DNA of 64,000 nucleotides. Source: Williamsia deligens (lineage in GTDB: Bacteria; Actinomycetota; Actinomycetes; Mycobacteriales; Mycobacteriaceae). Of the stretch, positions 1-64,000 are shown one piece after another. Made by a program: the position numbers and the translations under genes. The notes under the pieces are model-generated. The model saw only the letters and a list, made by a program, of their open reading frames with translations, was not told the origin of the DNA and ran no database searches. The first letter of the stretch is position 1; each line of letters starts with the position of its first letter. The stretch covers positions 744,001 to 808,000 of the forward strand of contig NZ_JAMTCI010000001.1 in assembly GCF_024171765.1 (NCBI RefSeq), given 5' to 3'.

Positions 1-1700
<1,700 letters not shown>

Positions 1701-1742
1701 CGCCTGAACTCCTCCGTGTCGGGGCTGTACGATGGCCAATAT

Positions 1743-1756
1743 TAGAACACGTTCTC
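1743..1756. promoter_or_regulatory. KstR operator, hsaA side
   Basis: TAGAACACGTTCTC matches the KstR consensus TnnAACnnGTTnnA except at the last base. It is 43 bp upstream of the hsaA start in the hsaA-kshA divergent region. KstR, encoded at 27051 in this window, represses such sites until a 3-oxo-cholestenoyl-CoA ligand binds. Confidence 0.85.
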
Positions 1757-1836
1757 GTTTGTGTCGAGGTCGGTGCGTTCGGCCTCGTCAGAGCGGGAAA
1801 CGGAAGCGATACCAGTGGCGTCGAAACGCCGGTTTT

Positions 1837-1850
1837 TGTAACATGTTCTC
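1837..1850. promoter_or_regulatory. KstR operator, kshA side
   Basis: TGTAACATGTTCTC is a second KstR-type half-site pair (AAC-N2-GTT core intact), 49 bp upstream of the kshA start. Two boxes in one divergent region suggest each operon has its own operator. Confidence 0.8.
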
Positions 1851-1898
1851 GTATCGGCAGCACCGTCGGCGCCCGCGTCGGCCAGGAGGAGGTAGGCG

Positions 1899-3101
1899 AT
1901 GACCACATCGCAGGACGACGTGGCGGTCCGCGAGATCGACACCGGGACCCCACCCACGCGATTCGCCCGCGGCTGGCACTGCCTCGGTCTGGCATCGGAG
2001 TTCACCGACGAGAAGCCGCACGCGGTACAGGCTTTCGGCACCAAGCTCGTCGTCTGGGGTGACCAGACCGGCGAGATCAAGATCCTCGACGCGTACTGCC
2101 GGCACATGGGCGGCGACCTGTCGCAGGGCAGCGTGAAGGACGGGAACATCGCGTGCCCGTTCCACGACTGGCGCTGGAAGGGCAACGGCCGCTGCGCCGG
2201 CGTGCCCTACGCGAAGCGCGCACCGAAGCTCGCCAAGACGCGGGCCTGGCCGACGATGATCCGCAACGGGCAGCTGTTCGTCTACAACGACCCCGAGGGC
2301 GACCCGCCGCCCGAGGACGTCGTGATCCCCGAGATCGCCGAGTACGCCACCGACGAGTGGACCGACTGGACGTGGAACCGCATCGTCATCGAGGGCTCCA
2401 ACTGCCGCGAGATCATCGACAACGTCGTCGACATGGCGCACTTCTTCTACATCCACTACGCCCTGCCCGACTACTTCAAGAACGTCTTCGAGGGTGAGAC
2501 CGCCGCGCAGTACATGAACTCCCGCGGCCGGCCGGACATCGAGCTGACGTCCGCCTACGGCGACAGCTACCTGCGCTCCATCGCGGCGTACTACGGCCCC
2601 GCCTACATGCTGAACCCGATGCATCAGACCTATGGCGAGTACGCCATCGAGACGATCCTCACCAACTGCCACTACCCGATCGACAACAACTCGTTCGTGC
2701 TGATGTTCGGCGTCATGGCGAAGAAGCCTGCGGGCCTCACCACCGAGCAGGCGACCGGGATGGCCGCCAAGATCGCCGAGGGCGTCGAGGTCGGGTTCCT
2801 GCAGGACGTCGAGATCTGGAAGCACAAGAGCCGCATCGACAACCCCCTCCTCGTCGAGGAGGACGGGCCGGTCTACCAGCTGCGCCGCTGGTATGAGCAG
2901 TTCTACGTCGACAAGGCCGACGTCACCGAGGAGATGACGCAGCGGTTCGAGTACGAGATCGACACCACCAAGGCCTTGGAGAACTGGGGCATCGAGGTCG
3001 AGGACAACCTGCGCCGCAAGGCCGAGGGCGAGGACACCGAGGCCTCGGTGCGGGCCGAGCAGGAGAAGCTGTCGGCGACCAACGACGCCGCGAAGGTCTG
3101 A
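1899..3101 (+). CDS. kshA: KshA, 3-ketosteroid 9-alpha-hydroxylase oxygenase
   Basis: This is a 400-residue Rieske non-heme iron oxygenase. KshA with its reductase KshB inserts oxygen at C9 of 3-ketosteroids. Together with KstD this breaks ring B and gives 3-HSA. The Rieske [2Fe-2S] ligands are visible as Cys67-x-His69 and Cys86-x2-His89. The mononuclear iron site follows as Asp178, His181 and His186, with Asn175 bridging, in NVVDMAHFFYIHY. The protein is slightly longer than some KshA because of an acidic tail. The gene is divergent from hsaA with a KstR box 49 bp upstream. The reductase KshB is not in the window. A 1-bp gap separates it from the next gene, implying translational coupling. 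Confidence 0.95.
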   Translation: MTTSQDDVAVREIDTGTPPTRFARGWHCLGLASEFTDEKPHAVQAFGTKLVVWGDQTGEIKILDAYCRHMGGDLSQGSVKDGNIACPFHDWRWKGNGRCAGVPYAKRAPKLAKTRAWPTMIRNGQLFVYNDPEGDPPPEDVVIPEIAEYATDEWTDWTWNRIVIEGSNCREIIDNVVDMAHFFYIHYALPDYFKNVFEGETAAQYMNSRGRPDIELTSAYGDSYLRSIAAYYGPAYMLNPMHQTYGEYAIETILTNCHYPIDNNSFVLMFGVMAKKPAGLTTEQATGMAAKIAEGVEVGFLQDVEIWKHKSRIDNPLLVEEDGPVYQLRRWYEQFYVDKADVTEEMTQRFEYEIDTTKALENWGIEVEDNLRRKAEGEDTEASVRAEQEKLSATNDAAKV

Positions 3102-3102
3102 G

Positions 3103-3477
3103 ATGACCCGCTCGGTGGAGGCGCAGGGGTGGGCGAAGGCCCCAACCTTCGCCGACGACCCCGAACGCCAACAGCTGGTGGCCGAGCACACCCGGCGCGA
3201 CCGGTCGCACTATCTCGACGGCGGCCTGCACGAGATCGAGTGCCGGGCCTGCCACTCCTGTGTCCTGGTGAAGAAGATGTCGCCGTCGCAGACGAGCGTC
3301 CAGTGGACGGCCCAGGCGCGTGCGGGGTGCACCGAGCTCCGCGCGGTGCGCGAGTCGGGTGGAAACCCTGCGATGACACCGACCTGTGGACGGCTCTCGG
3401 CCAGCATCGATCACGGGGTCGCCGAGGGCATCATCCCGCCGCACGGCCCGTCCGACGATCCCGACGGCTATCTCTGA
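3103..3477 (+). CDS. Cys-rich small protein coupled to kshA (Rv3527-like)
   Basis: This 124-residue protein starts 1 bp after the kshA stop, so it is almost certainly co-translated and KstR-controlled. It contains a CxxCxxC cluster at Cys47, Cys50 and Cys53 (ECRACHSCVLVKK) plus Cys76 and Cys95, which could bind zinc or an iron-sulfur centre. From memory, an uncharacterised gene (Rv3527) sits in the same position next to kshA in Mycobacterium tuberculosis, so the linkage seems conserved. No signal peptide or membrane segment is visible. The function is unknown. A role in KshA assembly or electron delivery is only an inference from the linkage and the cysteines. Confidence 0.8.
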   Translation: MTRSVEAQGWAKAPTFADDPERQQLVAEHTRRDRSHYLDGGLHEIECRACHSCVLVKKMSPSQTSVQWTAQARAGCTELRAVRESGGNPAMTPTCGRLSASIDHGVAEGIIPPHGPSDDPDGYL

Positions 3478-3560
3478 CCCCCGCGACCTGACCCCTGCGA
3501 TGATTTCTCGCGTCCGGCCCGGTCTGTACCGGTGACCACCCGACTGCGAGGAGATCCGCC

Positions 3561-4358
3561 GTGACCGACTACTCCGCACCCGCCGGTGCGCCCATCTGGT
3601 TCGACCTGATGAGTTCCGACCCCGCGCGAGCCGCCGACTTCTACGGCGGGTTGTTCGGGTGGCAGGTCGAGGCGCCCCGCCCGGAGTTCGGTGGGTACCA
3701 GAACTTCACACGCAACGGCCGACGCATCGCCGGGATGAGTCCGGTGATGGACGGAGCCGGCGTTCCCTCCGACGTGTGGTCGGTGTACCTGCACACCACC
3801 GACGCGGCAGCGACCACCGCGGCCGCGGAGAAGGCCGGCGCCCAGGTGCTGTTCCCGCCGATGGCGGTCGGGACCGAGGGGACGATGGTCCTCGTGTCCG
3901 ACCCGGCCGGCGCGGCCATCGGGTTCTGGCAGCCCGACGAGCACCTCGGTTTCACCAGTTGGGGCGAGCACGGTGCGCCCTACTGGTTCGACTGTCTGAC
4001 CAAGGACTACGCGGCGTCGACGGCGTTCTACCCGGCGGTCACCGGCGTCTCACTCCTCGAGGTCGGCACCGGCGGAGATCCGGACGCCGTCGGGCCGGAT
4101 CGCTACTCGCAGATGATGTTCGGGGAGACGGGATACGGCGGGATCATGGACGCCGCGACGCTCCTGCCGGCCGAGGCCCCGTCGTTCTGGCAGGTGTACA
4201 TCATGGTCGACGACGTCGCCGCCGCGACCGCACAGGTCACCCAGCTCGGCGGCGAGGTGATGATGGCCGGCGAGGACACCCCGTACGGCACCCTCGCCTC
4301 CGCCAAGGACCCCATGGGCGCGATCTTCTGCTACGCCTCGCCTCCCGCCGGCATGTAG
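3561..4358 (+). CDS. Two-domain VOC (glyoxalase/bleomycin-resistance fold) protein
   Basis: This 265-residue protein has two tandem vicinal-oxygen-chelate domains, roughly residues 10-125 and 138-260. Each opens with a P-x-WFDL/WFDCLTKD-type strand, has an (F/Y)Y-x2-(L/V)FGW-like helix end, and closes with a DP-G-(F/C) strand. Such proteins are common in actinobacteria with no assigned substrate; some bind or detoxify small molecules. It lies 83 bp downstream of the Cys-rich gene, without a KstR box, so membership of the steroid operon is uncertain. Its start follows a CGAGGAGATCC ribosome-binding site. Confidence 0.8.
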   Translation: MTDYSAPAGAPIWFDLMSSDPARAADFYGGLFGWQVEAPRPEFGGYQNFTRNGRRIAGMSPVMDGAGVPSDVWSVYLHTTDAAATTAAAEKAGAQVLFPPMAVGTEGTMVLVSDPAGAAIGFWQPDEHLGFTSWGEHGAPYWFDCLTKDYAASTAFYPAVTGVSLLEVGTGGDPDAVGPDRYSQMMFGETGYGGIMDAATLLPAEAPSFWQVYIMVDDVAAATAQVTQLGGEVMMAGEDTPYGTLASAKDPMGAIFCYASPPAGM

Positions 4359-4370
4359 TCGCCGCGCCGG

Positions 4371-4558
4371 CGCGAACCCGCGTCCTTCCCGCGAACCCGC
4401 GTCGTGTTCGGCGCGGGTTCGCTCGTTCGACGCGGGTTCGGGGCCGAGCGGCAGCACCCGCGCCATTCGTGCGGTCCCGCGCTGTGCTCGCTGACCCGTG
4501 CCCGGCAGGCCCACCCGCGTCGAGCTTCGCGCGGGTTCTCTTGCTCGACACGAATTCG
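4371..4558. repeat. Cluster of GAACCCGCG inverted repeats upstream of the AbiEi-like gene
   Basis: The region contains several copies of GAACCCGCG and its complement CGCGGGTTC. Copies at 4374 and 4393 face copies at 4412 and 4431, giving potential 9-bp-stem hairpins (for example 4393-4401 with 4412-4420, loop 10 nt). A 30-bp unit at 4411-4440 recurs at 4529-4558 with 24 of 30 bases identical. Degenerate copies lie between. The same hairpin type is found downstream of the gene at 5541-5677, so the gene is bracketed by the repeat. Confidence 0.75.
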
Positions 4559-4601
4559 TGCCGGCATGGATCCGAACGGGTGGCCGGAACGTCCAATCAG
4601 C

Positions 4602-5525
4602 ATGCTGAACATCCCCATCGATCGGCACGGGATCGTGCTCCGCAGTCACGCCGTCGCGGCCGGTGTCAGTGACAGCGAGTTGGCGCAGGCGGTCGCCCGC
4701 GGCCAGCTGGTCCGACTGACCCGCGGTGCGTTCGCAGTCGCCGTGAACCGCAGACCGCGCGAACACCACCGACTCGCGGCGATCGCGGTGGCGGCGATCT
4801 GCCCCGACGCCGTCCTCAGCCACCAGTCGGCCGCGACCGTCCTGGGCCTCGAGATGCTCCGCCCCGACCTGGAGCGCGTGCACCTCGGCGTCGGGATCGG
4901 CACAGGTGCACACCACACACCGACACGTCACGAGCATGAGGTCGACCTCGGCACGGGCGACATCCTGGTCCGCGACGGGGTCCGGGTGACGTCGCTGGAG
5001 CGAACCGCCGTCGACGTGGCGTGCACATCGGCGATGGGGTTCGCCGGCGCGCTCGCCGTGTTCGACTCGGCCCTGCGGCTCGGCGCCGACCGCGACCGCA
5101 TGGCCGGGATGCTGCTGGCCGCCCGACGTGGGGTGGGGCCTGCGCGGCGCGCCCTCCGGCACGCCGACGGACGCGCGGAGAACCCCGGTGAGCCGTGGGG
5201 CCGCGCGCAGATGATCGACGCCGGGTTGCCCGTCGACGATCTGCAACGGGAATTCGTCGACGACGACGGCCGGTTGGTCGCACGCACCGACTTCGCATGG
5301 CGCGACGTCCTGGTCGGCGAGTTCGACGGGATGGTCAAGTACCAGAAGCACCTGCGGCCCGGCGAGACGCCGTTCGAGGCGATGCGTCGCGAGAAGGATC
5401 GCGAGGATGCCCTCCGGAGGATGGGAATCATGGTGATCCGTTGGACCTGGGACGACCTGGTCCACGGCCGGGTGGTCCCGATGGTCCGTGAGTGGCTGAC
5501 CCGTCTGGGGCTGATCGCCGCCTGA
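4602..5525 (+). CDS. AbiEi-like / restriction-endonuclease-fold protein
   Basis: This 307-residue protein starts MLNIPIDRHG; an alternative ATG is at 4566. Residues 7-60 look like the winged-helix domain of actinobacterial AbiEi-type antitoxins (HAVAAGVSDSELAQAVARGQLVRLTRGAF). The C-terminal third carries a PD-(D/E)XK-like pattern: Glu197 in ENPGEPW, Asp230 in RTDFAW, Glu240 and Lys246 in GEFDGMVKY. It then ends EDALRRMGIMVIRWTWDDL, as in DUF559/Vsr-like nucleases. No partner toxin gene is adjacent, so a classical type IV toxin-antitoxin pair is not supported. Both flanks carry hairpin repeats of one family. Nuclease activity is inferred from the residues only. Confidence 0.75.
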   Translation: MLNIPIDRHGIVLRSHAVAAGVSDSELAQAVARGQLVRLTRGAFAVAVNRRPREHHRLAAIAVAAICPDAVLSHQSAATVLGLEMLRPDLERVHLGVGIGTGAHHTPTRHEHEVDLGTGDILVRDGVRVTSLERTAVDVACTSAMGFAGALAVFDSALRLGADRDRMAGMLLAARRGVGPARRALRHADGRAENPGEPWGRAQMIDAGLPVDDLQREFVDDDGRLVARTDFAWRDVLVGEFDGMVKYQKHLRPGETPFEAMRREKDREDALRRMGIMVIRWTWDDLVHGRVVPMVREWLTRLGLIAA

Positions 5526-5540
5526 CCCCGCCTCGTTCGC

Positions 5541-5677
5541 GAGAACCCGCGCCGAGCACGGCGCGGGTGGGCCTGCACCGCGCGGGTGCGGGAGAAGACC
5601 GCGGTGCGACAGGAACGACGCGGGGATGGCACCCGCGGCGGGCTCCTGAACCCGCGTCGTGCAGGGCGCGGGGTGGC
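5541..5677. repeat. Hairpin repeats downstream of the AbiEi-like gene
   Basis: GAACCCGCGCCGAGCACGGC followed by GCGGG lies at 5543-5567, and GAACCCGCGTCGTGCAGGGC followed by GCGGG at 5648-5672. Both align with the upstream copy at 4393-4417: about 20 of 25 identical for the first and 22 of 25 for the second, with arms preserved. A partial CGCGGGTGCGGG copy lies at 5580-5591. The run ends just before the hsaF stop codon. Confidence 0.75.
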
Positions 5678-5699
5678 GAGGTCGGCGCGGGAACGCCGG

Positions 5700-6749
5700 T
5701 CAGACTCCGGCGTTGGCGTCTTGTTTCTTGCGGAGTTCGAGGGCGATGTCGATGAGTTGGTCCTCTTGGCCGCCGACGAGTTTGCGGGCGCCGGCCTCGA
5801 GGAGGATCTCCGCCACCGAGACGCCGTACTTGGCGGCATGACCCTCGGCGTGCTTGAGGAACGAGCTGTAGCAGCCGGCGTAGCCCATCATCATCGCGGC
5901 GCGGTCCACGAGGCACTCGCTGGGCATGATCGGCGCGACGACGTCCTGGGCGGCGTCGGCGATCTTCATGAAGTCGATGCCGGTGCGGATGCCGAGCTTG
6001 TCGCACACCGCGACGAACGCCTCGACCGGCGTGTTGCCCGCGCCGGCACCGAACCGACGCACCGAGCCGTCGATCTGGCGGGCGCCTGCCCGTACCGCGG
6101 CGACGGAGTTGGCGACGGCGATGTCGAGGTTCTCGTGGCCATGGAAGCCGACCTGCGCGTCGTCGCCGAGCTCGGCGACCAGCGCCGACACCCGATCCGA
6201 GACCTGCTCGAGCACCAGCGCACCCGCGGAGTCGACCACATAGACGCACTGGCATCCCGCGTCGACCTGGATGCGGGCCTGCTGCGCGAGGACCTCCGGT
6301 GGCTGGCTGTGGCTCATCATCAGGAACCCGACCGTCTCGAGACCGAGTTCGCGGGCGAGCCCGAAGTGCTGGATGGAGACGTCGGCCTCGGTGCAGTGGG
6401 TGGCGATCCGACAGATCTGCGCACCGTTGTCCTGCGCAGCGCGGATGTCGTCCTTCACGCCCAGCCCGGGCAGCATCAGGAAGGCGATCTTCGCCGTCGT
6501 GGCGGTCTCCACCGCAGCGCGGATCAGCTGCTGCTCCGGGGTCTTGGAGAACCCGTAGTTGAACGACGACCCACCGAGACCGTCGCCGTGGGTCACCTCG
6601 ATGACCGGGACCCCGGCGCCGTCGAGCGCGCCGACGATGTCGCGGACGTCCTGCTCGGTGAACTGGTGGCGCTTGTGGTGGCTGCCGTCGCGCAGCGACG
6701 AGTCGGTGACCCGGATGTCGAGGGTGTCGGAGTACGCGATCGCGCTCAT
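5700..6749 (-). CDS. hsaF: HsaF, 4-hydroxy-2-oxohexanoate/oxovalerate aldolase
   Basis: A 349-residue class II, Mn2+-dependent aldolase of the BphI/DmpG type. It cleaves 4-hydroxy-2-oxohexanoate, from the steroid A-ring C6 product, to pyruvate and propanal. The N-terminal [15 protein letters not shown] gives the catalytic Arg20-Asp21 and His region. GFHGHENL supplies metal ligands His203 and His205. The C-terminal DmpG-type communication domain is complete. The aldehyde is normally channelled to HsaG, encoded 1 bp upstream in the operon. The order hsaE-hsaG-hsaF on this strand is as in M. tuberculosis. The stop lies against the hairpin-repeat block that follows the AbiEi-like gene. Confidence 0.95.
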
Positions 6750-6750
6750 G

Positions 6751-7650
6751 TCAGATCCCCAGCTTCTGCTTGGCCAGCTCTTCGCCGACCTTCGTGGCGG
6801 CGGCGGTCATGATGTCGAGGTTGCCCGCATACGGCGGCAGGAAATCCCCGGCGCCCTCGACCTCGACGAAGATCGACACCCGCGCCATGCCGCCGTTGAC
6901 GACACTCGGCGGGTCGAACTGCGGGTCTTGCAGCAGCCGGTATCCGGGCACGTAGGACTGGATCTCCTTCTCACGCCGGTGGATCGACTCGGCGATCGCA
7001 TCGGTGTCGGCGTCCTCTGGGATGGCGCAGAAGATGGTGTCGCGCATGATCATCGGCGGGTCGGCCGGGTTGAGGATGATGATCGCCTTCCCCCTATCGG
7101 CGCCGCCGATCGTCTCGATGCCCTTCGACGTGGTCTTGGTGAACTCGTCGATGTTCGCCCGCGTCCCCGGACCCGCCGACACCGAGGCGACCGACGCGAC
7201 GATCTCGGCGTAGGCCACCGGCACCACCGACGACACCGCGTGCACCATCGGGATCGTCGCCTGACCGCCGCAGGTGATCATGTTCGTGTTGGGCTTGTCG
7301 AGGTGCTCGCGCAGGTTCGCCGGCGGCACGACCGCCGGGCCGACCGCGGCCGGCGTCAGGTCGATCGCGGTGATCCCCGCCGCCTCGTACCGCGGCGCGT
7401 ACTCGCGGTGGACGTACGCCGACGTCGCCTCGAAGATCAGATCCGGCTTCTCCGACGACGACAACAACTCCTCGGCCCCACCCGACATGGTGATCAGCCC
7501 GTGGTCGGCGGCACGCTTCATGCCCTCGGAGTCCGAATCGATCCCGACCATCCAGCGCGGCGAGATCACCTCGGAGCGTTCGAGTTTGTACATCAGGTCG
7601 GTCCCGATGTTGCCCGACCCGATGATCGCGGCGGTGACCTTCTGCGGCAC
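6751..7650 (-). CDS. hsaG: HsaG, propanal/acetaldehyde dehydrogenase (acylating)
   Basis: A 299-residue NAD-dependent CoA-acylating aldehyde dehydrogenase that converts propanal from HsaF to propionyl-CoA. The Rossmann GSGNIG lies at residues 11-16, and the catalytic Cys127 lies in [12 protein letters not shown]. The start is a GTG at 7650, placed by an AGGAGG six bases upstream; the reading frame stays open far upstream of it. It sits 1 bp before hsaF and 62 bp after hsaE. HsaF and HsaG form a channelling complex in known systems. Confidence 0.95.
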
Positions 7651-7712
7651 TGCGTGCCTCCTGCCCTGTGATGTGTGGTGCGCCCGGATGGGATCGCGGT
7701 TCGAGTGAGGTG

Positions 7713-8501
7713 TCAGCGGAACTGCAGCGACACCGAGCCCAGCCCGGTGAACTCTGCGTGGAAGTCGTCGCCGGGGCGGATGTCGATGGCGCGGGTCGCG
7801 GTGCCCGGGAGGATGACGTCGCCGGCCTTCAGCCGCACGCCGAAGGAGTCGACCTTGCGGGCCAGCCAGGCCACCGCGGTCAGCGGATTGCCCAGCACCG
7901 CCGAGGAGTTGCCCTTCGCGACGACCTCGCCGTTGCGGTGCAGCACCGCGTCGATGTCGCCGACGTCGATGTCCTCGATCCCGACACGCTCGTCCCCGAG
8001 CACCCATCCCAGCGACGACGCGTTGTCGGCGATCGTGTCGCACAGCGTGATCCGCCAGTCACGGATACGGCTGTCGATGAGTTCGATGGACGGCACCACC
8101 CACTCCACCGCGTCGACGACGTCGCCGTTGGTGCAGTTCGCCCCGGGCAGGTCCTCCCCGAGGAGGAACCCGACCTCCACCTCGACCCGGGGGAAGCAGA
8201 ACGCGGACGCGTCGATCGGCGTCCCCTGGTGGTACTGCATCGTGTCGAGCAGATGCCCGTAGTCGGGCTCGTCGACGCCCATCATCTGCTGCATCGCCTC
8301 CGACGCGAGCCCCACCTTGTGCCCGGCGATCCGAGCACCTGCGTCGAGTCGACGGCGGATGTTGATCAGCTGGATCTCGTAGGCGTCGACCACGTCGAGA
8401 TCGGGGTGGGCCGACGTCGGCGGATCGATAGCTGTCGCGCTCTCCTCCGCCCGCGCCAGGTCGTCGGCGATCCGTCGGCGGACGTCGTCGGCGACGGTCA
8501 T
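7713..8501 (-). CDS. hsaE: HsaE, 2-hydroxyhexa/pentadienoate hydratase
   Basis: A 262-residue member of the MhpD/BphH hydratase family. It adds water to 2-hydroxyhexa-2,4-dienoate released by HsaD from the cleaved A ring and feeds HsaF. Typical segments are AGHKVGL near residue 63, [15 protein letters not shown], and the C-terminal [22 protein letters not shown] with its GxxL-type loop. It is the first gene of the leftward hsaE-hsaG-hsaF operon. A KstR box lies 100 bp upstream in the region shared with kstD. The frame extends far upstream, so the ATG at 8501 was chosen by the conserved [15 protein letters not shown] start. Confidence 0.93.
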
Positions 8502-8600
8502 GCGCGCTCCCTGCGGTGGTGGACGGGTTGGGCGTCCGGGCGGTCCCGTGGGGGTGGAGAACGGCTCACGGGCTGGTATAACTGGCTCGAGCGGCAATTC

Positions 8601-8614
8601 TATAACGTGTTCTA
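8601..8614. promoter_or_regulatory. KstR operator between hsaE and kstD
   Basis: TATAACGTGTTCTA is a perfect match to TnnAACnnGTTnnA. It lies 22 bp upstream of the kstD start and 100 bp upstream of hsaE, and so can serve both divergent operons. Confidence 0.9.
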
Positions 8615-8636
8615 GAAATGTGTGAAGGGTGTGCCC

Positions 8637-10364
8637 ATGACCAGCGCGAACACCTCCGGCGGCAGCGAGCTGCAGTCGGCCTACGACGTCGTCGTCGTGG
8701 GCTCCGGGGCGGCCGGGATGAGTGCCGCCATCACCGCGGCGTCCCGGGGACTGTCGACCGTCCTCATCGAGAAGGCGGCCCACTGGGGAGGGTCGACCTC
8801 CCGCTCGGGCGGCGGCGTGTGGATCCCCAACAACTCGGTGCTGCGCCGCGACGGTGTGCAGGACACCGACGCTGCCGCGCGCCAGTACGTGAAGTCGATC
8901 GTGGGCGACGTGGTGCCCGAGGAGAAGATCGACACCTACATCGACCGCGGTCCCGAGGCCCTGGACTTCCTCATCGACCACTCCGAGATCGACCTCGAGT
9001 GGGTGAAGAACTACTCCGACTACTACCCCGAGGCTCCCGGTGGCCGGCTGCACGGGCGGTCGTGTGAACCGCGTCCGTTCGACACCCGCCGGCTCGGTGC
9101 CGACGCCGCGACCATCCATCCGCCGTACACCAAGGCGCCGCTGAACGTCGTGGTGAAGCAGTCCGACTACCGGTGGATGAGCATGGGCCTGCGGCACTGG
9201 CGTGGACCGGTGAAGATGATGCAGGTCGGCGCCCGCACGTTCGGCGCGAAGATGACCGGCAAGCGGATCATCGGGATGGGCGCGGCCCTCATGTCGGGCC
9301 TGCTGCTCGGCGTCCGCCGCGCCGGCGTGCCGATGTTCCTCGAGACCCCTCTGCTGGACCTCGTGACCGAGAACGACAGGGTCACCGGCGTCGTCGTCGA
9401 GCACAAAGGTGAGCGGCGGACCATCACGGCCCGTCGCGGGGTCGTGCTGGCGTGCGGCGGTTTCGAGCACAACGAGGAGATGCGCCGCAAGTACCAGCGC
9501 GACCCGATCGGCAGCGAGTGGACCACCGGTGCGCCGTCGAACACCGGTGACGGCATCACCGCCGGCCTGAAACTGGGTGCATCCGTGTCGTTCATGGAGG
9601 ACTCCTGGTGGGGTCCGACGTTCATGCTCCCGCGCGGCCCGTGGTTCGCCCTCGCCGAGCGGTCGCTGCCGCGCAGCTTCATGGTCAACACCCGCGGACA
9701 GCGCTTCATGAACGAGTCGCTGCCGTATGTCGAAGCGGTGCACCGCATGTACGGCGGCGAGTACGGACAGGGCGACGGCCCGGGCGAGAACGTGCCCGCG
9801 TGGCTCGTGTTCGACCAGGGTTACCGCGACCGCTACCTCTTCGCCGGGGTCCCGGGCCGCCAACCGCTGCCCAAGAAGTGGCTCGCGACCGGCAGCATCA
9901 TCAAGGCCGACAGCATCGCCGAGCTCGCCGCGAAGATGGAGGTGCCCGCCGACGCGTTGCAGGCCACCGTCGAACGGTTCAACGGGTTCGCGAAGACCGG
10001 GGTCGACGAGGACTTCCACCGCGGCGAGAGCGGCTACGACCACTACTACGGCGACATCACCAACAAGCCGAACCCCGGCCTCGGCGAGCTGACGAAGGCA
10101 CCGTTCTGGGCGGTGAAGATGTATCCCGGTGACCTGGGCACCAAGGGTGGGATCGACACCGACACATCGGGTCGCGCACTGCGCGCCGACGGTTCGGTGA
10201 TCAGCGGGCTCTACGCCGCGGGCAACACCAGCTCCCCGGTCATGGGCCACACCTACGCCGGCCCGGGCGCGACGATCGGTCCCGCGATGGTGTTCGGATA
10301 CCTCGCGGCACTGGACATGGCCGGACAGGGCGCCGACTCGGTGACCGACGCCCGGGCTGTCTGA
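8637..10364 (+). CDS. kstD: KstD, 3-oxosteroid 1-dehydrogenase
   Basis: A 575-residue FAD flavoenzyme that removes hydrogen across C1-C2 of 3-ketosteroids, one of the two steps (with KshA) that open ring B. The FAD dinucleotide site VVVGSGAAGMSA is at residues 20-31. The catalytic elements are recognisable: Tyr364 in LPYVEAVHRMY, and Tyr540 with Gly544 in HTYAGPGATIG, equivalent to the Tyr/Gly pair that polarises the C3 carbonyl. The ATG at 8637 follows AAGGG by six bases; a GTG five codons earlier is possible. The start of the next gene overlaps its stop (TGATG). The KstR box is 22 bp upstream, so leader length is short. Confidence 0.95.
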   Translation: MTSANTSGGSELQSAYDVVVVGSGAAGMSAAITAASRGLSTVLIEKAAHWGGSTSRSGGGVWIPNNSVLRRDGVQDTDAAARQYVKSIVGDVVPEEKIDTYIDRGPEALDFLIDHSEIDLEWVKNYSDYYPEAPGGRLHGRSCEPRPFDTRRLGADAATIHPPYTKAPLNVVVKQSDYRWMSMGLRHWRGPVKMMQVGARTFGAKMTGKRIIGMGAALMSGLLLGVRRAGVPMFLETPLLDLVTENDRVTGVVVEHKGERRTITARRGVVLACGGFEHNEEMRRKYQRDPIGSEWTTGAPSNTGDGITAGLKLGASVSFMEDSWWGPTFMLPRGPWFALAERSLPRSFMVNTRGQRFMNESLPYVEAVHRMYGGEYGQGDGPGENVPAWLVFDQGYRDRYLFAGVPGRQPLPKKWLATGSIIKADSIAELAAKMEVPADALQATVERFNGFAKTGVDEDFHRGESGYDHYYGDITNKPNPGLGELTKAPFWAVKMYPGDLGTKGGIDTDTSGRALRADGSVISGLYAAGNTSSPVMGHTYAGPGATIGPAMVFGYLAALDMAGQGADSVTDARAV

Positions 10365-11224
10365 TGCCGATCGATCTCGACGTCGCGCTCGGCGCCGACC
10401 TGGGTTCGACCACGTTCTCGTGGTCCGCGTCGGATGTGGCGCTCTACAACCTGGCCGTCGGCGCGGCTGCCGATCCCCTGGACACCGAGGGGTTGCGCTA
10501 CGTCGACGACCGTGACCCGAAGGTGTTGCCCACCTTCGCGACGGTGGCCGCGGGATTCCACGACGACACACCGCCGACGGTGTCCTTCCCCGGTGTCGAG
10601 ATCGATCTGGCCAAGGTGGTCCACGGCAGTCAGCAGGTCACCGCCCATCGGCCCATCCCGGCGGCCGGGACGGCGACGACGCGGACACGGATCGCCGAGA
10701 TCCAGGACAAGGGCTCCGCGGCGGTCATCATCCAGGAGTCGGAGACCACCGGGGACTCGGGCGACCTGCTGTGGACGTCGCGCTCGGCGATCTTCGCCAA
10801 GGGCGAGGGCGGTTTCGGCGGCGAGCGTGGGCGCTCCACCCGCGTCGATGTCCCCGATGGTGAAGCCGACCACGTCCTGACGGTGCCCACCCGTCCGGAT
10901 CAGGCTCTGCTGTACCGCCTCTGCGGCGACCGCAACCCACTCCACTCCGACCCCGCGTTCGCGAAGGACGCGGGGTTCCCCGCGCCGATCCTGCACGGTC
11001 TGTGCAGCTACGGCCTGACGTGCCGGGCTGTCGTCGACGCGGCGCTCGGCGGTGACCCGACGGCCGTGGGGTCGTTCGGTGCCACGTTCGCCGGCGTCGT
11101 CTTCCCGGGCGAGACCCTGCGCATCTCGGTGTGGGACACCGGCGATCAGCTCGTGGCGGCCGCGGCGGCGATCGAGCGCGACGGGGCGCCGGTGCTCGGC
11201 AACGTCGTCCTCACGCGCGGCTGA
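10364..11224 (+). CDS. MaoC-family enoyl-CoA hydratase 2 (Rv3538-like)
   Basis: A 286-residue double hot-dog hydratase-2 protein. The C-terminal half carries the (R)-hydratase signature in YRLCGDRNPLHSDPAFA, where Asp and His are the catalytic pair, followed by GFPAPILHGLCSYG. The N-terminal half is the degenerate hot-dog domain usual in eukaryotic-type hydratase 2. It is translationally coupled to kstD through TGATG. In M. tuberculosis a MaoC hydratase gene (Rv3538) is also next to kstD, and such hydratases act on steroid side-chain enoyl-CoAs. Exact substrate is inferred. Confidence 0.88.
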   Translation: MPIDLDVALGADLGSTTFSWSASDVALYNLAVGAAADPLDTEGLRYVDDRDPKVLPTFATVAAGFHDDTPPTVSFPGVEIDLAKVVHGSQQVTAHRPIPAAGTATTRTRIAEIQDKGSAAVIIQESETTGDSGDLLWTSRSAIFAKGEGGFGGERGRSTRVDVPDGEADHVLTVPTRPDQALLYRLCGDRNPLHSDPAFAKDAGFPAPILHGLCSYGLTCRAVVDAALGGDPTAVGSFGATFAGVVFPGETLRISVWDTGDQLVAAAAAIERDGAPVLGNVVLTRG

Positions 11225-11227
11225 TCC

Positions 11228-11836
11228 TCACCGCTCGCGCGCATGCAGCGCGACGAAGCCGTCGACGGCCGCGCGGGCGGTCTTCTCGTAGTCGAACGAC
11301 GGCAGCGTGCTGAGGCGACCCATCGCCAGCGGGCCGATGAGCAACGACATCGCCAGCACGCGGTCGACGTCGCCCAACAGCTCGACCGCGTCCGGGCTCG
11401 ACAGGACCTCGTCGAACGGGCGGAGGAACTGATCGGCGACGCGTTCACGCAGCGTGAGCATCTCGGCTCCCTCGCGCACCCGGTCCACCGATCCGGTGTC
11501 GAGGTCGACGCCGAGCGAGAGCCACGCGAGGACGGTGGTCGTCGCCGGGACCTCCGCGATCAGACGCGCCTGGGCGAGAACGAGTTCGGTCAGTCGGTCG
11601 TGCACGGAACCCGTCGCCGACGGGGCCGGGGCGGTCGGCATCACGACGGCGAACGCGGCGGCGACCAGTTCCGTCGTGCTCGCGAAGTGGCGGTAGAACG
11701 TGGCGCGGCTGACGTCGGCGGCGCCGATGACGGCATCCACGGTGACCGCGGCGGGTCCGTGCTCGCGCACCAGTCCCGCAGCGGCGTCGACGAGCTTGGC
11801 ACGGGACCGGGCCGGTCGCGGGTCGCTGCGTCGCAC
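11228..11836 (-). CDS. TetR-family repressor of the adjacent MFS exporter region
   Basis: A 202-residue TetR protein with an N-terminal HTH (residues about 12-60, ending VSRATFYRHFASTTELV) and an all-helical ligand domain. It faces a perfect inverted repeat GAGACT-GTT-AGTCTC 44 bp upstream of its start. That is a likely operator for itself and perhaps for the small membrane protein and the drug exporter that follow. It converges on the MaoC gene with only 3 bp between stops. The ligand is unknown. Confidence 0.85.
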   Translation of the reverse strand: MRRSDPRPARSRAKLVDAAAGLVREHGPAAVTVDAVIGAADVSRATFYRHFASTTELVAAAFAVVMPTAPAPSATGSVHDRLTELVLAQARLIAEVPATTTVLAWLSLGVDLDTGSVDRVREGAEMLTLRERVADQFLRPFDEVLSSPDAVELLGDVDRVLAMSLLIGPLAMGRLSTLPSFDYEKTARAAVDGFVALHARER

Positions 11837-11880
11837 CGTGTCACCACCTCTCGTCGTTCGACCGTCGCCGAGAAGTGTAC

Positions 11881-11895
11881 GAGACTGTTAGTCTC
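11881..11895. promoter_or_regulatory. Inverted-repeat operator GAGACT-N3-AGTCTC
   Basis: A perfect 15-bp palindrome lies 44 bp upstream of the TetR start at 11836, the position expected for autoregulation. It is also 40 bp downstream of the stop of the small membrane gene. Confidence 0.65.
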
Positions 11896-11935
11896 AAAAA
11901 TGTGGCGCACCGACGCTGGTCGGCGCGTCCGATGG

Positions 11936-12067
11936 TCAGCCCATCGACCCCATGACCAGCAACATGCCGATCACGAGTCCGACGAGAGGGGCCAGCATGG
12001 CGACGATCCGCCAGATGCGCACCGAGGTGCTGGAGTGGGATGTGTCGCGGGGGGAGATCGCGGCCAT
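11936..12067 (-). CDS. Small single-span membrane protein, 43 aa
   Basis: MAAISPRDTSHSS is followed by a basic segment and then one hydrophobic helix (about residues 19-40: IVAMLAPLVGLVIGMLLVM), ending GSMG. A GAAAGGAA ribosome-binding site lies 7 bases upstream of the ATG at 12067, which supports a real gene. It sits between the TetR gene and the divergent MFS exporter, like other small proteins that accompany transporters, but no family is recognised. Topology is predicted N-in from the arginines before the helix. Confidence 0.6.
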   Translation of the reverse strand: MAAISPRDTSHSSTSVRIWRIVAMLAPLVGLVIGMLLVMGSMG

Positions 12068-12137
12068 GATCACGGTTCCTTTCGCCCGGGGCTGCGTCGA
12101 CCCGGAATGAGTGATCTTGTGACTAGCGACAACCAGA

Positions 12138-12160
12138 GTGACATGCGTTACACACGTGAC
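12138..12160. promoter_or_regulatory. 23-bp imperfect palindrome upstream of the MFS gene
   Basis: The segment follows the symmetrical pattern GTnACnTGnGT / ACnCAnGTnAC, that is GTGACATGCGT-T-ACACACGTGAC, with every fixed base paired across the centre. It lies 78 bp upstream of the exporter start and 70 bp upstream of the small membrane gene. This is a good operator candidate, but different in sequence from the GAGACT palindrome. Confidence 0.55.
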
Positions 12161-12238
12161 ACGGGAGGCTGCGCGTGTCTCGTGGTCACGATCGGACAAC
12201 ACCCCGGTGACGAGCGCCCGAACGGCGAGGGCTGACCG

Positions 12239-13906
12239 ATGACCGTCACGACCCCGACCACCGCCACGAAGCCGGACAAGCTGGCGCTGCGGGACATCTG
12301 GCTCATCGTCGTCGCGTGCTCGGCCCTGAGCGCGGTCGTCGCCGCGATGGCGTCGCTCAACGTCGCCCTCGCCGAGATCGCCCCGGACATCGGCGCCGAC
12401 TCCGCGCAGATCACCTGGCTCGTCGACGGATACACGCTCACGCTCGCTGCGCTGCTGTTGCCGTGCGGTGCGCTCGGCGACCGGTTCGGCCGACGGGGTG
12501 TGCTCGTCGTCGGGCTCGTCATCTTCGCGATCGCGTCGGCGCTGGCGATCGTGCTGTCGACCCCGGAGGAGATCATCGCGACCCGCGTCATCGCGGGCGC
12601 CGGTGCCGCGCTGGTGATGCCGGCGACGCTGTCGCTCATCACGTCCGGGGTACCCGAGAGCAGACGACCCCTGGCCGTGGGCATCTGGGCCGGCGTCGCC
12701 GGCGCCGGCGCGATCCTGGGGTTCCTCGTCACCGGCGTCCTGCTCGAGTTCTTCTCGTGGCACTCGATCTTCATCGCCTTCGCCGTGGCGGCGGCGTCGA
12801 TGGCGCTGCTGTCGTTGACCATCGGGAGCTCCCGCGACGCGAACCCGCCCCGATTCGACGTCCTCGGCTCGATCACCTCGGCGGTCGCGGTCGCCGCGTT
12901 CGTGTTCGGGCTCATCGAGGGCCCGATCCGCGGATGGGCCGACCCCCTCGTTCTCGTCGGGCTCGTCGGCGGTCTCGTGCTCGCGGCGATCTTCGTCTGG
13001 CTCCAGCTCAGGGGCACGCGCACCCTGCTCGATGTCCGACTCTTCCGTCGACGCGCCTTCGGTGCCGGGTCGTTCGCGATCGCGCTGCAGTTCATCGGGT
13101 CGTTCGGCGTGTTCTTCCTGGTGCTGCAACGCTTCCAGATCATCATGGGCTACTCGCCGCTGAAGTCCGCTCTGGCCCTGATCCCCCTCGTCGTCGTGGT
13201 GATGGTGATGTCCCTCGTCGGCACCTGGGCCGCGGTGCGGTTCAGTTTCCGTGCGGTCATGCCCGTCGGGATGTTCGTGTTCGGCGTCGCGATCGTCGTG
13301 CTCGGGGTGTACGACTCCGACACCTACTGGGTGATCGCCGCCGAGCTGAGCGTGATGGCGTTCGGCATCGGACTGGCCGGTGCGCCGGCGACCACCGGCA
13401 TCATGGTGTCCACCCCCGCCGACAACCAGGGGATCGCCTCGGCGGTGAACGACACCTCGCGGGAACTCGGTGCCGCGATCGGGATGGCACTGGCGGGCAG
13501 CATCGTCGCGGCCGGGTTCACCACGCGCATCAGCGGCACCGTCGACGCCGCACGTGAGCAACTCCGGGGCGTCGCCCAGCAGCTGTCGGCATCCGGTCGT
13601 GTCGCCGACGGCCAGGCGATCCTGGGCCAGATCGACACCATCACCGACCGGATCGGCAAGTCGCTGGCCGAGGCCTCGGCCGTCGCGGATCAGCTTCGAC
13701 AACGCATCCCGGGTCCTGTGGCCGACACCATCGCGTCCGGCGCACGCGACGCCTTCCTGGCCCCGATGAGCCAGGCCTACATCGTCCTCGGGTCGATCGT
13801 CGTCGCCGGGTCGGTGGTCCTGTTCTTCTGGACACCGACCCGCATGCCCGACGCGCAGGACGCCGCACCCATCGACACGGGTGAGCCCCGCTCAGGCGAG
13901 GTCTGA
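12239..13906 (+). CDS. MFS transporter, DHA2 (14-TM) drug-exporter type
   Basis: A 555-residue major-facilitator protein with 14 predicted transmembrane helices. The first follows a short cytoplasmic N terminus, and motif A (GALGDRFGRRGVLVVG) falls after TM2. Motif C-like glycines (GIWAGVAGAGAILG) are in TM5, as in proton antiporters. A long periplasmic/cytoplasmic stretch near residues 440-510 precedes the last helix, as in EmrB/QacA-type exporters. Expression is probably controlled by the TetR protein encoded at 11228 or by whatever binds the palindrome 78 bp upstream. The substrate is unknown; steroid intermediates are conceivable from location only. It converges with fadD19, 9 bp apart. 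Confidence 0.88.
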   Translation: MTVTTPTTATKPDKLALRDIWLIVVACSALSAVVAAMASLNVALAEIAPDIGADSAQITWLVDGYTLTLAALLLPCGALGDRFGRRGVLVVGLVIFAIASALAIVLSTPEEIIATRVIAGAGAALVMPATLSLITSGVPESRRPLAVGIWAGVAGAGAILGFLVTGVLLEFFSWHSIFIAFAVAAASMALLSLTIGSSRDANPPRFDVLGSITSAVAVAAFVFGLIEGPIRGWADPLVLVGLVGGLVLAAIFVWLQLRGTRTLLDVRLFRRRAFGAGSFAIALQFIGSFGVFFLVLQRFQIIMGYSPLKSALALIPLVVVVMVMSLVGTWAAVRFSFRAVMPVGMFVFGVAIVVLGVYDSDTYWVIAAELSVMAFGIGLAGAPATTGIMVSTPADNQGIASAVNDTSRELGAAIGMALAGSIVAAGFTTRISGTVDAAREQLRGVAQQLSASGRVADGQAILGQIDTITDRIGKSLAEASAVADQLRQRIPGPVADTIASGARDAFLAPMSQAYIVLGSIVVAGSVVLFFWTPTRMPDAQDAAPIDTGEPRSGEV

Positions 13907-13915
13907 CCCCAGCCC

Positions 13916-15610
13916 CTACCGCCCAGAAGACGGGGTGTTCACGCCGGTGGCGGACTCCAGGGCCGAGGTGGCTGTGGCGCTCGCCCACCGGTAGTCGGCC
14001 TTGCCCGCGGGGCTGCGCTTCACGGCGTCGACGGGCACGACCAGTCGCGGGACCTTGTAGCCGGCGAGACTCTGCCGACAGTGGGCCTGCAGTTCCTCCA
14101 TCGTCGGGGGTGTCGCGCCGTCGGGCGCGGAGACGACCGCGGCCACCTTCTGCCCGAAGCGCTCGTCGGGGACACCGACCACCAGGACGTCGGCGACGTC
14201 CGGGTGTCCCTGCACGACAGCCTCCACCTCTTCGGGGAAGACCTTCTCGCCGCCGGTGTTGATGCACCCCGATCCGCGACCGAGGAAGACGATGCTGCCG
14301 TCCTCCTCGAGCCGACCCATGTCACCGAGGATCGCCGCGCGCCGCCCGTCGGGCAGGGTCACGAACGTCCGTGCCGACTTCTCCGGGTCCTTGTAGTAGC
14401 CCAACGGGACCCGACCGACCCGGGCGATGTAGCCGATGTCCGGCGACCCGGGCTCGACCGGCGTCAGCGACTCGTCGAGCACCGTCATCCCCGGACTCGG
14501 GGCGGACCGCAGCGTGCCGTGCTCGTCGATCAGGAGTTCGCCGTCGTTGCCGGTCTCCGACGCACCGAAGTTGTCGCGGAACCAGAGGTCGGGCTTGACC
14601 GCCCGCATCCGTTCGCGCACCGAGGTCGACCAGATGGCACCGCCGTTCGTGATCGACAGCAGGCCTGTCACGTCCAGGGTGCCGGCCGCCTGTCGCCGTT
14701 CCATCTCCGCGACGAGCGGTGCACCCATCCCGTCCCCGACGATGAGGATGATCTGCACCCCGCCGTTCTCGACGGCGTCGAGGACCTTCGAGGCGACGAA
14801 GTCGCGCTGCAGGACCAGGCGTCCACCGTTGATGAAGAACATGAACATCGAGTAGATCGCGGCGCCGTGCATCAGCGGGGCGGCCAGCAGGAACGACAGC
14901 GGCGCAAAGGTACTGGCGTTGTGGGCGATGGCGGCGAGGTCCGTGAGCGACTCCGGACCGTAGGGGTTCCCGCCCGACAGCGGCTTGTGGAAGAAGTCGT
15001 CGTGGCGCCACATCACGCCCTTCGGATAGCCGGTGGTGCCACCGGTGTACAGCAGGTACAGCTGATCACCGGTGCGCGGCGCGAAGTCCCGCTCGGTGCT
15101 CTGCCCGGAGAGGTCCACCGTGGCCACCGTCGTCGACGCGGACGCGGCGGCCGCGAGCTCGTCGACGGTGTCCCCGACGACGAACACCGTGTGCACCCGG
15201 CTGCCGGGCAGCACCGACGCCAGCGTGCGCTGATGCTCGGGCAGCTCGACGACGACCGCGGTGACGTCCGCGTTGTCGACGATGTAACCGAGTTCCGCTG
15301 CGGTGTAGCGGTAGTTGACGTTCACCGACGTCGCACCGATCTTGAGCAACGCGACCATCGCGTAGACGTGCTCGAGGCTGTTCTTGAGGTACAGCGCGAC
15401 ATGGTCGCCGGGGCCGATGCCGTGGGCGAGGAACAGATGCCCCATCGCGTTGGCGCGCTCGTCGAGTTCGCGGTAGGACACGTCGGTGCCCTCGTATCCG
15501 ATGGCAGGACGGTCGGGTACGGCGTCGGCGATGGCCTCGAAGATGTCGCCGAGGTTGAAGTCGGTCTCCACCTCGCCGGTCGTGGTGGGCGGCACTGTCG
15601 TGTCGGTCAT
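13916..15610 (-). CDS. fadD19: FadD19-like steroid side-chain acyl-CoA synthetase
   Basis: A 564-residue ANL-superfamily adenylate-forming enzyme. The P-loop is LLYTGGTTGYPKGVMWRHDD (residues about 180-199), the A8 hinge region ends in GRGSGCINTGGEKVFPEEVE, and the catalytic lysine is near the C terminus in SPAGKADYRW. FadD19 loads the C26/C27 side chain of 3-oxo-cholest-4-enoate onto CoA. It is the last gene of the leftward operon fadE28-fadE29-chsH2-chsH1-ltp2-fadD19 and overlaps ltp2 by ATGA. A FadD19 rather than FadD17 assignment rests on overall likeness and context, not on alignment. Confidence 0.82.
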   Translation of the reverse strand: MTDTTVPPTTTGEVETDFNLGDIFEAIADAVPDRPAIGYEGTDVSYRELDERANAMGHLFLAHGIGPGDHVALYLKNSLEHVYAMVALLKIGATSVNVNYRYTAAELGYIVDNADVTAVVVELPEHQRTLASVLPGSRVHTVFVVGDTVDELAAAASASTTVATVDLSGQSTERDFAPRTGDQLYLLYTGGTTGYPKGVMWRHDDFFHKPLSGGNPYGPESLTDLAAIAHNASTFAPLSFLLAAPLMHGAAIYSMFMFFINGGRLVLQRDFVASKVLDAVENGGVQIILIVGDGMGAPLVAEMERRQAAGTLDVTGLLSITNGGAIWSTSVRERMRAVKPDLWFRDNFGASETGNDGELLIDEHGTLRSAPSPGMTVLDESLTPVEPGSPDIGYIARVGRVPLGYYKDPEKSARTFVTLPDGRRAAILGDMGRLEEDGSIVFLGRGSGCINTGGEKVFPEEVEAVVQGHPDVADVLVVGVPDERFGQKVAAVVSAPDGATPPTMEELQAHCRQSLAGYKVPRLVVPVDAVKRSPAGKADYRWASATATSALESATGVNTPSSGR

Positions 15611-16782
15611 GTCGTGAGAACCAATCCACTCGTGGGGACGCCGGTGCCGGCGGTGACGACGACCCGTCGGGCGTCGTCGACCTGGTTCACCGACGTCCCG
15701 CGGAGTTGCCGGACGCCCTCGGCGATGCCGTTCATCCCGTGGATGTAGGCCTCACCGAGCTGCCCGCCGTGGGTGTTCAGCGGGATGCGGCCACCCACCT
15801 CCAGGGCGCCGGGCTCCCGCACCAGGTCCTTCGCCTCACCCCGACCACAGAAGCCGAGCTCCTCGAGCTGCATGAGCGTGTAGGGGGTGAAGTGGTCGTA
15901 GAGGATCGCGACGTCCATGTCGTCCGGGCGCAGGCCGGACTGCTCCCAGAGCTGACGGCCGACCAACCCCATCTCGGGCAGACCCGCGAGGTCGTCACGG
16001 TAGTAACTGGTCATGATGTATTGGTCCTGACCGCTCCCCGACGCGGCCCCGGCGATCGCGACGGGGGTGTGCGGGAGGTCGCGCGCCCGCTCGGCCGAGG
16101 TGATCACCAGCGCGACACCGCCGTCCGATTCCTGACAGCAGTCCAGAAGGTGCAGCGGCTCGGCGATCCACCGTGAGTTCTGGTGATCTTCGAGGGTGAT
16201 GGGTTTGCCGTGGAAGAACGCGGCCGGGTTCACGGCGGCGTGCTTGCGGTCGACGACGGCGATCCGTCCGAAGTCCTCGCTGGTGACGCCGAAGTCGTGC
16301 ATGTACCGCTGGGCGACCATGGCGACGAACGCCGCGGGTGTCGACAACCCGTGCGGGTAGCTGAAGGCGTTGTCGGTGCCGGACGAGTTGTCCTGCGCGG
16401 CCAGACCTGCGTTCACCTGCCCGAAGCGCATCCCGGACCGCTCGTTGAACGCCCGGTAGGCGACGACCACGTCCGCGACGCCCGTCGCGACGGCCATCGC
16501 CGCCTGCTGGACGGTGGAACACGCTGCGCCGCCGCCGTAGTGGATGCGGGAGAAGTAGGTCAGCTCGCCGATGCCCGTGGCGCGTGCCACCGCGATCTCG
16601 GTGTTGGTGTCCATCGTGAACGAGACCAGGCCGTCGACGTCCGCCGGTGTCAGGCCCGCGTCCGCGATGGCCGCGGTGACGGCCTCGGCGGCGAGCCGCA
16701 ACTCGCTGCGCCCGGAGTCCTTGGAGAAGTCGGTGGCGCCGACACCGACGATCGCCGCCGCACCGGACAGTGACGCGGTCAT
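15607..16782 (-). CDS. ltp2: Ltp2, thiolase-fold steroid side-chain aldolase
   Basis: A 391-residue thiolase-like (SCP2-thiolase type) protein. Ltp2 pairs with the DUF35 domain of ChsH2 and performs the retro-aldol cleavage that releases propionyl-CoA and the 17-keto steroid. It keeps the thiolase fold but carries the Ltp-type catalytic region ILYDHFTPYTLMQLEELGFC and NTHGGQLGEAYIHGMNG instead of normal thiolase triads. Start ATG at 16782 (MTASLSGAAAIVGVGATDFSK) overlaps the chsH1 stop. It follows chsH1 exactly as in the M. tuberculosis igr operon. Confidence 0.9.
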   Translation of the reverse strand: MTASLSGAAAIVGVGATDFSKDSGRSELRLAAEAVTAAIADAGLTPADVDGLVSFTMDTNTEIAVARATGIGELTYFSRIHYGGGAACSTVQQAAMAVATGVADVVVAYRAFNERSGMRFGQVNAGLAAQDNSSGTDNAFSYPHGLSTPAAFVAMVAQRYMHDFGVTSEDFGRIAVVDRKHAAVNPAAFFHGKPITLEDHQNSRWIAEPLHLLDCCQESDGGVALVITSAERARDLPHTPVAIAGAASGSGQDQYIMTSYYRDDLAGLPEMGLVGRQLWEQSGLRPDDMDVAILYDHFTPYTLMQLEELGFCGRGEAKDLVREPGALEVGGRIPLNTHGGQLGEAYIHGMNGIAEGVRQLRGTSVNQVDDARRVVVTAGTGVPTSGLVLTT

Positions 16783-17237
16783 CGATCGCCTCCGACAGAA
16801 GATTCCGACGCAGAAGAATCCGACACGGTGTGGTCCAGGACGACGGAGACGGTGGACACCACATGCTTGCCCAGGGAGTTCGTCCCGACCACGTCGACGG
16901 TCGCAACCCCGGCGTCGAGTGCGGTCACCGTCCCGGTCAGCGCCAGGGTGTCGTAGGCGTACCACGGGACACCGAGACGCAGGGTGATGGACCGGATCCG
17001 GGCTCGCTGTCCCGCCCAGTCGGTGACGAACCGTCCGACGAGACCGGTGTCGGTGAGGATGTTGACGAAGATGTCCTTCGACCCCTTCGCGTGTGCGAGA
17101 TCGCGGTCGTGGTGGACGTCCTGGAAGTCGCGGGTCGCCAGAGCGCTCGACACGATGAAGGTCGGGGTGGCCTCGATCCGCAGTTCCGGCAGTCCGATGC
17201 CGACGGTCGCGGCCGGCGGGGCAGTCGAGACGGTCAC
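16779..17237 (-). CDS. chsH1: ChsH1, MaoC-like hydratase subunit
   Basis: A 152-residue single hot-dog MaoC domain with ATRDFQDVHHDRDLAHAKG, where the Asp/His pair of the hydratase site is kept, and FVNILTDTGLVGRFVTDW. ChsH1 and ChsH2 form a heteromeric hydratase that hydrates the 3-oxo-chola-diene-22-oyl-CoA intermediate. Both gene boundaries overlap neighbours by 4 bp (ATGA), so translation is coupled through chsH2-chsH1-ltp2. A Ser-rich tail after residue 140 is extra. Confidence 0.9.
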   Translation of the reverse strand: MTVSTAPPAATVGIGLPELRIEATPTFIVSSALATRDFQDVHHDRDLAHAKGSKDIFVNILTDTGLVGRFVTDWAGQRARIRSITLRLGVPWYAYDTLALTGTVTALDAGVATVDVVGTNSLGKHVVSTVSVVLDHTVSDSSASESSVGGDR

Positions 17238-18283
17238 GCGGTTCCTCCGGTCTCACGAGCGCGCCAGGCGTACAGCGTCCACGGTCCGTCGGCACCCGGG
17301 GGACCGTCGGGATCAGCGGGGAAGTCGAGAAATTCGACCTCGACGGGCAGTCCGATCCGCACGTCCGCGGGGTCCACGCCGCGCAGCTGACCGAGCATCC
17401 GCACACCCTCGTCGAGCTCGACCAGGGCGACGACGAACGGCAGCGTGCGGCCCGGGACGCGGGGGGCGTGGTGGACGACGAAGCTGTGGACGAGGCCGGT
17501 GCCCGCGGCGACCTGGTGATCGATGGGCGCACCCGGCGCCGACCACAGTGCGGGCACAGGCGGATGCACCAGCGTCCCGTCGGGCCGGCGTTGCAGGCGG
17601 AGTTCGTGCGCGGCGACGCCCTCCCAGAAGAAGGCGGTGTCGCGGGAGGCGCTGGGGCGCATCATGGTCGCGGCGTCGAGGTCGGAGGTGTCGGCACCGG
17701 CCGACGACGTGATCCCGTCCTGCGCCGCCACGGCCTGCGGGCGGAACTTGAGCATGCGGAACTCCATCTCGGCGACGACCTCGTCACCCACCCGCCACAT
17801 GTTGCGGGTGGTGAAGAACCACCCCTCACCGAGGCCGGTGGTCTTGGGGCCGACGACATCGGTCAGCTCCGAGGACAGCGTGATCTCCTCGCCCGGCCGT
17901 AGGTACCGGTGGTAGGTGGAGTCGCAGTTGGTCGCGACGACCGAGGTGTAGCCGGCGGCGTCGAAGAGTTCCGATGCCGCACCCAGCGGGTCGTCGTCGG
18001 CACGTCGGCCGTGCAGGCCGCGCATCGTCCACACCTGCGCCATCGCCGGTGGCGCGACGATGCCGTCCCATCCGGCTGCCCGCGCGGCGTCGTCGTCGGT
18101 GTAGATCGGGTTGGTGTCCCCGATCGCCTCGGTCCAGTTCGCGATCATCGGGGTGTTCACCGGGTCGCGTCCGGCGACCGGCGCACTCGCACCGCGTGCC
18201 CGGATCGCCTCTGCGGCGGCGCGGATCGCGTCCGGGTCGGACGCGTCGTCGACACGAGGAGCGGTCGCGCTGTCGACGCTCAC
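17234..18283 (-). CDS. chsH2: ChsH2, MaoC-DUF35 fusion
   Basis: A 349-residue fusion. Residues about 30-180 are a MaoC-like hot-dog domain (NWTEAIGDTNPIYTDDDAARAAGWDGIVAPPAM), and residues about 215-345 are a DUF35/OB domain that binds Ltp2. The usual DUF35 zinc-ribbon cysteines are absent, as is common in ChsH2. The start is a GTG at 18283 that overlaps the fadE29 stop (GTGA); the open frame runs on upstream, but no better start fits the overlap pattern. The domain order and neighbours match Rv3542c. Confidence 0.9.
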   Translation of the reverse strand: MSVDSATAPRVDDASDPDAIRAAAEAIRARGASAPVAGRDPVNTPMIANWTEAIGDTNPIYTDDDAARAAGWDGIVAPPAMAQVWTMRGLHGRRADDDPLGAASELFDAAGYTSVVATNCDSTYHRYLRPGEEITLSSELTDVVGPKTTGLGEGWFFTTRNMWRVGDEVVAEMEFRMLKFRPQAVAAQDGITSSAGADTSDLDAATMMRPSASRDTAFFWEGVAAHELRLQRRPDGTLVHPPVPALWSAPGAPIDHQVAAGTGLVHSFVVHHAPRVPGRTLPFVVALVELDEGVRMLGQLRGVDPADVRIGLPVEVEFLDFPADPDGPPGADGPWTLYAWRARETGGTA

Positions 18284-19446
18284 CGTGCCGCTCGCGGCAA
18301 GCCGAGTCCCGCCGTGGAGATCATGTCGCGCATGACCTCGTTGACCCCGCCACCGAAGGTGATCACCGAGTTCCGCTTCTGCTGGGCGTCCAACCAGTCG
18401 ACGAGGTCGGCGGTGTCCGGGTCGGTGAGATCCCCGTGGCGGGCGATGATCTCGTCGATGATGCGCCCGATCCGCTGGATCCGTTCGGTCGCGAAGACCT
18501 TGGTCGCCGCGGCATCGGCCATCGAGATCGACTCGTTGCCCGACGACGCCACCTGCCAGTTGAGCAGCTCGTTGATGCGGGCGATCCCCGCGATCTCGGC
18601 CAGGGCGCGTTTCACGTCGGGGTTCTTCGCGGGCACCGTGCCGTCCGCTCCGGGTCGTTGCGTCCATGCGGCCACGCGGGCGAGGAGACCGTCCACCCGG
18701 CCGGCGGGTCCGAGCATCACGCGTTCGTGGTTGAGCTGTGTGGTCAACAGCTTCCACCCCTTGTTCTCCTCACCGACGAGCATCCCGGCCGGGACCCGGA
18801 CGTCGGAGTAGTAGGTGGCGTTGACGTGGTGGGCGCCGTCGGCGGTGATGATCGGGGTGAAGCTGTAGCCCGGGTCGGTCGTGTCGACGATGAGGATCGA
18901 GATGCCCTTGTGCTTCGGCGCGCTCGGATCGGTGCGCACGGCGAGCCACACGAAGTCGGCGTCGTGTCCGCCGGTGGTCCACAGCTTCTGGCCGTTGACG
19001 ACGTAGTCGTCGCCGTCGCGGACCGCCGCGGTGCGCAGGGACGCGAGGTCGGTCCCTGCCGCGGGCTCGCTGTAGCCGATGGCGAAATGCACCTCACCCG
19101 CGAGGATGGCCGGCAGGAACCGCTCCTTCTGCTCCGCGGTGCCGTACACCTGCAGCGTCGGCCCGACGGTCTGCAGCGTGACCGCGGGCAACGGCACGTC
19201 GGCGCGGGCCGCCTCGTTGACGAAGATCTGTTGCTCGATCTCGCCGAAACCCTTGCCGCCGAACTCGGTCGGCCATCCGACCCCGAGCCACCCGTCGGAT
19301 CCCATGCGCCGGATCACGGCACGGTAGGTCGGACCGTGCCTCTCGGTGCGCATCACCGCGTGTTCCTCGGGCGTGACGAGAGTCGAGAAGTACTCGCGCA
19401 GTTCGGCCTTGAGGGCGCGCTGCTCGGGTGTCAGATCGATGAACAT
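18280..19446 (-). CDS. fadE29: FadE29 (ChsE2), acyl-CoA dehydrogenase subunit
   Basis: A 388-residue acyl-CoA dehydrogenase. With FadE28 it forms the alpha2-beta2 enzyme that desaturates the three-carbon side chain of 3-oxo-4-pregnene-20-carboxyl-CoA. The FAD/substrate segments are clear: FAIGYSEPAAGTDLASLRTAA, VVNGQKLWTTGGHDAD and the C-terminal ITFGGGVNEVMRDMIS. The start at 19446 (MFIDLTPEQRALKAEL) is 1 bp from the fadE28 stop. Confidence 0.92.
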   Translation of the reverse strand: MFIDLTPEQRALKAELREYFSTLVTPEEHAVMRTERHGPTYRAVIRRMGSDGWLGVGWPTEFGGKGFGEIEQQIFVNEAARADVPLPAVTLQTVGPTLQVYGTAEQKERFLPAILAGEVHFAIGYSEPAAGTDLASLRTAAVRDGDDYVVNGQKLWTTGGHDADFVWLAVRTDPSAPKHKGISILIVDTTDPGYSFTPIITADGAHHVNATYYSDVRVPAGMLVGEENKGWKLLTTQLNHERVMLGPAGRVDGLLARVAAWTQRPGADGTVPAKNPDVKRALAEIAGIARINELLNWQVASSGNESISMADAAATKVFATERIQRIGRIIDEIIARHGDLTDPDTADLVDWLDAQQKRNSVITFGGGVNEVMRDMISTAGLGLPRAAR

Positions 19447-19447
19447 G

Positions 19448-20494
19448 TCAGAACTCCTGCTCGGCCAGTTCGTCGAGACGTGCGGTGGGGCCGCCGACCA
19501 GGCGGGCCAGATCCTTGACGACGGAGAAGTAGCGGTGCAGCGGGTAGGTGATGTCGACCCCGACACCCCCGTGCAGGTGGGTCATGGTGCGGACCGTGGC
19601 CGGCAGTTCCGCCGCCAACCACCACGTCGCCAGTGCGAGGTCACGGTCGGCGTCGAGCCCTTCCGACAGGCGCCACATCGCCGCGGTGACGGCGAGGTTC
19701 ATCGACCGCGCCACGACGTAGACGTCGGCGAGTTGCTGGCTGACCGCCTGGAACGTGCCGATCGGCCTGCCGAACTGTTCACGGTTGGTGACGTGGTCGG
19801 CCGTGATGCGGGTGGCCCCTGCGACCAGCCCGTCGGCGTAGGCCGCCAGCGCGACGCGGTACAGGTCGCGCACCGTGCGCGCATCGGCGGCGACACGGGT
19901 CGTGGCACGCAGCGCGACGCGGTCGAAGGCCACCGAGTACTCACCCCAACCGGACGACGTGGTGGTGCGGGTGAGGCGGACGCCGTCGGCGCCGGCGTCG
20001 ACGAGGACGGCACCGGCATCGGTGGTCACCAGGATCGCGGCGGCACCCTCGGCGTGGAGCACCCCGACCTTCGTCCCGGTCAGGACGTCGTCGGCCGAGG
20101 TCGTCTGCGGGCTCGCCGTGATGGCGGCGCCCGGTTCGGAGACGGCCACCGCGATGTGGCCGCCGACCGCGAGGATCTCGGCGATCCGGGCCGCCGCGTC
20201 GCCCTCGCCGGCGGCGATCCCCGCGACGATCGTCCCGATCGCCGGGGTGACGGCAGCGTGCTCGCCGAGTGCGCGCAGGAGCGGGGCGAGCCCCAGCACG
20301 CCGACACCGTCGCCGCCGTGGGCCTCGGGCAGGGGGAGACCGGCGACGCCCGCGGCCACCAGCGCGGACCAGAGCGACCCCTCGAAGCCCGGTGACGCGA
20401 CGAACCGGTCGTCCCAGACCGGTTGGTGGCGACGCAACACATCCGTGGCCACGTCCGCGACGGCGGTGGCCGTCGAGTCCAGCGTGAAGTCCAT
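19448..20494 (-). CDS. fadE28: FadE28 (ChsE1), acyl-CoA dehydrogenase subunit
   Basis: A 348-residue, shorter acyl-CoA dehydrogenase, the partner subunit of FadE29. Segments ITADHVTNREQFGRPIGTFQAVSQQLADVYV-type (read in two halves) and MTHLHGGVGVDITYPLHRYF place it in the FadE28 group with the C-terminal helical FAD-binding domain kept. It is the first gene of the igr-like operon. The ATG at 20494 (MDFTLDSTATAVADV) matches the MDF start of the family; a GTG four codons upstream has a closer AGGGA and is an alternative. A perfect KstR box lies 77 bp upstream. Confidence 0.9.
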   Translation of the reverse strand: MDFTLDSTATAVADVATDVLRRHQPVWDDRFVASPGFEGSLWSALVAAGVAGLPLPEAHGGDGVGVLGLAPLLRALGEHAAVTPAIGTIVAGIAAGEGDAAARIAEILAVGGHIAVAVSEPGAAITASPQTTSADDVLTGTKVGVLHAEGAAAILVTTDAGAVLVDAGADGVRLTRTTTSSGWGEYSVAFDRVALRATTRVAADARTVRDLYRVALAAYADGLVAGATRITADHVTNREQFGRPIGTFQAVSQQLADVYVVARSMNLAVTAAMWRLSEGLDADRDLALATWWLAAELPATVRTMTHLHGGVGVDITYPLHRYFSVVKDLARLVGGPTARLDELAEQEF

Positions 20495-20571
20495 GTCCGC
20501 GCGCACTCCGTTCCCTGCTGAGCGGCACCGGTGTCGCGGCCCTGCTCGGACCGGCGCTCCGACCGCAAATC

Positions 20572-20585
20572 TAGAACCTGTTCTA
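20572..20585. promoter_or_regulatory. KstR operator of the igr-like operon
   Basis: TAGAACCTGTTCTA is a perfect KstR palindrome. It sits 77 bp upstream of fadE28 and, on the other side, beyond the terminator of the ketosynthase gene, so it serves fadE28 leftwards. Confidence 0.9.
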
Positions 20586-20657
20586 GTTATAGCAGCGATG
20601 GGATGTCAAACACAGCACGGACAGCCGGGGAGACGTCGATGTCCCCCCGGCCGCCCG

Positions 20658-20684
20658 CCCCGAGCGTCCCCGGCACGCTCGGGG
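20658..20684 (-). terminator. Hairpin terminator of the ketosynthase gene
   Basis: A perfect 10-bp stem (CCCCGAGCGT with ACGCTCGGGG, loop 7) lies 30 bp downstream of the ketosynthase stop on the minus strand. There is no strong T-tract. It separates that gene from the KstR box and igr-like operon. Confidence 0.65.
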
Positions 20685-20713
20685 TCCGTCCGGACGGTGC
20701 CCGGACCGACCCG

Positions 20714-21880
20714 TCACGCAGTGGGACCGAACACCATCGCGGCGGTGTATCCCCCCATCCCCAGCGAGGTCTTGAGGGTGAGACCCGGTTCCGCCGGCGT
20801 CGCACCGTCGAGCAGCGTGTCGACGGTCGGCGTGGACACCTGCGGCGACGCCGGGATCCGGCCGTTCTCGAACGACAGCAGCGACGACGCCACCTCGACC
20901 GCGCCGGCCGCGGCCTGGCAGTGACCCACCAGAGGCTTCACCGAGAACACCGACGCCCCGGGCACGACCTCGCGCGCCAGGACACCCTCGGCGGCGTCGC
21001 ACTGCGCGGTGCCCGGTCCGTGGGCGTTCAGGTACCGGATGTCGCCGGCGTCGACGCCGGACATCGTGAGGGCCTCGTCGACGCACCGACGGACCTCGGT
21101 CAGTGACGGATCGATGGACGTCGGGTGATATCCGTCGTGGGTCAGCGATCCGCCGAGCACGTCGGCGTACCCGGGTGCGTCCGCGCGATTTGTCATCGTG
21201 AACGCGATCGCGGCCTCACCGAAGCTGAAGCCCCGGCTGCCCTCCTGGAACGGACGGCACGCCGACAGCGGTTCGTCGTCGGTGATGGCGACCCCGAGCT
21301 TCGTGAACATGTGCACGATCTCCGGCGTGGCCGAGAGGTCGGTGGCCACGACGATCACGTCGTCGACCATGTCCGCCGCGAGCCACGTCCGCGCGGTGAT
21401 GATCGCGGCCACGCCGGAGGCGCACATCGACGACACGCTCACCACCGGGCCGTGGAAGCCGTACTCGGCCATCAGCAACGACGGCGCCGTCGACGGGGTG
21501 ACCGCGACGTACTGCCGGCCGGAGAACGATCCCGCCGGCGCAGCGAGCATGGGGTGCATGGCCGTATCGCCCATGACCGCGGCGTGGACGACGCCGACAC
21601 GACGGCCTGGTGTCCACCCCCGCTCGAGCGCGTCGTCGATGGCCTCCCGCGCGGCGAACCGCAGGGCCCGCATGTAGCGGGTGGGTCCGTCGCCGGGATC
21701 CCCGCCCTCGGGGACCATCGAGACCCAGCCCGGTTCGGTGGCGTCGGGCCCGAAACCGTCGCGCATCGACGCCGACGGCTTGCCCGAGACGAGGCCGTCC
21801 CACAGCGCACGCCGTCCCCAGCCGTACCCCGTCACAGCACCCATGCCGGAAATGCGGGCCAGAGTTGGTGAATTTCCCAT
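20714..21880 (-). CDS. Free-standing beta-ketoacyl synthase (KAS I/II type)
   Basis: A 388-residue ketosynthase with the complete Cys-His-His set: Cys153 in SVSSMCASGVAA, His287 in YLNAHGPGTAQCD and Lys315/His320 in SVKPLVGHCQAAAGA. It is shorter than FabF by about 25 residues. No ACP, acyltransferase or ketoreductase gene is nearby, which is unusual for a KAS. The start at 21880 is chosen over the adjacent ATG because GGAG is six bases before it. It lies between the igr-like operon and the c-di-GMP gene, with its own terminator and a palindrome in its promoter. The product is unknown; it might make a lipid or aryl polyene-like group, but nothing here shows that. Confidence 0.85.
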   Translation of the reverse strand: MGNSPTLARISGMGAVTGYGWGRRALWDGLVSGKPSASMRDGFGPDATEPGWVSMVPEGGDPGDGPTRYMRALRFAAREAIDDALERGWTPGRRVGVVHAAVMGDTAMHPMLAAPAGSFSGRQYVAVTPSTAPSLLMAEYGFHGPVVSVSSMCASGVAAIITARTWLAADMVDDVIVVATDLSATPEIVHMFTKLGVAITDDEPLSACRPFQEGSRGFSFGEAAIAFTMTNRADAPGYADVLGGSLTHDGYHPTSIDPSLTEVRRCVDEALTMSGVDAGDIRYLNAHGPGTAQCDAAEGVLAREVVPGASVFSVKPLVGHCQAAAGAVEVASSLLSFENGRIPASPQVSTPTVDTLLDGATPAEPGLTLKTSLGMGGYTAAMVFGPTA

Positions 21881-21904
21881 CATGAACTCCTTGTCGAATT
21901 CGAC

Positions 21905-21922
21905 GACAAGCGATCGCTTATC
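21905..21922. promoter_or_regulatory. Palindrome AAGCGATCGCTT upstream of the ketosynthase gene
   Basis: A perfect 12-bp palindrome at 21908-21919 extends to 18 bp with one mismatched pair. It is 25-42 bp upstream of the ketosynthase start, consistent with an operator. It does not fit the KstR consensus, nor KstR2 (CAAGnnCTTG). Confidence 0.5.
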
Positions 21923-22121
21923 GTGTATCGCCCCAGGTCAGGGGGCATCTACCACGATGTCCTACGAATGCCGTACAGCGCGAGTGCAGGAGAAGTCACA
22001 GACCCCGGGAAAAAGCTTTCGCACTAGCAGTCACCTGCGATATCGCTGTGCGGGACAATGGCGGTGGCGTCGTGGTCGAACCGGTGCCCGTGAACGGGCG
22101 AGTCGAGGGGTCGGAGAGGTC

Positions 22122-24623
22122 GTGGATGACGGTGACGATCAGGAGATCGACGATCAGGACATCGTCGCGCCGGCGGCCGCGCCGATGACGTCACCCGCCG
22201 CCTCCTCGTCGGTCGCCGAGCGCTATCGCCTGCTGCTCGAGCTCAGTCCGGACTCCATCGCGGTCCACCAGCACGGCGAGATCGTCTACGTGAACTCCGC
22301 GGCCGTGCGGTTCGCCCGCGTCGACGATCCGGCCGCGCTCATCGGCCGGCCCATCTCCGACTTCGTCCACCCGGACTCGCTGCCGCGCATGCTCGAACGC
22401 ATCACCGCCATGGGTGCCGAGGCCGGGGCGTCGACGATCCCCGAGGAGATGTTGATGACCAACTCGACCGGGGAGACCCGGACGATGGAGGTCACCTCGG
22501 TCCGCACCGTCTGGAGCGGCGAGCCCGCCTATCAGGTGATCATGCGCGACGTCGCGGCCCAGAAGGCCGCCGAGATCGCGCTGCGCCACCAGGCGGCGCT
22601 CGTCGACCACGTCAGCGACGCGGTGATCTCGGTGGACGCGCAGCTCGCCGTCCGCTCGTGGAACCAGGGGGCGCGCAGGCTCTACGGGATCGCGCCGATC
22701 GGTGCCGTGGGACTCCCGCTGGCGACCCTCGTCGGCGCGGACATCGATCCCCAGCGCATCCTCGCCACGGGTGGGTCCGTCGACGCCCTGCACCACCGCG
22801 GCGACACGGGGCGACCGATCATGGTGCACCTGTCGGTGACCGCGCTGGGCGACGGCTACCTCGTGGTCGGCGCGGCCACGCGCCGCCCGCTCATCGAGCG
22901 CCTGGGCACCATCCTCACCTCGCTGCACCAGGCCGTCGTCGTGGTCGACGAGGACGGGCGCGTGGCGCTCGCGAACCCGGCCGCGCTGGCGGCGTTGCAG
23001 GTGACCGCCCCACAGGTGCCCGGCCTGCCGTTCGACGACATCGGGCTGGACTTCCCCGACGACGCCACCTCACCCGTCGCGGCCTGCCTGCGCACCGGTC
23101 GGCCCGTCGTCGACAGGCTCGCGACGATCGAGACCCCGGACGGGCGGCGGTGGTTGTCGTGCAGCGTGCGCGCGATCGACGACGACGTCGACGTGACCGC
23201 CGCGCTCGTGTCCATGGTGGACATCACCGATCACCACGAACGCACCTCACAGCTCGCCTGGGAGGCCAACCACGACTACCTGACGGGTCTCCTGAACCGC
23301 GGAGGTGTGCTGCGGCGCCTCGCCACCCACCTCGAGGCGCTCACCGACGCCGACGACCGGATCGCGGTCTACTACCTCGATCTCGACAACTTCAAGCTCG
23401 TCAACGACTCCCTCGGTCACTCCGTCGGCGACGAGGTGCTCCAGGAGATCGCCCGGCGGCTCGACGGCGTCACGCCACCCGGCAGTGCGATCGGACGGAT
23501 CGGTGGGGACGAGTTCGTCATCGTGACCCCACTGTCCGCGGACTACGCCGACAGCATCGAGCGGCAGAGCCTGCAGGTCCACGCCGCGGTCAACGGTCCC
23601 ATCGCGCTGGGGTCCCGCAGCGAGCGCCTGACCATCAGCATCGGTGTCGTCGTGGCCGGCGTCGGTGACACCCGCACGCCGACAGATCTGCTGCGTGACG
23701 CCGACATCGCTCTCTACCAGGCGAAGCTCGAGGCCAGTTCGCAGACGCCCTACGTCCGGTTCCGCGTGGCCCACCGCCAGGACCTGCAGCGCCGACAACG
23801 GATCGAACAGGACCTCCGTGCGGCCATGCACGCCGACGCCGAGGGCCTGCACCTCGAGTACCAACCGGTCGTCACGACCGGCGACCACCGTGTGGTCGCC
23901 GTCGAGGCGCTGTTGCGCTGGGACCACCCGGAGTTGGGCCGCATCTCCCCCGCGGAGTTCATCCCGATCGCCGAGATGACCGATCTCATCGACCTCGTCG
24001 GTGAGTTCGTCGTGCGCACCGCCACACGCGAGTTCACGCAACGCCCCTGGACCACCGATCTGACGTTGTGCGTCAACGTGTCCCGACGCGAACTGTCCGA
24101 CCGCGCACTGCTCTCCCGCCTGAACCGCGCCCTGATCGAGACCGGACTCGCCCCCGAGCGGTTGTGCGTCGAGATCACCGAGAGCGCGCTGGCCGCCATC
24201 GACTCCCGCGCCCCGGCGACGGTGGCCGCGGTGCGCGAGCTGGGCATCCAGGTCGCGATCGACGACTTCGGCACCGGCGCATCGTCGTTGAACCAGCTCT
24301 ACCGGATGCCGATCAGCATCCTGAAGACGGCCAAGCCGTTCGTCGACGCCCTCGACGAGAGCGTCGAGGCGCGCGCAATCCTCTCCAGCATCGTCGCCAT
24401 GGCCCACACGACCGGGATGCGGGTCGTCGCCGAGGGTGTCGAGACCTCCAGCCAGGCAGCGAAGGTCGCGGGCGTCGGCTGCGACTTCGCGCAGGGGTAC
24501 TACTACGCGACACCGCGTCTGCTGGCCGACATCGAGCCCCTGGTGCGCGCGGGCACCACCGCGACCACCCGGGTCGGCACGGAGGGGCAACCCTCCCCCG
24601 ACTTCCGCGACGACGCCCGCTGA
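22122..24623 (+). CDS. PAS-GGDEF-EAL cyclic-di-GMP turnover protein
   Basis: An 833-residue protein with PAS-like sensory domains at about residues 33-145, 152-255 and 265-375, a diguanylate cyclase domain and a phosphodiesterase domain. The GGDEF motif is intact at 461-465 (RIGGDEFVIV) after YYLDLDNFKLVNDSLGH. The EAL motif is intact at 595-597 (VAVEALLRWDHPE), with NVSRREL, VEITESAL, DDFGTGASSLNQL and EGVET also kept, so both activities are possible. No transmembrane segment is seen, so it is cytosolic. GTG 22122 is chosen because GGAG lies five bases before it; ATG 22185 is an alternative. It is divergent from the ketosynthase gene. What the PAS domains sense is unknown. Confidence 0.9.
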   Translation: MDDGDDQEIDDQDIVAPAAAPMTSPAASSSVAERYRLLLELSPDSIAVHQHGEIVYVNSAAVRFARVDDPAALIGRPISDFVHPDSLPRMLERITAMGAEAGASTIPEEMLMTNSTGETRTMEVTSVRTVWSGEPAYQVIMRDVAAQKAAEIALRHQAALVDHVSDAVISVDAQLAVRSWNQGARRLYGIAPIGAVGLPLATLVGADIDPQRILATGGSVDALHHRGDTGRPIMVHLSVTALGDGYLVVGAATRRPLIERLGTILTSLHQAVVVVDEDGRVALANPAALAALQVTAPQVPGLPFDDIGLDFPDDATSPVAACLRTGRPVVDRLATIETPDGRRWLSCSVRAIDDDVDVTAALVSMVDITDHHERTSQLAWEANHDYLTGLLNRGGVLRRLATHLEALTDADDRIAVYYLDLDNFKLVNDSLGHSVGDEVLQEIARRLDGVTPPGSAIGRIGGDEFVIVTPLSADYADSIERQSLQVHAAVNGPIALGSRSERLTISIGVVVAGVGDTRTPTDLLRDADIALYQAKLEASSQTPYVRFRVAHRQDLQRRQRIEQDLRAAMHADAEGLHLEYQPVVTTGDHRVVAVEALLRWDHPELGRISPAEFIPIAEMTDLIDLVGEFVVRTATREFTQRPWTTDLTLCVNVSRRELSDRALLSRLNRALIETGLAPERLCVEITESALAAIDSRAPATVAAVRELGIQVAIDDFGTGASSLNQLYRMPISILKTAKPFVDALDESVEARAILSSIVAMAHTTGMRVVAEGVETSSQAAKVAGVGCDFAQGYYYATPRLLADIEPLVRAGTTATTRVGTEGQPSPDFRDDAR

Positions 24624-24637
24624 CCCGACCGGGTCAG
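24620..24637. terminator. Small hairpin between converging genes
   Basis: CTGACCC-GACC-GGGTCAG forms a 7-bp stem covering the stop codon of the GGDEF-EAL gene, 8 bp from the stop of the converging fadE34. It could act for both directions, but it has no T-tract. Confidence 0.4.
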
Positions 24638-24644
24638 TGCGGGG

Positions 24645-26849
24645 TCACCGCGGCAGGCCCAGGATCCGTTCCGCCGCGGCGGTCGCCAACACCTGCGACG
24701 TGCCGCCGGCGATGGTGAGACACCGGTTGCGCAGGTAGAGATCTGCCGCGTCGGACATCGCGAGACCGTCGGGACCGAGCACCGACAGCGCGAACTCCGG
24801 TACGTCCTGACGGTGACGCGCGCCGATCAGCTTGCGCACACTCGAGATCGCCCCGGGGTCGGTGCCGGCGAGCTGCTGGACCACCGACCGCGCGTCGAGC
24901 ACCCGACCGATCTGGGCGTGGACGCACAACCGCCCCAACCGGTCTCGTGCGACCGGGTCGAGCCCAGCCGGTGCGTGGGCGAGCTGGTCCAGGAGGGATT
25001 CCATCTCCTTGCCCAGTCCCCCACCGCCCATCGCCACCCGCTCGTTGGCCAGCGTGGTCCGCGCGAGGCGCCACCCGCCGCCGGTCTCGCCGACGAGACA
25101 GTCGTCGCCGACGAACACGTCGTCGAGGAACACCTCGTTGAACAGGGCGTTGCCGGTGATCTCGCGCAGCGGGCGCACGTCGATGCCGGGACTGCGCATG
25201 TCGACGAGGAAGTAGCTGATGCCCTTGTGTTTCGGGGCGTCCGGATCGGTCCGGGCGAGGCAGATCGCCCAGTCGGCGTTGTGCGCCTCGGAGGTCCAGA
25301 TCTTCTGGCCGGTGAGCAGCCACCCGCCGTCGGTGCGCACCGCCTTCGTGCGCAGGGCGGCGAGATCCGACCCGGCCTCGGGCTCGCTGAAGAGCTGACA
25401 CCACGTGATGTCGCCGGCGAGGGTCGGTGCGACGAACCGGTCACGCTGCTCGTCGGTCCCGTGTTCAAGAATGGTCGGGATGGCCCAGCCCGCGATGACG
25501 ATGTCGGGGCGGGCCACCCCGGCCCTGTCGAGTTCGTCGTCGACGAGCAGCTGCAACGCCGGACCCGCACCGAGCCCGTACGGACGCGGCCAGTGCGGCA
25601 TCAGGTAGCCGGAGTCGGCCAGGGCCCGGCGGACGTCGTCGGAGGCGGCGATGCGCTCGCTGGTGGCGCGGACCTCGTCGCGCAGGTGTTCGGAGTCGGA
25701 CAGGTCGACCTCGACGCGTCGTCGCGTACCGGAGAGCACCGCCCCCGCGACCGCGTCGTGCCAGGGCGTCGTCCCGCCCAGCTGCTGTCGCAGCGAGAGT
25801 GCCGCCCGCAGATAGAGGTGTGCCGCGTGGTCGAACGTGAAACCGATCCCGCCGAGCACCTGGATGCAGTCGGCCGCGGTCGCGGCGGGGAGGTCGGCGG
25901 TGGCCGCGGCCGCCACCGCGGTGGCCAGTCCGAGTTGGGCCGTGGAGTCAGAAGAGAGGGCGTCAGAAGAGAGGGCGTCGGACACGGCGTGCGCGGCGTC
26001 CCAGGCCGCCGCGGTCATCTGCTCACTGCGGCAGAGCATCTCGGCGCAGAGGTGCTTGACCGCCTGGAACGAGCCGATCGGCTTCCCGAACTGCTCACGG
26101 AACTTCGCGTGCTCGGTCGCGGTGTCGAGCGCCCAGCGGGTCAGACCGGAGGCATACGCCGCGTACCCCGCCACCACCGCGGCACGGACGAGCTCGTCGG
26201 GGGCTGCGAGAACCGCCGAGTCGGGGACACCCACGCCCCGCAACGAGACCACGGCGACGGTGGCGGTGCCGTCGACCGCCGACATCACCTTGCTCGCGAC
26301 GCCCGGGCCGTCGGCGTCCACGACGACCCACCGGGTCGCCGAGTCGACGACGACCGCCAGCATCAGCAGACCGCCGGGATGCAGGCCGACCGCGGTGAGG
26401 TGATCGGCGTCGAGGACGAGCGCACCGTCGACCCGACGGCCGGAGACCGTCTCGGTCGACGATGCGGACAGCGCCGACGGCACGATCCCCACGGGCCGCT
26501 CTCCCGCCATGACCGACTCCGCCAGGTCGGCGACATCCGGGCCGGCGACGTCCGGGCCGCCCGACGCGAGGAAGTGCGCCGCGACGGCGGTGGGCACCAC
26601 CGGACCGGGCACGAGATCGTGTCCGCACTGCTCGACCATCACGGCCAGGTCGACGAACGGTGCGCCGAGCCCGCCGGACTCCTCCGGCGCGGTCACGGCG
26701 AAGAGGCCGAGCTCGGCGGCACCGGGCAGCAGGGCGGGCTCGGCGCCGTCCAGCGCACCGCGTACGGCGGACACCGCGTCGCCGCGTGCGGCCCATCGAT
26801 GGACGGCGTCGGTGAAGGACGCGTGGTCGGCCGAATCGGCGATCGACAT
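24645..26849 (-). CDS. fadE34: FadE34 (ChsE3), fused double acyl-CoA dehydrogenase
   Basis: A 734-residue protein with two acyl-CoA dehydrogenase halves in one chain (about residues 1-360 and 375-734), equal to a fused alpha-beta pair. FadE34 desaturates the five-carbon side chain of 3-oxo-chol-4-en-24-oyl-CoA. The second half holds the usual CQLFSEPEAGSDLAALRTKA and LLTGQKIWTSEAHNADW. The linker at about residues 294-303 has an exact repeat ALSSDALSSD. It is divergent from kstR with a perfect KstR box 37 bp upstream, as in M. tuberculosis. ATG 26849 has GGGAG nine bases before it; an ATG seven codons earlier lacks one. Confidence 0.93.
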   Translation of the reverse strand: MSIADSADHASFTDAVHRWAARGDAVSAVRGALDGAEPALLPGAAELGLFAVTAPEESGGLGAPFVDLAVMVEQCGHDLVPGPVVPTAVAAHFLASGGPDVAGPDVADLAESVMAGERPVGIVPSALSASSTETVSGRRVDGALVLDADHLTAVGLHPGGLLMLAVVVDSATRWVVVDADGPGVASKVMSAVDGTATVAVVSLRGVGVPDSAVLAAPDELVRAAVVAGYAAYASGLTRWALDTATEHAKFREQFGKPIGSFQAVKHLCAEMLCRSEQMTAAAWDAAHAVSDALSSDALSSDSTAQLGLATAVAAAATADLPAATAADCIQVLGGIGFTFDHAAHLYLRAALSLRQQLGGTTPWHDAVAGAVLSGTRRRVEVDLSDSEHLRDEVRATSERIAASDDVRRALADSGYLMPHWPRPYGLGAGPALQLLVDDELDRAGVARPDIVIAGWAIPTILEHGTDEQRDRFVAPTLAGDITWCQLFSEPEAGSDLAALRTKAVRTDGGWLLTGQKIWTSEAHNADWAICLARTDPDAPKHKGISYFLVDMRSPGIDVRPLREITGNALFNEVFLDDVFVGDDCLVGETGGGWRLARTTLANERVAMGGGGLGKEMESLLDQLAHAPAGLDPVARDRLGRLCVHAQIGRVLDARSVVQQLAGTDPGAISSVRKLIGARHRQDVPEFALSVLGPDGLAMSDAADLYLRNRCLTIAGGTSQVLATAAAERILGLPR
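25948..25977. repeat. 15-bp tandem duplication in fadE34
   Basis: TCAGAAGAGAGGGCG occurs twice back to back, in frame, adding five residues (ALSSD) between the two halves of FadE34. It is purine-rich and lower in GC than its surroundings, as expected of replication slippage. Confidence 0.8.
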
Positions 26850-26885
26850 CGGCGGATACTCCCTCGTCATACGTGTCGCGCGAAC

Positions 26886-26899
26886 TAGAACGTGTTCTA
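26886..26899. promoter_or_regulatory. KstR operator between fadE34 and kstR
   Basis: TAGAACGTGTTCTA is a perfect KstR box, 37 bp upstream of fadE34 and 152 bp upstream of kstR. It should control fadE34 and may give autoregulation of kstR. Confidence 0.9.
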
Positions 26900-27050
26900 A
26901 TCATGCCATGCCGCATCACGCCGCGAATCGCCGTTCCCCGGCCCGGGGGAATATCGTGGTCGTAACGGATGAAGGGTCGCCGACGGGATCGGGGTGCAGT
27001 CGACGTCGGTCGACCGTCACTCCCGCGGCGCGTGACGTGAGGAACTGACC

Positions 27051-27698
27051 ATGGCCACCCCGGCGACGAACGGCGGCACGACGACAGTCGCCACGGCGGC
27101 GACCGACGCCGACCTCGGCTCCACCGCCCAGCGCGAACGCCGTCGTCGCATCCTCGACGCCACGCTCGCGCTGGCCAGCAAGGGTGGCTACGACGCGGTG
27201 CAGATGCGCGCCGTGGCCGACAGGGCCGACGTCGCGGTCGGGACGCTCTACCGCTACTTCCCGTCCAAGGTGCATCTCCTCGTCACCGCGCTCTCCCGCG
27301 AACTCGCCCGCGTCGAGGGACGCGCCGACCGCTCGAAGCTGCAGGGCGACAACGCCGTCGAGCGACTCCGGCACGTGCTGGACCTCATCACCCTGGCCAT
27401 GCAGCGCGATCCCCTCCTGACGGAGGCCATGACGAGGGCGTTCATGTTCGCCGACGCGTCCGCCGCCACCGAGGTCGACGCCGTCGCCGGCATCATCGAC
27501 CGTCTGCTCGCCGGCGCCATGGCCGAGGACGAGCCGACCGACGAGGACCTCAAGATCGCGCGCGTCATCTCCGACGTCTGGATGTCCAACCTCGTGCAGT
27601 GGCTCACCCGTCGCGTCACCGCCACCGACGTCACCAACCGCCTCGAACTCACCGTGGAACTGCTGCTCGCCGGCCGCGACTCGCGAGAGGCGGGGTGA
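27051..27698 (+). CDS. kstR: KstR, TetR-family repressor of cholesterol catabolism
   Basis: A 215-residue TetR repressor. The DNA-binding region RRRRILDATLALASKGGYDA, then VQMRAVADRADVAVGTLYRY and FPSKVHLL, is essentially that of mycobacterial KstR, and the helical domain continues with AMQRDPLLTEAMTRAFMFADASAATEVD. KstR binds TnnAACnnGTTnnA boxes and is released by 3-oxo-cholestenoyl-CoA type ligands. Five such boxes occur in this window. It is divergent from fadE34 as in other actinobacteria, and overlaps the downstream dehydrogenase gene by GTGA. The N-terminal 25 residues are variable and probably disordered. Confidence 0.96.
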   Translation: MATPATNGGTTTVATAATDADLGSTAQRERRRRILDATLALASKGGYDAVQMRAVADRADVAVGTLYRYFPSKVHLLVTALSRELARVEGRADRSKLQGDNAVERLRHVLDLITLAMQRDPLLTEAMTRAFMFADASAATEVDAVAGIIDRLLAGAMAEDEPTDEDLKIARVISDVWMSNLVQWLTRRVTATDVTNRLELTVELLLAGRDSREAG

Positions 27699-28858
27699 CA
27701 CCGGCCGCGATCGCGCTGCCCCGGCTGGTCCACATCGGCGCCGGGGCGCTCGACCGCCTCGGGTCCGTGATCGCGACCCTCGGCGTCCACCGGCCCGTGG
27801 TCGTCACCGATCGCTTCATGGTCGAGTCCGGCGTCGCGCAGCGGGTGATGGACCTGCTCGTCGCGGCCGGGACCACCCCCGCCCTGTTCGACGGCACCGT
27901 CCCCGACCCCACCACCGACTCGCTCGGCCCCGGCCTGGACGCCGTCCGGGCGGCGCATGCCGATGCCGTTGTCGGGCTCGGCGGCGGCAGCCCCATCGAC
28001 ACCGCCAAGGCGCTGTCGGTGCTGTACGCCAATGGCGGGACGATGACCGACTACCGCGCGCCCGGGCCCTACACGGGACCCGCGCTGCCGATCGTCGCGA
28101 TCCCGACCACCGCCGGGTCCGGCTCGGAGGCCACGCAGTTCACCGTCATCACCGACAGCGTGACCGACGAGAAGATGCTCTGCCCCGGCCTGTCGTTCCT
28201 GCCGGTGGCCACCATCGTCGACGTCGACCTCACCATGACGATGCCCGCGCGACTGTCCGCCGACACCGGCGTCGATGCACTCACCCATGCGATCGAGGCG
28301 TACGTGAGCCGCAAGGCCAACCCCGTCAGCGACGGACTCGCGGTGGCCGCGATGCGCACCATCGCGGGAGCGCTGCGGCGCGTGTACGCCGACGGCACCG
28401 ATCGCGACGCCCGGGCGGCGATGATGGTCGCCGCGACACAGGCGGGGATGGCCTTCTCGAACGCCTCGGTGGCACTCGTCCACGGGATGAGCCGGCCCAT
28501 CGGTGGTCATTTCCACGTCGCCCACGGCCTGTCGAACGCGATGCTGCTGCCCGCGGTGACGCGGTTCTCCGTCGACGCGGCGCTCGACCGCTACGCCGAC
28601 TGCGCCCGCGCGATGCGCATCGTCACCGACAGCGCCGACGATCGCACGGCCGCGTACGCCCTGGTCGACGAGCTGACGTGCCTGTGCGCCGACGTGGAGG
28701 TGCCGACACCGGCGACCCACGGGATCGACGCCGACGCCTGGGCGGCACGCCTGCCGGTGATGGCCGAGCAGGCCCTGGCGTCGGGCTCACCGGCGAACAA
28801 CCCCCGCGTCCCCGACGCGGACGAGATCGTCGCGCTGTACCAGCAGATCTATCGCTGA
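27695..28858 (+). CDS. Iron-containing alcohol dehydrogenase coupled to kstR
   Basis: A 387-residue group III metal-dependent alcohol dehydrogenase. NAD-binding GGGSP is at residues 96-100, and the metal ligands are Asp194, His198 (GVDALTHAIEAYVS), His263 and His277 (LVHGMSRPIGGHFHVAHG). Start is a GTG overlapping the kstR stop (GTGA), so it is translated with kstR. Candidate roles are oxidation or reduction of a side-chain alcohol or aldehyde, but the substrate is unknown; the family also includes maleylacetate reductases and 1,3-propanediol dehydrogenases. No KstR box lies between the two genes. Confidence 0.88.
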   Translation: MTPAAIALPRLVHIGAGALDRLGSVIATLGVHRPVVVTDRFMVESGVAQRVMDLLVAAGTTPALFDGTVPDPTTDSLGPGLDAVRAAHADAVVGLGGGSPIDTAKALSVLYANGGTMTDYRAPGPYTGPALPIVAIPTTAGSGSEATQFTVITDSVTDEKMLCPGLSFLPVATIVDVDLTMTMPARLSADTGVDALTHAIEAYVSRKANPVSDGLAVAAMRTIAGALRRVYADGTDRDARAAMMVAATQAGMAFSNASVALVHGMSRPIGGHFHVAHGLSNAMLLPAVTRFSVDAALDRYADCARAMRIVTDSADDRTAAYALVDELTCLCADVEVPTPATHGIDADAWAARLPVMAEQALASGSPANNPRVPDADEIVALYQQIYR

Positions 28859-28939
28859 CCCCGTCTGAGTAGAACCCCCCACGCCGGATGGGTGGCGACA
28901 CCGACGCCGTGGCCCGCCCGGCGTCCTACCGTTCGGGAC

Positions 28940-29338
28940 ATGACCTCGCCGTATCCGCAGCCGTACCCCCAGCCGTATCCGCAGTACGCGCCCGCGTCCC
29001 GCCCCATGTCGCGGACGAACACCGCCGACGTGATCGTCACCAGCCTGCTGATCGCCACCCATGTCGCGGTCGTCGGCGCATCCGCGTTCTTCAGCATGTT
29101 CTATGCGATGGCGAGCGACCCGTGCGGATCGGGCACAGCGTGCAACACCGGGAACATCGGGTGGGCCTACGCCGTGACCGACCTCGGGGGCATGGGCGTG
29201 CTCCTGGCCGCGTCGATCGTCGCCGTGGTCCTCATGGTCCGGCGTCGGATCGCGTTCTGGGTGCCGCTCGTCGGGATCGCGGTCCACGTCGGGCTGATGG
29301 CGCTGTCGTTCTCCCTGCTCGACAGCGTCGTCCCCTGA
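28940..29338 (+). CDS. Small three-span membrane protein with PYPQ-repeat N terminus
   Basis: A 132-residue protein. Residues 4-16 repeat PYPQ three times and PQ-rich residues continue to about 24. Three hydrophobic spans follow (about 31-53, 75-99 and 104-125), with a Cys pair in the first outside loop (DPCGSGTACNTGN) that could form a disulfide. No family is recognised beyond proline-rich actinobacterial membrane proteins. The ATG is chosen for the repeat start; an in-frame GTG 16 codons earlier is possible. The ribosome-binding site is weak. Confidence 0.6.
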   Translation: MTSPYPQPYPQPYPQYAPASRPMSRTNTADVIVTSLLIATHVAVVGASAFFSMFYAMASDPCGSGTACNTGNIGWAYAVTDLGGMGVLLAASIVAVVLMVRRRIAFWVPLVGIAVHVGLMALSFSLLDSVVP

Positions 29339-29402
29339 CCCGAAAATGCCGGGGATCCGCGGTCGGCGCATCATGGCTGCCATACCGATGAATGGGAGAC
29401 CC

Positions 29403-31181
29403 ATGGCCGAGCCGCTGTCCCGTCGAGACCTCGACTTCCTGCTGTACGAGTGGCTCGACGTCGTCGCGCTGACCGAGAGGGAGCGTTTCGCCGAGCACTC
29501 GAAGGACACCTTCGACGACGTGCTGTCCCTCAGCGCCGACATGGCCGAGCAGCTGTTCGCGCCGCACAACAAGAAGGCCGACCAGAACGAGCCGTACGTC
29601 GGCGAGGACGGCCGGGTGGTCCTCATCGACGAGGTCCACGAGGCCCTCGCCGAGTTCCGGAAGTCCGGACTCACCGCCGGCTCGTTCGACGAGGCCGTCG
29701 GCGGGCTGCAGCTGCCGAACGTCGTCAGCCGGGCCTCGCTCGCGTTCTTCCAGGCCGCGAACCCGTCGTCGTCGACGTACCCGTTCCTCACCGTCGGCAA
29801 CGCCAACCTGCTCATCGAGTACGGCACCGACGAGCAGATCGACACGTGGGTCAAGCCGATGGTGGACGGACGGTTCTACGGCACCATGTGCCTGTCGGAG
29901 CCGCAGGCGGGGTCCACCCTCGCCGACATCACCACCAAGGCCGTACCCGCCGACGACGGCAGCTGGCGGCTGACCGGCACCAAGATGTGGATCTCGGCCG
30001 GCGAGCACGAACTGAGCGAGAACATCGTCCACCTCGTGTTGGCGAAGACACCCGGCGCTCCCGCCGGCGTCAAGGGCATCTCGCTGTTCATCGCGCCCAA
30101 GTACCTGGCCGACGGCACCCGCAACGACATCGCCCTCGTGGGCCTGAACCACAAGATGGGCAACCGCGGCACCACCAACTGCCTGCTCAACTTCGGCGAC
30201 GGAACCCATTCGCCCGCACCGGAGAAGGGGGCGGTCGCCTACCTCGTCGGCGAGGAGCACCTCGGGCTCACCTACATGTTCCACATGATGAACGAGGCCC
30301 GGATCGGCGTCGGGTTCCTCGCGACCGCCATCGGCTACGCCGGGTACCAGGCCTCGCTGGAGTACGCGAAGGTCCGCACACAGGGACGTCCGCTGGACAA
30401 CAAGGACCCGTCGTCGCCGCCCGTGCCGATCATCGACCACGCCGACGTACGACGGATGCTCCTGGCGCAGAAGTCCTACGTCGAGGGTGCGCTGGCCCTG
30501 GGCCTGTACGCGTGCACCCTCGTCGACGAGGAGCAGACCTCGACGGGACAGTCCCGCGACGACGCGCACCTGCTCCTCGACGTGTTGACGCCCATCGTGA
30601 AGAGCTGGCCGTCGCAGTGGTGCCTCGAGGCCAACAGCCTCGCCATCCAGGTCCACGGCGGCTACGGCTACACCCGGGACTACGACGTCGAGCAGTTCTA
30701 CCGCGACAACCGGCTCAACCCGATCCACGAGGGCGCCCACGGCATCCACGGACTCGACCTGCTCGGCCGGAAGGTCGTGATCAACGGGGGCAAAGGTCTC
30801 GCACTGCTGGTGCAGACGATCACCGCCACCATCGACCGCGCCGTCGCGGCCGGTGGTGCCGCAGCCGAGCACGCCGCCGCGCTGAGGACCGCCGTCGACC
30901 GCCTCGCCGCGGTCACCGCGGCGGTGTGGTCGACCGGGGACCCGACCGTCGCGCTCGCGAACGCCACGGTGTACCTCGAGGCCGCGGGGCATGTCGTGAT
31001 CAGCTGGATCTGGCTGGAGCAGCTCCTCGCGGTCGGCGAGAAGCAGGGCGACTTCTACGACGGGAAACGTGCTGCCGCGCAGTACTTCTTCCGCTACGAG
31101 TTGCCGAAGACAGGCGCCCAGTTCGATCTGCTGGAGTCCCTGGACCGCACCACGGTCGACCTCGATCCCGCCTGGCTGTAG
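29403..31181 (+). CDS. Acyl-CoA dehydrogenase, FadE5/DmdC-like
   Basis: A 592-residue member of the large acyl-CoA dehydrogenase group (FadE5, DmdC) that has an extra C-terminal domain. The active region includes GTMCLSEPQAGSTLADITTKA, LTGTKMWISAGEHELSENIVH and, near residue 420, VHGGYGYTRDYDVEQFYRDN. The final 150 residues are the C-terminal domain typical of the group. FadE5 itself handles a range of straight-chain acyl-CoAs. The ATG at 29403 follows GGGAG by four bases; upstream in-frame ATGs lack a site. There is no KstR box, so a steroid role is not implied. Confidence 0.85.
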   Translation: MAEPLSRRDLDFLLYEWLDVVALTERERFAEHSKDTFDDVLSLSADMAEQLFAPHNKKADQNEPYVGEDGRVVLIDEVHEALAEFRKSGLTAGSFDEAVGGLQLPNVVSRASLAFFQAANPSSSTYPFLTVGNANLLIEYGTDEQIDTWVKPMVDGRFYGTMCLSEPQAGSTLADITTKAVPADDGSWRLTGTKMWISAGEHELSENIVHLVLAKTPGAPAGVKGISLFIAPKYLADGTRNDIALVGLNHKMGNRGTTNCLLNFGDGTHSPAPEKGAVAYLVGEEHLGLTYMFHMMNEARIGVGFLATAIGYAGYQASLEYAKVRTQGRPLDNKDPSSPPVPIIDHADVRRMLLAQKSYVEGALALGLYACTLVDEEQTSTGQSRDDAHLLLDVLTPIVKSWPSQWCLEANSLAIQVHGGYGYTRDYDVEQFYRDNRLNPIHEGAHGIHGLDLLGRKVVINGGKGLALLVQTITATIDRAVAAGGAAAEHAAALRTAVDRLAAVTAAVWSTGDPTVALANATVYLEAAGHVVISWIWLEQLLAVGEKQGDFYDGKRAAAQYFFRYELPKTGAQFDLLESLDRTTVDLDPAWL

Positions 31182-31203
31182 GTCGACCGCCGCGGCCCGC
31201 GGT

Positions 31204-31542
31204 CTACTTCAGCGGGTCGTTGCCCCAGTTCATCAGGGAATAGCGCCACTTGGTGTCGGTCACGTCGCCCTTCGGCTCCTGCGCGCGATGGCGGTGCACG
31301 TAGCCGACGACCTTGCGCATGTGGGCGGCGTCGTCGTCGGTGAGGTCGGACTTGTTCGTCCGGAGTATCTCCACGATGCGTCGGCCCGACTCGTGCCCGG
31401 TCGACTCGCCGCCGTCCTTCGACTGGCCGACGGACCGCGACTCGTCGGTCTGCAGGAACTCCTCGAGTTCCTTCGCGGTCATGTTCACGGCGTCCTGCCA
31501 GTCGTCCCAGACCTCGGCCACAGCGTCGTTCGTCACGCTCAC
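31204..31542 (-). CDS. DUF3140 protein
   Basis: A 112-residue protein of the DUF3140 family, known from actinobacteria and some proteobacteria. Diagnostic residues are VWDDWQDAVNMTAKELEEFL, TDESRSVGQSKDGGESTGHE with GRRIVEIL next, and KWRYSLMNWGNDPLK at the C terminus. It is strongly charged and probably helical. No function is known for the family. It lies downstream of a strong terminator and so has its own promoter in the short gap at 31543-31552 or within the terminator region. Confidence 0.88.
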   Translation of the reverse strand: MSVTNDAVAEVWDDWQDAVNMTAKELEEFLQTDESRSVGQSKDGGESTGHESGRRIVEILRTNKSDLTDDDAAHMRKVVGYVHRHRAQEPKGDVTDTKWRYSLMNWGNDPLK

Positions 31543-31552
31543 TCCTCAGACA

Positions 31553-31586
31553 CGAAGGGACGCAGCCGTGCGGCTGCGTCCCTTCG
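31553..31586 (-). terminator. Strong 16-bp-stem terminator
   Basis: The arms CGAAGGGACGCAGCCG and CGGCTGCGTCCCTTCG pair perfectly around TG. It lies 62 bp downstream of the stop of the leftward gene at 31648 and just before the DUF3140 start. Its stem is nearly the same as that at 35557-35591. Confidence 0.88.
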
Positions 31587-31647
31587 GATAACCATGTCGC
31601 CGGGGGCTCATTCCCCGATGGGCATCACTCGACCGACGACGGAGTCA

Positions 31648-32607
31648 TCACTCGACGCCCACGATGTCCTTCGCGATGGACGCGAGCTGCGTCTGTGCGG
31701 CGGAGACGACGCCCTGGCGGTTCTTGTGCGCCTCCTCGTAGTCGACCACGAGGCGGACGTCGGACGGCTTGTCGAGGTCCTTGATGGCGGACACCGCCGA
31801 CGCCACGGTCAGGTCGTCGTAGTCCGCGATCGGCAGGTCCTGCGCCGACAGCGTGCCGGTCACGGCGCGGGCGCTGTGGATGGTCTCGGCGATGCCGGTC
31901 GCACCGGTCTCGCGGGCGGCCTCCTCGGCGGCCTCGAGCGCCGCGTCACGGCCTGCGGTGAGGGTGACGGCGACGGTCTCGGTGGTCTCCTTCGCCGCCG
32001 AACGCAGCCCGCTGACGCGCTGCGGCAGCTTCGTGACGCTGTCGATGACCCGATCGGCGCCGCGGGCGACGACCGTGCCCGGCAGCGTGACCGCGGTGGT
32101 CAGCAGGCCGGTGGCGAACTGCGAGGGGGTACGGCGCAGGGCTACGGGGCCACCGATGGCCTCCTCGGCGAGGACGGTGGTGAGCCAGTCGACGGTCGCC
32201 GTGTGCGCGGTGATCAACGTGTCGGCGAGGTCGACGACATCCCCGAGATCGTGTGCCGTGGCCAGGGCCTTGAGGTACTTCGACCGGCCGAGCAGTTGGT
32301 ACTCGAGCTGGAGGTCACCGAGGAGCGTCTCGTCGAGGGGCTGTGCCTGCTCGAGCAGGGTCTTGCCCGCGGCGATGCCGCGGCCGATGAGCGGGCGGAT
32401 GATCTCCGGCAGCCCGCCCAGATCCCGCAGCGCCTTCTCGATGGCGAGCGCGCGGACGCGACCGTTCTCCGCGTTCTGGGTGAGCTCGTCGACGACGGCG
32501 TCGGTGCGGGCCTGCAGGACGCGCGTCTGCGCGATCTGGATCTCCGTGTGGGTGAGCGTGAGCAGAACACTCAGCTGCGAGCGAACCGGCGTGGTGGATG
32601 CGGCCAT
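31648..32607 (-). CDS. Conserved helical actinobacterial protein (possible ferritin-like region)
   Basis: A 319-residue protein, predicted almost wholly alpha-helical. The N-terminal half (SVLLTLTHTEIQIAQTRVLQ, then LLEQAQPLDETLLGDLQLEYQ-type helices) looks like a four-helix bundle of ferritin-like type, but I cannot see a full EXXH metal site. The C terminus carries the strongly patterned IADYDDLTVASAVSAIKDL and DVRLVVDYEEAHKNRQGVVS, which I associate with mycobacterial proteins of unknown role that carry small lipid/stress-linked helical domains. An AGGAGG sits 7 bases before the ATG at 32607. Single-gene unit with the terminator below it. Confidence 0.65.
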   Translation of the reverse strand: MAASTTPVRSQLSVLLTLTHTEIQIAQTRVLQARTDAVVDELTQNAENGRVRALAIEKALRDLGGLPEIIRPLIGRGIAAGKTLLEQAQPLDETLLGDLQLEYQLLGRSKYLKALATAHDLGDVVDLADTLITAHTATVDWLTTVLAEEAIGGPVALRRTPSQFATGLLTTAVTLPGTVVARGADRVIDSVTKLPQRVSGLRSAAKETTETVAVTLTAGRDAALEAAEEAARETGATGIAETIHSARAVTGTLSAQDLPIADYDDLTVASAVSAIKDLDKPSDVRLVVDYEEAHKNRQGVVSAAQTQLASIAKDIVGVE

Positions 32608-32758
32608 GATCGGACCTCCTGGATGTCGGTTGACGTGCTTCTCAACGGTGGAGTCGACCGTGCGCCTCCGATCTACACGCAACCGTGGCGAAGGTCACGA
32701 TGACAGCGGCACACAGGCCACAGCGGCCACAGGAGGCTCGGTGCGCTGCGCGCGGGGC

Positions 32759-33736
32759 TCAGCGCGCTGCGCGCAGGGTGCTCACCATCCGATCGCCGTC
32801 GGAGGGAACGACCGCGCCGGGGACGCCCTGGGGCAGGGAGATGACGAAGAGGACCGTGCCGGGCTGTCCGGGCACGGTCGTCGCGACCATGCTGTGCAGC
32901 GCCGTGGTCCCCTGGCAGGCCGACGGTTCGATCCCGGAGACGGCGGCGACCATCTGCACCGCAGGTCGCCCGCTGACCGAGAACCGCCGCATCTCGCTCA
33001 GCTTGACCCGGGGCACGGTGCCCGAGTCCGACGTGTAGATGTCGGTGACGAGCGCGGCCTCGTCCCGCAGCGCGGTGTCGATGTCGCCGGTGCTCGCGGC
33101 CCCGGGCAACCCTGCGACCGCGAGGGAGCTCTTCGGGCATCGCGGCGACTCGAGCGAGGACGCACCGCTCATCGTCCGGATGGGGCAGTACCCGAACGGA
33201 CCGTCGTCACACTTCTTCTCCCAGCCCACCAGTGAGCTGCAGCTCGCGACGGTCCACGTCGACGGGACGTCGTAGGCCAGTCCGCGTTTCCCGGCCACCG
33301 TCTTCCACCCGGCCGGTGTGGTCGACGCCGCTGTGGCCGGCGGGCAGGTGTCCTCGGCATCGGCCGACGACGACGGCGCGTCCGTCGCGGTGGACGACGG
33401 CGCGGAGGTCGTCGAACTCGCCGCGGTGGTCGTGCTCGAGTCGTCGGAGTCGCGCAGGACGACGACTCCGAGGACCACGACGACGACCACGAGAGCGAGG
33501 ACGACGCCGACCACGATGGCGACCGTCCGGCCGCTGCCACCCCCACCGGGCGGCTTCCCGGGCGGTCCTCCGGGGCCCCAGGGCGGCGGACCGGGTGGTG
33601 GTCCCCACCCGGGAGGTGGACCCTGCGGCGGGATCGGCGGCCCCCACCCGGGTGGCGGTCCCTGGGGTGGCGGTCCCTGGGGCGGCGGTCCCTGGGGCGG
33701 AACCCACCCCGGTGGCGGTCCGTACGGCGATCCCAT
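32759..33736 (-). CDS. Proline-rich single-span membrane protein with extracytoplasmic domain
   Basis: A 325-residue protein. Residues 1-66 are a low-complexity GPPP/PQGPP/GWGPP cytoplasmic tail. A hydrophobic span follows at about 70-94 (VAIVVGVVLALVVVVVVLG), then a Thr/Ser/Ala-rich linker, and a folded outer domain at about 130-325 with six cysteines that could form disulfides. The architecture resembles many mycobacterial surface or septum-associated proteins. No enzymatic motif is seen. The proline repeats are reflected in the GGCGGTCCCTGGGG-type DNA repeats at about 33545-33720. Confidence 0.75.
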   Translation of the reverse strand: MGSPYGPPPGWVPPQGPPPQGPPPQGPPPGWGPPIPPQGPPPGWGPPPGPPPWGPGGPPGKPPGGGGSGRTVAIVVGVVLALVVVVVVLGVVVLRDSDDSSTTTAASSTTSAPSSTATDAPSSSADAEDTCPPATAASTTPAGWKTVAGKRGLAYDVPSTWTVASCSSLVGWEKKCDDGPFGYCPIRTMSGASSLESPRCPKSSLAVAGLPGAASTGDIDTALRDEAALVTDIYTSDSGTVPRVKLSEMRRFSVSGRPAVQMVAAVSGIEPSACQGTTALHSMVATTVPGQPGTVLFVISLPQGVPGAVVPSDGDRMVSTLRAAR

Positions 33737-33806
33737 CTCCGGCCTCCCTGCGTCGTCTCGCGCAGGAAGGTATCAGCCGCCGGTCAGGCGTACGACCGCG
33801 AGAGCC

Positions 33807-35000
33807 TCACCGCGCCAGGGCGGGGTCGGCGTCGACGCGGTAGTCCGTCACCCACGACTGCGACCGGTCGGTGACGACGTAGCGGAACACCACCCGCATG
33901 ATCGCCTCCGAGATCACCCGCTGCACCGCTCCTGGGGTCTTCGCCGACGACGATCGCGCACCCATCGCGACGATCTTCTCGACGCGTCGACGCCGGGCGG
34001 TCTCGAAAGCGGCGAACGCCGTCGCGGGGTCGTCGGTGTGACGCGCCAGCAGATCACCCATGACCACGGCGTCCTCCAGCGCCATCGACGCGCCCTGGCC
34101 CGAGCTCGGCGCGGGCGCATGGACGGCGTCACCGATGAGGCCGAGGCGGCCCCGGTACCAGTGCGGGACGGAGGGCAGGTCATGGGTGTTGTCGCCGGCG
34201 AGGTCCAACCGTCCCGCCGCGATGAGAGCGGCGAAGGGGCTGTCGTCCACCGCAGCGAGGTCGGTCAGATGCGAGCGCCAGTCGTCGGCCGTCGTGGCGG
34301 CACGCTCGTGGTCCGAGACGGCCTCGCGGGGCTCGTTGACGAACCAGACGACACGGCCGTCGGCCACCGGCAGGGCGCCGAAGAAGGCGCGCCGTCCGAA
34401 CACGAAGGTCCAGACGCCCGGGGCGAGACCGTGATCGGTCCCCGCCGCGGTGATCCCGCCGAAGTTGACGAGGCCGAGATACCGGCCCGTCGGGGCACTC
34501 GTGTCGATCGCCCGCCGCACCGCGGATCGGATCCCGTCCGCCCCGATGACGACGTCGGCGGAGCGGGTCGTCCCGTCCTCACAGGTGACCGTGGCGATGT
34601 CGGAGTCCGTCGACGCCGAGGTCACCCGGACGCCCTTGACCACCTCGGCGCCGCGATGCCGTGCCAGGTTGAGCAGTGCGGCCGCGAGATCGGGGCGGCG
34701 GAAGGACAGGGCGGTGGTCCCGTCGGCGAGCGGTGCACCCGCCCCGATCATCCCGAGCCGTCGGCCCGTCGCACCGAGGACGAGATTCCCACCGGTCGGC
34801 GACCCCAGCGCGCGGACGTCGTCGAGGGCGCCCACCGCGGCCAACGCCGACAGCCCGTTGGGCGTCACCGTGAACCAGGACCCCTGGTCCCGCCGCCCGA
34901 CCGCGGACCGTTCCAGCACGGTCACATCGACCCCGCGGTCCCGCAGTGCCATCGCGAGCACCGGCCCCCCGATCCCTCCCCCCACCACGAGTGCGCGCAT
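33807..35000 (-). CDS. FAD-dependent aromatic-type monooxygenase
   Basis: A 397-residue single-component flavoprotein monooxygenase of the PHBH fold. It has GGGIGGPVLAMALRDRGVDV at residues 6-25 for FAD, the VIGADGIRSAVR DG motif near 155, and GLIGDAVHAPAPSSGQGASM near 283. Substrate unknown; homologues hydroxylate aromatic or antibiotic compounds. It is divergent from the MarR gene with an AT-rich 29-bp palindrome between, so the MarR protein probably represses it. Start ATG at 35000 is chosen because MRALVVGGGIGG puts the FAD motif at the usual distance. Confidence 0.85.
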   Translation of the reverse strand: MRALVVGGGIGGPVLAMALRDRGVDVTVLERSAVGRRDQGSWFTVTPNGLSALAAVGALDDVRALGSPTGGNLVLGATGRRLGMIGAGAPLADGTTALSFRRPDLAAALLNLARHRGAEVVKGVRVTSASTDSDIATVTCEDGTTRSADVVIGADGIRSAVRRAIDTSAPTGRYLGLVNFGGITAAGTDHGLAPGVWTFVFGRRAFFGALPVADGRVVWFVNEPREAVSDHERAATTADDWRSHLTDLAAVDDSPFAALIAAGRLDLAGDNTHDLPSVPHWYRGRLGLIGDAVHAPAPSSGQGASMALEDAVVMGDLLARHTDDPATAFAAFETARRRRVEKIVAMGARSSSAKTPGAVQRVISEAIMRVVFRYVVTDRSQSWVTDYRVDADPALAR

Positions 35001-35030
35001 GCCACAATCCCTTCTACGAGAGTCGTACGA

Positions 35031-35059
35031 TTCGATTTTCGAATGATTCGAATATCGAA
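35031..35059. promoter_or_regulatory. MarR operator, AT-rich 29-bp palindrome
   Basis: The arms TTCGATTTTCGAAT and ATTCGAATATCGAA flank one central G and pair at all but one position. The site lies 8 bp before the MarR start and 30 bp upstream of the monooxygenase, as expected for a MarR site controlling both genes. The AT-rich stretch stands out against the GC-rich surroundings. Confidence 0.75.
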
Positions 35060-35067
35060 AGGTAAGC

Positions 35068-35532
35068 ATGCCAGGCCGTTCCCGTCAACAGGCCATCGCC
35101 GACGTGGGCACGGCGATGCAGCACTACCAGCGCAGCGTGCAGGCCTTCGACGACGCCGTCGGCCGCAGACTCGGCGTCGGACCGGCGGACCAACGCTGCC
35201 TCGACTGGCTGTCCGAGGGGCCCCTGACGGCCAAGGAACTCGCTGTCGCCACCGGCCTCCGGCCGGCGGCCACCACGGCGCTCATCGACCGCCTGGAGGC
35301 GAAGGGGTTCGTCCGCCGGACGCCGTCACCGGACGATCGGCGGCGCGTCCTCGTCGAGATGACCGAGGAGGGCCACGAGCGCGTCTGGGAGGCCTATGGG
35401 CCGATGGTCACCGAGGGGCAACGCCTCTTCGACGGGCACACCGTCGCGCAGTTGGACGCCCTGACCGACCTGCTCGAGCGCATGACGGCCCTCACCGAGA
35501 CCCACCGCGACCGGGTCACCGGGTCGGACTGA
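35068..35532 (+). CDS. MarR-family regulator
   Basis: A 154-residue winged-helix regulator. The core LTAKELAVATGLRPAATTAL, then IDRLEAKGFVRR and the wing SPDDRRRVLVEMTEEG are standard MarR. It likely represses the divergent FAD monooxygenase and itself through the palindrome just upstream; a phenolic or aromatic ligand would be usual for the family. The gene ends at the bidirectional terminator shared with clpC. Confidence 0.88.
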   Translation: MPGRSRQQAIADVGTAMQHYQRSVQAFDDAVGRRLGVGPADQRCLDWLSEGPLTAKELAVATGLRPAATTALIDRLEAKGFVRRTPSPDDRRRVLVEMTEEGHERVWEAYGPMVTEGQRLFDGHTVAQLDALTDLLERMTALTETHRDRVTGSD

Positions 35533-35556
35533 TCGGCGGACCCACCCCGGACATGA

Positions 35557-35591
35557 CGAAGGGGCGCAACCGTGACGGTTGCGCCCCTTCG
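35557..35591. terminator. Bidirectional 16-bp-stem terminator between marR and clpC
   Basis: The arms CGAAGGGGCGCAACCG and CGGTTGCGCCCCTTCG pair perfectly around TGA, followed by TTGTT on the plus strand. It is 24 bp after the MarR stop and 48 bp after the clpC stop. Confidence 0.9.
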
Positions 35592-35639
35592 TTGTTCAGC
35601 GGGTCAGGAGCCGGCCCTGACCTATTCGGCGGCCCTGGG

Positions 35640-38168
<2,529 letters not shown>

Positions 38169-38479
38169 TGTTCTCCCTTACGACGTGGTAGCCCCTCGAC
38201 GCGGACGCCGGGGAAGCTGTGTGGCACTCGATCACCGGAGACCCCGTGTGGGTACACGTCACCTGCGTCGATGCCCTGCGTCCACTGTAGTGGCCGCGAT
38301 CGGACGGCACCGGTGTTGCGTCACCGTCCATCCGGTGCGAACCCGGACACCTGCGACAACAGTGCAGGTGAGCGGTCCGATACCACGGTGAATACGCCGT
38401 CAGCGAACGGCACCGGGACACGCTGACACCGCCGCGGACAGCGGATTGCCAGCATCGGGTCGTATCGTCAGGACCCGCG
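38169..38479. other. Intergenic region upstream of clpC, 311 bp
   Basis: This divergent gap separates clpC (leftward) from the acyltransferase gene (rightward). It must hold the clpC promoter, but I cannot fix -10/-35 elements or a clear ClgR or CtsR-type palindrome by eye. No ORF with a ribosome-binding site and no strong hairpin is seen. Confidence 0.5.
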
Positions 38480-39919
38480 ATGGTTCCCCCCGGCCCGCGC
38501 TCCCGCACCGAGCCTGCGCCCACCCCAGCTCCCGCGGCAGCGGTCGATCCGGTCGAACCGGACGAAACACCCACCGAGCCGCCCGCGGCGACACGTCCCG
38601 CGAAGGACCGGCACCTCCACCAGATCGATCTCGTCCGGATCGTCACGTTCGCCGCCGTGATCCTCGACCACGTCATGTTGGGCCCCGCCGCGCCCCAGGG
38701 ATCGTCGACGGTCGGTGGCGTCGGGGTCATTCTGCGCTACACGCGGTACTCGTTCTTCGCGCTGACCGGTTTCGTCCTGACCTACCAGTACCGGCACCGC
38801 GAGCTGGAGGTCGTGCCGTTCTGGCGCCGCCGCTTCAAGCTGATCGGCCTGCCCTTCGTGGTGTGGAGTCTCTTCTACTGGCTCTACGGGCACTACACCA
38901 CCGGCGGCGTCGCGAACATCGTCGACACCGTCCGCTCCGCCCACGCCGCCGCACTCGCCGCGAAGAGCCTCGCCTACGACCTGATCACCGGCACGGCCTG
39001 GTACCACCTGTACTTCCTGTCGGTGAGCATGCAGATCTACCTGGTGTTCCCGGCCGCCCTGTGGGTGCTGCGCCGCACGTGGGGCAAGCACCGCTACCTG
39101 CTCGCCGCCAGCTTCGCCTTCCACGCGGTGCTGCTGTACCTGATGGTCCGTCCGCAGCACGGGATCTTCACCCACGGCGTCGTCGGGCTCGTGTGGCGTC
39201 ACCTCGAGGTGACGATCTTCCCGTACCAGTTCTTCATCCTGTCCGGCGCGATCGCGGCCATGCACTTCGAGGCCTTCCAGGCGTTCGCGCGACGCCGGCG
39301 GATGCAGGTGTTCGCGGTCGGCGCGGCCGTCGTCGCCGGGACCCTCGGCTACTTCCTGTACCTGGTGCACCACGGCGAGCCGATGTTCCGGGCCACGAAC
39401 GTCTTCATGCTGCACAACACGTTCGCTTACGTCGCGATCATCGCGATGCTCTACTGCGTCGGCACGCTGTGGCAGGAACGCCGCACCCCGGGCTCGGTGC
39501 CCGCCCGGTTCCTGACCACCGCCGCAGACCGGTCCTTCGGGATCTATCTCGCCCACGCGCTCGCTCTGGACGTGGTGCAGTCGACCCTCGTCCGCGACCT
39601 CCACACGAACTCGGCGGTCCTGATCATCGTCGACTACCTCGCGACGGTGGCCGTGACCATCGTGATCGTCGAGGCGCTGCGACGGTCGCCGCTGAGCCTG
39701 GTGACCACCGGCCGCAGCATGATCGACCCCGGCAGGCAGGACCTCATCCGATCGGCCCTGGTGGGCCTGGCGGCCGCGATCGTCGGCGTGACACTGCGGT
39801 ACACCGCGTCGCCGCTCACGGGCACAGCGCTCCTGGGAGCCGGTGCGCTGATGCTGCTCTCGGCCGCCTGGGTCACGTGGCGCCGACACGCGACACGCCC
39901 ACCCGCTCCCGTCGGCTGA
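38480..39919 (+). CDS. Acyltransferase-3 family integral membrane protein
   Basis: A 479-residue protein with a 45-residue Pro/Ala/Glu-rich N-terminal tail and about ten membrane spans. The family signature is RHLHQIDLVRIVTFAAVILDH (read as HQIDLVRIV...DHV), with the catalytic-type His in the first span, and the GIYLAHAL motif late in the chain (SFGIYLAHALALDVVQ). Members add acetyl or other acyl groups to sugars or lipids at the cell surface. In mycolic-acid bacteria, one such enzyme acetylates trehalose mycolates (TmaT), but I cannot tell if this is the orthologue. The gene is monocistronic. Confidence 0.82.
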   Translation: MVPPGPRSRTEPAPTPAPAAAVDPVEPDETPTEPPAATRPAKDRHLHQIDLVRIVTFAAVILDHVMLGPAAPQGSSTVGGVGVILRYTRYSFFALTGFVLTYQYRHRELEVVPFWRRRFKLIGLPFVVWSLFYWLYGHYTTGGVANIVDTVRSAHAAALAAKSLAYDLITGTAWYHLYFLSVSMQIYLVFPAALWVLRRTWGKHRYLLAASFAFHAVLLYLMVRPQHGIFTHGVVGLVWRHLEVTIFPYQFFILSGAIAAMHFEAFQAFARRRRMQVFAVGAAVVAGTLGYFLYLVHHGEPMFRATNVFMLHNTFAYVAIIAMLYCVGTLWQERRTPGSVPARFLTTAADRSFGIYLAHALALDVVQSTLVRDLHTNSAVLIIVDYLATVAVTIVIVEALRRSPLSLVTTGRSMIDPGRQDLIRSALVGLAAAIVGVTLRYTASPLTGTALLGAGALMLLSAAWVTWRRHATRPPAPVG

Positions 39920-39958
39920 GCTCGAGAGTCGGCCGGGCGCGAGGAGTCGGCCGGGCGC

Positions 39959-40912
39959 TCAGCTCGGGACGGACGCGGGCACGACGCCGGCGGTCCTGAT
40001 GGCGTCGATCGTCAGCGCGGCCATCGCTTCGCGACCCGCGGCGTTCGGGTGATAGGGCGCAGGCGGGACGAACCCGGACACCCAGGGGTCCGACGAGCAG
40101 ACCGTGTGGCCGGCGGCCTGCGCCGCGGCGTCGACCAGGATCGCCCCGGAACGATCGGCGGCCGCGCGCGTCGCGGCGGTCAGGCGATCGAAGGTGGCGA
40201 CGGTCTCGGCTGCCTGGGCCGGGGTCAGCGGGACGTCCGCGCACAGCGTCGCAGAGGGGTCGAGCACAGAGGGGTCGAGCACGGGGATGTAGTCGACGAT
40301 CATCACCACCGCCCGCGGTGCGCGAGCCCGCACCGCGTCGACGACGGCCACCATCGCGGCCTCCAGCGCCGCGTACTCGCCGTCGGAGGACACCGACGAC
40401 GGCCGCTCGGGATGACAGTGCCGCAACCGATGTGCCTGTCGCGCCGGCGCGTTCGCGCAACTGAGGTCGGTGAGACGCGGGATGTAGTGGACGTCGTTGC
40501 CGCCGGTGGTGACGGTGACGAGGTCGGTGTCGGCGGTCACCGCGTCTATCTGCGGGCGGGTGGCGCGTCCGGGTTGTGCGCGACGCAGGATGTCCGGGAT
40601 CGTCGAGCCCGAGCAGGTCACGTCGGTCAGGTCCATCGACTCCGCGGCGGCGACCCGGTGCGGGTAGTCGTCGCCACCGCGCAGGCACCGGCGGTCGACG
40701 ATGTCGGAGGAGTCCGGCCCGGCTGCGTAAGAACTCCCGAGCGCGACGTAGTGCACGACGCGCTCGCCCACGGTCGCGCTGCTCGGCGTCGTCGGCTCGT
40801 CGTCGGTGGCAGGTGCGCCCCGCCACGGGATGCTGACGGCGACGACCACCGCCACCACGGCGACGACCGTCACCGCGACGGCTGATCGCCGTCGTCCACG
40901 CCTGATCCTCAC
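39959..40912 (-). CDS. Secreted or membrane-anchored SGNH hydrolase
   Basis: A 317-residue protein with a basic N terminus and one hydrophobic segment at residues 11-28, then an SGNH/GDSL esterase domain. Block I is VALGSSYAAGP (Ser61 as nucleophile in place of the GDS serine), block III is VTTGGNDVHYI, and block V is PYHPNAAG with the catalytic His. Four to six cysteines suggest disulfides in the exported domain. The start is a GTG overlapping the HxlR gene stop (GTGA), so the two are co-translated. This pairing with a redox-type regulator may be chance. Confidence 0.83.
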   Translation of the reverse strand: MRIRRGRRRSAVAVTVVAVVAVVVAVSIPWRGAPATDDEPTTPSSATVGERVVHYVALGSSYAAGPDSSDIVDRRCLRGGDDYPHRVAAAESMDLTDVTCSGSTIPDILRRAQPGRATRPQIDAVTADTDLVTVTTGGNDVHYIPRLTDLSCANAPARQAHRLRHCHPERPSSVSSDGEYAALEAAMVAVVDAVRARAPRAVVMIVDYIPVLDPSVLDPSATLCADVPLTPAQAAETVATFDRLTAATRAAADRSGAILVDAAAQAAGHTVCSSDPWVSGFVPPAPYHPNAAGREAMAALTIDAIRTAGVVPASVPS

Positions 40913-41364
40913 CGCGCGGACGGACCTCCGACGGCGACGTCCTGGGGCGCGTGCGCGTCGTCGTACTCGGCACGCGCCTCGACCACGTCGCCCACCGAGG
41001 ACTGCACGGTCTCGACGAGGGCGGTCACCGGTCCGGCGACGCGGCGGCCCAGCTCGGTGAGCGAGTACTCGACGCGCGGCGGGATGGTCTGCAGCACGGC
41101 GCGCGAGACGAACCCGTCGCGCTCGAGTGACTGCAGGGTCTGGGAGAGCATCCGCTCGCTGACACCGTCGACGCGACGGCGCAGCGCGTTGAACCGGAAG
41201 TCACCCTCGGCCAGCGCCGCGATCGCCAACACCGCCCACCGGGTCGTGAGGCCCTGCAGGATGTCGCGCGAGTTGCAGTTGCGCGCGAAGACATCAGCCT
41301 CGAGGGAGGGATCGATGTCGTCGGTGTGCACGCGGAGATCATAGCGGACCAGGTGGGCACGCAT
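40909..41364 (-). CDS. qorR: HxlR/DUF24 regulator, QorR-like
   Basis: A 151-residue winged-helix HxlR regulator. A single Cys30 (FARNCNSRDILQG) stands at the place of the redox-sensing cysteine of QorR and YodB. The domain follows as RWAVLAIAALAEGDFRFNAL, RRRVDGVSERMLSQTLQSL and ERDGFVSRAV. It is divergent from a Qor2/QorB-type quinone reductase, the same arrangement as QorR-Qor2 in Corynebacterium glutamicum, where quinone or diamide oxidises the regulator and induces the reductase. The operator candidate at 41377 lies between them. Orthology is inferred from layout and cysteine. Confidence 0.8.
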   Translation of the reverse strand: MRAHLVRYDLRVHTDDIDPSLEADVFARNCNSRDILQGLTTRWAVLAIAALAEGDFRFNALRRRVDGVSERMLSQTLQSLERDGFVSRAVLQTIPPRVEYSLTELGRRVAGPVTALVETVQSSVGDVVEARAEYDDAHAPQDVAVGGPSAR

Positions 41365-41376
41365 GCTCAGCCGCTT

Positions 41377-41398
41377 GCACTGTCTTATTTGTTAGTGC
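41377..41398. promoter_or_regulatory. Operator candidate for the HxlR/QorR-like protein
   Basis: GCACT and AGTGC arms are separated by 12 AT-rich bases, 12 bp upstream of the regulator start and 50 bp upstream of the quinone reductase. Confidence 0.55.
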
Positions 41399-41448
41399 TA
41401 TCTCTTGTGTCATCGCAGACGCGATCGAGACCGGACGAAGGAGACACG

Positions 41449-42297
41449 GTGACCACCTACGCAGTGACAGGCGCAACAGGACAACTCGGATCGGCGGCGG
41501 TGGATGCGCTCCTCGCCCGGCATGTCGCACCCGCCGACGTCGTCGCGATCGTGCGTGACCCGGCGAAAGCGGGCTCGCTGCGCGACCGCGGGGTCGAGGT
41601 TCGCGTCGCCGACTACGCCGACGGTGCGGCCGTCCGCGCGGCCCTCGAGGGCGTCGACCGGCTGCTGCTCGTGTCGGGGTCCGAGGTCGGCAGCCGCGTC
41701 CCGCAGCACTCGACCGTGATCGACGCCGCGCGCGACGCGGGCGTCGCCCTGATCGCGTACACGAGCATCCTCCGCGGCGCCGACAGCGGACTGGCCCTCG
41801 CCGGCGAACACGCCGAGACCGAGAAGCTCCTCGCCGCGTCCGGGATCGACGTCATCCTGCTGCGCAACGGGTGGTACTCGGAGAACTACGTCGCCGCGCT
41901 GGCGCCGACCCTGGACGGCGGCGTGCTCTACGGCGCCGCCGGCGAGGGGCGCGTCGCCCCCGCCGCGCGGGCCGACTTCGCGGCCGCCGCGGCTGCGGCA
42001 CTCGTCGACGGGACCCCGCGGGTGTACGAACTCGCCGGCGCGGAGAGCCTCTCCTACGGCGACATCGCCGAGGTTCTCGCCGAGGTGTCGGGGAAGCCGG
42101 TCCGCTATCAGGACCTGCCGCAGGCGGACTACGCCGCGGCGCTCGCGCAGAACGGCGTGCCCGCCCCGATGAACGAGGTGCTGGCCGACTCCGACGCCGG
42201 GATCGCCCGCGGTGAACTCGACGGCGACGCCGGCGACCTCGCCGGGCTCGTCGGCGACCTCACCCCGTTCCGCGACGTCGTCCGCGCGGCGCTCTGA
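41449..42297 (+). CDS. qor2: Qor2/QorB-like NmrA-type NAD(P)H:quinone oxidoreductase
   Basis: A 282-residue atypical short-chain dehydrogenase of the NmrA/QorB group. NAD(P)-binding VTGATGQLGSAAVD is at residues 6-19, and the LRNGWYSENY segment near 143 is typical of QorB. It reduces quinones with NADPH, protecting from quinone stress. The start is a GTG at 41449 with GAAGGAG six bases upstream; longer starts have no site. It ends 4 bp before a converging TetR gene. Confidence 0.88.
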   Translation: MTTYAVTGATGQLGSAAVDALLARHVAPADVVAIVRDPAKAGSLRDRGVEVRVADYADGAAVRAALEGVDRLLLVSGSEVGSRVPQHSTVIDAARDAGVALIAYTSILRGADSGLALAGEHAETEKLLAASGIDVILLRNGWYSENYVAALAPTLDGGVLYGAAGEGRVAPAARADFAAAAAAALVDGTPRVYELAGAESLSYGDIAEVLAEVSGKPVRYQDLPQADYAAALAQNGVPAPMNEVLADSDAGIARGELDGDAGDLAGLVGDLTPFRDVVRAAL

Positions 42298-42301
42298 CGC
42301 C

Positions 42302-42919
42302 TCACCCGGCCGCGAACGAGTCGATGAGCCGGTCGAGGACGACCAGCATCTCGGCCCGGGCGCGGTCGGGGTCGTCGGCGGCGGCGACGTAGAGCGCGGC
42401 CTCGTCGATCGCGGCGATCGCGATGTGGGCGAGAGGTCGCGTCGGCTGCTCGGCGATGGCGCCGACCTGCACCGCGGTCTGCAGCATGCCGCCGACGAGA
42501 GCCATCCCGAAGTGCTCGCCCCGTGCCCGCCAGTCCTTCCACCCCATCACCGACGGCGCCTCGACGAGCACGATCGTCTGCGCCACCGGGTCGACGAACG
42601 CCTCGAGGAACACCCGGGCGCCCAGCCGCATCGCGGCGAGCGGGTCGGCCTCCCCCGCCTCGACGACGCGCTCGGCGATGGTCTGCGTGATCTCGCCCTC
42701 GACCTCGTCGAAGACCGCGACGAACAGACCCTTCTTGTCACCGAAGTGGTGGTAGAGCGCCCCGCGGGTGACGCCCGCGGCGTCGACGATCGCCTGCGTC
42801 GCGACGTCGGCGAAGGGGGCCGCGCCGAACAGGGGGCGTGCGGCCGCCATCAGCGCGCTGCGCGTGGCCGCGTTCCGCTCGGACTGGGTGCGGCGTCTCG
42901 GCCGACCGTTGACTTCCAT
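42302..42919 (-). CDS. TetR-family regulator
   Basis: A 205-residue TetR protein with HTH ATQAIVDAAGVTRGALYHHF and a C-terminal domain of the kind found with AcrR-like members (FLEAFVDPVAQTIVLVEAPSVMGWKDWRARG). Start ATG 42919 is chosen because the conserved arginine-rich N terminus begins there. It is divergent from the alpha/beta hydrolase gene, with a TACAA-N5-TTGTA repeat between; it is a likely repressor of that gene. Confidence 0.85.
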   Translation of the reverse strand: MEVNGRPRRRTQSERNAATRSALMAAARPLFGAAPFADVATQAIVDAAGVTRGALYHHFGDKKGLFVAVFDEVEGEITQTIAERVVEAGEADPLAAMRLGARVFLEAFVDPVAQTIVLVEAPSVMGWKDWRARGEHFGMALVGGMLQTAVQVGAIAEQPTRPLAHIAIAAIDEAALYVAAADDPDRARAEMLVVLDRLIDSFAAG

Positions 42920-42940
42920 ACCGGCTGTATGTAACTTTCG

Positions 42941-42955
42941 TACAAGCTGTTTGTA
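42941..42955. promoter_or_regulatory. TACAA-N5-TTGTA operator candidate
   Basis: A 15-bp inverted repeat lies 21 bp upstream of the TetR start and 31 bp upstream of the hydrolase start. A second GTATGTAAC/GTAC-like stretch next to it suggests a tandem site. Confidence 0.5.
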
Positions 42956-42986
42956 AGTGACTTCCGACGACGAGAGCGTAGTCGAC

Positions 42987-43868
42987 ATGGCCGATCACCC
43001 CGCCCCCTCCACGCAGGCGCAGTTCGCCTCGGCCATCGGCCCGATCCCGTACAGCGTCGTCGGCCCCGACGACACCGATGCGCCGACTGCGGTGTTCGTG
43101 CACGGCGTCCTCGCCGACCACCGGTTGTGGTCGGGTGTGGCGGACCGGCTCGCCGCGCGCGGGGTCCGCAGCGTCTTCCCGACGCTGCCCCTCGGCGCCC
43201 ACCCCGTCCCGATGTCGGCCGACGTCGCGCTGACGCCCGCGAGTGTCGCTGCAGCGATCGCCGGTCTCGTCGACCATCTCGACCTGCGGGCGATCACCCT
43301 CGTCGGGAACGACACCGGCGGCGCCCTCTGCCAGTTCCTGCTCGCCGCACAGCCGGACCGCGTCGGCCGCGTCGTGTTCACCAACTGCGACGCGTTCGAC
43401 GTCTTCCCGCCGCAGCCGTTCCGACAGGTGTTCGCACTCCTGCGGCGTCCGTCGATCCTGCGCGCGATGATCCCGACGATGCGCCTGACCGCGCTGCGCC
43501 ACAGCCCGCTCGGCTACGGGCTGCTGGCCCATGCACCCGACACCGACCTGACCCGATCGTGGATCGACCCGCTGCTCACCGACGCCGCGATCCGTCAGGA
43601 CCTCGTGCGCTTCCTGCGCGCGATCCGTCCCGCCGACCTCGACACGATCACCCACTCGCTGGCCGGCTTCGACAAGCCCGTCTCGCTGGTGTGGGGATCC
43701 GACGACCGCTGTTTCACACCCGAGCTGGGGCGCCGTCTCGCCGACGTCTTCGCTGACGCGGAGTTCACGCCCGTCCCGGGTGCCCGCACCTTCGTGCCGC
43801 TCGACGTCCCCGACGCCGTCGCCGATGCGGTCGTCGCCATCGCCGCCCGCAGCGACGCCCGGCCCTGA
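42987..43868 (+). CDS. Alpha/beta-hydrolase-fold protein with Asp nucleophile
   Basis: A 293-residue alpha/beta-hydrolase-fold protein. The nucleophile elbow reads VGNDTGG (Asp109), as in haloalkane dehalogenases and epoxide hydrolases, after FVHGVLADHRLW (oxyanion region). The place that normally has the catalytic His near the C terminus reads PGARTFVPLDVPDAV, with no His. So it may not be a standard hydrolase; homologues in mycobacteria, as I recall them, share this ARTFVPLD stretch. The ATG at 42987 is chosen, though its ribosome-binding site is weak; a GTG at 42957 is possible. Control by the divergent TetR gene is likely. Confidence 0.75.
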   Translation: MADHPAPSTQAQFASAIGPIPYSVVGPDDTDAPTAVFVHGVLADHRLWSGVADRLAARGVRSVFPTLPLGAHPVPMSADVALTPASVAAAIAGLVDHLDLRAITLVGNDTGGALCQFLLAAQPDRVGRVVFTNCDAFDVFPPQPFRQVFALLRRPSILRAMIPTMRLTALRHSPLGYGLLAHAPDTDLTRSWIDPLLTDAAIRQDLVRFLRAIRPADLDTITHSLAGFDKPVSLVWGSDDRCFTPELGRRLADVFADAEFTPVPGARTFVPLDVPDAVADAVVAIAARSDARP

Positions 43869-43946
43869 TCCGCTCCTCGATCCGCAGGACATCGACGCCG
43901 TCGTCGTCGTACATTTGTCCACACGGGGGACGACGGAAGGAGCACC

Positions 43947-44144
43947 ATGCGGACGACACGACGGGCGGCAGCAGTTCTCGGAGCGGCTGCGATCGCGATG
44001 ACGGTGGCGGGCGCCGGGCCGGCGGGCGCCGCGGAGCTGACCCCGACACCGGCTGCGAGCCAGGGCTTCACCTTCTACCTGCCCCTGGGCTGCACCGGCG
44101 GTCTGGGGTGCCTGCCGGTGACCATCGCCTTCCCGGGGAGCTGA
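43947..44144 (+). CDS. Small secreted protein, 65 aa
   Basis: The N-terminal MRTTRRAAAVLGAAAIAMTV, then AGAGPAGAAE, is a classic Sec signal peptide with predicted cleavage after AGA (about residue 28). The mature peptide is only about 36 residues and has two cysteines (GCTGGLGCLP) that may form a disulfide. GGAAGGAG lies 5 bases before the ATG, so the gene is well supported. No family is recognised. It is flanked by the hydrolase gene and a converging TetR gene. Confidence 0.7.
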   Translation: MRTTRRAAAVLGAAAIAMTVAGAGPAGAAELTPTPAASQGFTFYLPLGCTGGLGCLPVTIAFPGS

Positions 44145-44168
44145 CGGGACCGGCCAACCCTCGCGCTG

Positions 44169-44909
44169 TCACCGTTCACCGGCGTCACCTCGGACCACTC
44201 GCTCGAGGAGATCGAGCTCCCCACGGATGCGGCCGATCACCTGCGCAGGGCCCGACATGCCGTCCTCGGCGTAGGACACGTCGGTCACCGAACGGACAGC
44301 CATGTCCGCCAGCGCCCGCGCCACCGACCGATCGGTGTCCACGCTGTCGGCCCGGTGCCACCACGCGATCCAGTTGAGCATCCCCACGATGCCCAGCGCA
44401 TGGGTCCGGGAGTCGCCCCGGACGAACTGGCCGGACTCCATCCCCGCCTCGATGACGGTGATGAGTTCCTTCAAGACCTGCCGTCGGCTCGTCCGGTAGG
44501 TCTCGGCGAGGTGTTCGGGGAGTTCGGCTTCCGAGCGGATGAGCAGACGAAAGCGTTCCTGGGTGCGGATCTGGTGTTCGGCGAGGCTTGTCGCCATCGT
44601 CCGGAGCTTGGACGCCGGATCCAGGTCGCCGGCATTGATGTCGTGCAGAGCTGCGGCCGGTTCCTCGACGATCTCACTCACCAGGCGGGCGAACAGGGCG
44701 TCCTTGTTCGCGACGTAGTGGTACAGCGCAGGACGTGTGAGGCCAGTCGCGTCCGCGATGTCCTGCAACGTCGTCCTGGCCAGACCACGCTCGGCGAACA
44801 GCCGAGTGGCCTGCTCCATGATCTCCCGCTCGACCAGTTCGCGCCGAGCCCCGCCACGCGTACCGCGATCGCCCTCGCGACTGTTCCCCTCACCTACCCC
44901 ATTCGCCAT
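44169..44909 (-). CDS. TetR-family regulator, last gene of the hyuAB operon
   Basis: A 246-residue TetR protein. A charged 22-residue head precedes the HTH (LQDIADATGLTRPALYHYVANKDALFARL). It starts 20 bp after the flavoprotein gene on the same strand and so is probably the autoregulator of the hyuA-hyuB-ligase-flavoprotein operon and of the divergent isomerase operon; its target would be the inverted CGATTATTyGACG motifs at 52736 and 52833. This link is inferred from position only. Confidence 0.85.
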   Translation of the reverse strand: MANGVGEGNSREGDRGTRGGARRELVEREIMEQATRLFAERGLARTTLQDIADATGLTRPALYHYVANKDALFARLVSEIVEEPAAALHDINAGDLDPASKLRTMATSLAEHQIRTQERFRLLIRSEAELPEHLAETYRTSRRQVLKELITVIEAGMESGQFVRGDSRTHALGIVGMLNWIAWWHRADSVDTDRSVARALADMAVRSVTDVSYAEDGMSGPAQVIGRIRGELDLLERVVRGDAGER

Positions 44910-44929
44910 CTGCGCAGGATAGAGGGCGG

Positions 44930-46510
44930 TCAGGCCGGTGCCGAGCGCACGGCTCGGGCCGTCAGCGACCGGTCATCCCGGACGGACATCGATACGAGAT
45001 CCGTCCGGTGGGCCACGACGCCGGCGACGAGGTCGTCCCGGTGGACCTCGGGGGCTTCCACGACCACGATCGCGTCGTTCTCCCGTCGCAACCGCTCTCC
45101 GAGGTCCAGGCGGGAGAGAACCGCGTCGCGATCGCTCGGACCGGTCACCCATACGACGGGAGCATGTGCGGTGGTGGCGACGACCCGGTCGGCGTCCATC
45201 GACCAGGCGGACCGCAGATCGGTGTCGACCACCGACGTCGTGGGGGCGTCGCGGAGGTCGTGTGTAGCGATGCGGTCTGCGAAGTGTCGACCGTGTCGGT
45301 CCAGGGGGCGAGCAAGTGTCCAACTGGCGATGTCGGTGGACGGGATGTCGCCGGGGGACACACCGGCGAACTCGGCGAGTCCCGTCCTCGCGACGTCGGG
45401 TGACGAGGACGCGAAGCGGTCCACGCTGACTTTCCCCGCCCGGGTCATGTAGGCGAGCATGAGCTGTGCTGGGTGCATGCCCGCGCGGCCCGGGAACGAA
45501 TCCCACCATGCCTCGCTGCGCCGCGCGATTGCCTGCAGGTGTTCCACCCCGGGCCGACGTCGGGACTCGTACTGCGCCAGGGCATCGGCCAGGGAGTCTG
45601 CGCGCTCGACGGCGGCGGTCAGGGCGATGGCGTCCTCCATCGCCAGCTTCGTACCGGACCCGATGGAGTAGTGCGCCGTGTGTGCTGCGTCGCCGAGGAG
45701 TACGACGTTGCCCCGGGACCACTGCGCGCACCGCACGGTCCGGAACCGGGTCCACCGGGTGCGGTTGCCGATCAGTCGATGGCCTGCGAGGCTGCCGCCG
45801 AAGGCGTCCGCGAGATAGTCCAGGGAGACCTGGTCGCTCTCGCCCGGGGGCGTCGACTCGGTCGACACATCGAACCCTGCTGCCCGCCAGGTCTGTTCGT
45901 CGGTCTCGACCAGGAACGTGCTGCGGTCATCCGCATAGGGGTACGCATGTGCGACGAACGTGCCGTGCTGCGTCGTCGCCGGCGTGAAGATCGCTGTGGG
46001 CAGCGCGAAGTCGGTGCCGCACCACAGGTACAACCCCTCGCCGACGGAGAATGTCGGCCTGAACGCTTCCGGGTCGGCGGTGCGTGTCGCACTGTTCACA
46101 CCGTCGGCGGCGACAATCAGATCGGCGTCGATCTCGTCGGCGGCGACGCGCGACCCGTAGACGAGTCGCACACCCGCGGCAGCGGCATGCCGGTGCAGGA
46201 TCGCGAGCAGCGTCGTACGCGCGATCGCGAGCAGGTTGCCGTGGGACAGTCGCGCCTCCCCGGCCGGGACCTGCATGGCCATGTCGTGCTGCCACGCCGT
46301 GGAGACGATGTCCTCGAACGACTGAGGATCGGCGGAATGCAGGTTCTGTTGAGTGCGCGAGGCGAGTCCGACGCCGAACCCGAACGTGTCCTCGGGAGCG
46401 ACCTGTTCGTAGAGGCTGACGTCGCAGTCGGGATGGCTGCGTTTGAGCAGCCGCGCCGCGTACAGGCCCCCGGGCCCACCGCCCAGGACGGCGATACGGT
46501 GAAGTCTCAT
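44930..46510 (-). CDS. FAD monooxygenase, like the flavoprotein part of salicylyl-CoA 5-hydroxylase
   Basis: A 526-residue PHBH-fold flavoprotein. The FAD site is AVLGGGPGGLYAARLLKRSH (residues about 7-26). LLGDAAHTAHYSIGSGTKLA near 275 is the sequence typical of salicylyl-CoA 5-hydroxylase and anthraniloyl-CoA monooxygenase, which hydroxylate aryl-CoA thioesters. Unlike the bifunctional versions, there is no old-yellow-enzyme C-terminal domain; instead there is about 120 residues of alpha/beta sequence that I cannot name. The gene lies 9 bp after the aryl ligase gene, suggesting an aryl-CoA substrate made by that ligase. Confidence 0.8.
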   Translation of the reverse strand: MRLHRIAVLGGGPGGLYAARLLKRSHPDCDVSLYEQVAPEDTFGFGVGLASRTQQNLHSADPQSFEDIVSTAWQHDMAMQVPAGEARLSHGNLLAIARTTLLAILHRHAAAAGVRLVYGSRVAADEIDADLIVAADGVNSATRTADPEAFRPTFSVGEGLYLWCGTDFALPTAIFTPATTQHGTFVAHAYPYADDRSTFLVETDEQTWRAAGFDVSTESTPPGESDQVSLDYLADAFGGSLAGHRLIGNRTRWTRFRTVRCAQWSRGNVVLLGDAAHTAHYSIGSGTKLAMEDAIALTAAVERADSLADALAQYESRRRPGVEHLQAIARRSEAWWDSFPGRAGMHPAQLMLAYMTRAGKVSVDRFASSSPDVARTGLAEFAGVSPGDIPSTDIASWTLARPLDRHGRHFADRIATHDLRDAPTTSVVDTDLRSAWSMDADRVVATTAHAPVVWVTGPSDRDAVLSRLDLGERLRRENDAIVVVEAPEVHRDDLVAGVVAHRTDLVSMSVRDDRSLTARAVRSAPA

Positions 46511-46519
46511 CTGTGTTCC

Positions 46520-48241
46520 TCAGTGTGTGTTCGGCGCGGTGGACGACATGCCGGTGCGGCCCTCCGGGGCATCGACCTTGGCTGCGATGTCGGCGCGCAG
46601 TGTCTTCTTGTCGACCTTGCCGACGGGCGTGGTGGGCAGGTCCTGCACCCATTCGAGACGTTCGGGCCATTTGAACTTCGCGACGCCGAGCACCGTCAGG
46701 TGCTGCTGCACCTCGCCCATCGACAGAGGGCGGCCTCTGCTGACCAGATAGGCGCAGGTGCGTTCCCCCAACCGCGGGTCGGGCATCGCGACGACCGCGG
46801 CGTCGACGATCTCGTGGTGGCGGACCAGCAGCAGCTCGAGCTCCTCTGCGTTGATCTTCTCGCCGCCGCGGTTGATGACGTCCTTGATCCGACCCTCGAT
46901 CACCACGCAGTCGAGCCCGTCGATGCTCTCGATGCGCGCAAGGTCACCGGTGCGGTAGAAGCCGTCGCTGGTGAAAGCCCGGGCGTTGTGGTCATCCGCG
47001 TCGAAGTACCCCGGGATCGTGTACGGCCCACGGCAACAGAGCTCGCCGATCGACCCCGCGTCGACCGGCTCCTCCGACCCGGGTTCGAGGATGCGAATCT
47101 CGTCCTCGCGCGCGATGGGAGTTCCCACCGTGGTCGCGCGTGCACGTGGTGACGCATCGCGGGGCGTGACCAGGAACAGTCCCTCGGACATCCCGAACAG
47201 TTGCCCCGCCCACCGGGATCGGCCGTCGTCGACCCGTGCGAACAGGTCGGGACGCACCTTTGCGCCGGACAGCAGCACCGTCGACAGGTGCTCACGCGCT
47301 TCGTCGAAGAGCGTGCCGCCGACCGCCTGGTAGTGCCCGTGACCGATCAGGACGTCGGTGACACGCTCGCGTGCCATCAGCGGGAACGCCTGCGACACAT
47401 CGGCCGTGGTGAGGACGAGGCATGCCCCCACGGAATGCGCCGCGTGCAGGCCACAGGTGATCCCGGCGTTGTGGACGATCGGGATCAGGTGTGCGACGCG
47501 GGTCTGTTCGGTCCACCCCAGACGACGGGCGTAGAGCAGTGCGTTGTCCCAGTACTCCACGTGCAGTCGTGGGATGACCTTGGGGACACCGGTCGTGCCA
47601 CCGGACAGCTGGAACGCGCAGATGTCGAGCGGGTCGACACCGGCGGTGATCTCGTCGACGATCCGCCGTGCCTCGTCGTCGCCGATCTGCGAGCCGAGGT
47701 CCTCGAGGGCGAACGTGACGTTGTCGGTCGGGTGTTCGCCGATGGTGACGATGTGGCGCAGTGTCGGATGATCACGACCGCGGTCGCGGGCGAATCCCAC
47801 GAGGTCGAACGAGAGCCCCGCCTCGACGATGTGCCCGACCGCACCCACCGCTCGCGAGATGTGGTCGATCTCGTGCGCGCGGTGTGCGGCGAGGGTCGCC
47901 ACCGGGATGAGTCCGGCCTTCACGCAGCCGTACCAGGCGAGGATCGTCGACATGCGGTTGGTCACCTGGAACAGGACCGGATCGCCGGGCATCAGGCCGA
48001 GTCCGACGAGGCCGGCCGCGATGCGGTCGGTTCGTCCGTCGAGCTCCGCGTAGGTGAGCGAGCCCTCCGCGGTGATGACGGCGGGGCGGTCCCGGTGCCG
48101 GGCCACGGTCTCGCGGAACCGGTGTGTCACCGGCGCGTCGGTCCACTCCCCGGCGCGTCGATACCGCTCGGCGAGATCGTCGGGGTGGGCGACGAGGCGT
48201 TGCCCCCACCGACCGTGAGACCTCGGGAGGGTGGCCGTCAT
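46520..48241 (-). CDS. Aryl-acid AMP/CoA ligase, DhbE/EntE/SdgA-like
   Basis: A 573-residue ANL-superfamily ligase. P-loop is QLSGGTTGVPKVIPRLHVEY, the aryl pocket and following region HNAGITCGLHAAHSVGACL resemble 2,3-dihydroxybenzoate/salicylate-AMP ligases, and the C-terminal lysine is in TPVGKVDKKTLR. With the adjacent salicylyl-CoA-5-hydroxylase-like protein, it probably activates a hydroxylated or amino-substituted benzoate as CoA or AMP ester, as SdgA does in Streptomyces salicylate degradation. No siderophore genes are near, so a mycobactin-type role is unlikely. It overlaps the hyuB stop by ATGA. Confidence 0.82.
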   Translation of the reverse strand: MTATLPRSHGRWGQRLVAHPDDLAERYRRAGEWTDAPVTHRFRETVARHRDRPAVITAEGSLTYAELDGRTDRIAAGLVGLGLMPGDPVLFQVTNRMSTILAWYGCVKAGLIPVATLAAHRAHEIDHISRAVGAVGHIVEAGLSFDLVGFARDRGRDHPTLRHIVTIGEHPTDNVTFALEDLGSQIGDDEARRIVDEITAGVDPLDICAFQLSGGTTGVPKVIPRLHVEYWDNALLYARRLGWTEQTRVAHLIPIVHNAGITCGLHAAHSVGACLVLTTADVSQAFPLMARERVTDVLIGHGHYQAVGGTLFDEAREHLSTVLLSGAKVRPDLFARVDDGRSRWAGQLFGMSEGLFLVTPRDASPRARATTVGTPIAREDEIRILEPGSEEPVDAGSIGELCCRGPYTIPGYFDADDHNARAFTSDGFYRTGDLARIESIDGLDCVVIEGRIKDVINRGGEKINAEELELLLVRHHEIVDAAVVAMPDPRLGERTCAYLVSRGRPLSMGEVQQHLTVLGVAKFKWPERLEWVQDLPTTPVGKVDKKTLRADIAAKVDAPEGRTGMSSTAPNTH

Positions 48242-50559
48242 CCGCCGGCCACCGCTGGGAGGATCTGCGCGAGGTCGGCCAGTCGGTCGGGATGATCGGC
48301 CGGGACCACGCCGGAGAACAACGCGGTCCAGCAGCCGGGGCAGCACTGCTGTCGGAACACCACCTCGGTGTCGACGTACTCCGACGGGTCGGATGTCACC
48401 TGGGCCCCCGCCGTGGAGGTCGGGCCCTCGTAGCGTGCAACGTCGAGTCGTCCGGTCGTCGTGTCGCCCAACAGGCGTCCACAGTGGGCGCAGCCCACGA
48501 CCTCGGCGTCCCCGATGGTCACCGTCGCGAGGTTGTCGTCGAGGCGACGCGCCCTCGTCAGGTCGATCGTCGCGTCCTGGGTCGCCGGCACGGTGGAGCG
48601 ATCCTTGCGCTCCCCGCGGATGTCCGCACGACGTCGCGTCGTGGCGTCGTCGTCGACGGCGCCGTCGGCGATGACCACGCCGTAGGTGTCCGTCGCCCCC
48701 GCCTCACTGATCTTGCCCTCGCGCAGATCGACGGCGACGGCGCCGGGATCGCGACGGATCGGGTCACCGTAGCCACCGCCTCCCTGCCAGTGCATGTAGA
48801 GGACCTCACCGGGCGCGAGGTAACTCTCGGCGTAGCAGGCACCGATCTCCTGCCGGCCGCCGATCTCGGCGACAGAACCGGGGATGGCACCATCGGAGAG
48901 GATCGTCGTGATCGCGGTGTCCCGGGCCAGGATCTCCAGACCGGTGTTGCCGGGCAGACCACCCGCGAGACCGGAGTTCTGCGCGACCGCTTTCCCGGCC
49001 GAGGCGAACACGAGTCCCATGGGAACGCTGGTGCCGTGCGGGGTGACCGCGAGGGATGCGCTCACGCCACCGCGGTGGCGGCCTGGGCCGCCGGAGTCGG
49101 GCTCCTCCCGACGCCACAGGGTGAGCAGCGGGTACAGGAACTCGGTCATCTCGGTGTCGGGGACCCGTCCCATCGGGATGCAGAAGAGGCCACCGGTGTC
49201 CATGCCATCGGCGACGGGGCGGGCACCGTATCCACCGGCCATCGGCTCCATCATGATGTTCAGGAACGGGACCGGGACCTCCCCGCGCTCGTCGAGTCCC
49301 GCGACCACCGCGGTGTCCCACGTGCCACAACACGATGCCTGGACGTTCTCACCGAACTCGATGTGGCGGTCGAGCATCTGAGCCAGACACTCCGCGATCA
49401 AATTGCCCGTCAACCACGCCGGCCCGATCGGACCCCGACTGACGGCAGCCGGGAATGTCGCGTTGTTGATCGTGCCCTCCTCCGACACGAGGTCGAAGCA
49501 GCGCATGAGACCGCCCGCGGACCAGGGGATGTCGCCGGCCAGGATGGGCAGCAGCGCCAGCATGACCCCGCCGCGCATGCCGGCGTAGGTGCAGTTGATG
49601 ACGCCGACCTGCGGGTCGGTTCCGGTGAAGTCGAAGGTCAGGTGGTCGTCACGCTTGGTCATCGCGACCGTGATCTTGTGGATGTCGCGGTCACCGACCT
49701 TCGCCTGGTCCTGATATCCCGTCGCGCGCCACGTCCCGTCGGGTAGATCGGAGAGCTTGCCGCGCAGTCGACTCTCGGCATCGGTCATCATGCGCTTCAT
49801 GACGGCTTTGACGGTGTCCGCCCCGTACTGCTCGATCACCGACAGCAGACGGTCACGGCCGACGCTGTTGGCGCCGACCTTCGCGCGCAGGTCCAATCCG
49901 ACCAACATGGGGACCCGGGACCGGCGCACCCACAGGTCGGCGACGTCTCGCTGCAACTCGAAGTCGCGCACCACCTTCACCGGGGGTGTCGGCAACGATT
50001 CGGAGAACACGTCGTTCGCGGACGGGTCGAACGACCCGAGCCCCGAGCCGCCGAGGTCGGGCTCGTGACAGATCGCGCTGGTCCACCCGAACAGCGCGCC
50101 GTCGTGGAACACCGGCTGGTACACGATCACATCGCTCTGGTGCAGGCCACCACCCACCCAGGGGTCGTTGCAGAGGAACATGTCCCCTTCGAGGATCCCG
50201 GGGTTGAGGGAGCGGTGCTGCAGGGTCCAGTAGATGGCCAGGTCCACGGCACCGACGAGCATCGTGTTGTAGAGGCCGACCTGCACCTCCTGACCCATCT
50301 CGTCGCTGACCGCGAAGTCGAAGTCGTTGGCGTCGGTGACGATCGGGGACCCGGACATGCGCTTGAGCGCCTCGCCCATCTCGTCGGTGACCGACCACAG
50401 CCGGTGCCGGATCACCTCGTAGGTCAGCGGGTCCACGGCGTCGATCTGCTCCTGCGTGACCGAGTGCACGGGGAGATCCGGTGGGAGAGAACGACGAAGG
50501 GCCTCGACGTCGACGGGTCGGCTCGAGAAGACCTCGGAACCGGGGATCGGTGCGGTCAT
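48238..50559 (-). CDS. HyuB/acetophenone-carboxylase-beta-like subunit with C-terminal Cys-rich domain
   Basis: A 773-residue hydantoinase B/oxoprolinase-family protein. It starts MTAPIPGSEVFSSRPVDVEA and has the HyuB core with FLCNDPWVGGGLHQSDVIV and FGENVQASCCGTWDTAVVAG. Beyond the usual end, a 110-residue extension carries CAHCGRLLGD and CCPGCWTALF, a CxxC-CCxxC set like a zinc ribbon and similar to the zinc-binding small subunit of acetone carboxylase. HyuA/HyuB pairs use ATP to hydrolyse cyclic amides or, in acetone and acetophenone carboxylases, to carboxylate ketones. Here the extension argues for the carboxylase type. It lies 4 bp after hyuA. Confidence 0.83.
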   Translation of the reverse strand: MTAPIPGSEVFSSRPVDVEALRRSLPPDLPVHSVTQEQIDAVDPLTYEVIRHRLWSVTDEMGEALKRMSGSPIVTDANDFDFAVSDEMGQEVQVGLYNTMLVGAVDLAIYWTLQHRSLNPGILEGDMFLCNDPWVGGGLHQSDVIVYQPVFHDGALFGWTSAICHEPDLGGSGLGSFDPSANDVFSESLPTPPVKVVRDFELQRDVADLWVRRSRVPMLVGLDLRAKVGANSVGRDRLLSVIEQYGADTVKAVMKRMMTDAESRLRGKLSDLPDGTWRATGYQDQAKVGDRDIHKITVAMTKRDDHLTFDFTGTDPQVGVINCTYAGMRGGVMLALLPILAGDIPWSAGGLMRCFDLVSEEGTINNATFPAAVSRGPIGPAWLTGNLIAECLAQMLDRHIEFGENVQASCCGTWDTAVVAGLDERGEVPVPFLNIMMEPMAGGYGARPVADGMDTGGLFCIPMGRVPDTEMTEFLYPLLTLWRREEPDSGGPGRHRGGVSASLAVTPHGTSVPMGLVFASAGKAVAQNSGLAGGLPGNTGLEILARDTAITTILSDGAIPGSVAEIGGRQEIGACYAESYLAPGEVLYMHWQGGGGYGDPIRRDPGAVAVDLREGKISEAGATDTYGVVIADGAVDDDATTRRRADIRGERKDRSTVPATQDATIDLTRARRLDDNLATVTIGDAEVVGCAHCGRLLGDTTTGRLDVARYEGPTSTAGAQVTSDPSEYVDTEVVFRQQCCPGCWTALFSGVVPADHPDRLADLAQILPAVAGG

Positions 50560-50563
50560 GGTG

Positions 50564-52687
50564 TCACTCCTGAGGAAGGTCGGCGGTGTCGACGGTGATG
50601 ACGAGATTTCCCAGACGGTCGATCCGGCCGGTGGTGTGGTGGGGGACGACGACGGTCGTCGTGGGGACCTCGATGATCGCGGGACCGGGGACGACGTGGC
50701 CCGCGCGCAGACCGGTGTAGTCGTAGACGGCGGTGTCGACGTAGCCGAGGCGACCGTCGAGACACACGGGACGACTCCCCACACGGGCGGTGCCCGCGTC
50801 CGACGAGTCGGCGTCGGCCAGCTCGGGCAGCTGGGTGGAGAACGGCAGCACACCGGTGCCCCGCACCCGGTAGGTGATGGCCTGGATGCCGGCCTCCCGG
50901 AATCCACTGTCCTTGCCGTACAGCTCGGCGTAGCGCCGTTCAAATGATTCTGCGGCCCCGACCATCTCGGTCGACGTCAGCTGTCCCGCCTCGACCGGGG
51001 TGGCCACCTCGGCGAGCTGCATCGAGTAGCGCATGTCGATCTCGCGCTCGACGATGACCGAGGCGAAGTCCAGGCCCTGCCGTTCGAGTTGCTCGCGCAC
51101 CTGCTCCTCGAGCATCTTGAAGTTCTGTTCTGCACGCGCGGGGTCCACCGGCATCGCGGCGGGGTCCGACAGTTCTCGCGCCAGCACGACATCGGAGGAC
51201 GCGAGCCCGTACGCGGAGAACGCCGACGCCACCTGTCCCAGCGGCACGACGACCCGGGAGACACCGATCTCCTGGGCGTAGAACCCACAGTGCGCGGGAC
51301 CCGACCCACCGAACGCGTAGACGATGAAGTCACGGGGGTCGTGCCCGGCCTCGACGACCGTCTTGCGCAGGAGATCGCCGGTCTGCGCGTTCTGGACCGC
51401 ATAGATCGCCGCGGCCGCGTCCTCGACCGATAGACCCAGGGGCTCGGCGATCCGCGTCCTGATGGCCTCGCGCGCCAGCGCGATGTCGAGCGGCTTGCGG
51501 CCACCGAGGAGCCCACGCGACGGGAGGATGCCGAGGACGAGGTTGGCGTCGGTGTTGGTCGGTTCGGTGCCGCCCTGGCCGTAACAGGCGGGTCCCGGCA
51601 CCGCCTGCGCACTGTGCGGACCGATCTGCAGGTTCCCGCCGGCGTCGACCCACGCGATCGCACCTCCGCCCGCGCCGATCGCGTGCACCTCCAGGGTCGG
51701 CACGTTGATGGGGTGGTGGTTGATGATCGTCGTCGAGGCGCGAACGGGTTCGCCGTCGACGACCAGACCGACGAGGAAGGTCGTCCCGCCGGCGTCGGTC
51801 GCGATGATGTTCTCGTGCCCGAGCTGTCGGCCCAGTGACAGCGACCCGATCACACCACCGGTGAGAACCGAGCCGACGGTCGAGATCGCGTTCGCCGGCG
51901 CCTCCGAGGCCTCGACAGCACCGCCGTTGCTCTGCATGACCAGTAAGGGGCCCGCCAGGTGTGCCGACCGCAGACGGGCCTCGAGCTCACCGAGGTAGTC
52001 GCGGAGCCCGGGCCCGATCTGCGTACTCATGATCGTCGTCGCGTTGCGTGCGAACTCGCGGATACGAGGGCTGACCTCGCTCGACAACGAGACGAAGACC
52101 GACGGGTCGATCTCGGCGACGATCTCGCGGATCCGCCGCTCGTGGGCCGGGTTGCGGAAGGACCACAACAGTGACACCGCGATTGCACGAATCCCCTGGT
52201 CCAGGAGCGCGGTCACCTGGAGGCGGACGTCGTCCTCGTCGAGCGCGACGATCACCCGTCCATCCCGGTCGACGCGCTCGGTGACCTCCAGGGCGTGTTC
52301 CTTCGGGATCAGGCCGTGGGACTTGCTCTGCGCCATGACGTTCTGCAGCTGCTCGGGCGATCGACCGAGGTACCGACCCTCGACGTTCATGATGTAGATC
52401 GAGTCCCGGTGACCCTTGGTCGTCAGGAACCCGACATCGGGGACCTGACCCATGACCAGGGCGTTGAGCGACGACGTCGTGCCGTGGGCGATGTGGTGGG
52501 TGTCGGCGAGCATGTCCTCGAGCGGCCGGCCGAGGTGCTCGGCCAACTGGTCGAGCACGTCCATCACGCCCTGCGAGTAGTCCGGCGGCGTGGACGGCGC
52601 CTTGCCGGCGACCACCAGCCCGTTCCCATCGTCGAGGACTGCGTCGGTGAACGTGCCTCCCACGTCCACGCCGATCACATAGGCCAT
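50564..52687 (-). CDS. HyuA/acetophenone-carboxylase-alpha-like ATPase subunit
   Basis: A 707-residue hydantoinase A/oxoprolinase-family protein of the ASKHA ATPase fold. The phosphate-binding turn is VIGVDVGGTFTDAVLDD (residues 4-20), the second AHGTTSSLNALVMG, and the ATP-site DAGGTTFLVGL around 297. It is the partner of hyuB and first in the leftward operon. A 17-bp motif 48 bp upstream faces an inverted copy before the divergent isomerase gene. The open frame extends 38 codons upstream, but ATG 52687 fits the conserved start. Confidence 0.88.
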   Translation of the reverse strand: MAYVIGVDVGGTFTDAVLDDGNGLVVAGKAPSTPPDYSQGVMDVLDQLAEHLGRPLEDMLADTHHIAHGTTSSLNALVMGQVPDVGFLTTKGHRDSIYIMNVEGRYLGRSPEQLQNVMAQSKSHGLIPKEHALEVTERVDRDGRVIVALDEDDVRLQVTALLDQGIRAIAVSLLWSFRNPAHERRIREIVAEIDPSVFVSLSSEVSPRIREFARNATTIMSTQIGPGLRDYLGELEARLRSAHLAGPLLVMQSNGGAVEASEAPANAISTVGSVLTGGVIGSLSLGRQLGHENIIATDAGGTTFLVGLVVDGEPVRASTTIINHHPINVPTLEVHAIGAGGGAIAWVDAGGNLQIGPHSAQAVPGPACYGQGGTEPTNTDANLVLGILPSRGLLGGRKPLDIALAREAIRTRIAEPLGLSVEDAAAAIYAVQNAQTGDLLRKTVVEAGHDPRDFIVYAFGGSGPAHCGFYAQEIGVSRVVVPLGQVASAFSAYGLASSDVVLARELSDPAAMPVDPARAEQNFKMLEEQVREQLERQGLDFASVIVEREIDMRYSMQLAEVATPVEAGQLTSTEMVGAAESFERRYAELYGKDSGFREAGIQAITYRVRGTGVLPFSTQLPELADADSSDAGTARVGSRPVCLDGRLGYVDTAVYDYTGLRAGHVVPGPAIIEVPTTTVVVPHHTTGRIDRLGNLVITVDTADLPQE

Positions 52688-52735
52688 GCGGAGCAACCCC
52701 TTCGGTCCGGTGGGTCGCCCCACATGTTTACGTTC

Positions 52736-52752
52736 ACGTCGATTATTTGACG
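52736..52752. promoter_or_regulatory. Shared 17-bp operator motif, hyuA side
   Basis: ACGTCGATTATTTGACG, matching ACGwCGATTATTyGACG; the inverted copy is at 52833-52849. It lies 48 bp upstream of the hyuA start. Confidence 0.65.
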
Positions 52753-52756
52753 CGAC

Positions 52757-52770
52757 TGACATCGCTGTCA
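52757..52770. promoter_or_regulatory. TGACA-N4-TGTCA palindrome between the two operons
   Basis: A perfect 5-bp inverted repeat (TGACA-TCGC-TGTCA) just inside motif A, in the divergent promoter region. It could be a further regulator site. Confidence 0.4.
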
Positions 52771-52832
52771 AGGACCGCGGGTGATCGACATCACCGACCA
52801 CGCCGACCGGGGCCTTGACTGGGTGTCACGAA

Positions 52833-52849
52833 CGTCGAATAATCGTCGT
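52833..52849. promoter_or_regulatory. Shared 17-bp operator motif, isomerase side
   Basis: Reading the minus strand, ACGACGATTATTCGACG matches motif A at 15 of 17 positions. It ends 44 bp before the isomerase start. Confidence 0.65.
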
Positions 52850-52893
52850 CAGCGTCAAAACACCTGAGAGCTCACCCGACGAAAGCTGCGCAC

Positions 52894-53649
52894 ATGGATG
52901 TCCACCACATCGGACTGGTCGTACCCAGCTCCAACGTGACCGTCGAGAGCGAGATCCCCGAGCTGCTGGGTCGCCACCCGGCGTCGCGGTTCTCGTTCCA
53001 CTCGACCCGCATGCGCATGCATTCCGTCACCCCGGCCCAGTTGGCAGCGATGAACGCCCAGCGCGAACGGTGCGTGCTCGAGATCGCCGATGCGGGGCCC
53101 GAGGCGATCCTCTACGCGTGCCTCGTCGCGGTCATGGTCGGCGGAGCAGGAGAGCATGCACGCGTCGAGGGCGCGATCGCCGAACAGCTGGCCACCGGTG
53201 GATCGGACGCCGTGATCCGGTCCAGTGCCGGCGCGCTCGTCGAGGCCCTGACCGATCTGGGTGCACGACGGATCGCACTCGTGACGCCCTACATGCGTCC
53301 CCTCGCCGCGCAGGTGGTCGCCTATCTCGAGGCCGAGGGGTTCGAGGTCGCGGACTGGGCAGCACTCGAGGTGGCGGACAACGCCGAGGTCGGTCGGATC
53401 CCGGGCGCCGACGTCATGGCGGCAGCACGCTCCCTGTCGCTGACCGGCGTCGACGCACTCGTCCTGTCCTGCTGCGTGCAGATGCCCTCGCTCGACCTGA
53501 TCGAGGCGGCCGAACAGGAGTTCGCGGTGCCGGTCCTGTCCGCCGCGACCGCCGGCGCGTACAGCATCCTGCGCAGCTTGGGGCTCGCGGCGGCGGTCGA
53601 CGGCGCGGGGTCTCTGCTGCGTTCCGACCTGAGCTCCGTCCCCGCCTGA
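52894..53649 (+). CDS. Maleate isomerase-like Asp/Glu-racemase-superfamily enzyme
   Basis: A 251-residue protein of the maleate cis-trans isomerase/arylmalonate decarboxylase branch. The N-terminal LVVPSSNVTVESEIP matches the PSSNxTxE signature. The two catalytic cysteines of maleate isomerase are present: ILYACLVAVMVGG (Cys about 76) and VLSCCVQMPSLDLIE (Cys about 193). Maleate isomerase converts maleate to fumarate in nicotinate, gentisate and similar pathways. It is the first gene of the rightward operon. Hydantoin racemase belongs to the same superfamily and often sits with hyuAB, but the motifs here favour the isomerase branch. Confidence 0.82.
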   Translation: MDVHHIGLVVPSSNVTVESEIPELLGRHPASRFSFHSTRMRMHSVTPAQLAAMNAQRERCVLEIADAGPEAILYACLVAVMVGGAGEHARVEGAIAEQLATGGSDAVIRSSAGALVEALTDLGARRIALVTPYMRPLAAQVVAYLEAEGFEVADWAALEVADNAEVGRIPGADVMAAARSLSLTGVDALVLSCCVQMPSLDLIEAAEQEFAVPVLSAATAGAYSILRSLGLAAAVDGAGSLLRSDLSSVPA

Positions 53650-53699
53650 CATCGGCACACGCCGTCGTACCACCGACCCACGTCTCCGAGAGGATTGCA

Positions 53700-54356
53700 A
53701 TGCCCCACAACGACCACAGGGTTCGAGGGGTCGACCACGTCGCGTACCCGACGTTCGACCCGACCGGGACCGTCCGCTTCTACCGGGACGTCCTGGGCTT
53801 CCCTGTCGTCCACTCCATCTGCGCCGCGGGGTGGGGTCCCGACAAGCACCCCGACTTCATCCACTTCTTCTTCGACATAGGCAACGACGACCGGCTGGCC
53901 TTCTTCTACTACTTCGGGCTCGAGCCGTTCGACGGCGGCCCGCTCGGGGACGTCTACTCCCGCTTCGCCGAGGACGTCCCGATCTTCTTCATCCGCTCCC
54001 GCCACCTCGCCATCCACGTGGACTCCGAGAAGGACCTGCTCGACTACCGTCGCCGCCTCGACGACTCTGAGTGGCCGGTGGAGATGCAGATACAACACGA
54101 GACCATCGAGTCGATCTACACCCACGACCCGAACGGCTACATGATCGAGATCACCCGTGCGATGCGCCCGGTCACCCCCCAGGAGGACCTGGACGCCAAC
54201 ATCACGATCGACGCGCTTCTGGACGTCGTTGCCGGCGGCGCGCCCAGCATGTCGGCGCTACTCGACCGCAAGGCGGAACTCATCATGGAGCGTGCGGTCG
54301 AATGGCAGGACCGGCACGACAAGCTCGCCGGTTCCTTCGAGGCGGTGGACCGGTGA
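53700..54356 (+). CDS. VOC-family protein, possible ring-cleavage dioxygenase
   Basis: A 218-residue single VOC domain (residues about 8-150) with a helical tail. HVAYPTFDPTGTVRFYRDVL carries the first metal His; YMIEITRAMR holds the usual Glu ligand. FIHFFFDIGNDDRLAFFYYF is aromatic-rich, suggesting a hydrophobic pocket. Extradiol-type dioxygenases share this fold, but substrate and activity are unknown. It overlaps the next gene by GTGA, so the operon is translationally coupled. The start follows a GAGAGGA site. Confidence 0.75.
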   Translation: MPHNDHRVRGVDHVAYPTFDPTGTVRFYRDVLGFPVVHSICAAGWGPDKHPDFIHFFFDIGNDDRLAFFYYFGLEPFDGGPLGDVYSRFAEDVPIFFIRSRHLAIHVDSEKDLLDYRRRLDDSEWPVEMQIQHETIESIYTHDPNGYMIEITRAMRPVTPQEDLDANITIDALLDVVAGGAPSMSALLDRKAELIMERAVEWQDRHDKLAGSFEAVDR

Positions 54357-54622
54357 CGACGCTCTTCATCCTCGACGTCCCCGAGAACAAGGCCGTCGCG
54401 GTGGTGGCAGCAGAGGGCGACGGTGTGAGCGTCGATCACCACGGACCGTACTTCCGTGTGACCGCGACGGGAACGATCACCATCGACCGCCGCGCCACCG
54501 GCTGTCGCCATGCCGTCTGGTACAGCTGCGTGGCAGGTCTGCTGGACGCGGCCATCACACAGTGGGACAAGGACGCGCTCGTCGTCGAGCACGCTGCAGG
54601 AGCTCCGAGTGCGGACGGCTGA
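54353..54622 (+). CDS. Unknown 89-aa protein of the catabolic operon
   Basis: Starts with a GTG overlapping the VOC stop (GTGA). VTTLFILDVPENKAVAVVAA is followed by RVTATGTITIDRRATGCRHA, VWYSCVAGL and ITQWDKDALVVEHA. The charged core and WYS/WDKDAL pattern look like a conserved small protein, but I do not recognise the family. No signal peptide or membrane span is visible. It may be a small subunit or substrate-binding partner of the VOC enzyme or the flavoprotein; this is speculation. It overlaps the next gene by 14 bp. Confidence 0.6.
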   Translation: MTTLFILDVPENKAVAVVAAEGDGVSVDHHGPYFRVTATGTITIDRRATGCRHAVWYSCVAGLLDAAITQWDKDALVVEHAAGAPSADG

Positions 54623-55847
54623 CGCGACGTCGGGTCTCGGCGCCGGGCGCTACATCGAATCCGCGGCAGCGCCCGAGTCGACGGTGACAACCGTTCACCA
54701 GTTGACCACCGCCGACGGCGCCACCGTCTCCGGCGTGCTGCGCACGGTCCCCGGTGCACAGACCGTCGTCGCCCTGATGCACCCACGCCAAGATCTCACC
54801 CACCACGTCCTCGTCCCCGAGCTCCTCAAACGAGGCTTCGCTGTGTGGACTCAGGGGACGCGGTCGGTCAACAACGACGTCGACCTCATCCACGAACAGG
54901 CGCTCCTCGACGTCGCGGCGGGACAGGTCTTTCTCCGGACGCGATCGTTCGGATCCGTTGTCACGGTGGGCCATTCCGGCGGTGGGGCATTGTTCGCCTT
55001 CTACCACCAGCAATCCGGAATGTCGCCGAGCAACCGACTCGCTGACACCCCCGCGGGCAGGCCGATCGACCTTGCATCCGCCGACATGCCCACACCGGAC
55101 GGTGCGATCTTCATGGCACCACACCCGGGTCAGGGCGTGTTGCTGGAACGCCTCATCGACCCGTCGGTCATCGACGAAGCGGACCCGTTGAGTGTCGACC
55201 CTGCCTTCGACGCCTTCAACCCGGACAACGGGTTCGCGGAACCACCGACGCCGGCGGAGTACAGCGACGAGTTCGTCGGGCGATACCGCGCCGCGCAGCG
55301 TCGGCGCATCGAGCGCATCGACGCTGTTGCCGCCGAACGGGTCGCGACTGCGAACGCGGCCAGGAGTCGCCACCGCGCCTCAGGCGACCCGGCTGACCGA
55401 CGCGACGCGATCGCTCCCCGGCTGCTCACCGTGTATCGCACAGACGCCGATCTGCGCTTCACCGACCTGCGGCTCAGCCCGAACAAACGACCCTATGGGT
55501 CGTTGTTCGGACGGCGACCCGACCTCACCGACTACGGGCTCGTCGGGTTCGCGCGCACGCTGACGCCGGAGGCGTGGATGTCGACTTGGTCCGCCACCAC
55601 CAGCCGCGCCGGACTGGTCCGCTGCGCGCCGGGCGTCGCGGCGCCCACGCTGTTCATCGAACTGACCGGCGACCAAGCATGTTTCCCCGAGGACGCGGAG
55701 GAGGCGGTCGCCGCGCTCGGGTCACCGGACGTCACCCACCTGTCCGTCGACGGGACCCACTTCGGCGGCCCCCTCCACCCCGGGGGCCCCACCGGCGCGA
55801 GCCTCGCCGCCGCACACATCGGCGGATGGCTCGACGATCGGTTCTGA
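54609..55847 (+). CDS. Alpha/beta hydrolase, last gene of the isomerase operon
   Basis: A 412-residue alpha/beta-hydrolase-fold protein. The nucleophile elbow is VTVGHSGGGALFAFYHQQSG (Ser near residue 120), and a C-terminal THFGGPLHPGG could hold the catalytic His. An acidic residue probably lies in the LTGDQACFPED stretch. It is much longer than a simple esterase because of an insert of about 150 residues (positions about 150-290). The start is a GTG at 54609 with GCAGGAG six bases before it, inside the previous gene. Substrate unknown; hydrolysis of an ester or thioester formed in the pathway is a fair guess. Confidence 0.78.
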   Translation: MRTADATSGLGAGRYIESAAAPESTVTTVHQLTTADGATVSGVLRTVPGAQTVVALMHPRQDLTHHVLVPELLKRGFAVWTQGTRSVNNDVDLIHEQALLDVAAGQVFLRTRSFGSVVTVGHSGGGALFAFYHQQSGMSPSNRLADTPAGRPIDLASADMPTPDGAIFMAPHPGQGVLLERLIDPSVIDEADPLSVDPAFDAFNPDNGFAEPPTPAEYSDEFVGRYRAAQRRRIERIDAVAAERVATANAARSRHRASGDPADRRDAIAPRLLTVYRTDADLRFTDLRLSPNKRPYGSLFGRRPDLTDYGLVGFARTLTPEAWMSTWSATTSRAGLVRCAPGVAAPTLFIELTGDQACFPEDAEEAVAALGSPDVTHLSVDGTHFGGPLHPGGPTGASLAAAHIGGWLDDRF

Positions 55848-55858
55848 CGTCACGTCAG
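55844..55858. terminator. Small hairpin between converging genes
   Basis: CTGACG-TCA-CGTCAG forms a 6-bp stem that covers the stops of both the rightward hydrolase and the leftward VOC gene. Weak evidence for a bidirectional terminator. Confidence 0.35.
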
Positions 55859-56616
55859 TGCAGCACCGACAGGACGTTGCCGGACGGGTCGGTGAACCAG
55901 GCGATGTCGGGGCCCATGCCGACGGAGCGGCCGCGCATGACGCCCTTCTCGTCACACGACATGCCGTCGTAGCGGAGCGTCTGGACACCCTTCGCCGCGA
56001 GGTCGTCGACGGCGACGTCGATGTCGGGAACGGGGATGTTGAGCACGGTGAAGCCGGCGGGTTCGTGGTCGGGCTTGGGGTAGACGATGACGCGCGTCCG
56101 CCGATCGAGATGCAGTGTCAGCAGGCCCATCTCGTTGCGGTCGGCGCGCAGGCCGAGGACGTCGGAGTAGAACGCCGCCGCCGCGTCGACGTCGCGGACG
56201 GCGAAGCCGCTGAACGGTGTCATCGACGCCTCCTGCGCCTCCCGCTCCATCGCGTCGGAGAGCCGCATTATCTGCACCAGGTTGCCGTCGGGGTCGAGCG
56301 CGGTGCCGAACCAGTTGCCGTCACGCTTCTCGACCGGCGCGCGCCATCCCAGCCCGAGCCGGTCGACGCGTGTGGCGGTGGCCTCCACGTCGTCCACCTC
56401 GACGTTCAGGATGACCCGGGCAGGCTCCTGGGTCGGGCCCGCGATGTCGTCGCGGGAGTCGATCATCAGATAGAAGCCGTCGAGGTCGACGACCTCGTAC
56501 CCCTTCTCGTCGCCGACCTTTTCGACGGAGGCGTCGAACACCTCCGCGTACCAGTCACGCAGACGGCCGGGGTCGTCGCTGGAGAGCAGGGCGCTGAAGA
56601 TCGTTCCGGTTGCCAT
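55855..56616 (-). CDS. Two-domain VOC protein
   Basis: A 253-residue protein with tandem VOC domains, residues about 5-120 and 132-253. TIFSALLSSDDPGRLRDWYA and FAVRDVDAAAAFYSDVLGLR open the two domains. DPDGNLVQIM and DPSGNVLSVLH close them. The function is unknown; the family includes methylmalonyl-CoA epimerases, thiol transferases and drug-binding proteins. It stops 8 bp from the catabolic operon and is on the opposite strand, so it is probably not part of that system. Confidence 0.82.
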   Translation of the reverse strand: MATGTIFSALLSSDDPGRLRDWYAEVFDASVEKVGDEKGYEVVDLDGFYLMIDSRDDIAGPTQEPARVILNVEVDDVEATATRVDRLGLGWRAPVEKRDGNWFGTALDPDGNLVQIMRLSDAMEREAQEASMTPFSGFAVRDVDAAAAFYSDVLGLRADRNEMGLLTLHLDRRTRVIVYPKPDHEPAGFTVLNIPVPDIDVAVDDLAAKGVQTLRYDGMSCDEKGVMRGRSVGMGPDIAWFTDPSGNVLSVLH

Positions 56617-56678
56617 GTCGGTACTGACCGGCCGCGCGCCCGGAACTCATCGCGCACGCCGAACTCGTCGTGCGTCCG

Positions 56679-57623
56679 TCAGCCAGGGATCCCCGGAGCC
56701 ACTGGGACGCACGGCACCGGGACGGGATGCGCGGGGTCGAGTGCGTTCCGCACGATCGCGACGGTCCGGGGGGACGAGACCAGCGACAGGTGGTCGGATC
56801 GGTCGGCGGCGCAGGAGTCCTGCACGACGACGTTCCGCGTCCGCGGGCCGGGGACGAGACCGTCCGTCCAGGGCACGACGATGCCGTCGTCCCGCGTGAG
56901 CACGTTGGTGTAGTCGATCCCCGGCGAGTACGGGCTGCCCCCGGCGTTGATCGCCCGCATGAACGACGAGCCGTAATCCTCCTCGTTGCATTCGGGGTAG
57001 GGCCAGGCACTCGCGGGGAGCCCGACCGCGCGGATCGCCGCGACGGCGTCGTCGCACCCGGACGAGTCCTGGCCCTTCCAGTACGGCGCGAGCGAGACGT
57101 ACTTCCCCACCACCGACGCCCCGCCGCGGTAGCGCACCCAGTACTGCGGCATGAGCGTGCCCTCGGAGTGACCGACGATGTCGACCTTCGCGGCGCCGGT
57201 CGCCGCCCGCACACGGTCGACGAAGGACCCGAGCTGCTTCGAGCTGTCGACCATGCTGATCAGTCCGCCGAGCTGCGACACCGGATAGGTCGCGCCGGGC
57301 AGGGTCCCGTAGGTGAGTGCGAAGACGCAGTAGCCCGCGTTGGCCAGTGCGGGTGCGAGCGTCGCCCAGTTCGTCTGCCGGTTGCCGCCGGTGCCGTGGA
57401 CGAGGACGACCGGATCGGGGTGTGCCGACGACGGACGGCAGCCGAAGTCGTTCGTCCCGGGCAGCGAGCCGCCCGGGTGCGCCAGCTCCGCGCGGGCACC
57501 GGCGAAGAAGTCGTAGGTGACCGGCAGCGGCGGGCGCGCCGACGCGGGAGCGACGACGGCGACGGCCGCCACGAGGGCGCAGGCGAGGACGATCAGCCGA
57601 AGAACGGCGGGACGAACATGCAC
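56679..57623 (-). CDS. Secreted lipase (alpha/beta, GHSEG type)
   Basis: A 314-residue exported lipase. Residues 1-29 form a Sec signal peptide. Catalytic features are VVLVHGTGGNRQTNWATL (oxyanion loop), VDIVGHSEGTLMPQYWVRY (Ser nucleophile), and a C-terminal DRSDHLSLVSSP with the likely catalytic His. The group includes secreted actinobacterial triacylglycerol lipases of lipase class 2 type. GTG 57623 follows GGAGG by seven bases. It overlaps the upstream paralogue by 31 bp, so the two form a tandem pair from duplication. Confidence 0.85.
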   Translation of the reverse strand: MHVRPAVLRLIVLACALVAAVAVVAPASARPPLPVTYDFFAGARAELAHPGGSLPGTNDFGCRPSSAHPDPVVLVHGTGGNRQTNWATLAPALANAGYCVFALTYGTLPGATYPVSQLGGLISMVDSSKQLGSFVDRVRAATGAAKVDIVGHSEGTLMPQYWVRYRGGASVVGKYVSLAPYWKGQDSSGCDDAVAAIRAVGLPASAWPYPECNEEDYGSSFMRAINAGGSPYSPGIDYTNVLTRDDGIVVPWTDGLVPGPRTRNVVVQDSCAADRSDHLSLVSSPRTVAIVRNALDPAHPVPVPCVPVAPGIPG

Positions 57624-58600
57624 GGCACATCCTCCTTCGTCGTGGGGTCGAGCGCGTTGAGCACATGGCGTGCCGCGCGCGGTGATCCACAGATACCCAG
57701 ATGGTCACAGAAGTCCTGGCCGCAGTTGCGCTGGACGACGATGTTGGTGACGTCCTGGTCGGCGCTCGTCGGCGGCAGCTGACCGCTCGTGTAGGGGCGG
57801 ACGAACTCGTCGAACCTCGTCGAGATGTTCGTGTAGGCGATGCCGGCGACATACGGCCCGCCGTCGGCGTTCATCGCCGCGATGAACGCCGACCCCCGCG
57901 TCATCTGCGACACCGCGCGGCACGGGAGGACCCGCAAGGGATCGATGCCGAGCCGGACGTCGACGGTGTGCGCCACCCCGGCGCCGAACGCGGTGGTCCC
58001 CTCCCACAGCGGCGCGAGGGAGACGTATCTGCCGATCCGATCCGCGCCGCCGAGGAACTTCGCGTAGTGGTTGGGCACGAGCGTCCCCTGCGAGTGGCCG
58101 ACGATGTCGACCTTCTCCGCTCCCGTCGCCGCCAGCACCCGCTCGACGAAGTCGCCGAGTTCTGCGGCGCTGTCCTCCATGCGCGCCATCCCGCCCATCG
58201 CCGACAGCGGCCACGGCGTGCGTCTGATGGCGCCGTACGTGAGCGTGAACACCGAGTACCCGTGCGCGGTCAGCAGCGGGACGTAGGTCCCCCAGTTGGT
58301 CTGTCCGCCGCCGCCGGTCCCGTGCACCAGGACCACCGGATGGGGATGCGCGGGGTCGACGGGGTCGTCCCAGCGGTTCGCGCCGGGCAGCGACCCCCGC
58401 GGGTTGGCGATCTCCGGACCGATCCCGGAGAAGAAGTTGTAGGCGACCTCGGCGTGGTCGGTACGCGGGGCCGGGTTGTCGACCTCCTGGTCGGGGGCGA
58501 GTTCCCCGACGTGCGGACCGCCCCGGCCGAGCAACCCGCCCAGGCGCATCGGGATCGTCAACGCGTCCGCGAACACCCTGCCGAACGGTCCGGTCGCCAC
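57593..58600 (-). CDS. Lipase paralogue (GHSQG type), no obvious signal peptide
   Basis: A 335-residue lipase similar to the next gene along most of its length: VVLVHGTGGGGQTNWGTYVP, VDIVGHSQGTLVPNHYAKFL, FCDHLGICGSP. It differs by having a longer N terminus (MATGPFGRVFADALTIPMRL) with no clear Sec signal, so it may be cytosolic or exported differently. A downstream start would not create a signal peptide. GTG start at 58600, weak ribosome-binding site. The first of the tandem pair. Confidence 0.8.
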   Translation of the reverse strand: MATGPFGRVFADALTIPMRLGGLLGRGGPHVGELAPDQEVDNPAPRTDHAEVAYNFFSGIGPEIANPRGSLPGANRWDDPVDPAHPHPVVLVHGTGGGGQTNWGTYVPLLTAHGYSVFTLTYGAIRRTPWPLSAMGGMARMEDSAAELGDFVERVLAATGAEKVDIVGHSQGTLVPNHYAKFLGGADRIGRYVSLAPLWEGTTAFGAGVAHTVDVRLGIDPLRVLPCRAVSQMTRGSAFIAAMNADGGPYVAGIAYTNISTRFDEFVRPYTSGQLPPTSADQDVTNIVVQRNCGQDFCDHLGICGSPRAARHVLNALDPTTKEDVPCMFVPPFFG

Positions 58601-58668
58601 GGGCGTCAGAGTACTTCCGCGAATTCCTGTGATTCGACCGACGGAAACCCGCGCGCCGCGACGACGAT

Positions 58669-59196
58669 GTGGACGTGAGCGATGGACCCGGTCCCGAGGC
58701 GGTGCTGGCGGTGTACGACGAAGCCCTTCCCGCCGTCTACGGCTATGTGGTGCGTCGCTGCGGTGACCGCGCTGTCGCCGAGGACGTCACGTCGGAGACG
58801 TTCCTCGCCGCGATGGACAGCATGCGACGCCCGGACCCGCCGACACCCACGACGGCGTGGCTCATCGGGGTCGCCCGTCACAAACTGGCCGACCACTGGC
58901 GCCGCCAGGCACGGACGCCCGAACCCGTCGGCGACACCCCCGACGCCGGCCACGACGACTGGGACGTCGAACTCGACAGGATGGTCGCCGAGTACACGCT
59001 CGCGCGCTGCACGCCGCTGCACCGGGCGGTCCTGACGCTGCGCTACGTCGACGACTGCACGGTCGGGCAGTGCGCGGAGGCACTGGGGCGCAGCGTCGCT
59101 GCGACCGAATCGCTCCTCACCCGCGCCAAGCACGAGTTCCGCACGCGCTACCCCCACGAGAAACACCCGAGCGCCGCGAGAGGAGGTCGGCGATGA
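58669..59196 (+). CDS. ECF-family RNA polymerase sigma factor
   Basis: A 175-residue sigma factor. Region 2 includes VRRCGDRAVAEDVTSETFLA and WLIGVARHKLADHWRRQ; region 4 includes RAVLTLRYVDDCTVGQCAEA, GRSVAATESLLTRAKHEF. The start is a GTG. It overlaps the next gene (a VOC protein) by ATGA. No separate anti-sigma gene is present; the head of the next protein resembles the short N-terminal region found in such sigma-linked proteins. The inducing signal and target promoters are unknown. Confidence 0.85.
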   Translation: MDVSDGPGPEAVLAVYDEALPAVYGYVVRRCGDRAVAEDVTSETFLAAMDSMRRPDPPTPTTAWLIGVARHKLADHWRRQARTPEPVGDTPDAGHDDWDVELDRMVAEYTLARCTPLHRAVLTLRYVDDCTVGQCAEALGRSVAATESLLTRAKHEFRTRYPHEKHPSAARGGRR

Positions 59197-60446
59197 CCAC
59201 CCACGACCCGCTGGCCGTCCTGCGCGCCGAGAACCACCCCGTCGCACCCGACCCCGCGTTCACCGAGCACCTGCGTGAGCGGTTGCGTCGCGGCGTCACC
59301 CTTCCTGAAGGAGTCGACATGACGATCACCGTGGACACACCCGTCGCGACCGCGCCGGCCGTGGAGCGCCCGGGGGCGTTGCCCTACCTCGCCGTCGACG
59401 ACGCGGCCGCCGCGATCGACTGGTACGTCGAGCATCTGGGCGCCCGCCTGCGCGGTACGCCCATCGAGATGGAGGACGGCCGCATAGGCCACGCCGAGCT
59501 GGAGATGGGCGGGGGTGCGGTGTACCTGGCCGAGGCGTTCGACGAGATCGGCCTCGCCGCCCCGGCTCCGGGCGCAGTGTCGGTGAGCCTGATGCTCGCC
59601 GTCGACGACGCCGACGCGGCCGTCACGCAGGCCGCCACCGGTGGCGCGACCGTGCAGCGCGAACCGTACGACGCCCACGGATCCCGCACCGGTGTCGTCA
59701 TCGACCCGTTCGGACACCGCTGGATGCTGTCCGGGCCGGCACCGACCGGGATCGCCGCCGACGACCGGGCCCACCCCGGCGACGTCGTCTACCTGTCGCT
59801 GTGGTGCCCCGACGCCGCACGCGCCGAGGCGTTCTACTCCTCGGTCCTGGGCTGGGAGATCGACGACGGTCAGGTGACGAACCTGTCGCACCGTCTCGGC
59901 ATCTCCGAGGCGCCGGACCGCCGGACGATCTTCGCCGTGTACGCCGTCGACGACCTCGACGCGGCACGATCGGCCACTCTCGCCGCCGGCGGGTCCGTGC
60001 CCGACAACACCGCCGCGCGGCACGATGCCGTCGATCTGGTCGATCCGCAAGGAGTCGAGTTCGCGGTGACCGTCCCGGACCCGTCGGTCGGCCGCGGCGA
60101 GATGCACCCGTCGGGACACGGCGAGCTGACCTACCTGACCGTCCTCACCCCAGACAGTGCGGCGTACCGCGACTTCTACGGGCAGGTCCTCGGCTGGGAG
60201 TTCTCGGCCGGTCGGATCGACGACGGGTGGGAGGTCGTCGACAGCAGACCGCAGATCGGGATCGGTGGCGGGGCACAGACATCGGAGGCTGTCGCGATGT
60301 GGACTGTCGATGACATCGAGGCCGCGGTGCGGCGGGTCGTCGAGGCCGGTGGTCGCGTCGTCGATCCGGTCGCCCGGCAGCCCTACGCGACCACGGCCGA
60401 GTGCGTCGACGACCAGGGCATCCGCTTCTGGCTCGCGCAGTACTGA
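59193..60446 (+). CDS. Triple-VOC protein coupled to the ECF sigma factor
   Basis: A 417-residue protein with a 35-residue head (PLAVLRAENHPVAPDPAFTE, then HLRERLRRGV), then three VOC domains at about residues 50-180, 190-300 and 310-417. The head resembles the short cytoplasmic start of proteins encoded after actinobacterial ECF sigma genes, and I see no membrane span. The pair is coupled by ATGA, with GAGGAGG upstream. VOC domains may bind a ligand and tell the sigma factor about it, or detoxify the inducer; this is inference. An internal ATG at 59320 could give a form without the head. Confidence 0.78.
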   Translation: MTTHDPLAVLRAENHPVAPDPAFTEHLRERLRRGVTLPEGVDMTITVDTPVATAPAVERPGALPYLAVDDAAAAIDWYVEHLGARLRGTPIEMEDGRIGHAELEMGGGAVYLAEAFDEIGLAAPAPGAVSVSLMLAVDDADAAVTQAATGGATVQREPYDAHGSRTGVVIDPFGHRWMLSGPAPTGIAADDRAHPGDVVYLSLWCPDAARAEAFYSSVLGWEIDDGQVTNLSHRLGISEAPDRRTIFAVYAVDDLDAARSATLAAGGSVPDNTAARHDAVDLVDPQGVEFAVTVPDPSVGRGEMHPSGHGELTYLTVLTPDSAAYRDFYGQVLGWEFSAGRIDDGWEVVDSRPQIGIGGGAQTSEAVAMWTVDDIEAAVRRVVEAGGRVVDPVARQPYATTAECVDDQGIRFWLAQY

Positions 60447-60467
60447 GATCCCTCTCGCCGAGGTCGG

Positions 60468-61355
60468 TCAGGCGGTGAGGACGCGGATCGCGTCGGCGAA
60501 CTGCCCCGGGAGTTCCTGGGGCGGGTTGTGACCGCAGGCCATCTCGCGGACGGCGACGAGATCGTCGAAGTGGGCGGCGTGGTCGGGCGAACCGTAGAGC
60601 GCGGCGACCGTGTCCTCGGTCGGGTCGACGACGACGGCGGGGACGGAGATCACCGGCGTCGCGGCCAGTGCCCGCTCGGCGTCGTCGTATGCCGGGTGCC
60701 CCGCGGCGAGGCCGTAGCGGTGGCGGTAGGAGTGCGTGGCCACGTCGACGAAGTCCGGGTTGTCCAGCGCGGCCGCGCTCGCGGCGAACTCGGAGTCGCC
60801 GAAACGCCAGGTGGGTGACCACTCCGTCCACAGGATCTGCGCGAATTCCTCACGGTGGGCGGCCAACCCGACCCGGCCGCGCTCCGAGTGCAGATACCAC
60901 TGGTACCAGTAGCGCTTCTCCAGGTGCGGGGCGGCGGGCGTCCGTGCCGCGGCGGCGATGTCCTGGACGAGGTAGCCCGAGACGCTCACCAGACCGGACA
61001 CCATCTCGGGCCAGAGCGCGGCGACGACGCACGCGGCACGGCCACCCCAGTCGTACCCGGCCACGACAGGCCGTCGCAGGCCCATGGCCTCGATCAGCGC
61101 CCGCAGATCGTGTCCGAGTGCCGCCTGCTGTCCCGACCGCGGCGTGTCCACATCGGCGAATCGTGTGGCGCCGTATCCCCGGAGGTACGGGACGACGACG
61201 TCGTGGCCGGTGTCCGCGAGCAACCGGGCGACGTCGTCGTATCCCCGTGGGCTGTAGGGGAAGCCGTGCAGCAACACCACGGTGGGGCCGGTCGGGTCGC
61301 CGTGGCGTTCCACCGCGACGTCGAGGACACCGGCACGGACGGTCGAGGTCTCCAT
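60468..61355 (-). CDS. Epoxide-hydrolase/dehalogenase-like alpha/beta hydrolase
   Basis: A 295-residue alpha/beta-hydrolase-fold enzyme. VVLLHGFPYSPRGYDDVARL (oxyanion HGFP), VVAGYDWGGRAACVVAALWP (Asp nucleophile) and MACGHNPPQELPG (catalytic His) make a complete Asp-Asp/Glu-His set, as in soluble epoxide hydrolases. An acidic residue is probably in VVDPTEDTV. It is transcribed in the same direction as the ferredoxin, aldehyde dehydrogenase and P450 genes, 21 bp from the ferredoxin stop, which suggests it acts on an epoxide or similar product of the P450. Confidence 0.8.
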   Translation of the reverse strand: METSTVRAGVLDVAVERHGDPTGPTVVLLHGFPYSPRGYDDVARLLADTGHDVVVPYLRGYGATRFADVDTPRSGQQAALGHDLRALIEAMGLRRPVVAGYDWGGRAACVVAALWPEMVSGLVSVSGYLVQDIAAAARTPAAPHLEKRYWYQWYLHSERGRVGLAAHREEFAQILWTEWSPTWRFGDSEFAASAAALDNPDFVDVATHSYRHRYGLAAGHPAYDDAERALAATPVISVPAVVVDPTEDTVAALYGSPDHAAHFDDLVAVREMACGHNPPQELPGQFADAIRVLTA

Positions 61356-61376
61356 ACCCCGATCATGCCGAACCGC

Positions 61377-61568
61377 TCAGGCGTCGTGCAGCTCGATGGC
61401 CTGCGTCGGGCAGTCGACGATCGCGCGGCGGACGCTGTCGACCTTGCCGTCCACCGCACTGTCGTCGACCTGCACGTCGCCGGAATCGGCGAGCTCGAAG
61501 ACGGCGGGCGCGGCCATCTCGCAGTTGCCGGACGCACAGCACACGTCCCGGTCGACGGTCACCCGCAT
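61377..61568 (-). CDS. [3Fe-4S] ferredoxin
   Basis: A 63-residue ferredoxin of the type that serves actinobacterial P450s. The cluster ligands are Cys10, Cys16 and Cys53 (VCCASGNCEMAAPAVF and VDCPTQAIEL); the middle ligand of a 4Fe cluster is missing, as in 3Fe-type. An extra Cys11 is present. It lies 10 bp after the aldehyde dehydrogenase stop, in one operon with the P450. The ferredoxin reductase is not visible. Confidence 0.9.
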   Translation of the reverse strand: MRVTVDRDVCCASGNCEMAAPAVFELADSGDVQVDDSAVDGKVDSVRRAIVDCPTQAIELHDA

Positions 61569-61578
61569 GACGGACCTC

Positions 61579-62985
61579 TCACAACATGCGACGCAGCAGC
61601 TTCACCGCGCGGTCACTGTAGGGCGGATAGATCAGCGACAGATCGGGTTTCGCCGGCTTGGCCAGCACCGCCTTGCGGTGACTGAGCGCCTCGAAACCCC
61701 ACCTGCCGTGGTAGGCGCCCATGCCGCTGGCCCCGACACCCCCGAACGGGAGGCTGGGTACGAGGCAGTGCATCGCGATGTGGTTCACCACCGCGCCACC
61801 GGACGGGATCGAGTCGATCATGCGCTGCGCCAACGCCTTCGACGACGTGAAGACATAGCTGGCCAGCGGCTTGGGTCGCGCGTTGACGAACGCGATCGCC
61901 GCCTCGGGGGAGTCGACGGTGAGGACAGGCAGGATCGGGCCGAAGATCTCGTTCTCCATCACGGCGTCGCCCGGGCCCGGGTCGAGGACGATGGTCGGTT
62001 CGATCCGCTCGTTCGCCCGGTCGACGCCGCCGCCGAGGACGACCCGCCCGCTGGTCGCCTCGATGTAGGAGGCGAGACGCTCGAACTGCCGTGCGTTGAC
62101 GATGGGCACGGTCGGCTCGGTCTTGTCGGCGCGGAACTCGGCGATCGTCGCGCGGATCTTCTCGACGAGGCTGTCGACCACCGACGGGTCGGCGAGGACG
62201 TAGTCGGGGGCGATGCAGGTCTGGCCCGAGTTGAGCAGCTTCGTCCACGCGATGCGGCGCGCAGCGACGTCCACGTCGGCGTCGGCGGCGACGTAGACGG
62301 GGCTCTTGCCGCCGAGCTCCAGGGTGACCGGGGTGAGGGTCGGGGCCGCGGCGGCCATGATCTTCTTGCCGACCTCGGTGCCACCGGTGAACACGGCGTG
62401 GTCGAAACCCAGGGCCAGCAGGTCCTGTGTGGTCTGGGCGGCTCCCTCGACGACGCGGAACGCCTTCGTGTCGAGGTACTGCGGCACGATCCGCGCCAGG
62501 AGCGCCGACGACGCCGGGGCCATCTCCGACGGCTTCAGCACGGCACAGTTGCCGGCCGCGATCGCCGCGACGAGCGGACCGAGCGTGAGGTACACCGGGT
62601 AGTTCCACGGCCCGATCACGAGCACCACACCGAGCGGTTCGTACTGCACCCACCCGCGCGCGGGCAGCTGCGCCAGCGGCATCGACTGACGCTGCCGCTT
62701 CATCCACTTCTTGAGGTTCTTGCGCGCGAAGGTCGCCTCGCCCTTCGTCGACGCGACGTCACCGAGCCAGGCGTCGAAACCGGCGCGTCCGAGGTCGGCG
62801 TCGAGGGCCGCGACGATCTCGTCCTCGCGTTCGTCGAGCATGCGCTCGAGCGCCGACAGCTGCCCGAGACGCCAGTCGAGGGTGCGGGTGACGCCGGTGG
62901 CGTGATGTCGACGGAGATCGGCGAGCAGGGAGGGATCGACGCGGTCGCCGTCGATCGCGGTCACGTCGGTGGTGGGTGCAGCCAT
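61579..62985 (-). CDS. Aldehyde dehydrogenase (class 3-like)
   Basis: A 468-residue NAD(P)-dependent aldehyde dehydrogenase. The catalytic Cys lies in NSGQTCIAPDYVLA, the general base Glu in TLELGGKSPVYV, and GTEVGKKI is the coenzyme site. It resembles class 3 enzymes that oxidise fatty or aromatic aldehydes. The start at 62985 (MAAPTTDVTAID) has AGAAGGA six bases before it; the frame is open upstream without a better start. Between the P450 and ferredoxin genes, it probably oxidises an aldehyde made by the P450. Confidence 0.88.
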   Translation of the reverse strand: MAAPTTDVTAIDGDRVDPSLLADLRRHHATGVTRTLDWRLGQLSALERMLDEREDEIVAALDADLGRAGFDAWLGDVASTKGEATFARKNLKKWMKRQRQSMPLAQLPARGWVQYEPLGVVLVIGPWNYPVYLTLGPLVAAIAAGNCAVLKPSEMAPASSALLARIVPQYLDTKAFRVVEGAAQTTQDLLALGFDHAVFTGGTEVGKKIMAAAAPTLTPVTLELGGKSPVYVAADADVDVAARRIAWTKLLNSGQTCIAPDYVLADPSVVDSLVEKIRATIAEFRADKTEPTVPIVNARQFERLASYIEATSGRVVLGGGVDRANERIEPTIVLDPGPGDAVMENEIFGPILPVLTVDSPEAAIAFVNARPKPLASYVFTSSKALAQRMIDSIPSGGAVVNHIAMHCLVPSLPFGGVGASGMGAYHGRWGFEALSHRKAVLAKPAKPDLSLIYPPYSDRAVKLLRRML

Positions 62986-63124
62986 GGTGTTCCTTCTTCT
63001 CTCGACGGCCCCGTCGGGGGTCAGACATGCGGGGCCGGGACGACGCCACCGGTCGGGTACATCCTCGCCCATCGACGCTCGCCGGTCGGTCGGATTCGCA
63101 GCGTGGACTGCCCGGACCCTCATG

Positions 63125-64000
63125 TCAGCGGAGCGTGTAGGGCATCGACCGCACCGCATGGACGAAGTTCCCGACGAGCGGCTCGGGCTCGCCGAGCACC
63201 AGGCCCGGTGCGCGGGTGATGAGCCGGCCGAACAGCTCGCGCAACTGCGTCTTCGCGAGGAACGCGCCCATGCAGTAGTGCGGCCCGCCGCCCCCGAACC
63301 CCAGGTGCGGGTTGGGGGACCGCGTGAGGTCGAAGCGGTCGGGGTCGTCGAAGACGTCGGCGTCGCGGTTGCCCGACGGGTAGAGCAGCAGGACCCACTC
63401 CCCCGCCCGGATCGGCTGGCCCGCGATCTCCGTGTCGACCAGGGCGGTGCGACGGAACGTCATGACCGGCGTCGCCCAGCGCACGAACTCCTCGATCGCG
63501 GTCGGCATGACCCCGTCGAGGTCGTCGACGAGGAGCTGACGCTGCTCGGGGTGGTCCTGCAGCGCCCTCGCGATGAGGCTGATGGTGTTGCGGGTGGTGT
63601 CGTTGCCGGCGACCGACAACAGCACGAAGAAGGCTGCGATCTCGTCGTCGGTGAGCTGCTCGCCCTCGACCTCCGCCTGCACCAGCGCGGTCATCAGGTC
63701 GTCCTGCGGGTGCGCGCGTCGCGCGTCGACGAGGTCGAGGGCCAGACCGAGCAGGGTGACGAGCGACTCGGCGAGGATCTCACCGGGCTCGCGCCCCGCG
63801 GCCACGTCGGGGTCGTTCCAGGACACCAACCCGTCGGCGTGGTGGGCACCGGTCTCCCGCAGTTCGGGCGGCAGCCCCATCATCTCGTAGATCGTCCACA
63901 TCGGGAGGCGCTTGCTCACCGCGGAGACGAAGTCGCCCTCGGGGTGGGCGAGCAGGTCGTCGACGATCGATTCCGCCTGACGACGGATCTGGTCGGCGAT
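63125..64000 (-). CDS. Cytochrome P450 (C-terminal part)
   Basis: The last 291 residues of a P450; the N terminus is beyond the right edge. The I-helix is LLSVAGNDTTRNTISLIARA (AGxDTT), the K-helix ExxR is IEEFVRWATPVM, and the haem loop is LGFGGGGPHYCMGAFLA with the cysteine ligand. The subfamily cannot be set from this part; it is not obviously CYP125 or CYP142. The layout P450-ALDH-ferredoxin-hydrolase suggests oxidation of an alkane, terpene or aromatic side chain. Confidence 0.9.
   Translation of the reverse strand: MADQIRRQAESIVDDLLAHPEGDFVSAVSKRLPMWTIYEMMGLPPELRETGAHHADGLVSWNDPDVAAGREPGEILAESLVTLLGLALDLVDARRAHPQDDLMTALVQAEVEGEQLTDDEIAAFFVLLSVAGNDTTRNTISLIARALQDHPEQRQLLVDDLDGVMPTAIEEFVRWATPVMTFRRTALVDTEIAGQPIRAGEWVLLLYPSGNRDADVFDDPDRFDLTRSPNPHLGFGGGGPHYCMGAFLAKTQLRELFGRLITRAPGLVLGEPEPLVGNFVHAVRSMPYTLR

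Follow-up and report, generated by a model that had tools for sequence, protein, structure and literature searches.

Williamsia deligens contains a divergent nine-gene cluster that appears, from homology and conservation, to encode an undescribed route from aromatic compounds to fumarate, present in many soil bacteria. The cluster occupies positions 44169..55847 of the window, the 64,000-nt stretch of DNA that was analysed (NZ_JAMTCI010000001.1). Five of its genes are read leftward and four rightward, and all nine reading frames, with start codons chosen by homology, were located where a preliminary description had placed them:

44169-44909, minus strand, tetR, TetR-family regulator (Pfam TetR_N and TetR_C_24)
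44930-46510, minus strand, flavoprotein (FAD-dependent monooxygenase) with a salicylyl-CoA 5-hydroxylase/VioD-like N-terminal domain
46520-48241, minus strand, ligase, aryl-acid adenylate/CoA ligase of the DhbE/salicylate-AMP ligase kind
48238-50559, minus strand, hyuB (Pfam Hydantoinase_B)
48292..48555, minus strand, gamma-like zinc ribbon of HyuB (residues 669-756, with Cys690, 693, 740 and 743)
50564-52687, minus strand, hyuA, ATP-binding alpha subunit (Pfam Hydant_A_N, Hydantoinase_A and Hydant_A_C)
52738..52751, no strand assigned, predicted operator copy 1, GTCGATTATTTGAC
52834..52847, no strand assigned, predicted operator copy 2, GTCGAATAATCGTC
52894-53649, plus strand, isomerase, maleate cis-trans isomerase by homology
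53700-54356, plus strand, VOC protein (Pfam Glyoxalase)
54353-54622, plus strand, 89-aa small protein, MmoB/DmpM-like by profile comparison
54609-55847, plus strand, hydrolase, alpha/beta-hydrolase-like (Ser123, Asp355, His384)

On the leftward side, hyuA and hyuB are separated by a 4-bp gap, hyuB and the ligase gene overlap by 4 bp, and gaps of 9 bp and 20 bp separate the ligase from the flavoprotein gene and the latter from tetR. On the rightward side, the VOC and small-protein genes overlap by 4 bp, and the small-protein and hydrolase genes by 14 bp. The junctions are as tight as previously claimed, six of the seven lying within 20 bp, with the exception of a 50-bp gap between the isomerase and VOC genes.

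HyuAB carries ATP motifs in its alpha subunit (DVGGTFTD, D(A/V)GGT and AVPGP) and an Asp-His-Asp-His metal site in its beta subunit (D79, H140, D143 and H165), features common to the carboxylase and Hyd branches. The Hyd branch is reported to consist of alpha and beta only, with no gamma domain, whereas in HyuB a zinc-ribbon gamma domain of the acetone/acetophenone carboxylase kind is fused to the beta subunit. This domain matches acetone-carboxylase-gamma proteins (hhalign 98.4%, E 8.6e-15; control 0.05%) and the product of a separate haloarchaeal gamma gene (BLASTP 35%, E 1.9e-10), and the four cysteines of its CxxC...CxxC motif are kept in 70 of 70 sequences. The Pfam gamma model gave no match to the window HyuB or anywhere in its own genome and matched 2 of 21 relatives (best E 0.026), and an hmmsearch of the PDB with the HyuB gamma domain found no gamma chain. 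Among the matches listed, the nearest relatives carry a separate gene annotated as acetone carboxylase gamma, in one case preceding a gene for an AMP-binding protein. In the passages cited from PMC5214803, the gamma domain is reported absent from hydantoinases, and the gamma subunit is said to take no direct part in carboxylation. Because of this reported absence, the fused domain makes HyuAB look like an ATP-dependent carboxylase, which it probably is, rather than an amide-splitting enzyme; of the two functions originally offered for it, ketone carboxylase is thus the one to keep, and cyclic amidase loses ground.

A considerably less probable reading has HyuAB acting as an ATP-dependent lactamase or hydantoinase and opening a cyclic amide (e.g. 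an oxindole-type lactam) to an ortho-amino aryl acid for the ligase. The closest NCBIfam models are those of caprolactamase subunits (518.8 bits for HyuA, 217.4 for HyuB) rather than acetophenone carboxylase (400 and 188.9 bits), all far below cut-off, a lactamase is mentioned in anaerobic indoleacetate metabolism in part of PMC5214803, and the conserved Asn of the ligase could also be satisfied by ortho-amino acids. Such a function is at odds with the fused gamma domain, with the separate acetone carboxylase gamma genes of the nearest relatives listed, and with the loss of the vicinal disulfide described for CapB of caprolactamase (PMC8453981, in the portion cited), Phe-Cys replacing Cys-Cys in the HyuB alignment. 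The predicted carboxylase shares with acetone and acetophenone carboxylases, as outlined in the same part of PMC5214803, an ATP-binding alpha, a metal-binding beta and a zinc-ribbon gamma component, as well as an adjoining CoA ligase gene, and differs in having gamma fused to beta, in comprising two genes only, without alpha-prime or epsilon, and in adjoining a ligase of the salicylate kind. Two subunits, ATP motifs and the Asp-His-Asp-His site are likewise found in CapAB and hydantoinases (PMC8453981, same portion), which are set apart from HyuAB by having no gamma domain.

The nearest PDB sequence to the ligase is salicylate-AMP ligase 5wm2 (E 1.7e-95), in agreement with its first assignment as an aryl-acid ligase, and its score of 368.2 bits does not reach the 723.55 cut-off of the DhbE (2,3-dihydroxybenzoyl)adenylate synthase model. 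In DhbE, an Asn hydrogen-bonds the substrate hydroxyl (PMC10296737, section cited), and the His-Asn motif of the ligase is present in every printed alignment row except that of a distant ligase (locus L010). The FAD domain of the flavoprotein is similar to that of salicylyl-CoA 5-hydroxylase, as had been noticed, matching NCBIfam NF006101 (bifunctional salicylyl-CoA 5-hydroxylase model) over residues 5-366 with 325.5 bits, below the cut-off of 1078, as well as VioD in the PDB (E 6.8e-39). Its C-terminal 150 aa gave no match to an OYE domain and do not correspond to the C-terminal oxidoreductase of NF006101.

The VOC protein combines the VOC fold with a 2-His-1-Glu site, as in type I extradiol dioxygenases: His13, His102 and Glu150 are invariant in 95 of 95 sequences and lie on strands beta1, beta5 and beta8 of a predicted model (mean pLDDT 82.4), while the beta-4 position is Phe69 in 95 of 95, leaving no fourth polar ligand. 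The triad and the model support the suggestion that this protein opens the ring, as a predicted activity. The adjoining gene encodes the 89-aa protein, formerly noted as unknown, which can now be described as a distant MmoB/DmpM-like effector (hhalign 92.2%, E 5.8e-7; control 0.17%). Pfam PF02406 scores 18.2 bits against the window protein, below the 25-bit gathering score, and matches 22 of 45 of its relatives at E <= 0.1. Natural fusions of the VOC and small proteins occur in some Burkholderiales and one Streptomyces (loci L134, L139, L140 and L006), and their partnership is well supported by these comparisons. This partner distinguishes the 89-aa protein from the effectors of diiron monooxygenases, to which it is remotely homologous; Pfam searches detected no diiron hydroxylase among the nine genes. 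The two proteins are proposed to form a two-part ring-cleaving dioxygenase.

Alternatively, the VOC protein may be an isomerase, epimerase or lyase acting on a CoA ester, with the ring cleaved elsewhere. Enzymes with the VOC fold catalyse a wide variety of reactions, the sole PDB sequence related over its full length carries no label beyond 'Glyoxalase' (9u42, E 3.8e-7), and scores against the catechol 2,3-dioxygenase and HsaC models (17.5 and 16.6 bits) are far below cut-offs. We consider this unlikely in view of the site of three ligands with no polar fourth one, the lack of another dioxygenase among the nine genes (Pfam) and the absence of a match in the genome to the one gentisate 1,2-dioxygenase model searched.

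The hydrolase has a Ser123, Asp355, His384 triad in 92 of 92 sequences; the window protein has no Pfam match, two relatives have weak Abhydrolase matches, and this hydrolase accompanies the VOC protein in 16 of 16 plasmid records that contain the latter. Maleate cis-trans isomerases contain two catalytic Cys together with a Tyr and an Asn. The isomerase of the cluster contains Cys76, Cys194, Tyr133 and Asn14 in 83 of 83 sequences and, by homology, is a close relative of the Nocardia maleate isomerase (PDB 2xec, putative maleate isomerase, E 1.3e-116), so conversion of maleate to fumarate, the last step originally suggested, is strongly supported.

Together, the genes would specify a single pathway of aerobic catabolism, controlled by a single TetR-type repressor. 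HyuA-HyuB would carboxylate an enol, ketone or phenol with bicarbonate to an aromatic (or aryl-keto) acid; the ligase, judging from its family and conserved Asn, would convert an ortho-hydroxy or ortho-amino acid to the CoA thioester; and the flavoprotein, like salicylyl-CoA 5-hydroxylase, would introduce a ring hydroxyl para to the ortho group. The VOC protein and its 89-aa partner would then cleave the ring between C1 and C2, the alpha/beta hydrolase would release maleate and a keto acid from the maleyl product (pyruvate if the substrate is salicylate-like), and the isomerase would form fumarate. On balance, we lean towards a CoA-dependent route that reaches maleate through ring cleavage by a VOC-small dioxygenase, while a salicylate-type intermediate is suggested only tentatively. 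A more specific and rather speculative version is that HyuAB carboxylates a phenol-type enol at the ortho position, giving a salicylate-type acid whose CoA thioester then undergoes ring cleavage. The cleaving enzyme would represent a new class of oxygenase, in which an MmoB/DmpM-type effector switches or gates a VOC dioxygenase, and maleate and fumarate would be reached with no thiol-dependent maleyl isomerase involved.

The substrate might instead be an acid with a five-membered heteroaromatic ring, of the pyrrole- or furan-2-carboxylate type, with maleate derived from C2-C5, the carboxyl lost, and the hydrolase acting as an amidase or lactone hydrolase. This would also end at maleate, the ring heteroatom could fill the ortho position read by the ligase, and the analysis fixes no ring size; it is nonetheless improbable, as the closest matches of the ligase and flavoprotein are enzymes that act on six-membered rings or on indoles.

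Related loci were searched for with the VOC protein as query, and the best 80 of 215 were compared. All nine genes were within the examined stretch in 63 of these 80, and six gene orders were seen among loci with the nine genes. Individually, the hydrolase was present in 79 of the 80, tetR in 77, the flavoprotein and ligase in 76 each, the isomerase in 74 and HyuB in 68; the 89-aa protein was found in all 80, as was the VOC protein, being the query. The isomerase is absent from some related clusters (L006, L008, L009/L122 and L138). When ORFs of at least 90 aa passing a GC3 filter were screened, every further sense gene family was confined to at most 13 of 85 loci. The core pathway also occurs without HyuAB: in 5 of 5 proteobacterial plasmid loci examined, out of 9 proteobacterial records found, the ligase, monooxygenase, VOC protein, small protein, hydrolase and isomerase are together and HyuAB is missing. 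Each of the five contains a 4HBT-type thioesterase; with the Variovorax one as query, those actinobacterial clusters that were checked gave no match at a strong score.

The divergent intergenic region contains two copies of a conserved palindrome, and at least 2 operator sites (<=1 mismatch) are present in 38 of 39 divergent loci, compared with 0 of 780 shuffles. With two copies between the operons, one regulator therefore probably controls both, and the TetR-family protein is likely their repressor. The grouping of the nine genes is more than chance, and the earlier view of two coupled, divergent and co-conserved operons holds. Nothing was seen in favour of the genes merely adjoining and serving separate pathways, a reading that is refuted by their co-conservation across six rearrangements and by the operators common to both operons, and that retains a negligible probability.

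A literature search found no description of this nine-gene set. The CoA-dependent salicylate pathway (sdg type) runs via salicylyl-CoA and gentisyl-CoA. The present cluster resembles it in pairing an aryl-acid AMP/CoA ligase with a flavin hydroxylase that acts next, on the CoA ester, and differs in having no gentisate-dioxygenase gene and in its VOC-small pair, maleate exit and carboxylase-type HyuAB in front. Nicotinate and nicotine pathways end in a maleate isomerase (NicE type) and, to our knowledge, involve no CoA ligase, HyuAB or VOC-small pair. The likeness to them lies in the final maleate-to-fumarate step (PDB 4fq7). The sdg-type pathway is named in a part of PMC13215587, and a gentisate-maleylpyruvate-maleate route using the maleylpyruvate hydrolase HbzF is described in a part of PMC5658364. 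The proposed pathway would share with the HbzF route the direct hydrolytic release of maleate from a maleyl keto acid, and differs in its alpha/beta-hydrolase-like enzyme and in forming fumarate by an isomerase of the same cluster.

Because the cluster is compact and found in ordinary laboratory genera, each step is open to testing. If the proposal is correct, a pathway for aromatic compounds has gone unannotated in many genomes of common soil actinobacteria, including Rhodococcus, Gordonia, Williamsia, Pseudonocardia and Amycolatopsis, with its first enzyme misnamed hydantoinase, and the formation of aryl acids from CO2 by HyuAB would be of biocatalytic interest. We know of regulation by MmoB/DmpM-type effectors only from diiron monooxygenases, and the pairing of such an effector with a VOC oxygenase would extend this regulatory principle.

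The nine genes form two divergent operons, hyuA, hyuB, ligase, flavoprotein and tetR running leftward and isomerase, VOC, small gene and hydrolase running rightward, and all nine reading frames were found where the preliminary description had placed them. The tight spacing that it claimed also held, with six of the seven junctions within operons overlapping or at most 20 bp long and the 50-bp isomerase-VOC gap as the sole longer one, and its broad family assignments are backed by Pfam and NCBIfam. Of the annotated flanking genes, those on the left encode NmrA-like proteins, alpha/beta hydrolases and a TetR regulator, and those on the right a two-domain VOC protein together with lipase-like ones; none of them recurs in related loci. 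Just right of the cluster lie two more multi-VOC-domain proteins (window 58857-60446 and 55855-56616), which related loci do not keep alongside it.

A VOC profile scan using one genome per species gave 215 relatives, of which the best 80 were taken, so that the following counts, made with bit-score cut-offs for gene presence, describe close relatives. The VOC and small proteins are present in 80/80 loci, the hydrolase in 79, TetR in 77, the ligase and the flavoprotein in 76 each, the isomerase in 74, and HyuA and HyuB in 68 each. The same gene set in other actinobacteria, a check proposed in the preliminary description, was found complete within the examined stretch in 63 of the 80 loci, and several of the loci without the full set end early at a stretch or contig end. 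The genera with related loci include Rhodococcus, Gordonia, Williamsia, Nocardia, Mycolicibacterium and Amycolatopsis, as well as Pseudonocardia, Actinomycetospora, Klenkia, Geodermatophilus and Streptomyces. The complete loci show six gene orders (36, 17, 3, 3, 2 and 2 loci), and a chance grouping of the nine genes is ruled out by this co-conservation across several gene orders. Besides the nine, no sense gene family picked up in a screen of the other open frames is shared by more than 13 of the 85 loci screened. Within the window's family, the small protein is present in 68 of 401 genomes; at the 30 of these 68 places examined, including the window's own, the VOC gene adjoins the hydrolase gene in 30/30 and the isomerase is present in 29/30.

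The region between hyuA and the isomerase gene carries two copies of a palindromic putative operator motif:
Window 52738, hyuA-isomerase intergenic region: GTCRANTANTYGWC, putative operator, first copy
Window 52834, hyuA-isomerase intergenic region: GTCRANTANTYGWC, putative operator, second copy
Allowing one mismatch, the region contains at least one match in 39/39 same-layout divergent loci and at least two in 38/39, compared with one match in 0.26% and two in none of 780 shuffled controls; the motif was learned from the same loci in which it was counted, so the count is not independent, and the telling point is the two-copy arrangement at both promoters rather than the count. For the window alone, 11 of 100 shuffles reach the observed number of matches at up to one mismatch, and the weight of the motif therefore rests on its place and conservation. 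Exact matches occur at four places in the W. deligens genome: this intergenic region accounts for two, and the other two fall within genes predicted by crude gene calling. Of 14 loci with a different layout, 7 contain exact sites somewhere in the locus and 7 contain none. A TGACA-type palindrome, which apart from the window only 5 of 39 other loci share, was rejected as operator in favor of this motif.

The closest solved relative of the ligase in a PDB sequence search is a salicylate-AMP ligase. In DhbE, according to a passage in PMC10296737, the Asn of a His-Asn motif hydrogen-bonds a substrate hydroxyl; whether or not the cluster has HyuA, this motif is present in every ligase listed, the distant L010 being the one exception. 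At the Ser240 position, an alignment read by eye shows Cys in HyuA-bearing clusters, and not in the loci L007, L059, L082 and L085. Identity to the window's proteins is 57-71% for the ligase and 50-67% for the flavoprotein across the 68 loci that have HyuA, whereas the ligase reaches just 40-43% in L059, L082 and L085, where HyuA is absent though 3.6-5 kb remain before the first cluster gene; the presence of HyuAB therefore goes together with one kind of ligase. The closest relatives of the flavoprotein are salicylyl-CoA 5-hydroxylase and VioD. It has a C-terminal extension (residues about 370-526, window 44930-45400), unmatched in origin and absent from proteobacterial flavoproteins; the idea that its last 150 residues are a remnant of a bifunctional-hydroxylase oxidoreductase domain found no support (hhalign probability 0.2%, control 0.1%), and a fused thioesterase was another candidate considered for them.

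The VOC protein retains a His13, His102, Glu150 triad in 95/95 actinobacterial and proteobacterial sequences, with Phe in 95/95 at the fourth metal position on strand beta4, as assigned from the fold. In the AlphaFold2 model with mean pLDDT 82.4 (five models, down to 45.9), these three residues sit on strands beta1, beta5 and beta8. The small gene is separate in the window, overlapping the VOC gene by 4 bp, and its product is a domain fused to VOC in Variovorax, Cupriavidus and Caballeronia and, on a Streptomyces plasmid that has two copies, in one of them. Profile comparison relates the small protein to MmoB/DmpM proteins (92.2%, E 5.8e-7; control 0.17%), and at E <= 0.1 the corresponding Pfam family is hit by 22 of its 45 relatives, the window protein itself scoring below the curated cut-off. 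Its predicted model is confident, with a mean pLDDT of 93.7; against PDB sequences, the toluene-4-monooxygenase effector appears only at E about 0.5, behind an unrelated designed protein. A weak match in genome G049 (E 1.6e-4) was taken as chance, having no VOC gene nearby (locus L011) and being missed by the profile search. In the plasmid of Streptomyces sp. NBC_01450 (L006), one cluster has the VOC and small proteins both as a separate pair and as a fusion (2540-3420 and 16036-16893), and it adjoins methylmalonyl-CoA-mutase-like and carboxylase genes.

Hydrolase residues Ser123, Asp355 and His384 are kept in 92/92, and a PDB sequence search with this protein returned nothing. The isomerase matches PDB 2xec (E 1.3e-116) and 2xed (E 3.3e-115), entries named putative maleate isomerase, and also 4fq7 and 4fq5, named maleate cis-trans isomerase, in agreement with the predicted maleate isomerase of the preliminary description; it is absent in some relatives (L006, L008, L138 and genome G231). 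Because of the enzyme parts found, the core is read as a putative route from an aryl acid to fumarate. The aryl acid would be converted to its CoA ester and then to hydroxyaryl-CoA, the ring would be cleaved, as the thioester or as the free acid, by the VOC and small proteins, and hydrolysis of the product would lead to maleate and then fumarate. For a salicylate-type acid, gentisate-type cleavage would give a maleyl keto acid, to be hydrolyzed to maleate and pyruvate, a step resembling the hydrolysis of maleylpyruvate to maleate for which a passage in PMC5658364 provides precedent. A gentisate 1,2-dioxygenase model, which matched 4 of 14 control genomes, had no match in the W. deligens genome.

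For HyuAB, the preliminary description had offered a cyclic amidase or a ketone carboxylase. In alignment, the family's known ATP motifs are retained in HyuA, and its Asp-His-Asp-His metal residues in HyuB. PMC5214803 distinguishes three branches of the family by a gamma subunit with a Cys4 zinc ribbon, which it assigns to acetone and acetophenone carboxylases and not to hydantoinases, and it advises caution in assigning function to distant family members. The final 130 residues of HyuB contain such a ribbon (CxxC, 46 residues, CxxC), its four Cys kept in 70/70 sequences, and profile comparison matches this end to acetone-carboxylase-gamma proteins (97.0%, E 1.1e-10; 98.4%, E 8.6e-15 with two haloarchaeal gammas added; unrelated control 0.05%). 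Two haloarchaeal plasmids encode HyuAB relatives (40-43% identical) with a separate gamma, in both cases annotated acetone carboxylase subunit gamma and exceeding the Pfam cut-off, one of which aligns with HyuB 669-756 (35%, E 1.9e-10). Against this, the Pfam gamma model matched only 2 of 21 HyuB ends (best E 0.026) and nothing in the W. deligens genome, a PDB sequence search with the HyuB C-terminus returned no gamma chain, and the top named models are caprolactamase. Given evidence on both sides and the published caution, HyuAB is called carboxylase-like, the ribbon favoring the carboxylase half of the earlier proposal and the best named models pointing away from it. In plasmids of Niveispirillum, Mycobacterium branderi and Rhodococcus opacus (L144, L145, L146), HyuB aligns with window HyuB through residues 741-767, and the beta-gamma fusion therefore exists outside this cluster. 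On a Natronosalvus halobius plasmid (L142), HyuA-HyuB-gamma genes lie close to one for a bifunctional protein of 720 aa (FAD hydroxylase/OYE-type), whose FAD domain shares 35% identity with the window flavoprotein.

Among plasmids, the VOC protein is found in 16 records, all among the 18 with the hydrolase. Mycobacterium avium plasmid pP7a (L008, NZ_CP076857.1 320335-349900) has a related cluster of ligase, hydrolase, VOC, small protein and FMO, the last within a longer protein annotated heme-binding, together with cytochrome P450 and PDR/VanB oxidoreductase genes and an IS1245-type element in its middle. A Streptomyces chartreusis plasmid (L141, NZ_CP108821.1 508451-529068) has isomerase-VOC-small-hydrolase-ligase genes and, a few kilobases away with transposase genes between, cupin, fumarylacetoacetate-hydrolase and mycothiol-dependent maleylpyruvate isomerase genes.

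All five proteobacterial records read (of nine) contain hydrolase, ligase, VOC, small protein (fused or separate), flavoprotein and isomerase, whereas neither HyuA nor HyuB occurs within the stretch; HyuAB is likewise absent within the stretch read from a Tsukamurella plasmid and Rhodococcus sp. USK13. A thioesterase similar to that of Variovorax occurs in the same 5/5 proteobacterial records (two confirmed as 4HBT_2), which favors cleavage of the free acid over the thioester there. Core clusters thus exist without HyuAB, making HyuAB an added front end. The preliminary description knew no pathway with exactly this set, and the openly licensed literature likewise yielded no published account of it. 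The enzyme kinds are known singly; new, as far as that literature was searched, are their combination, the joining of gamma to HyuB in such a context, and a VOC protein with an MmoB/DmpM-like partner.
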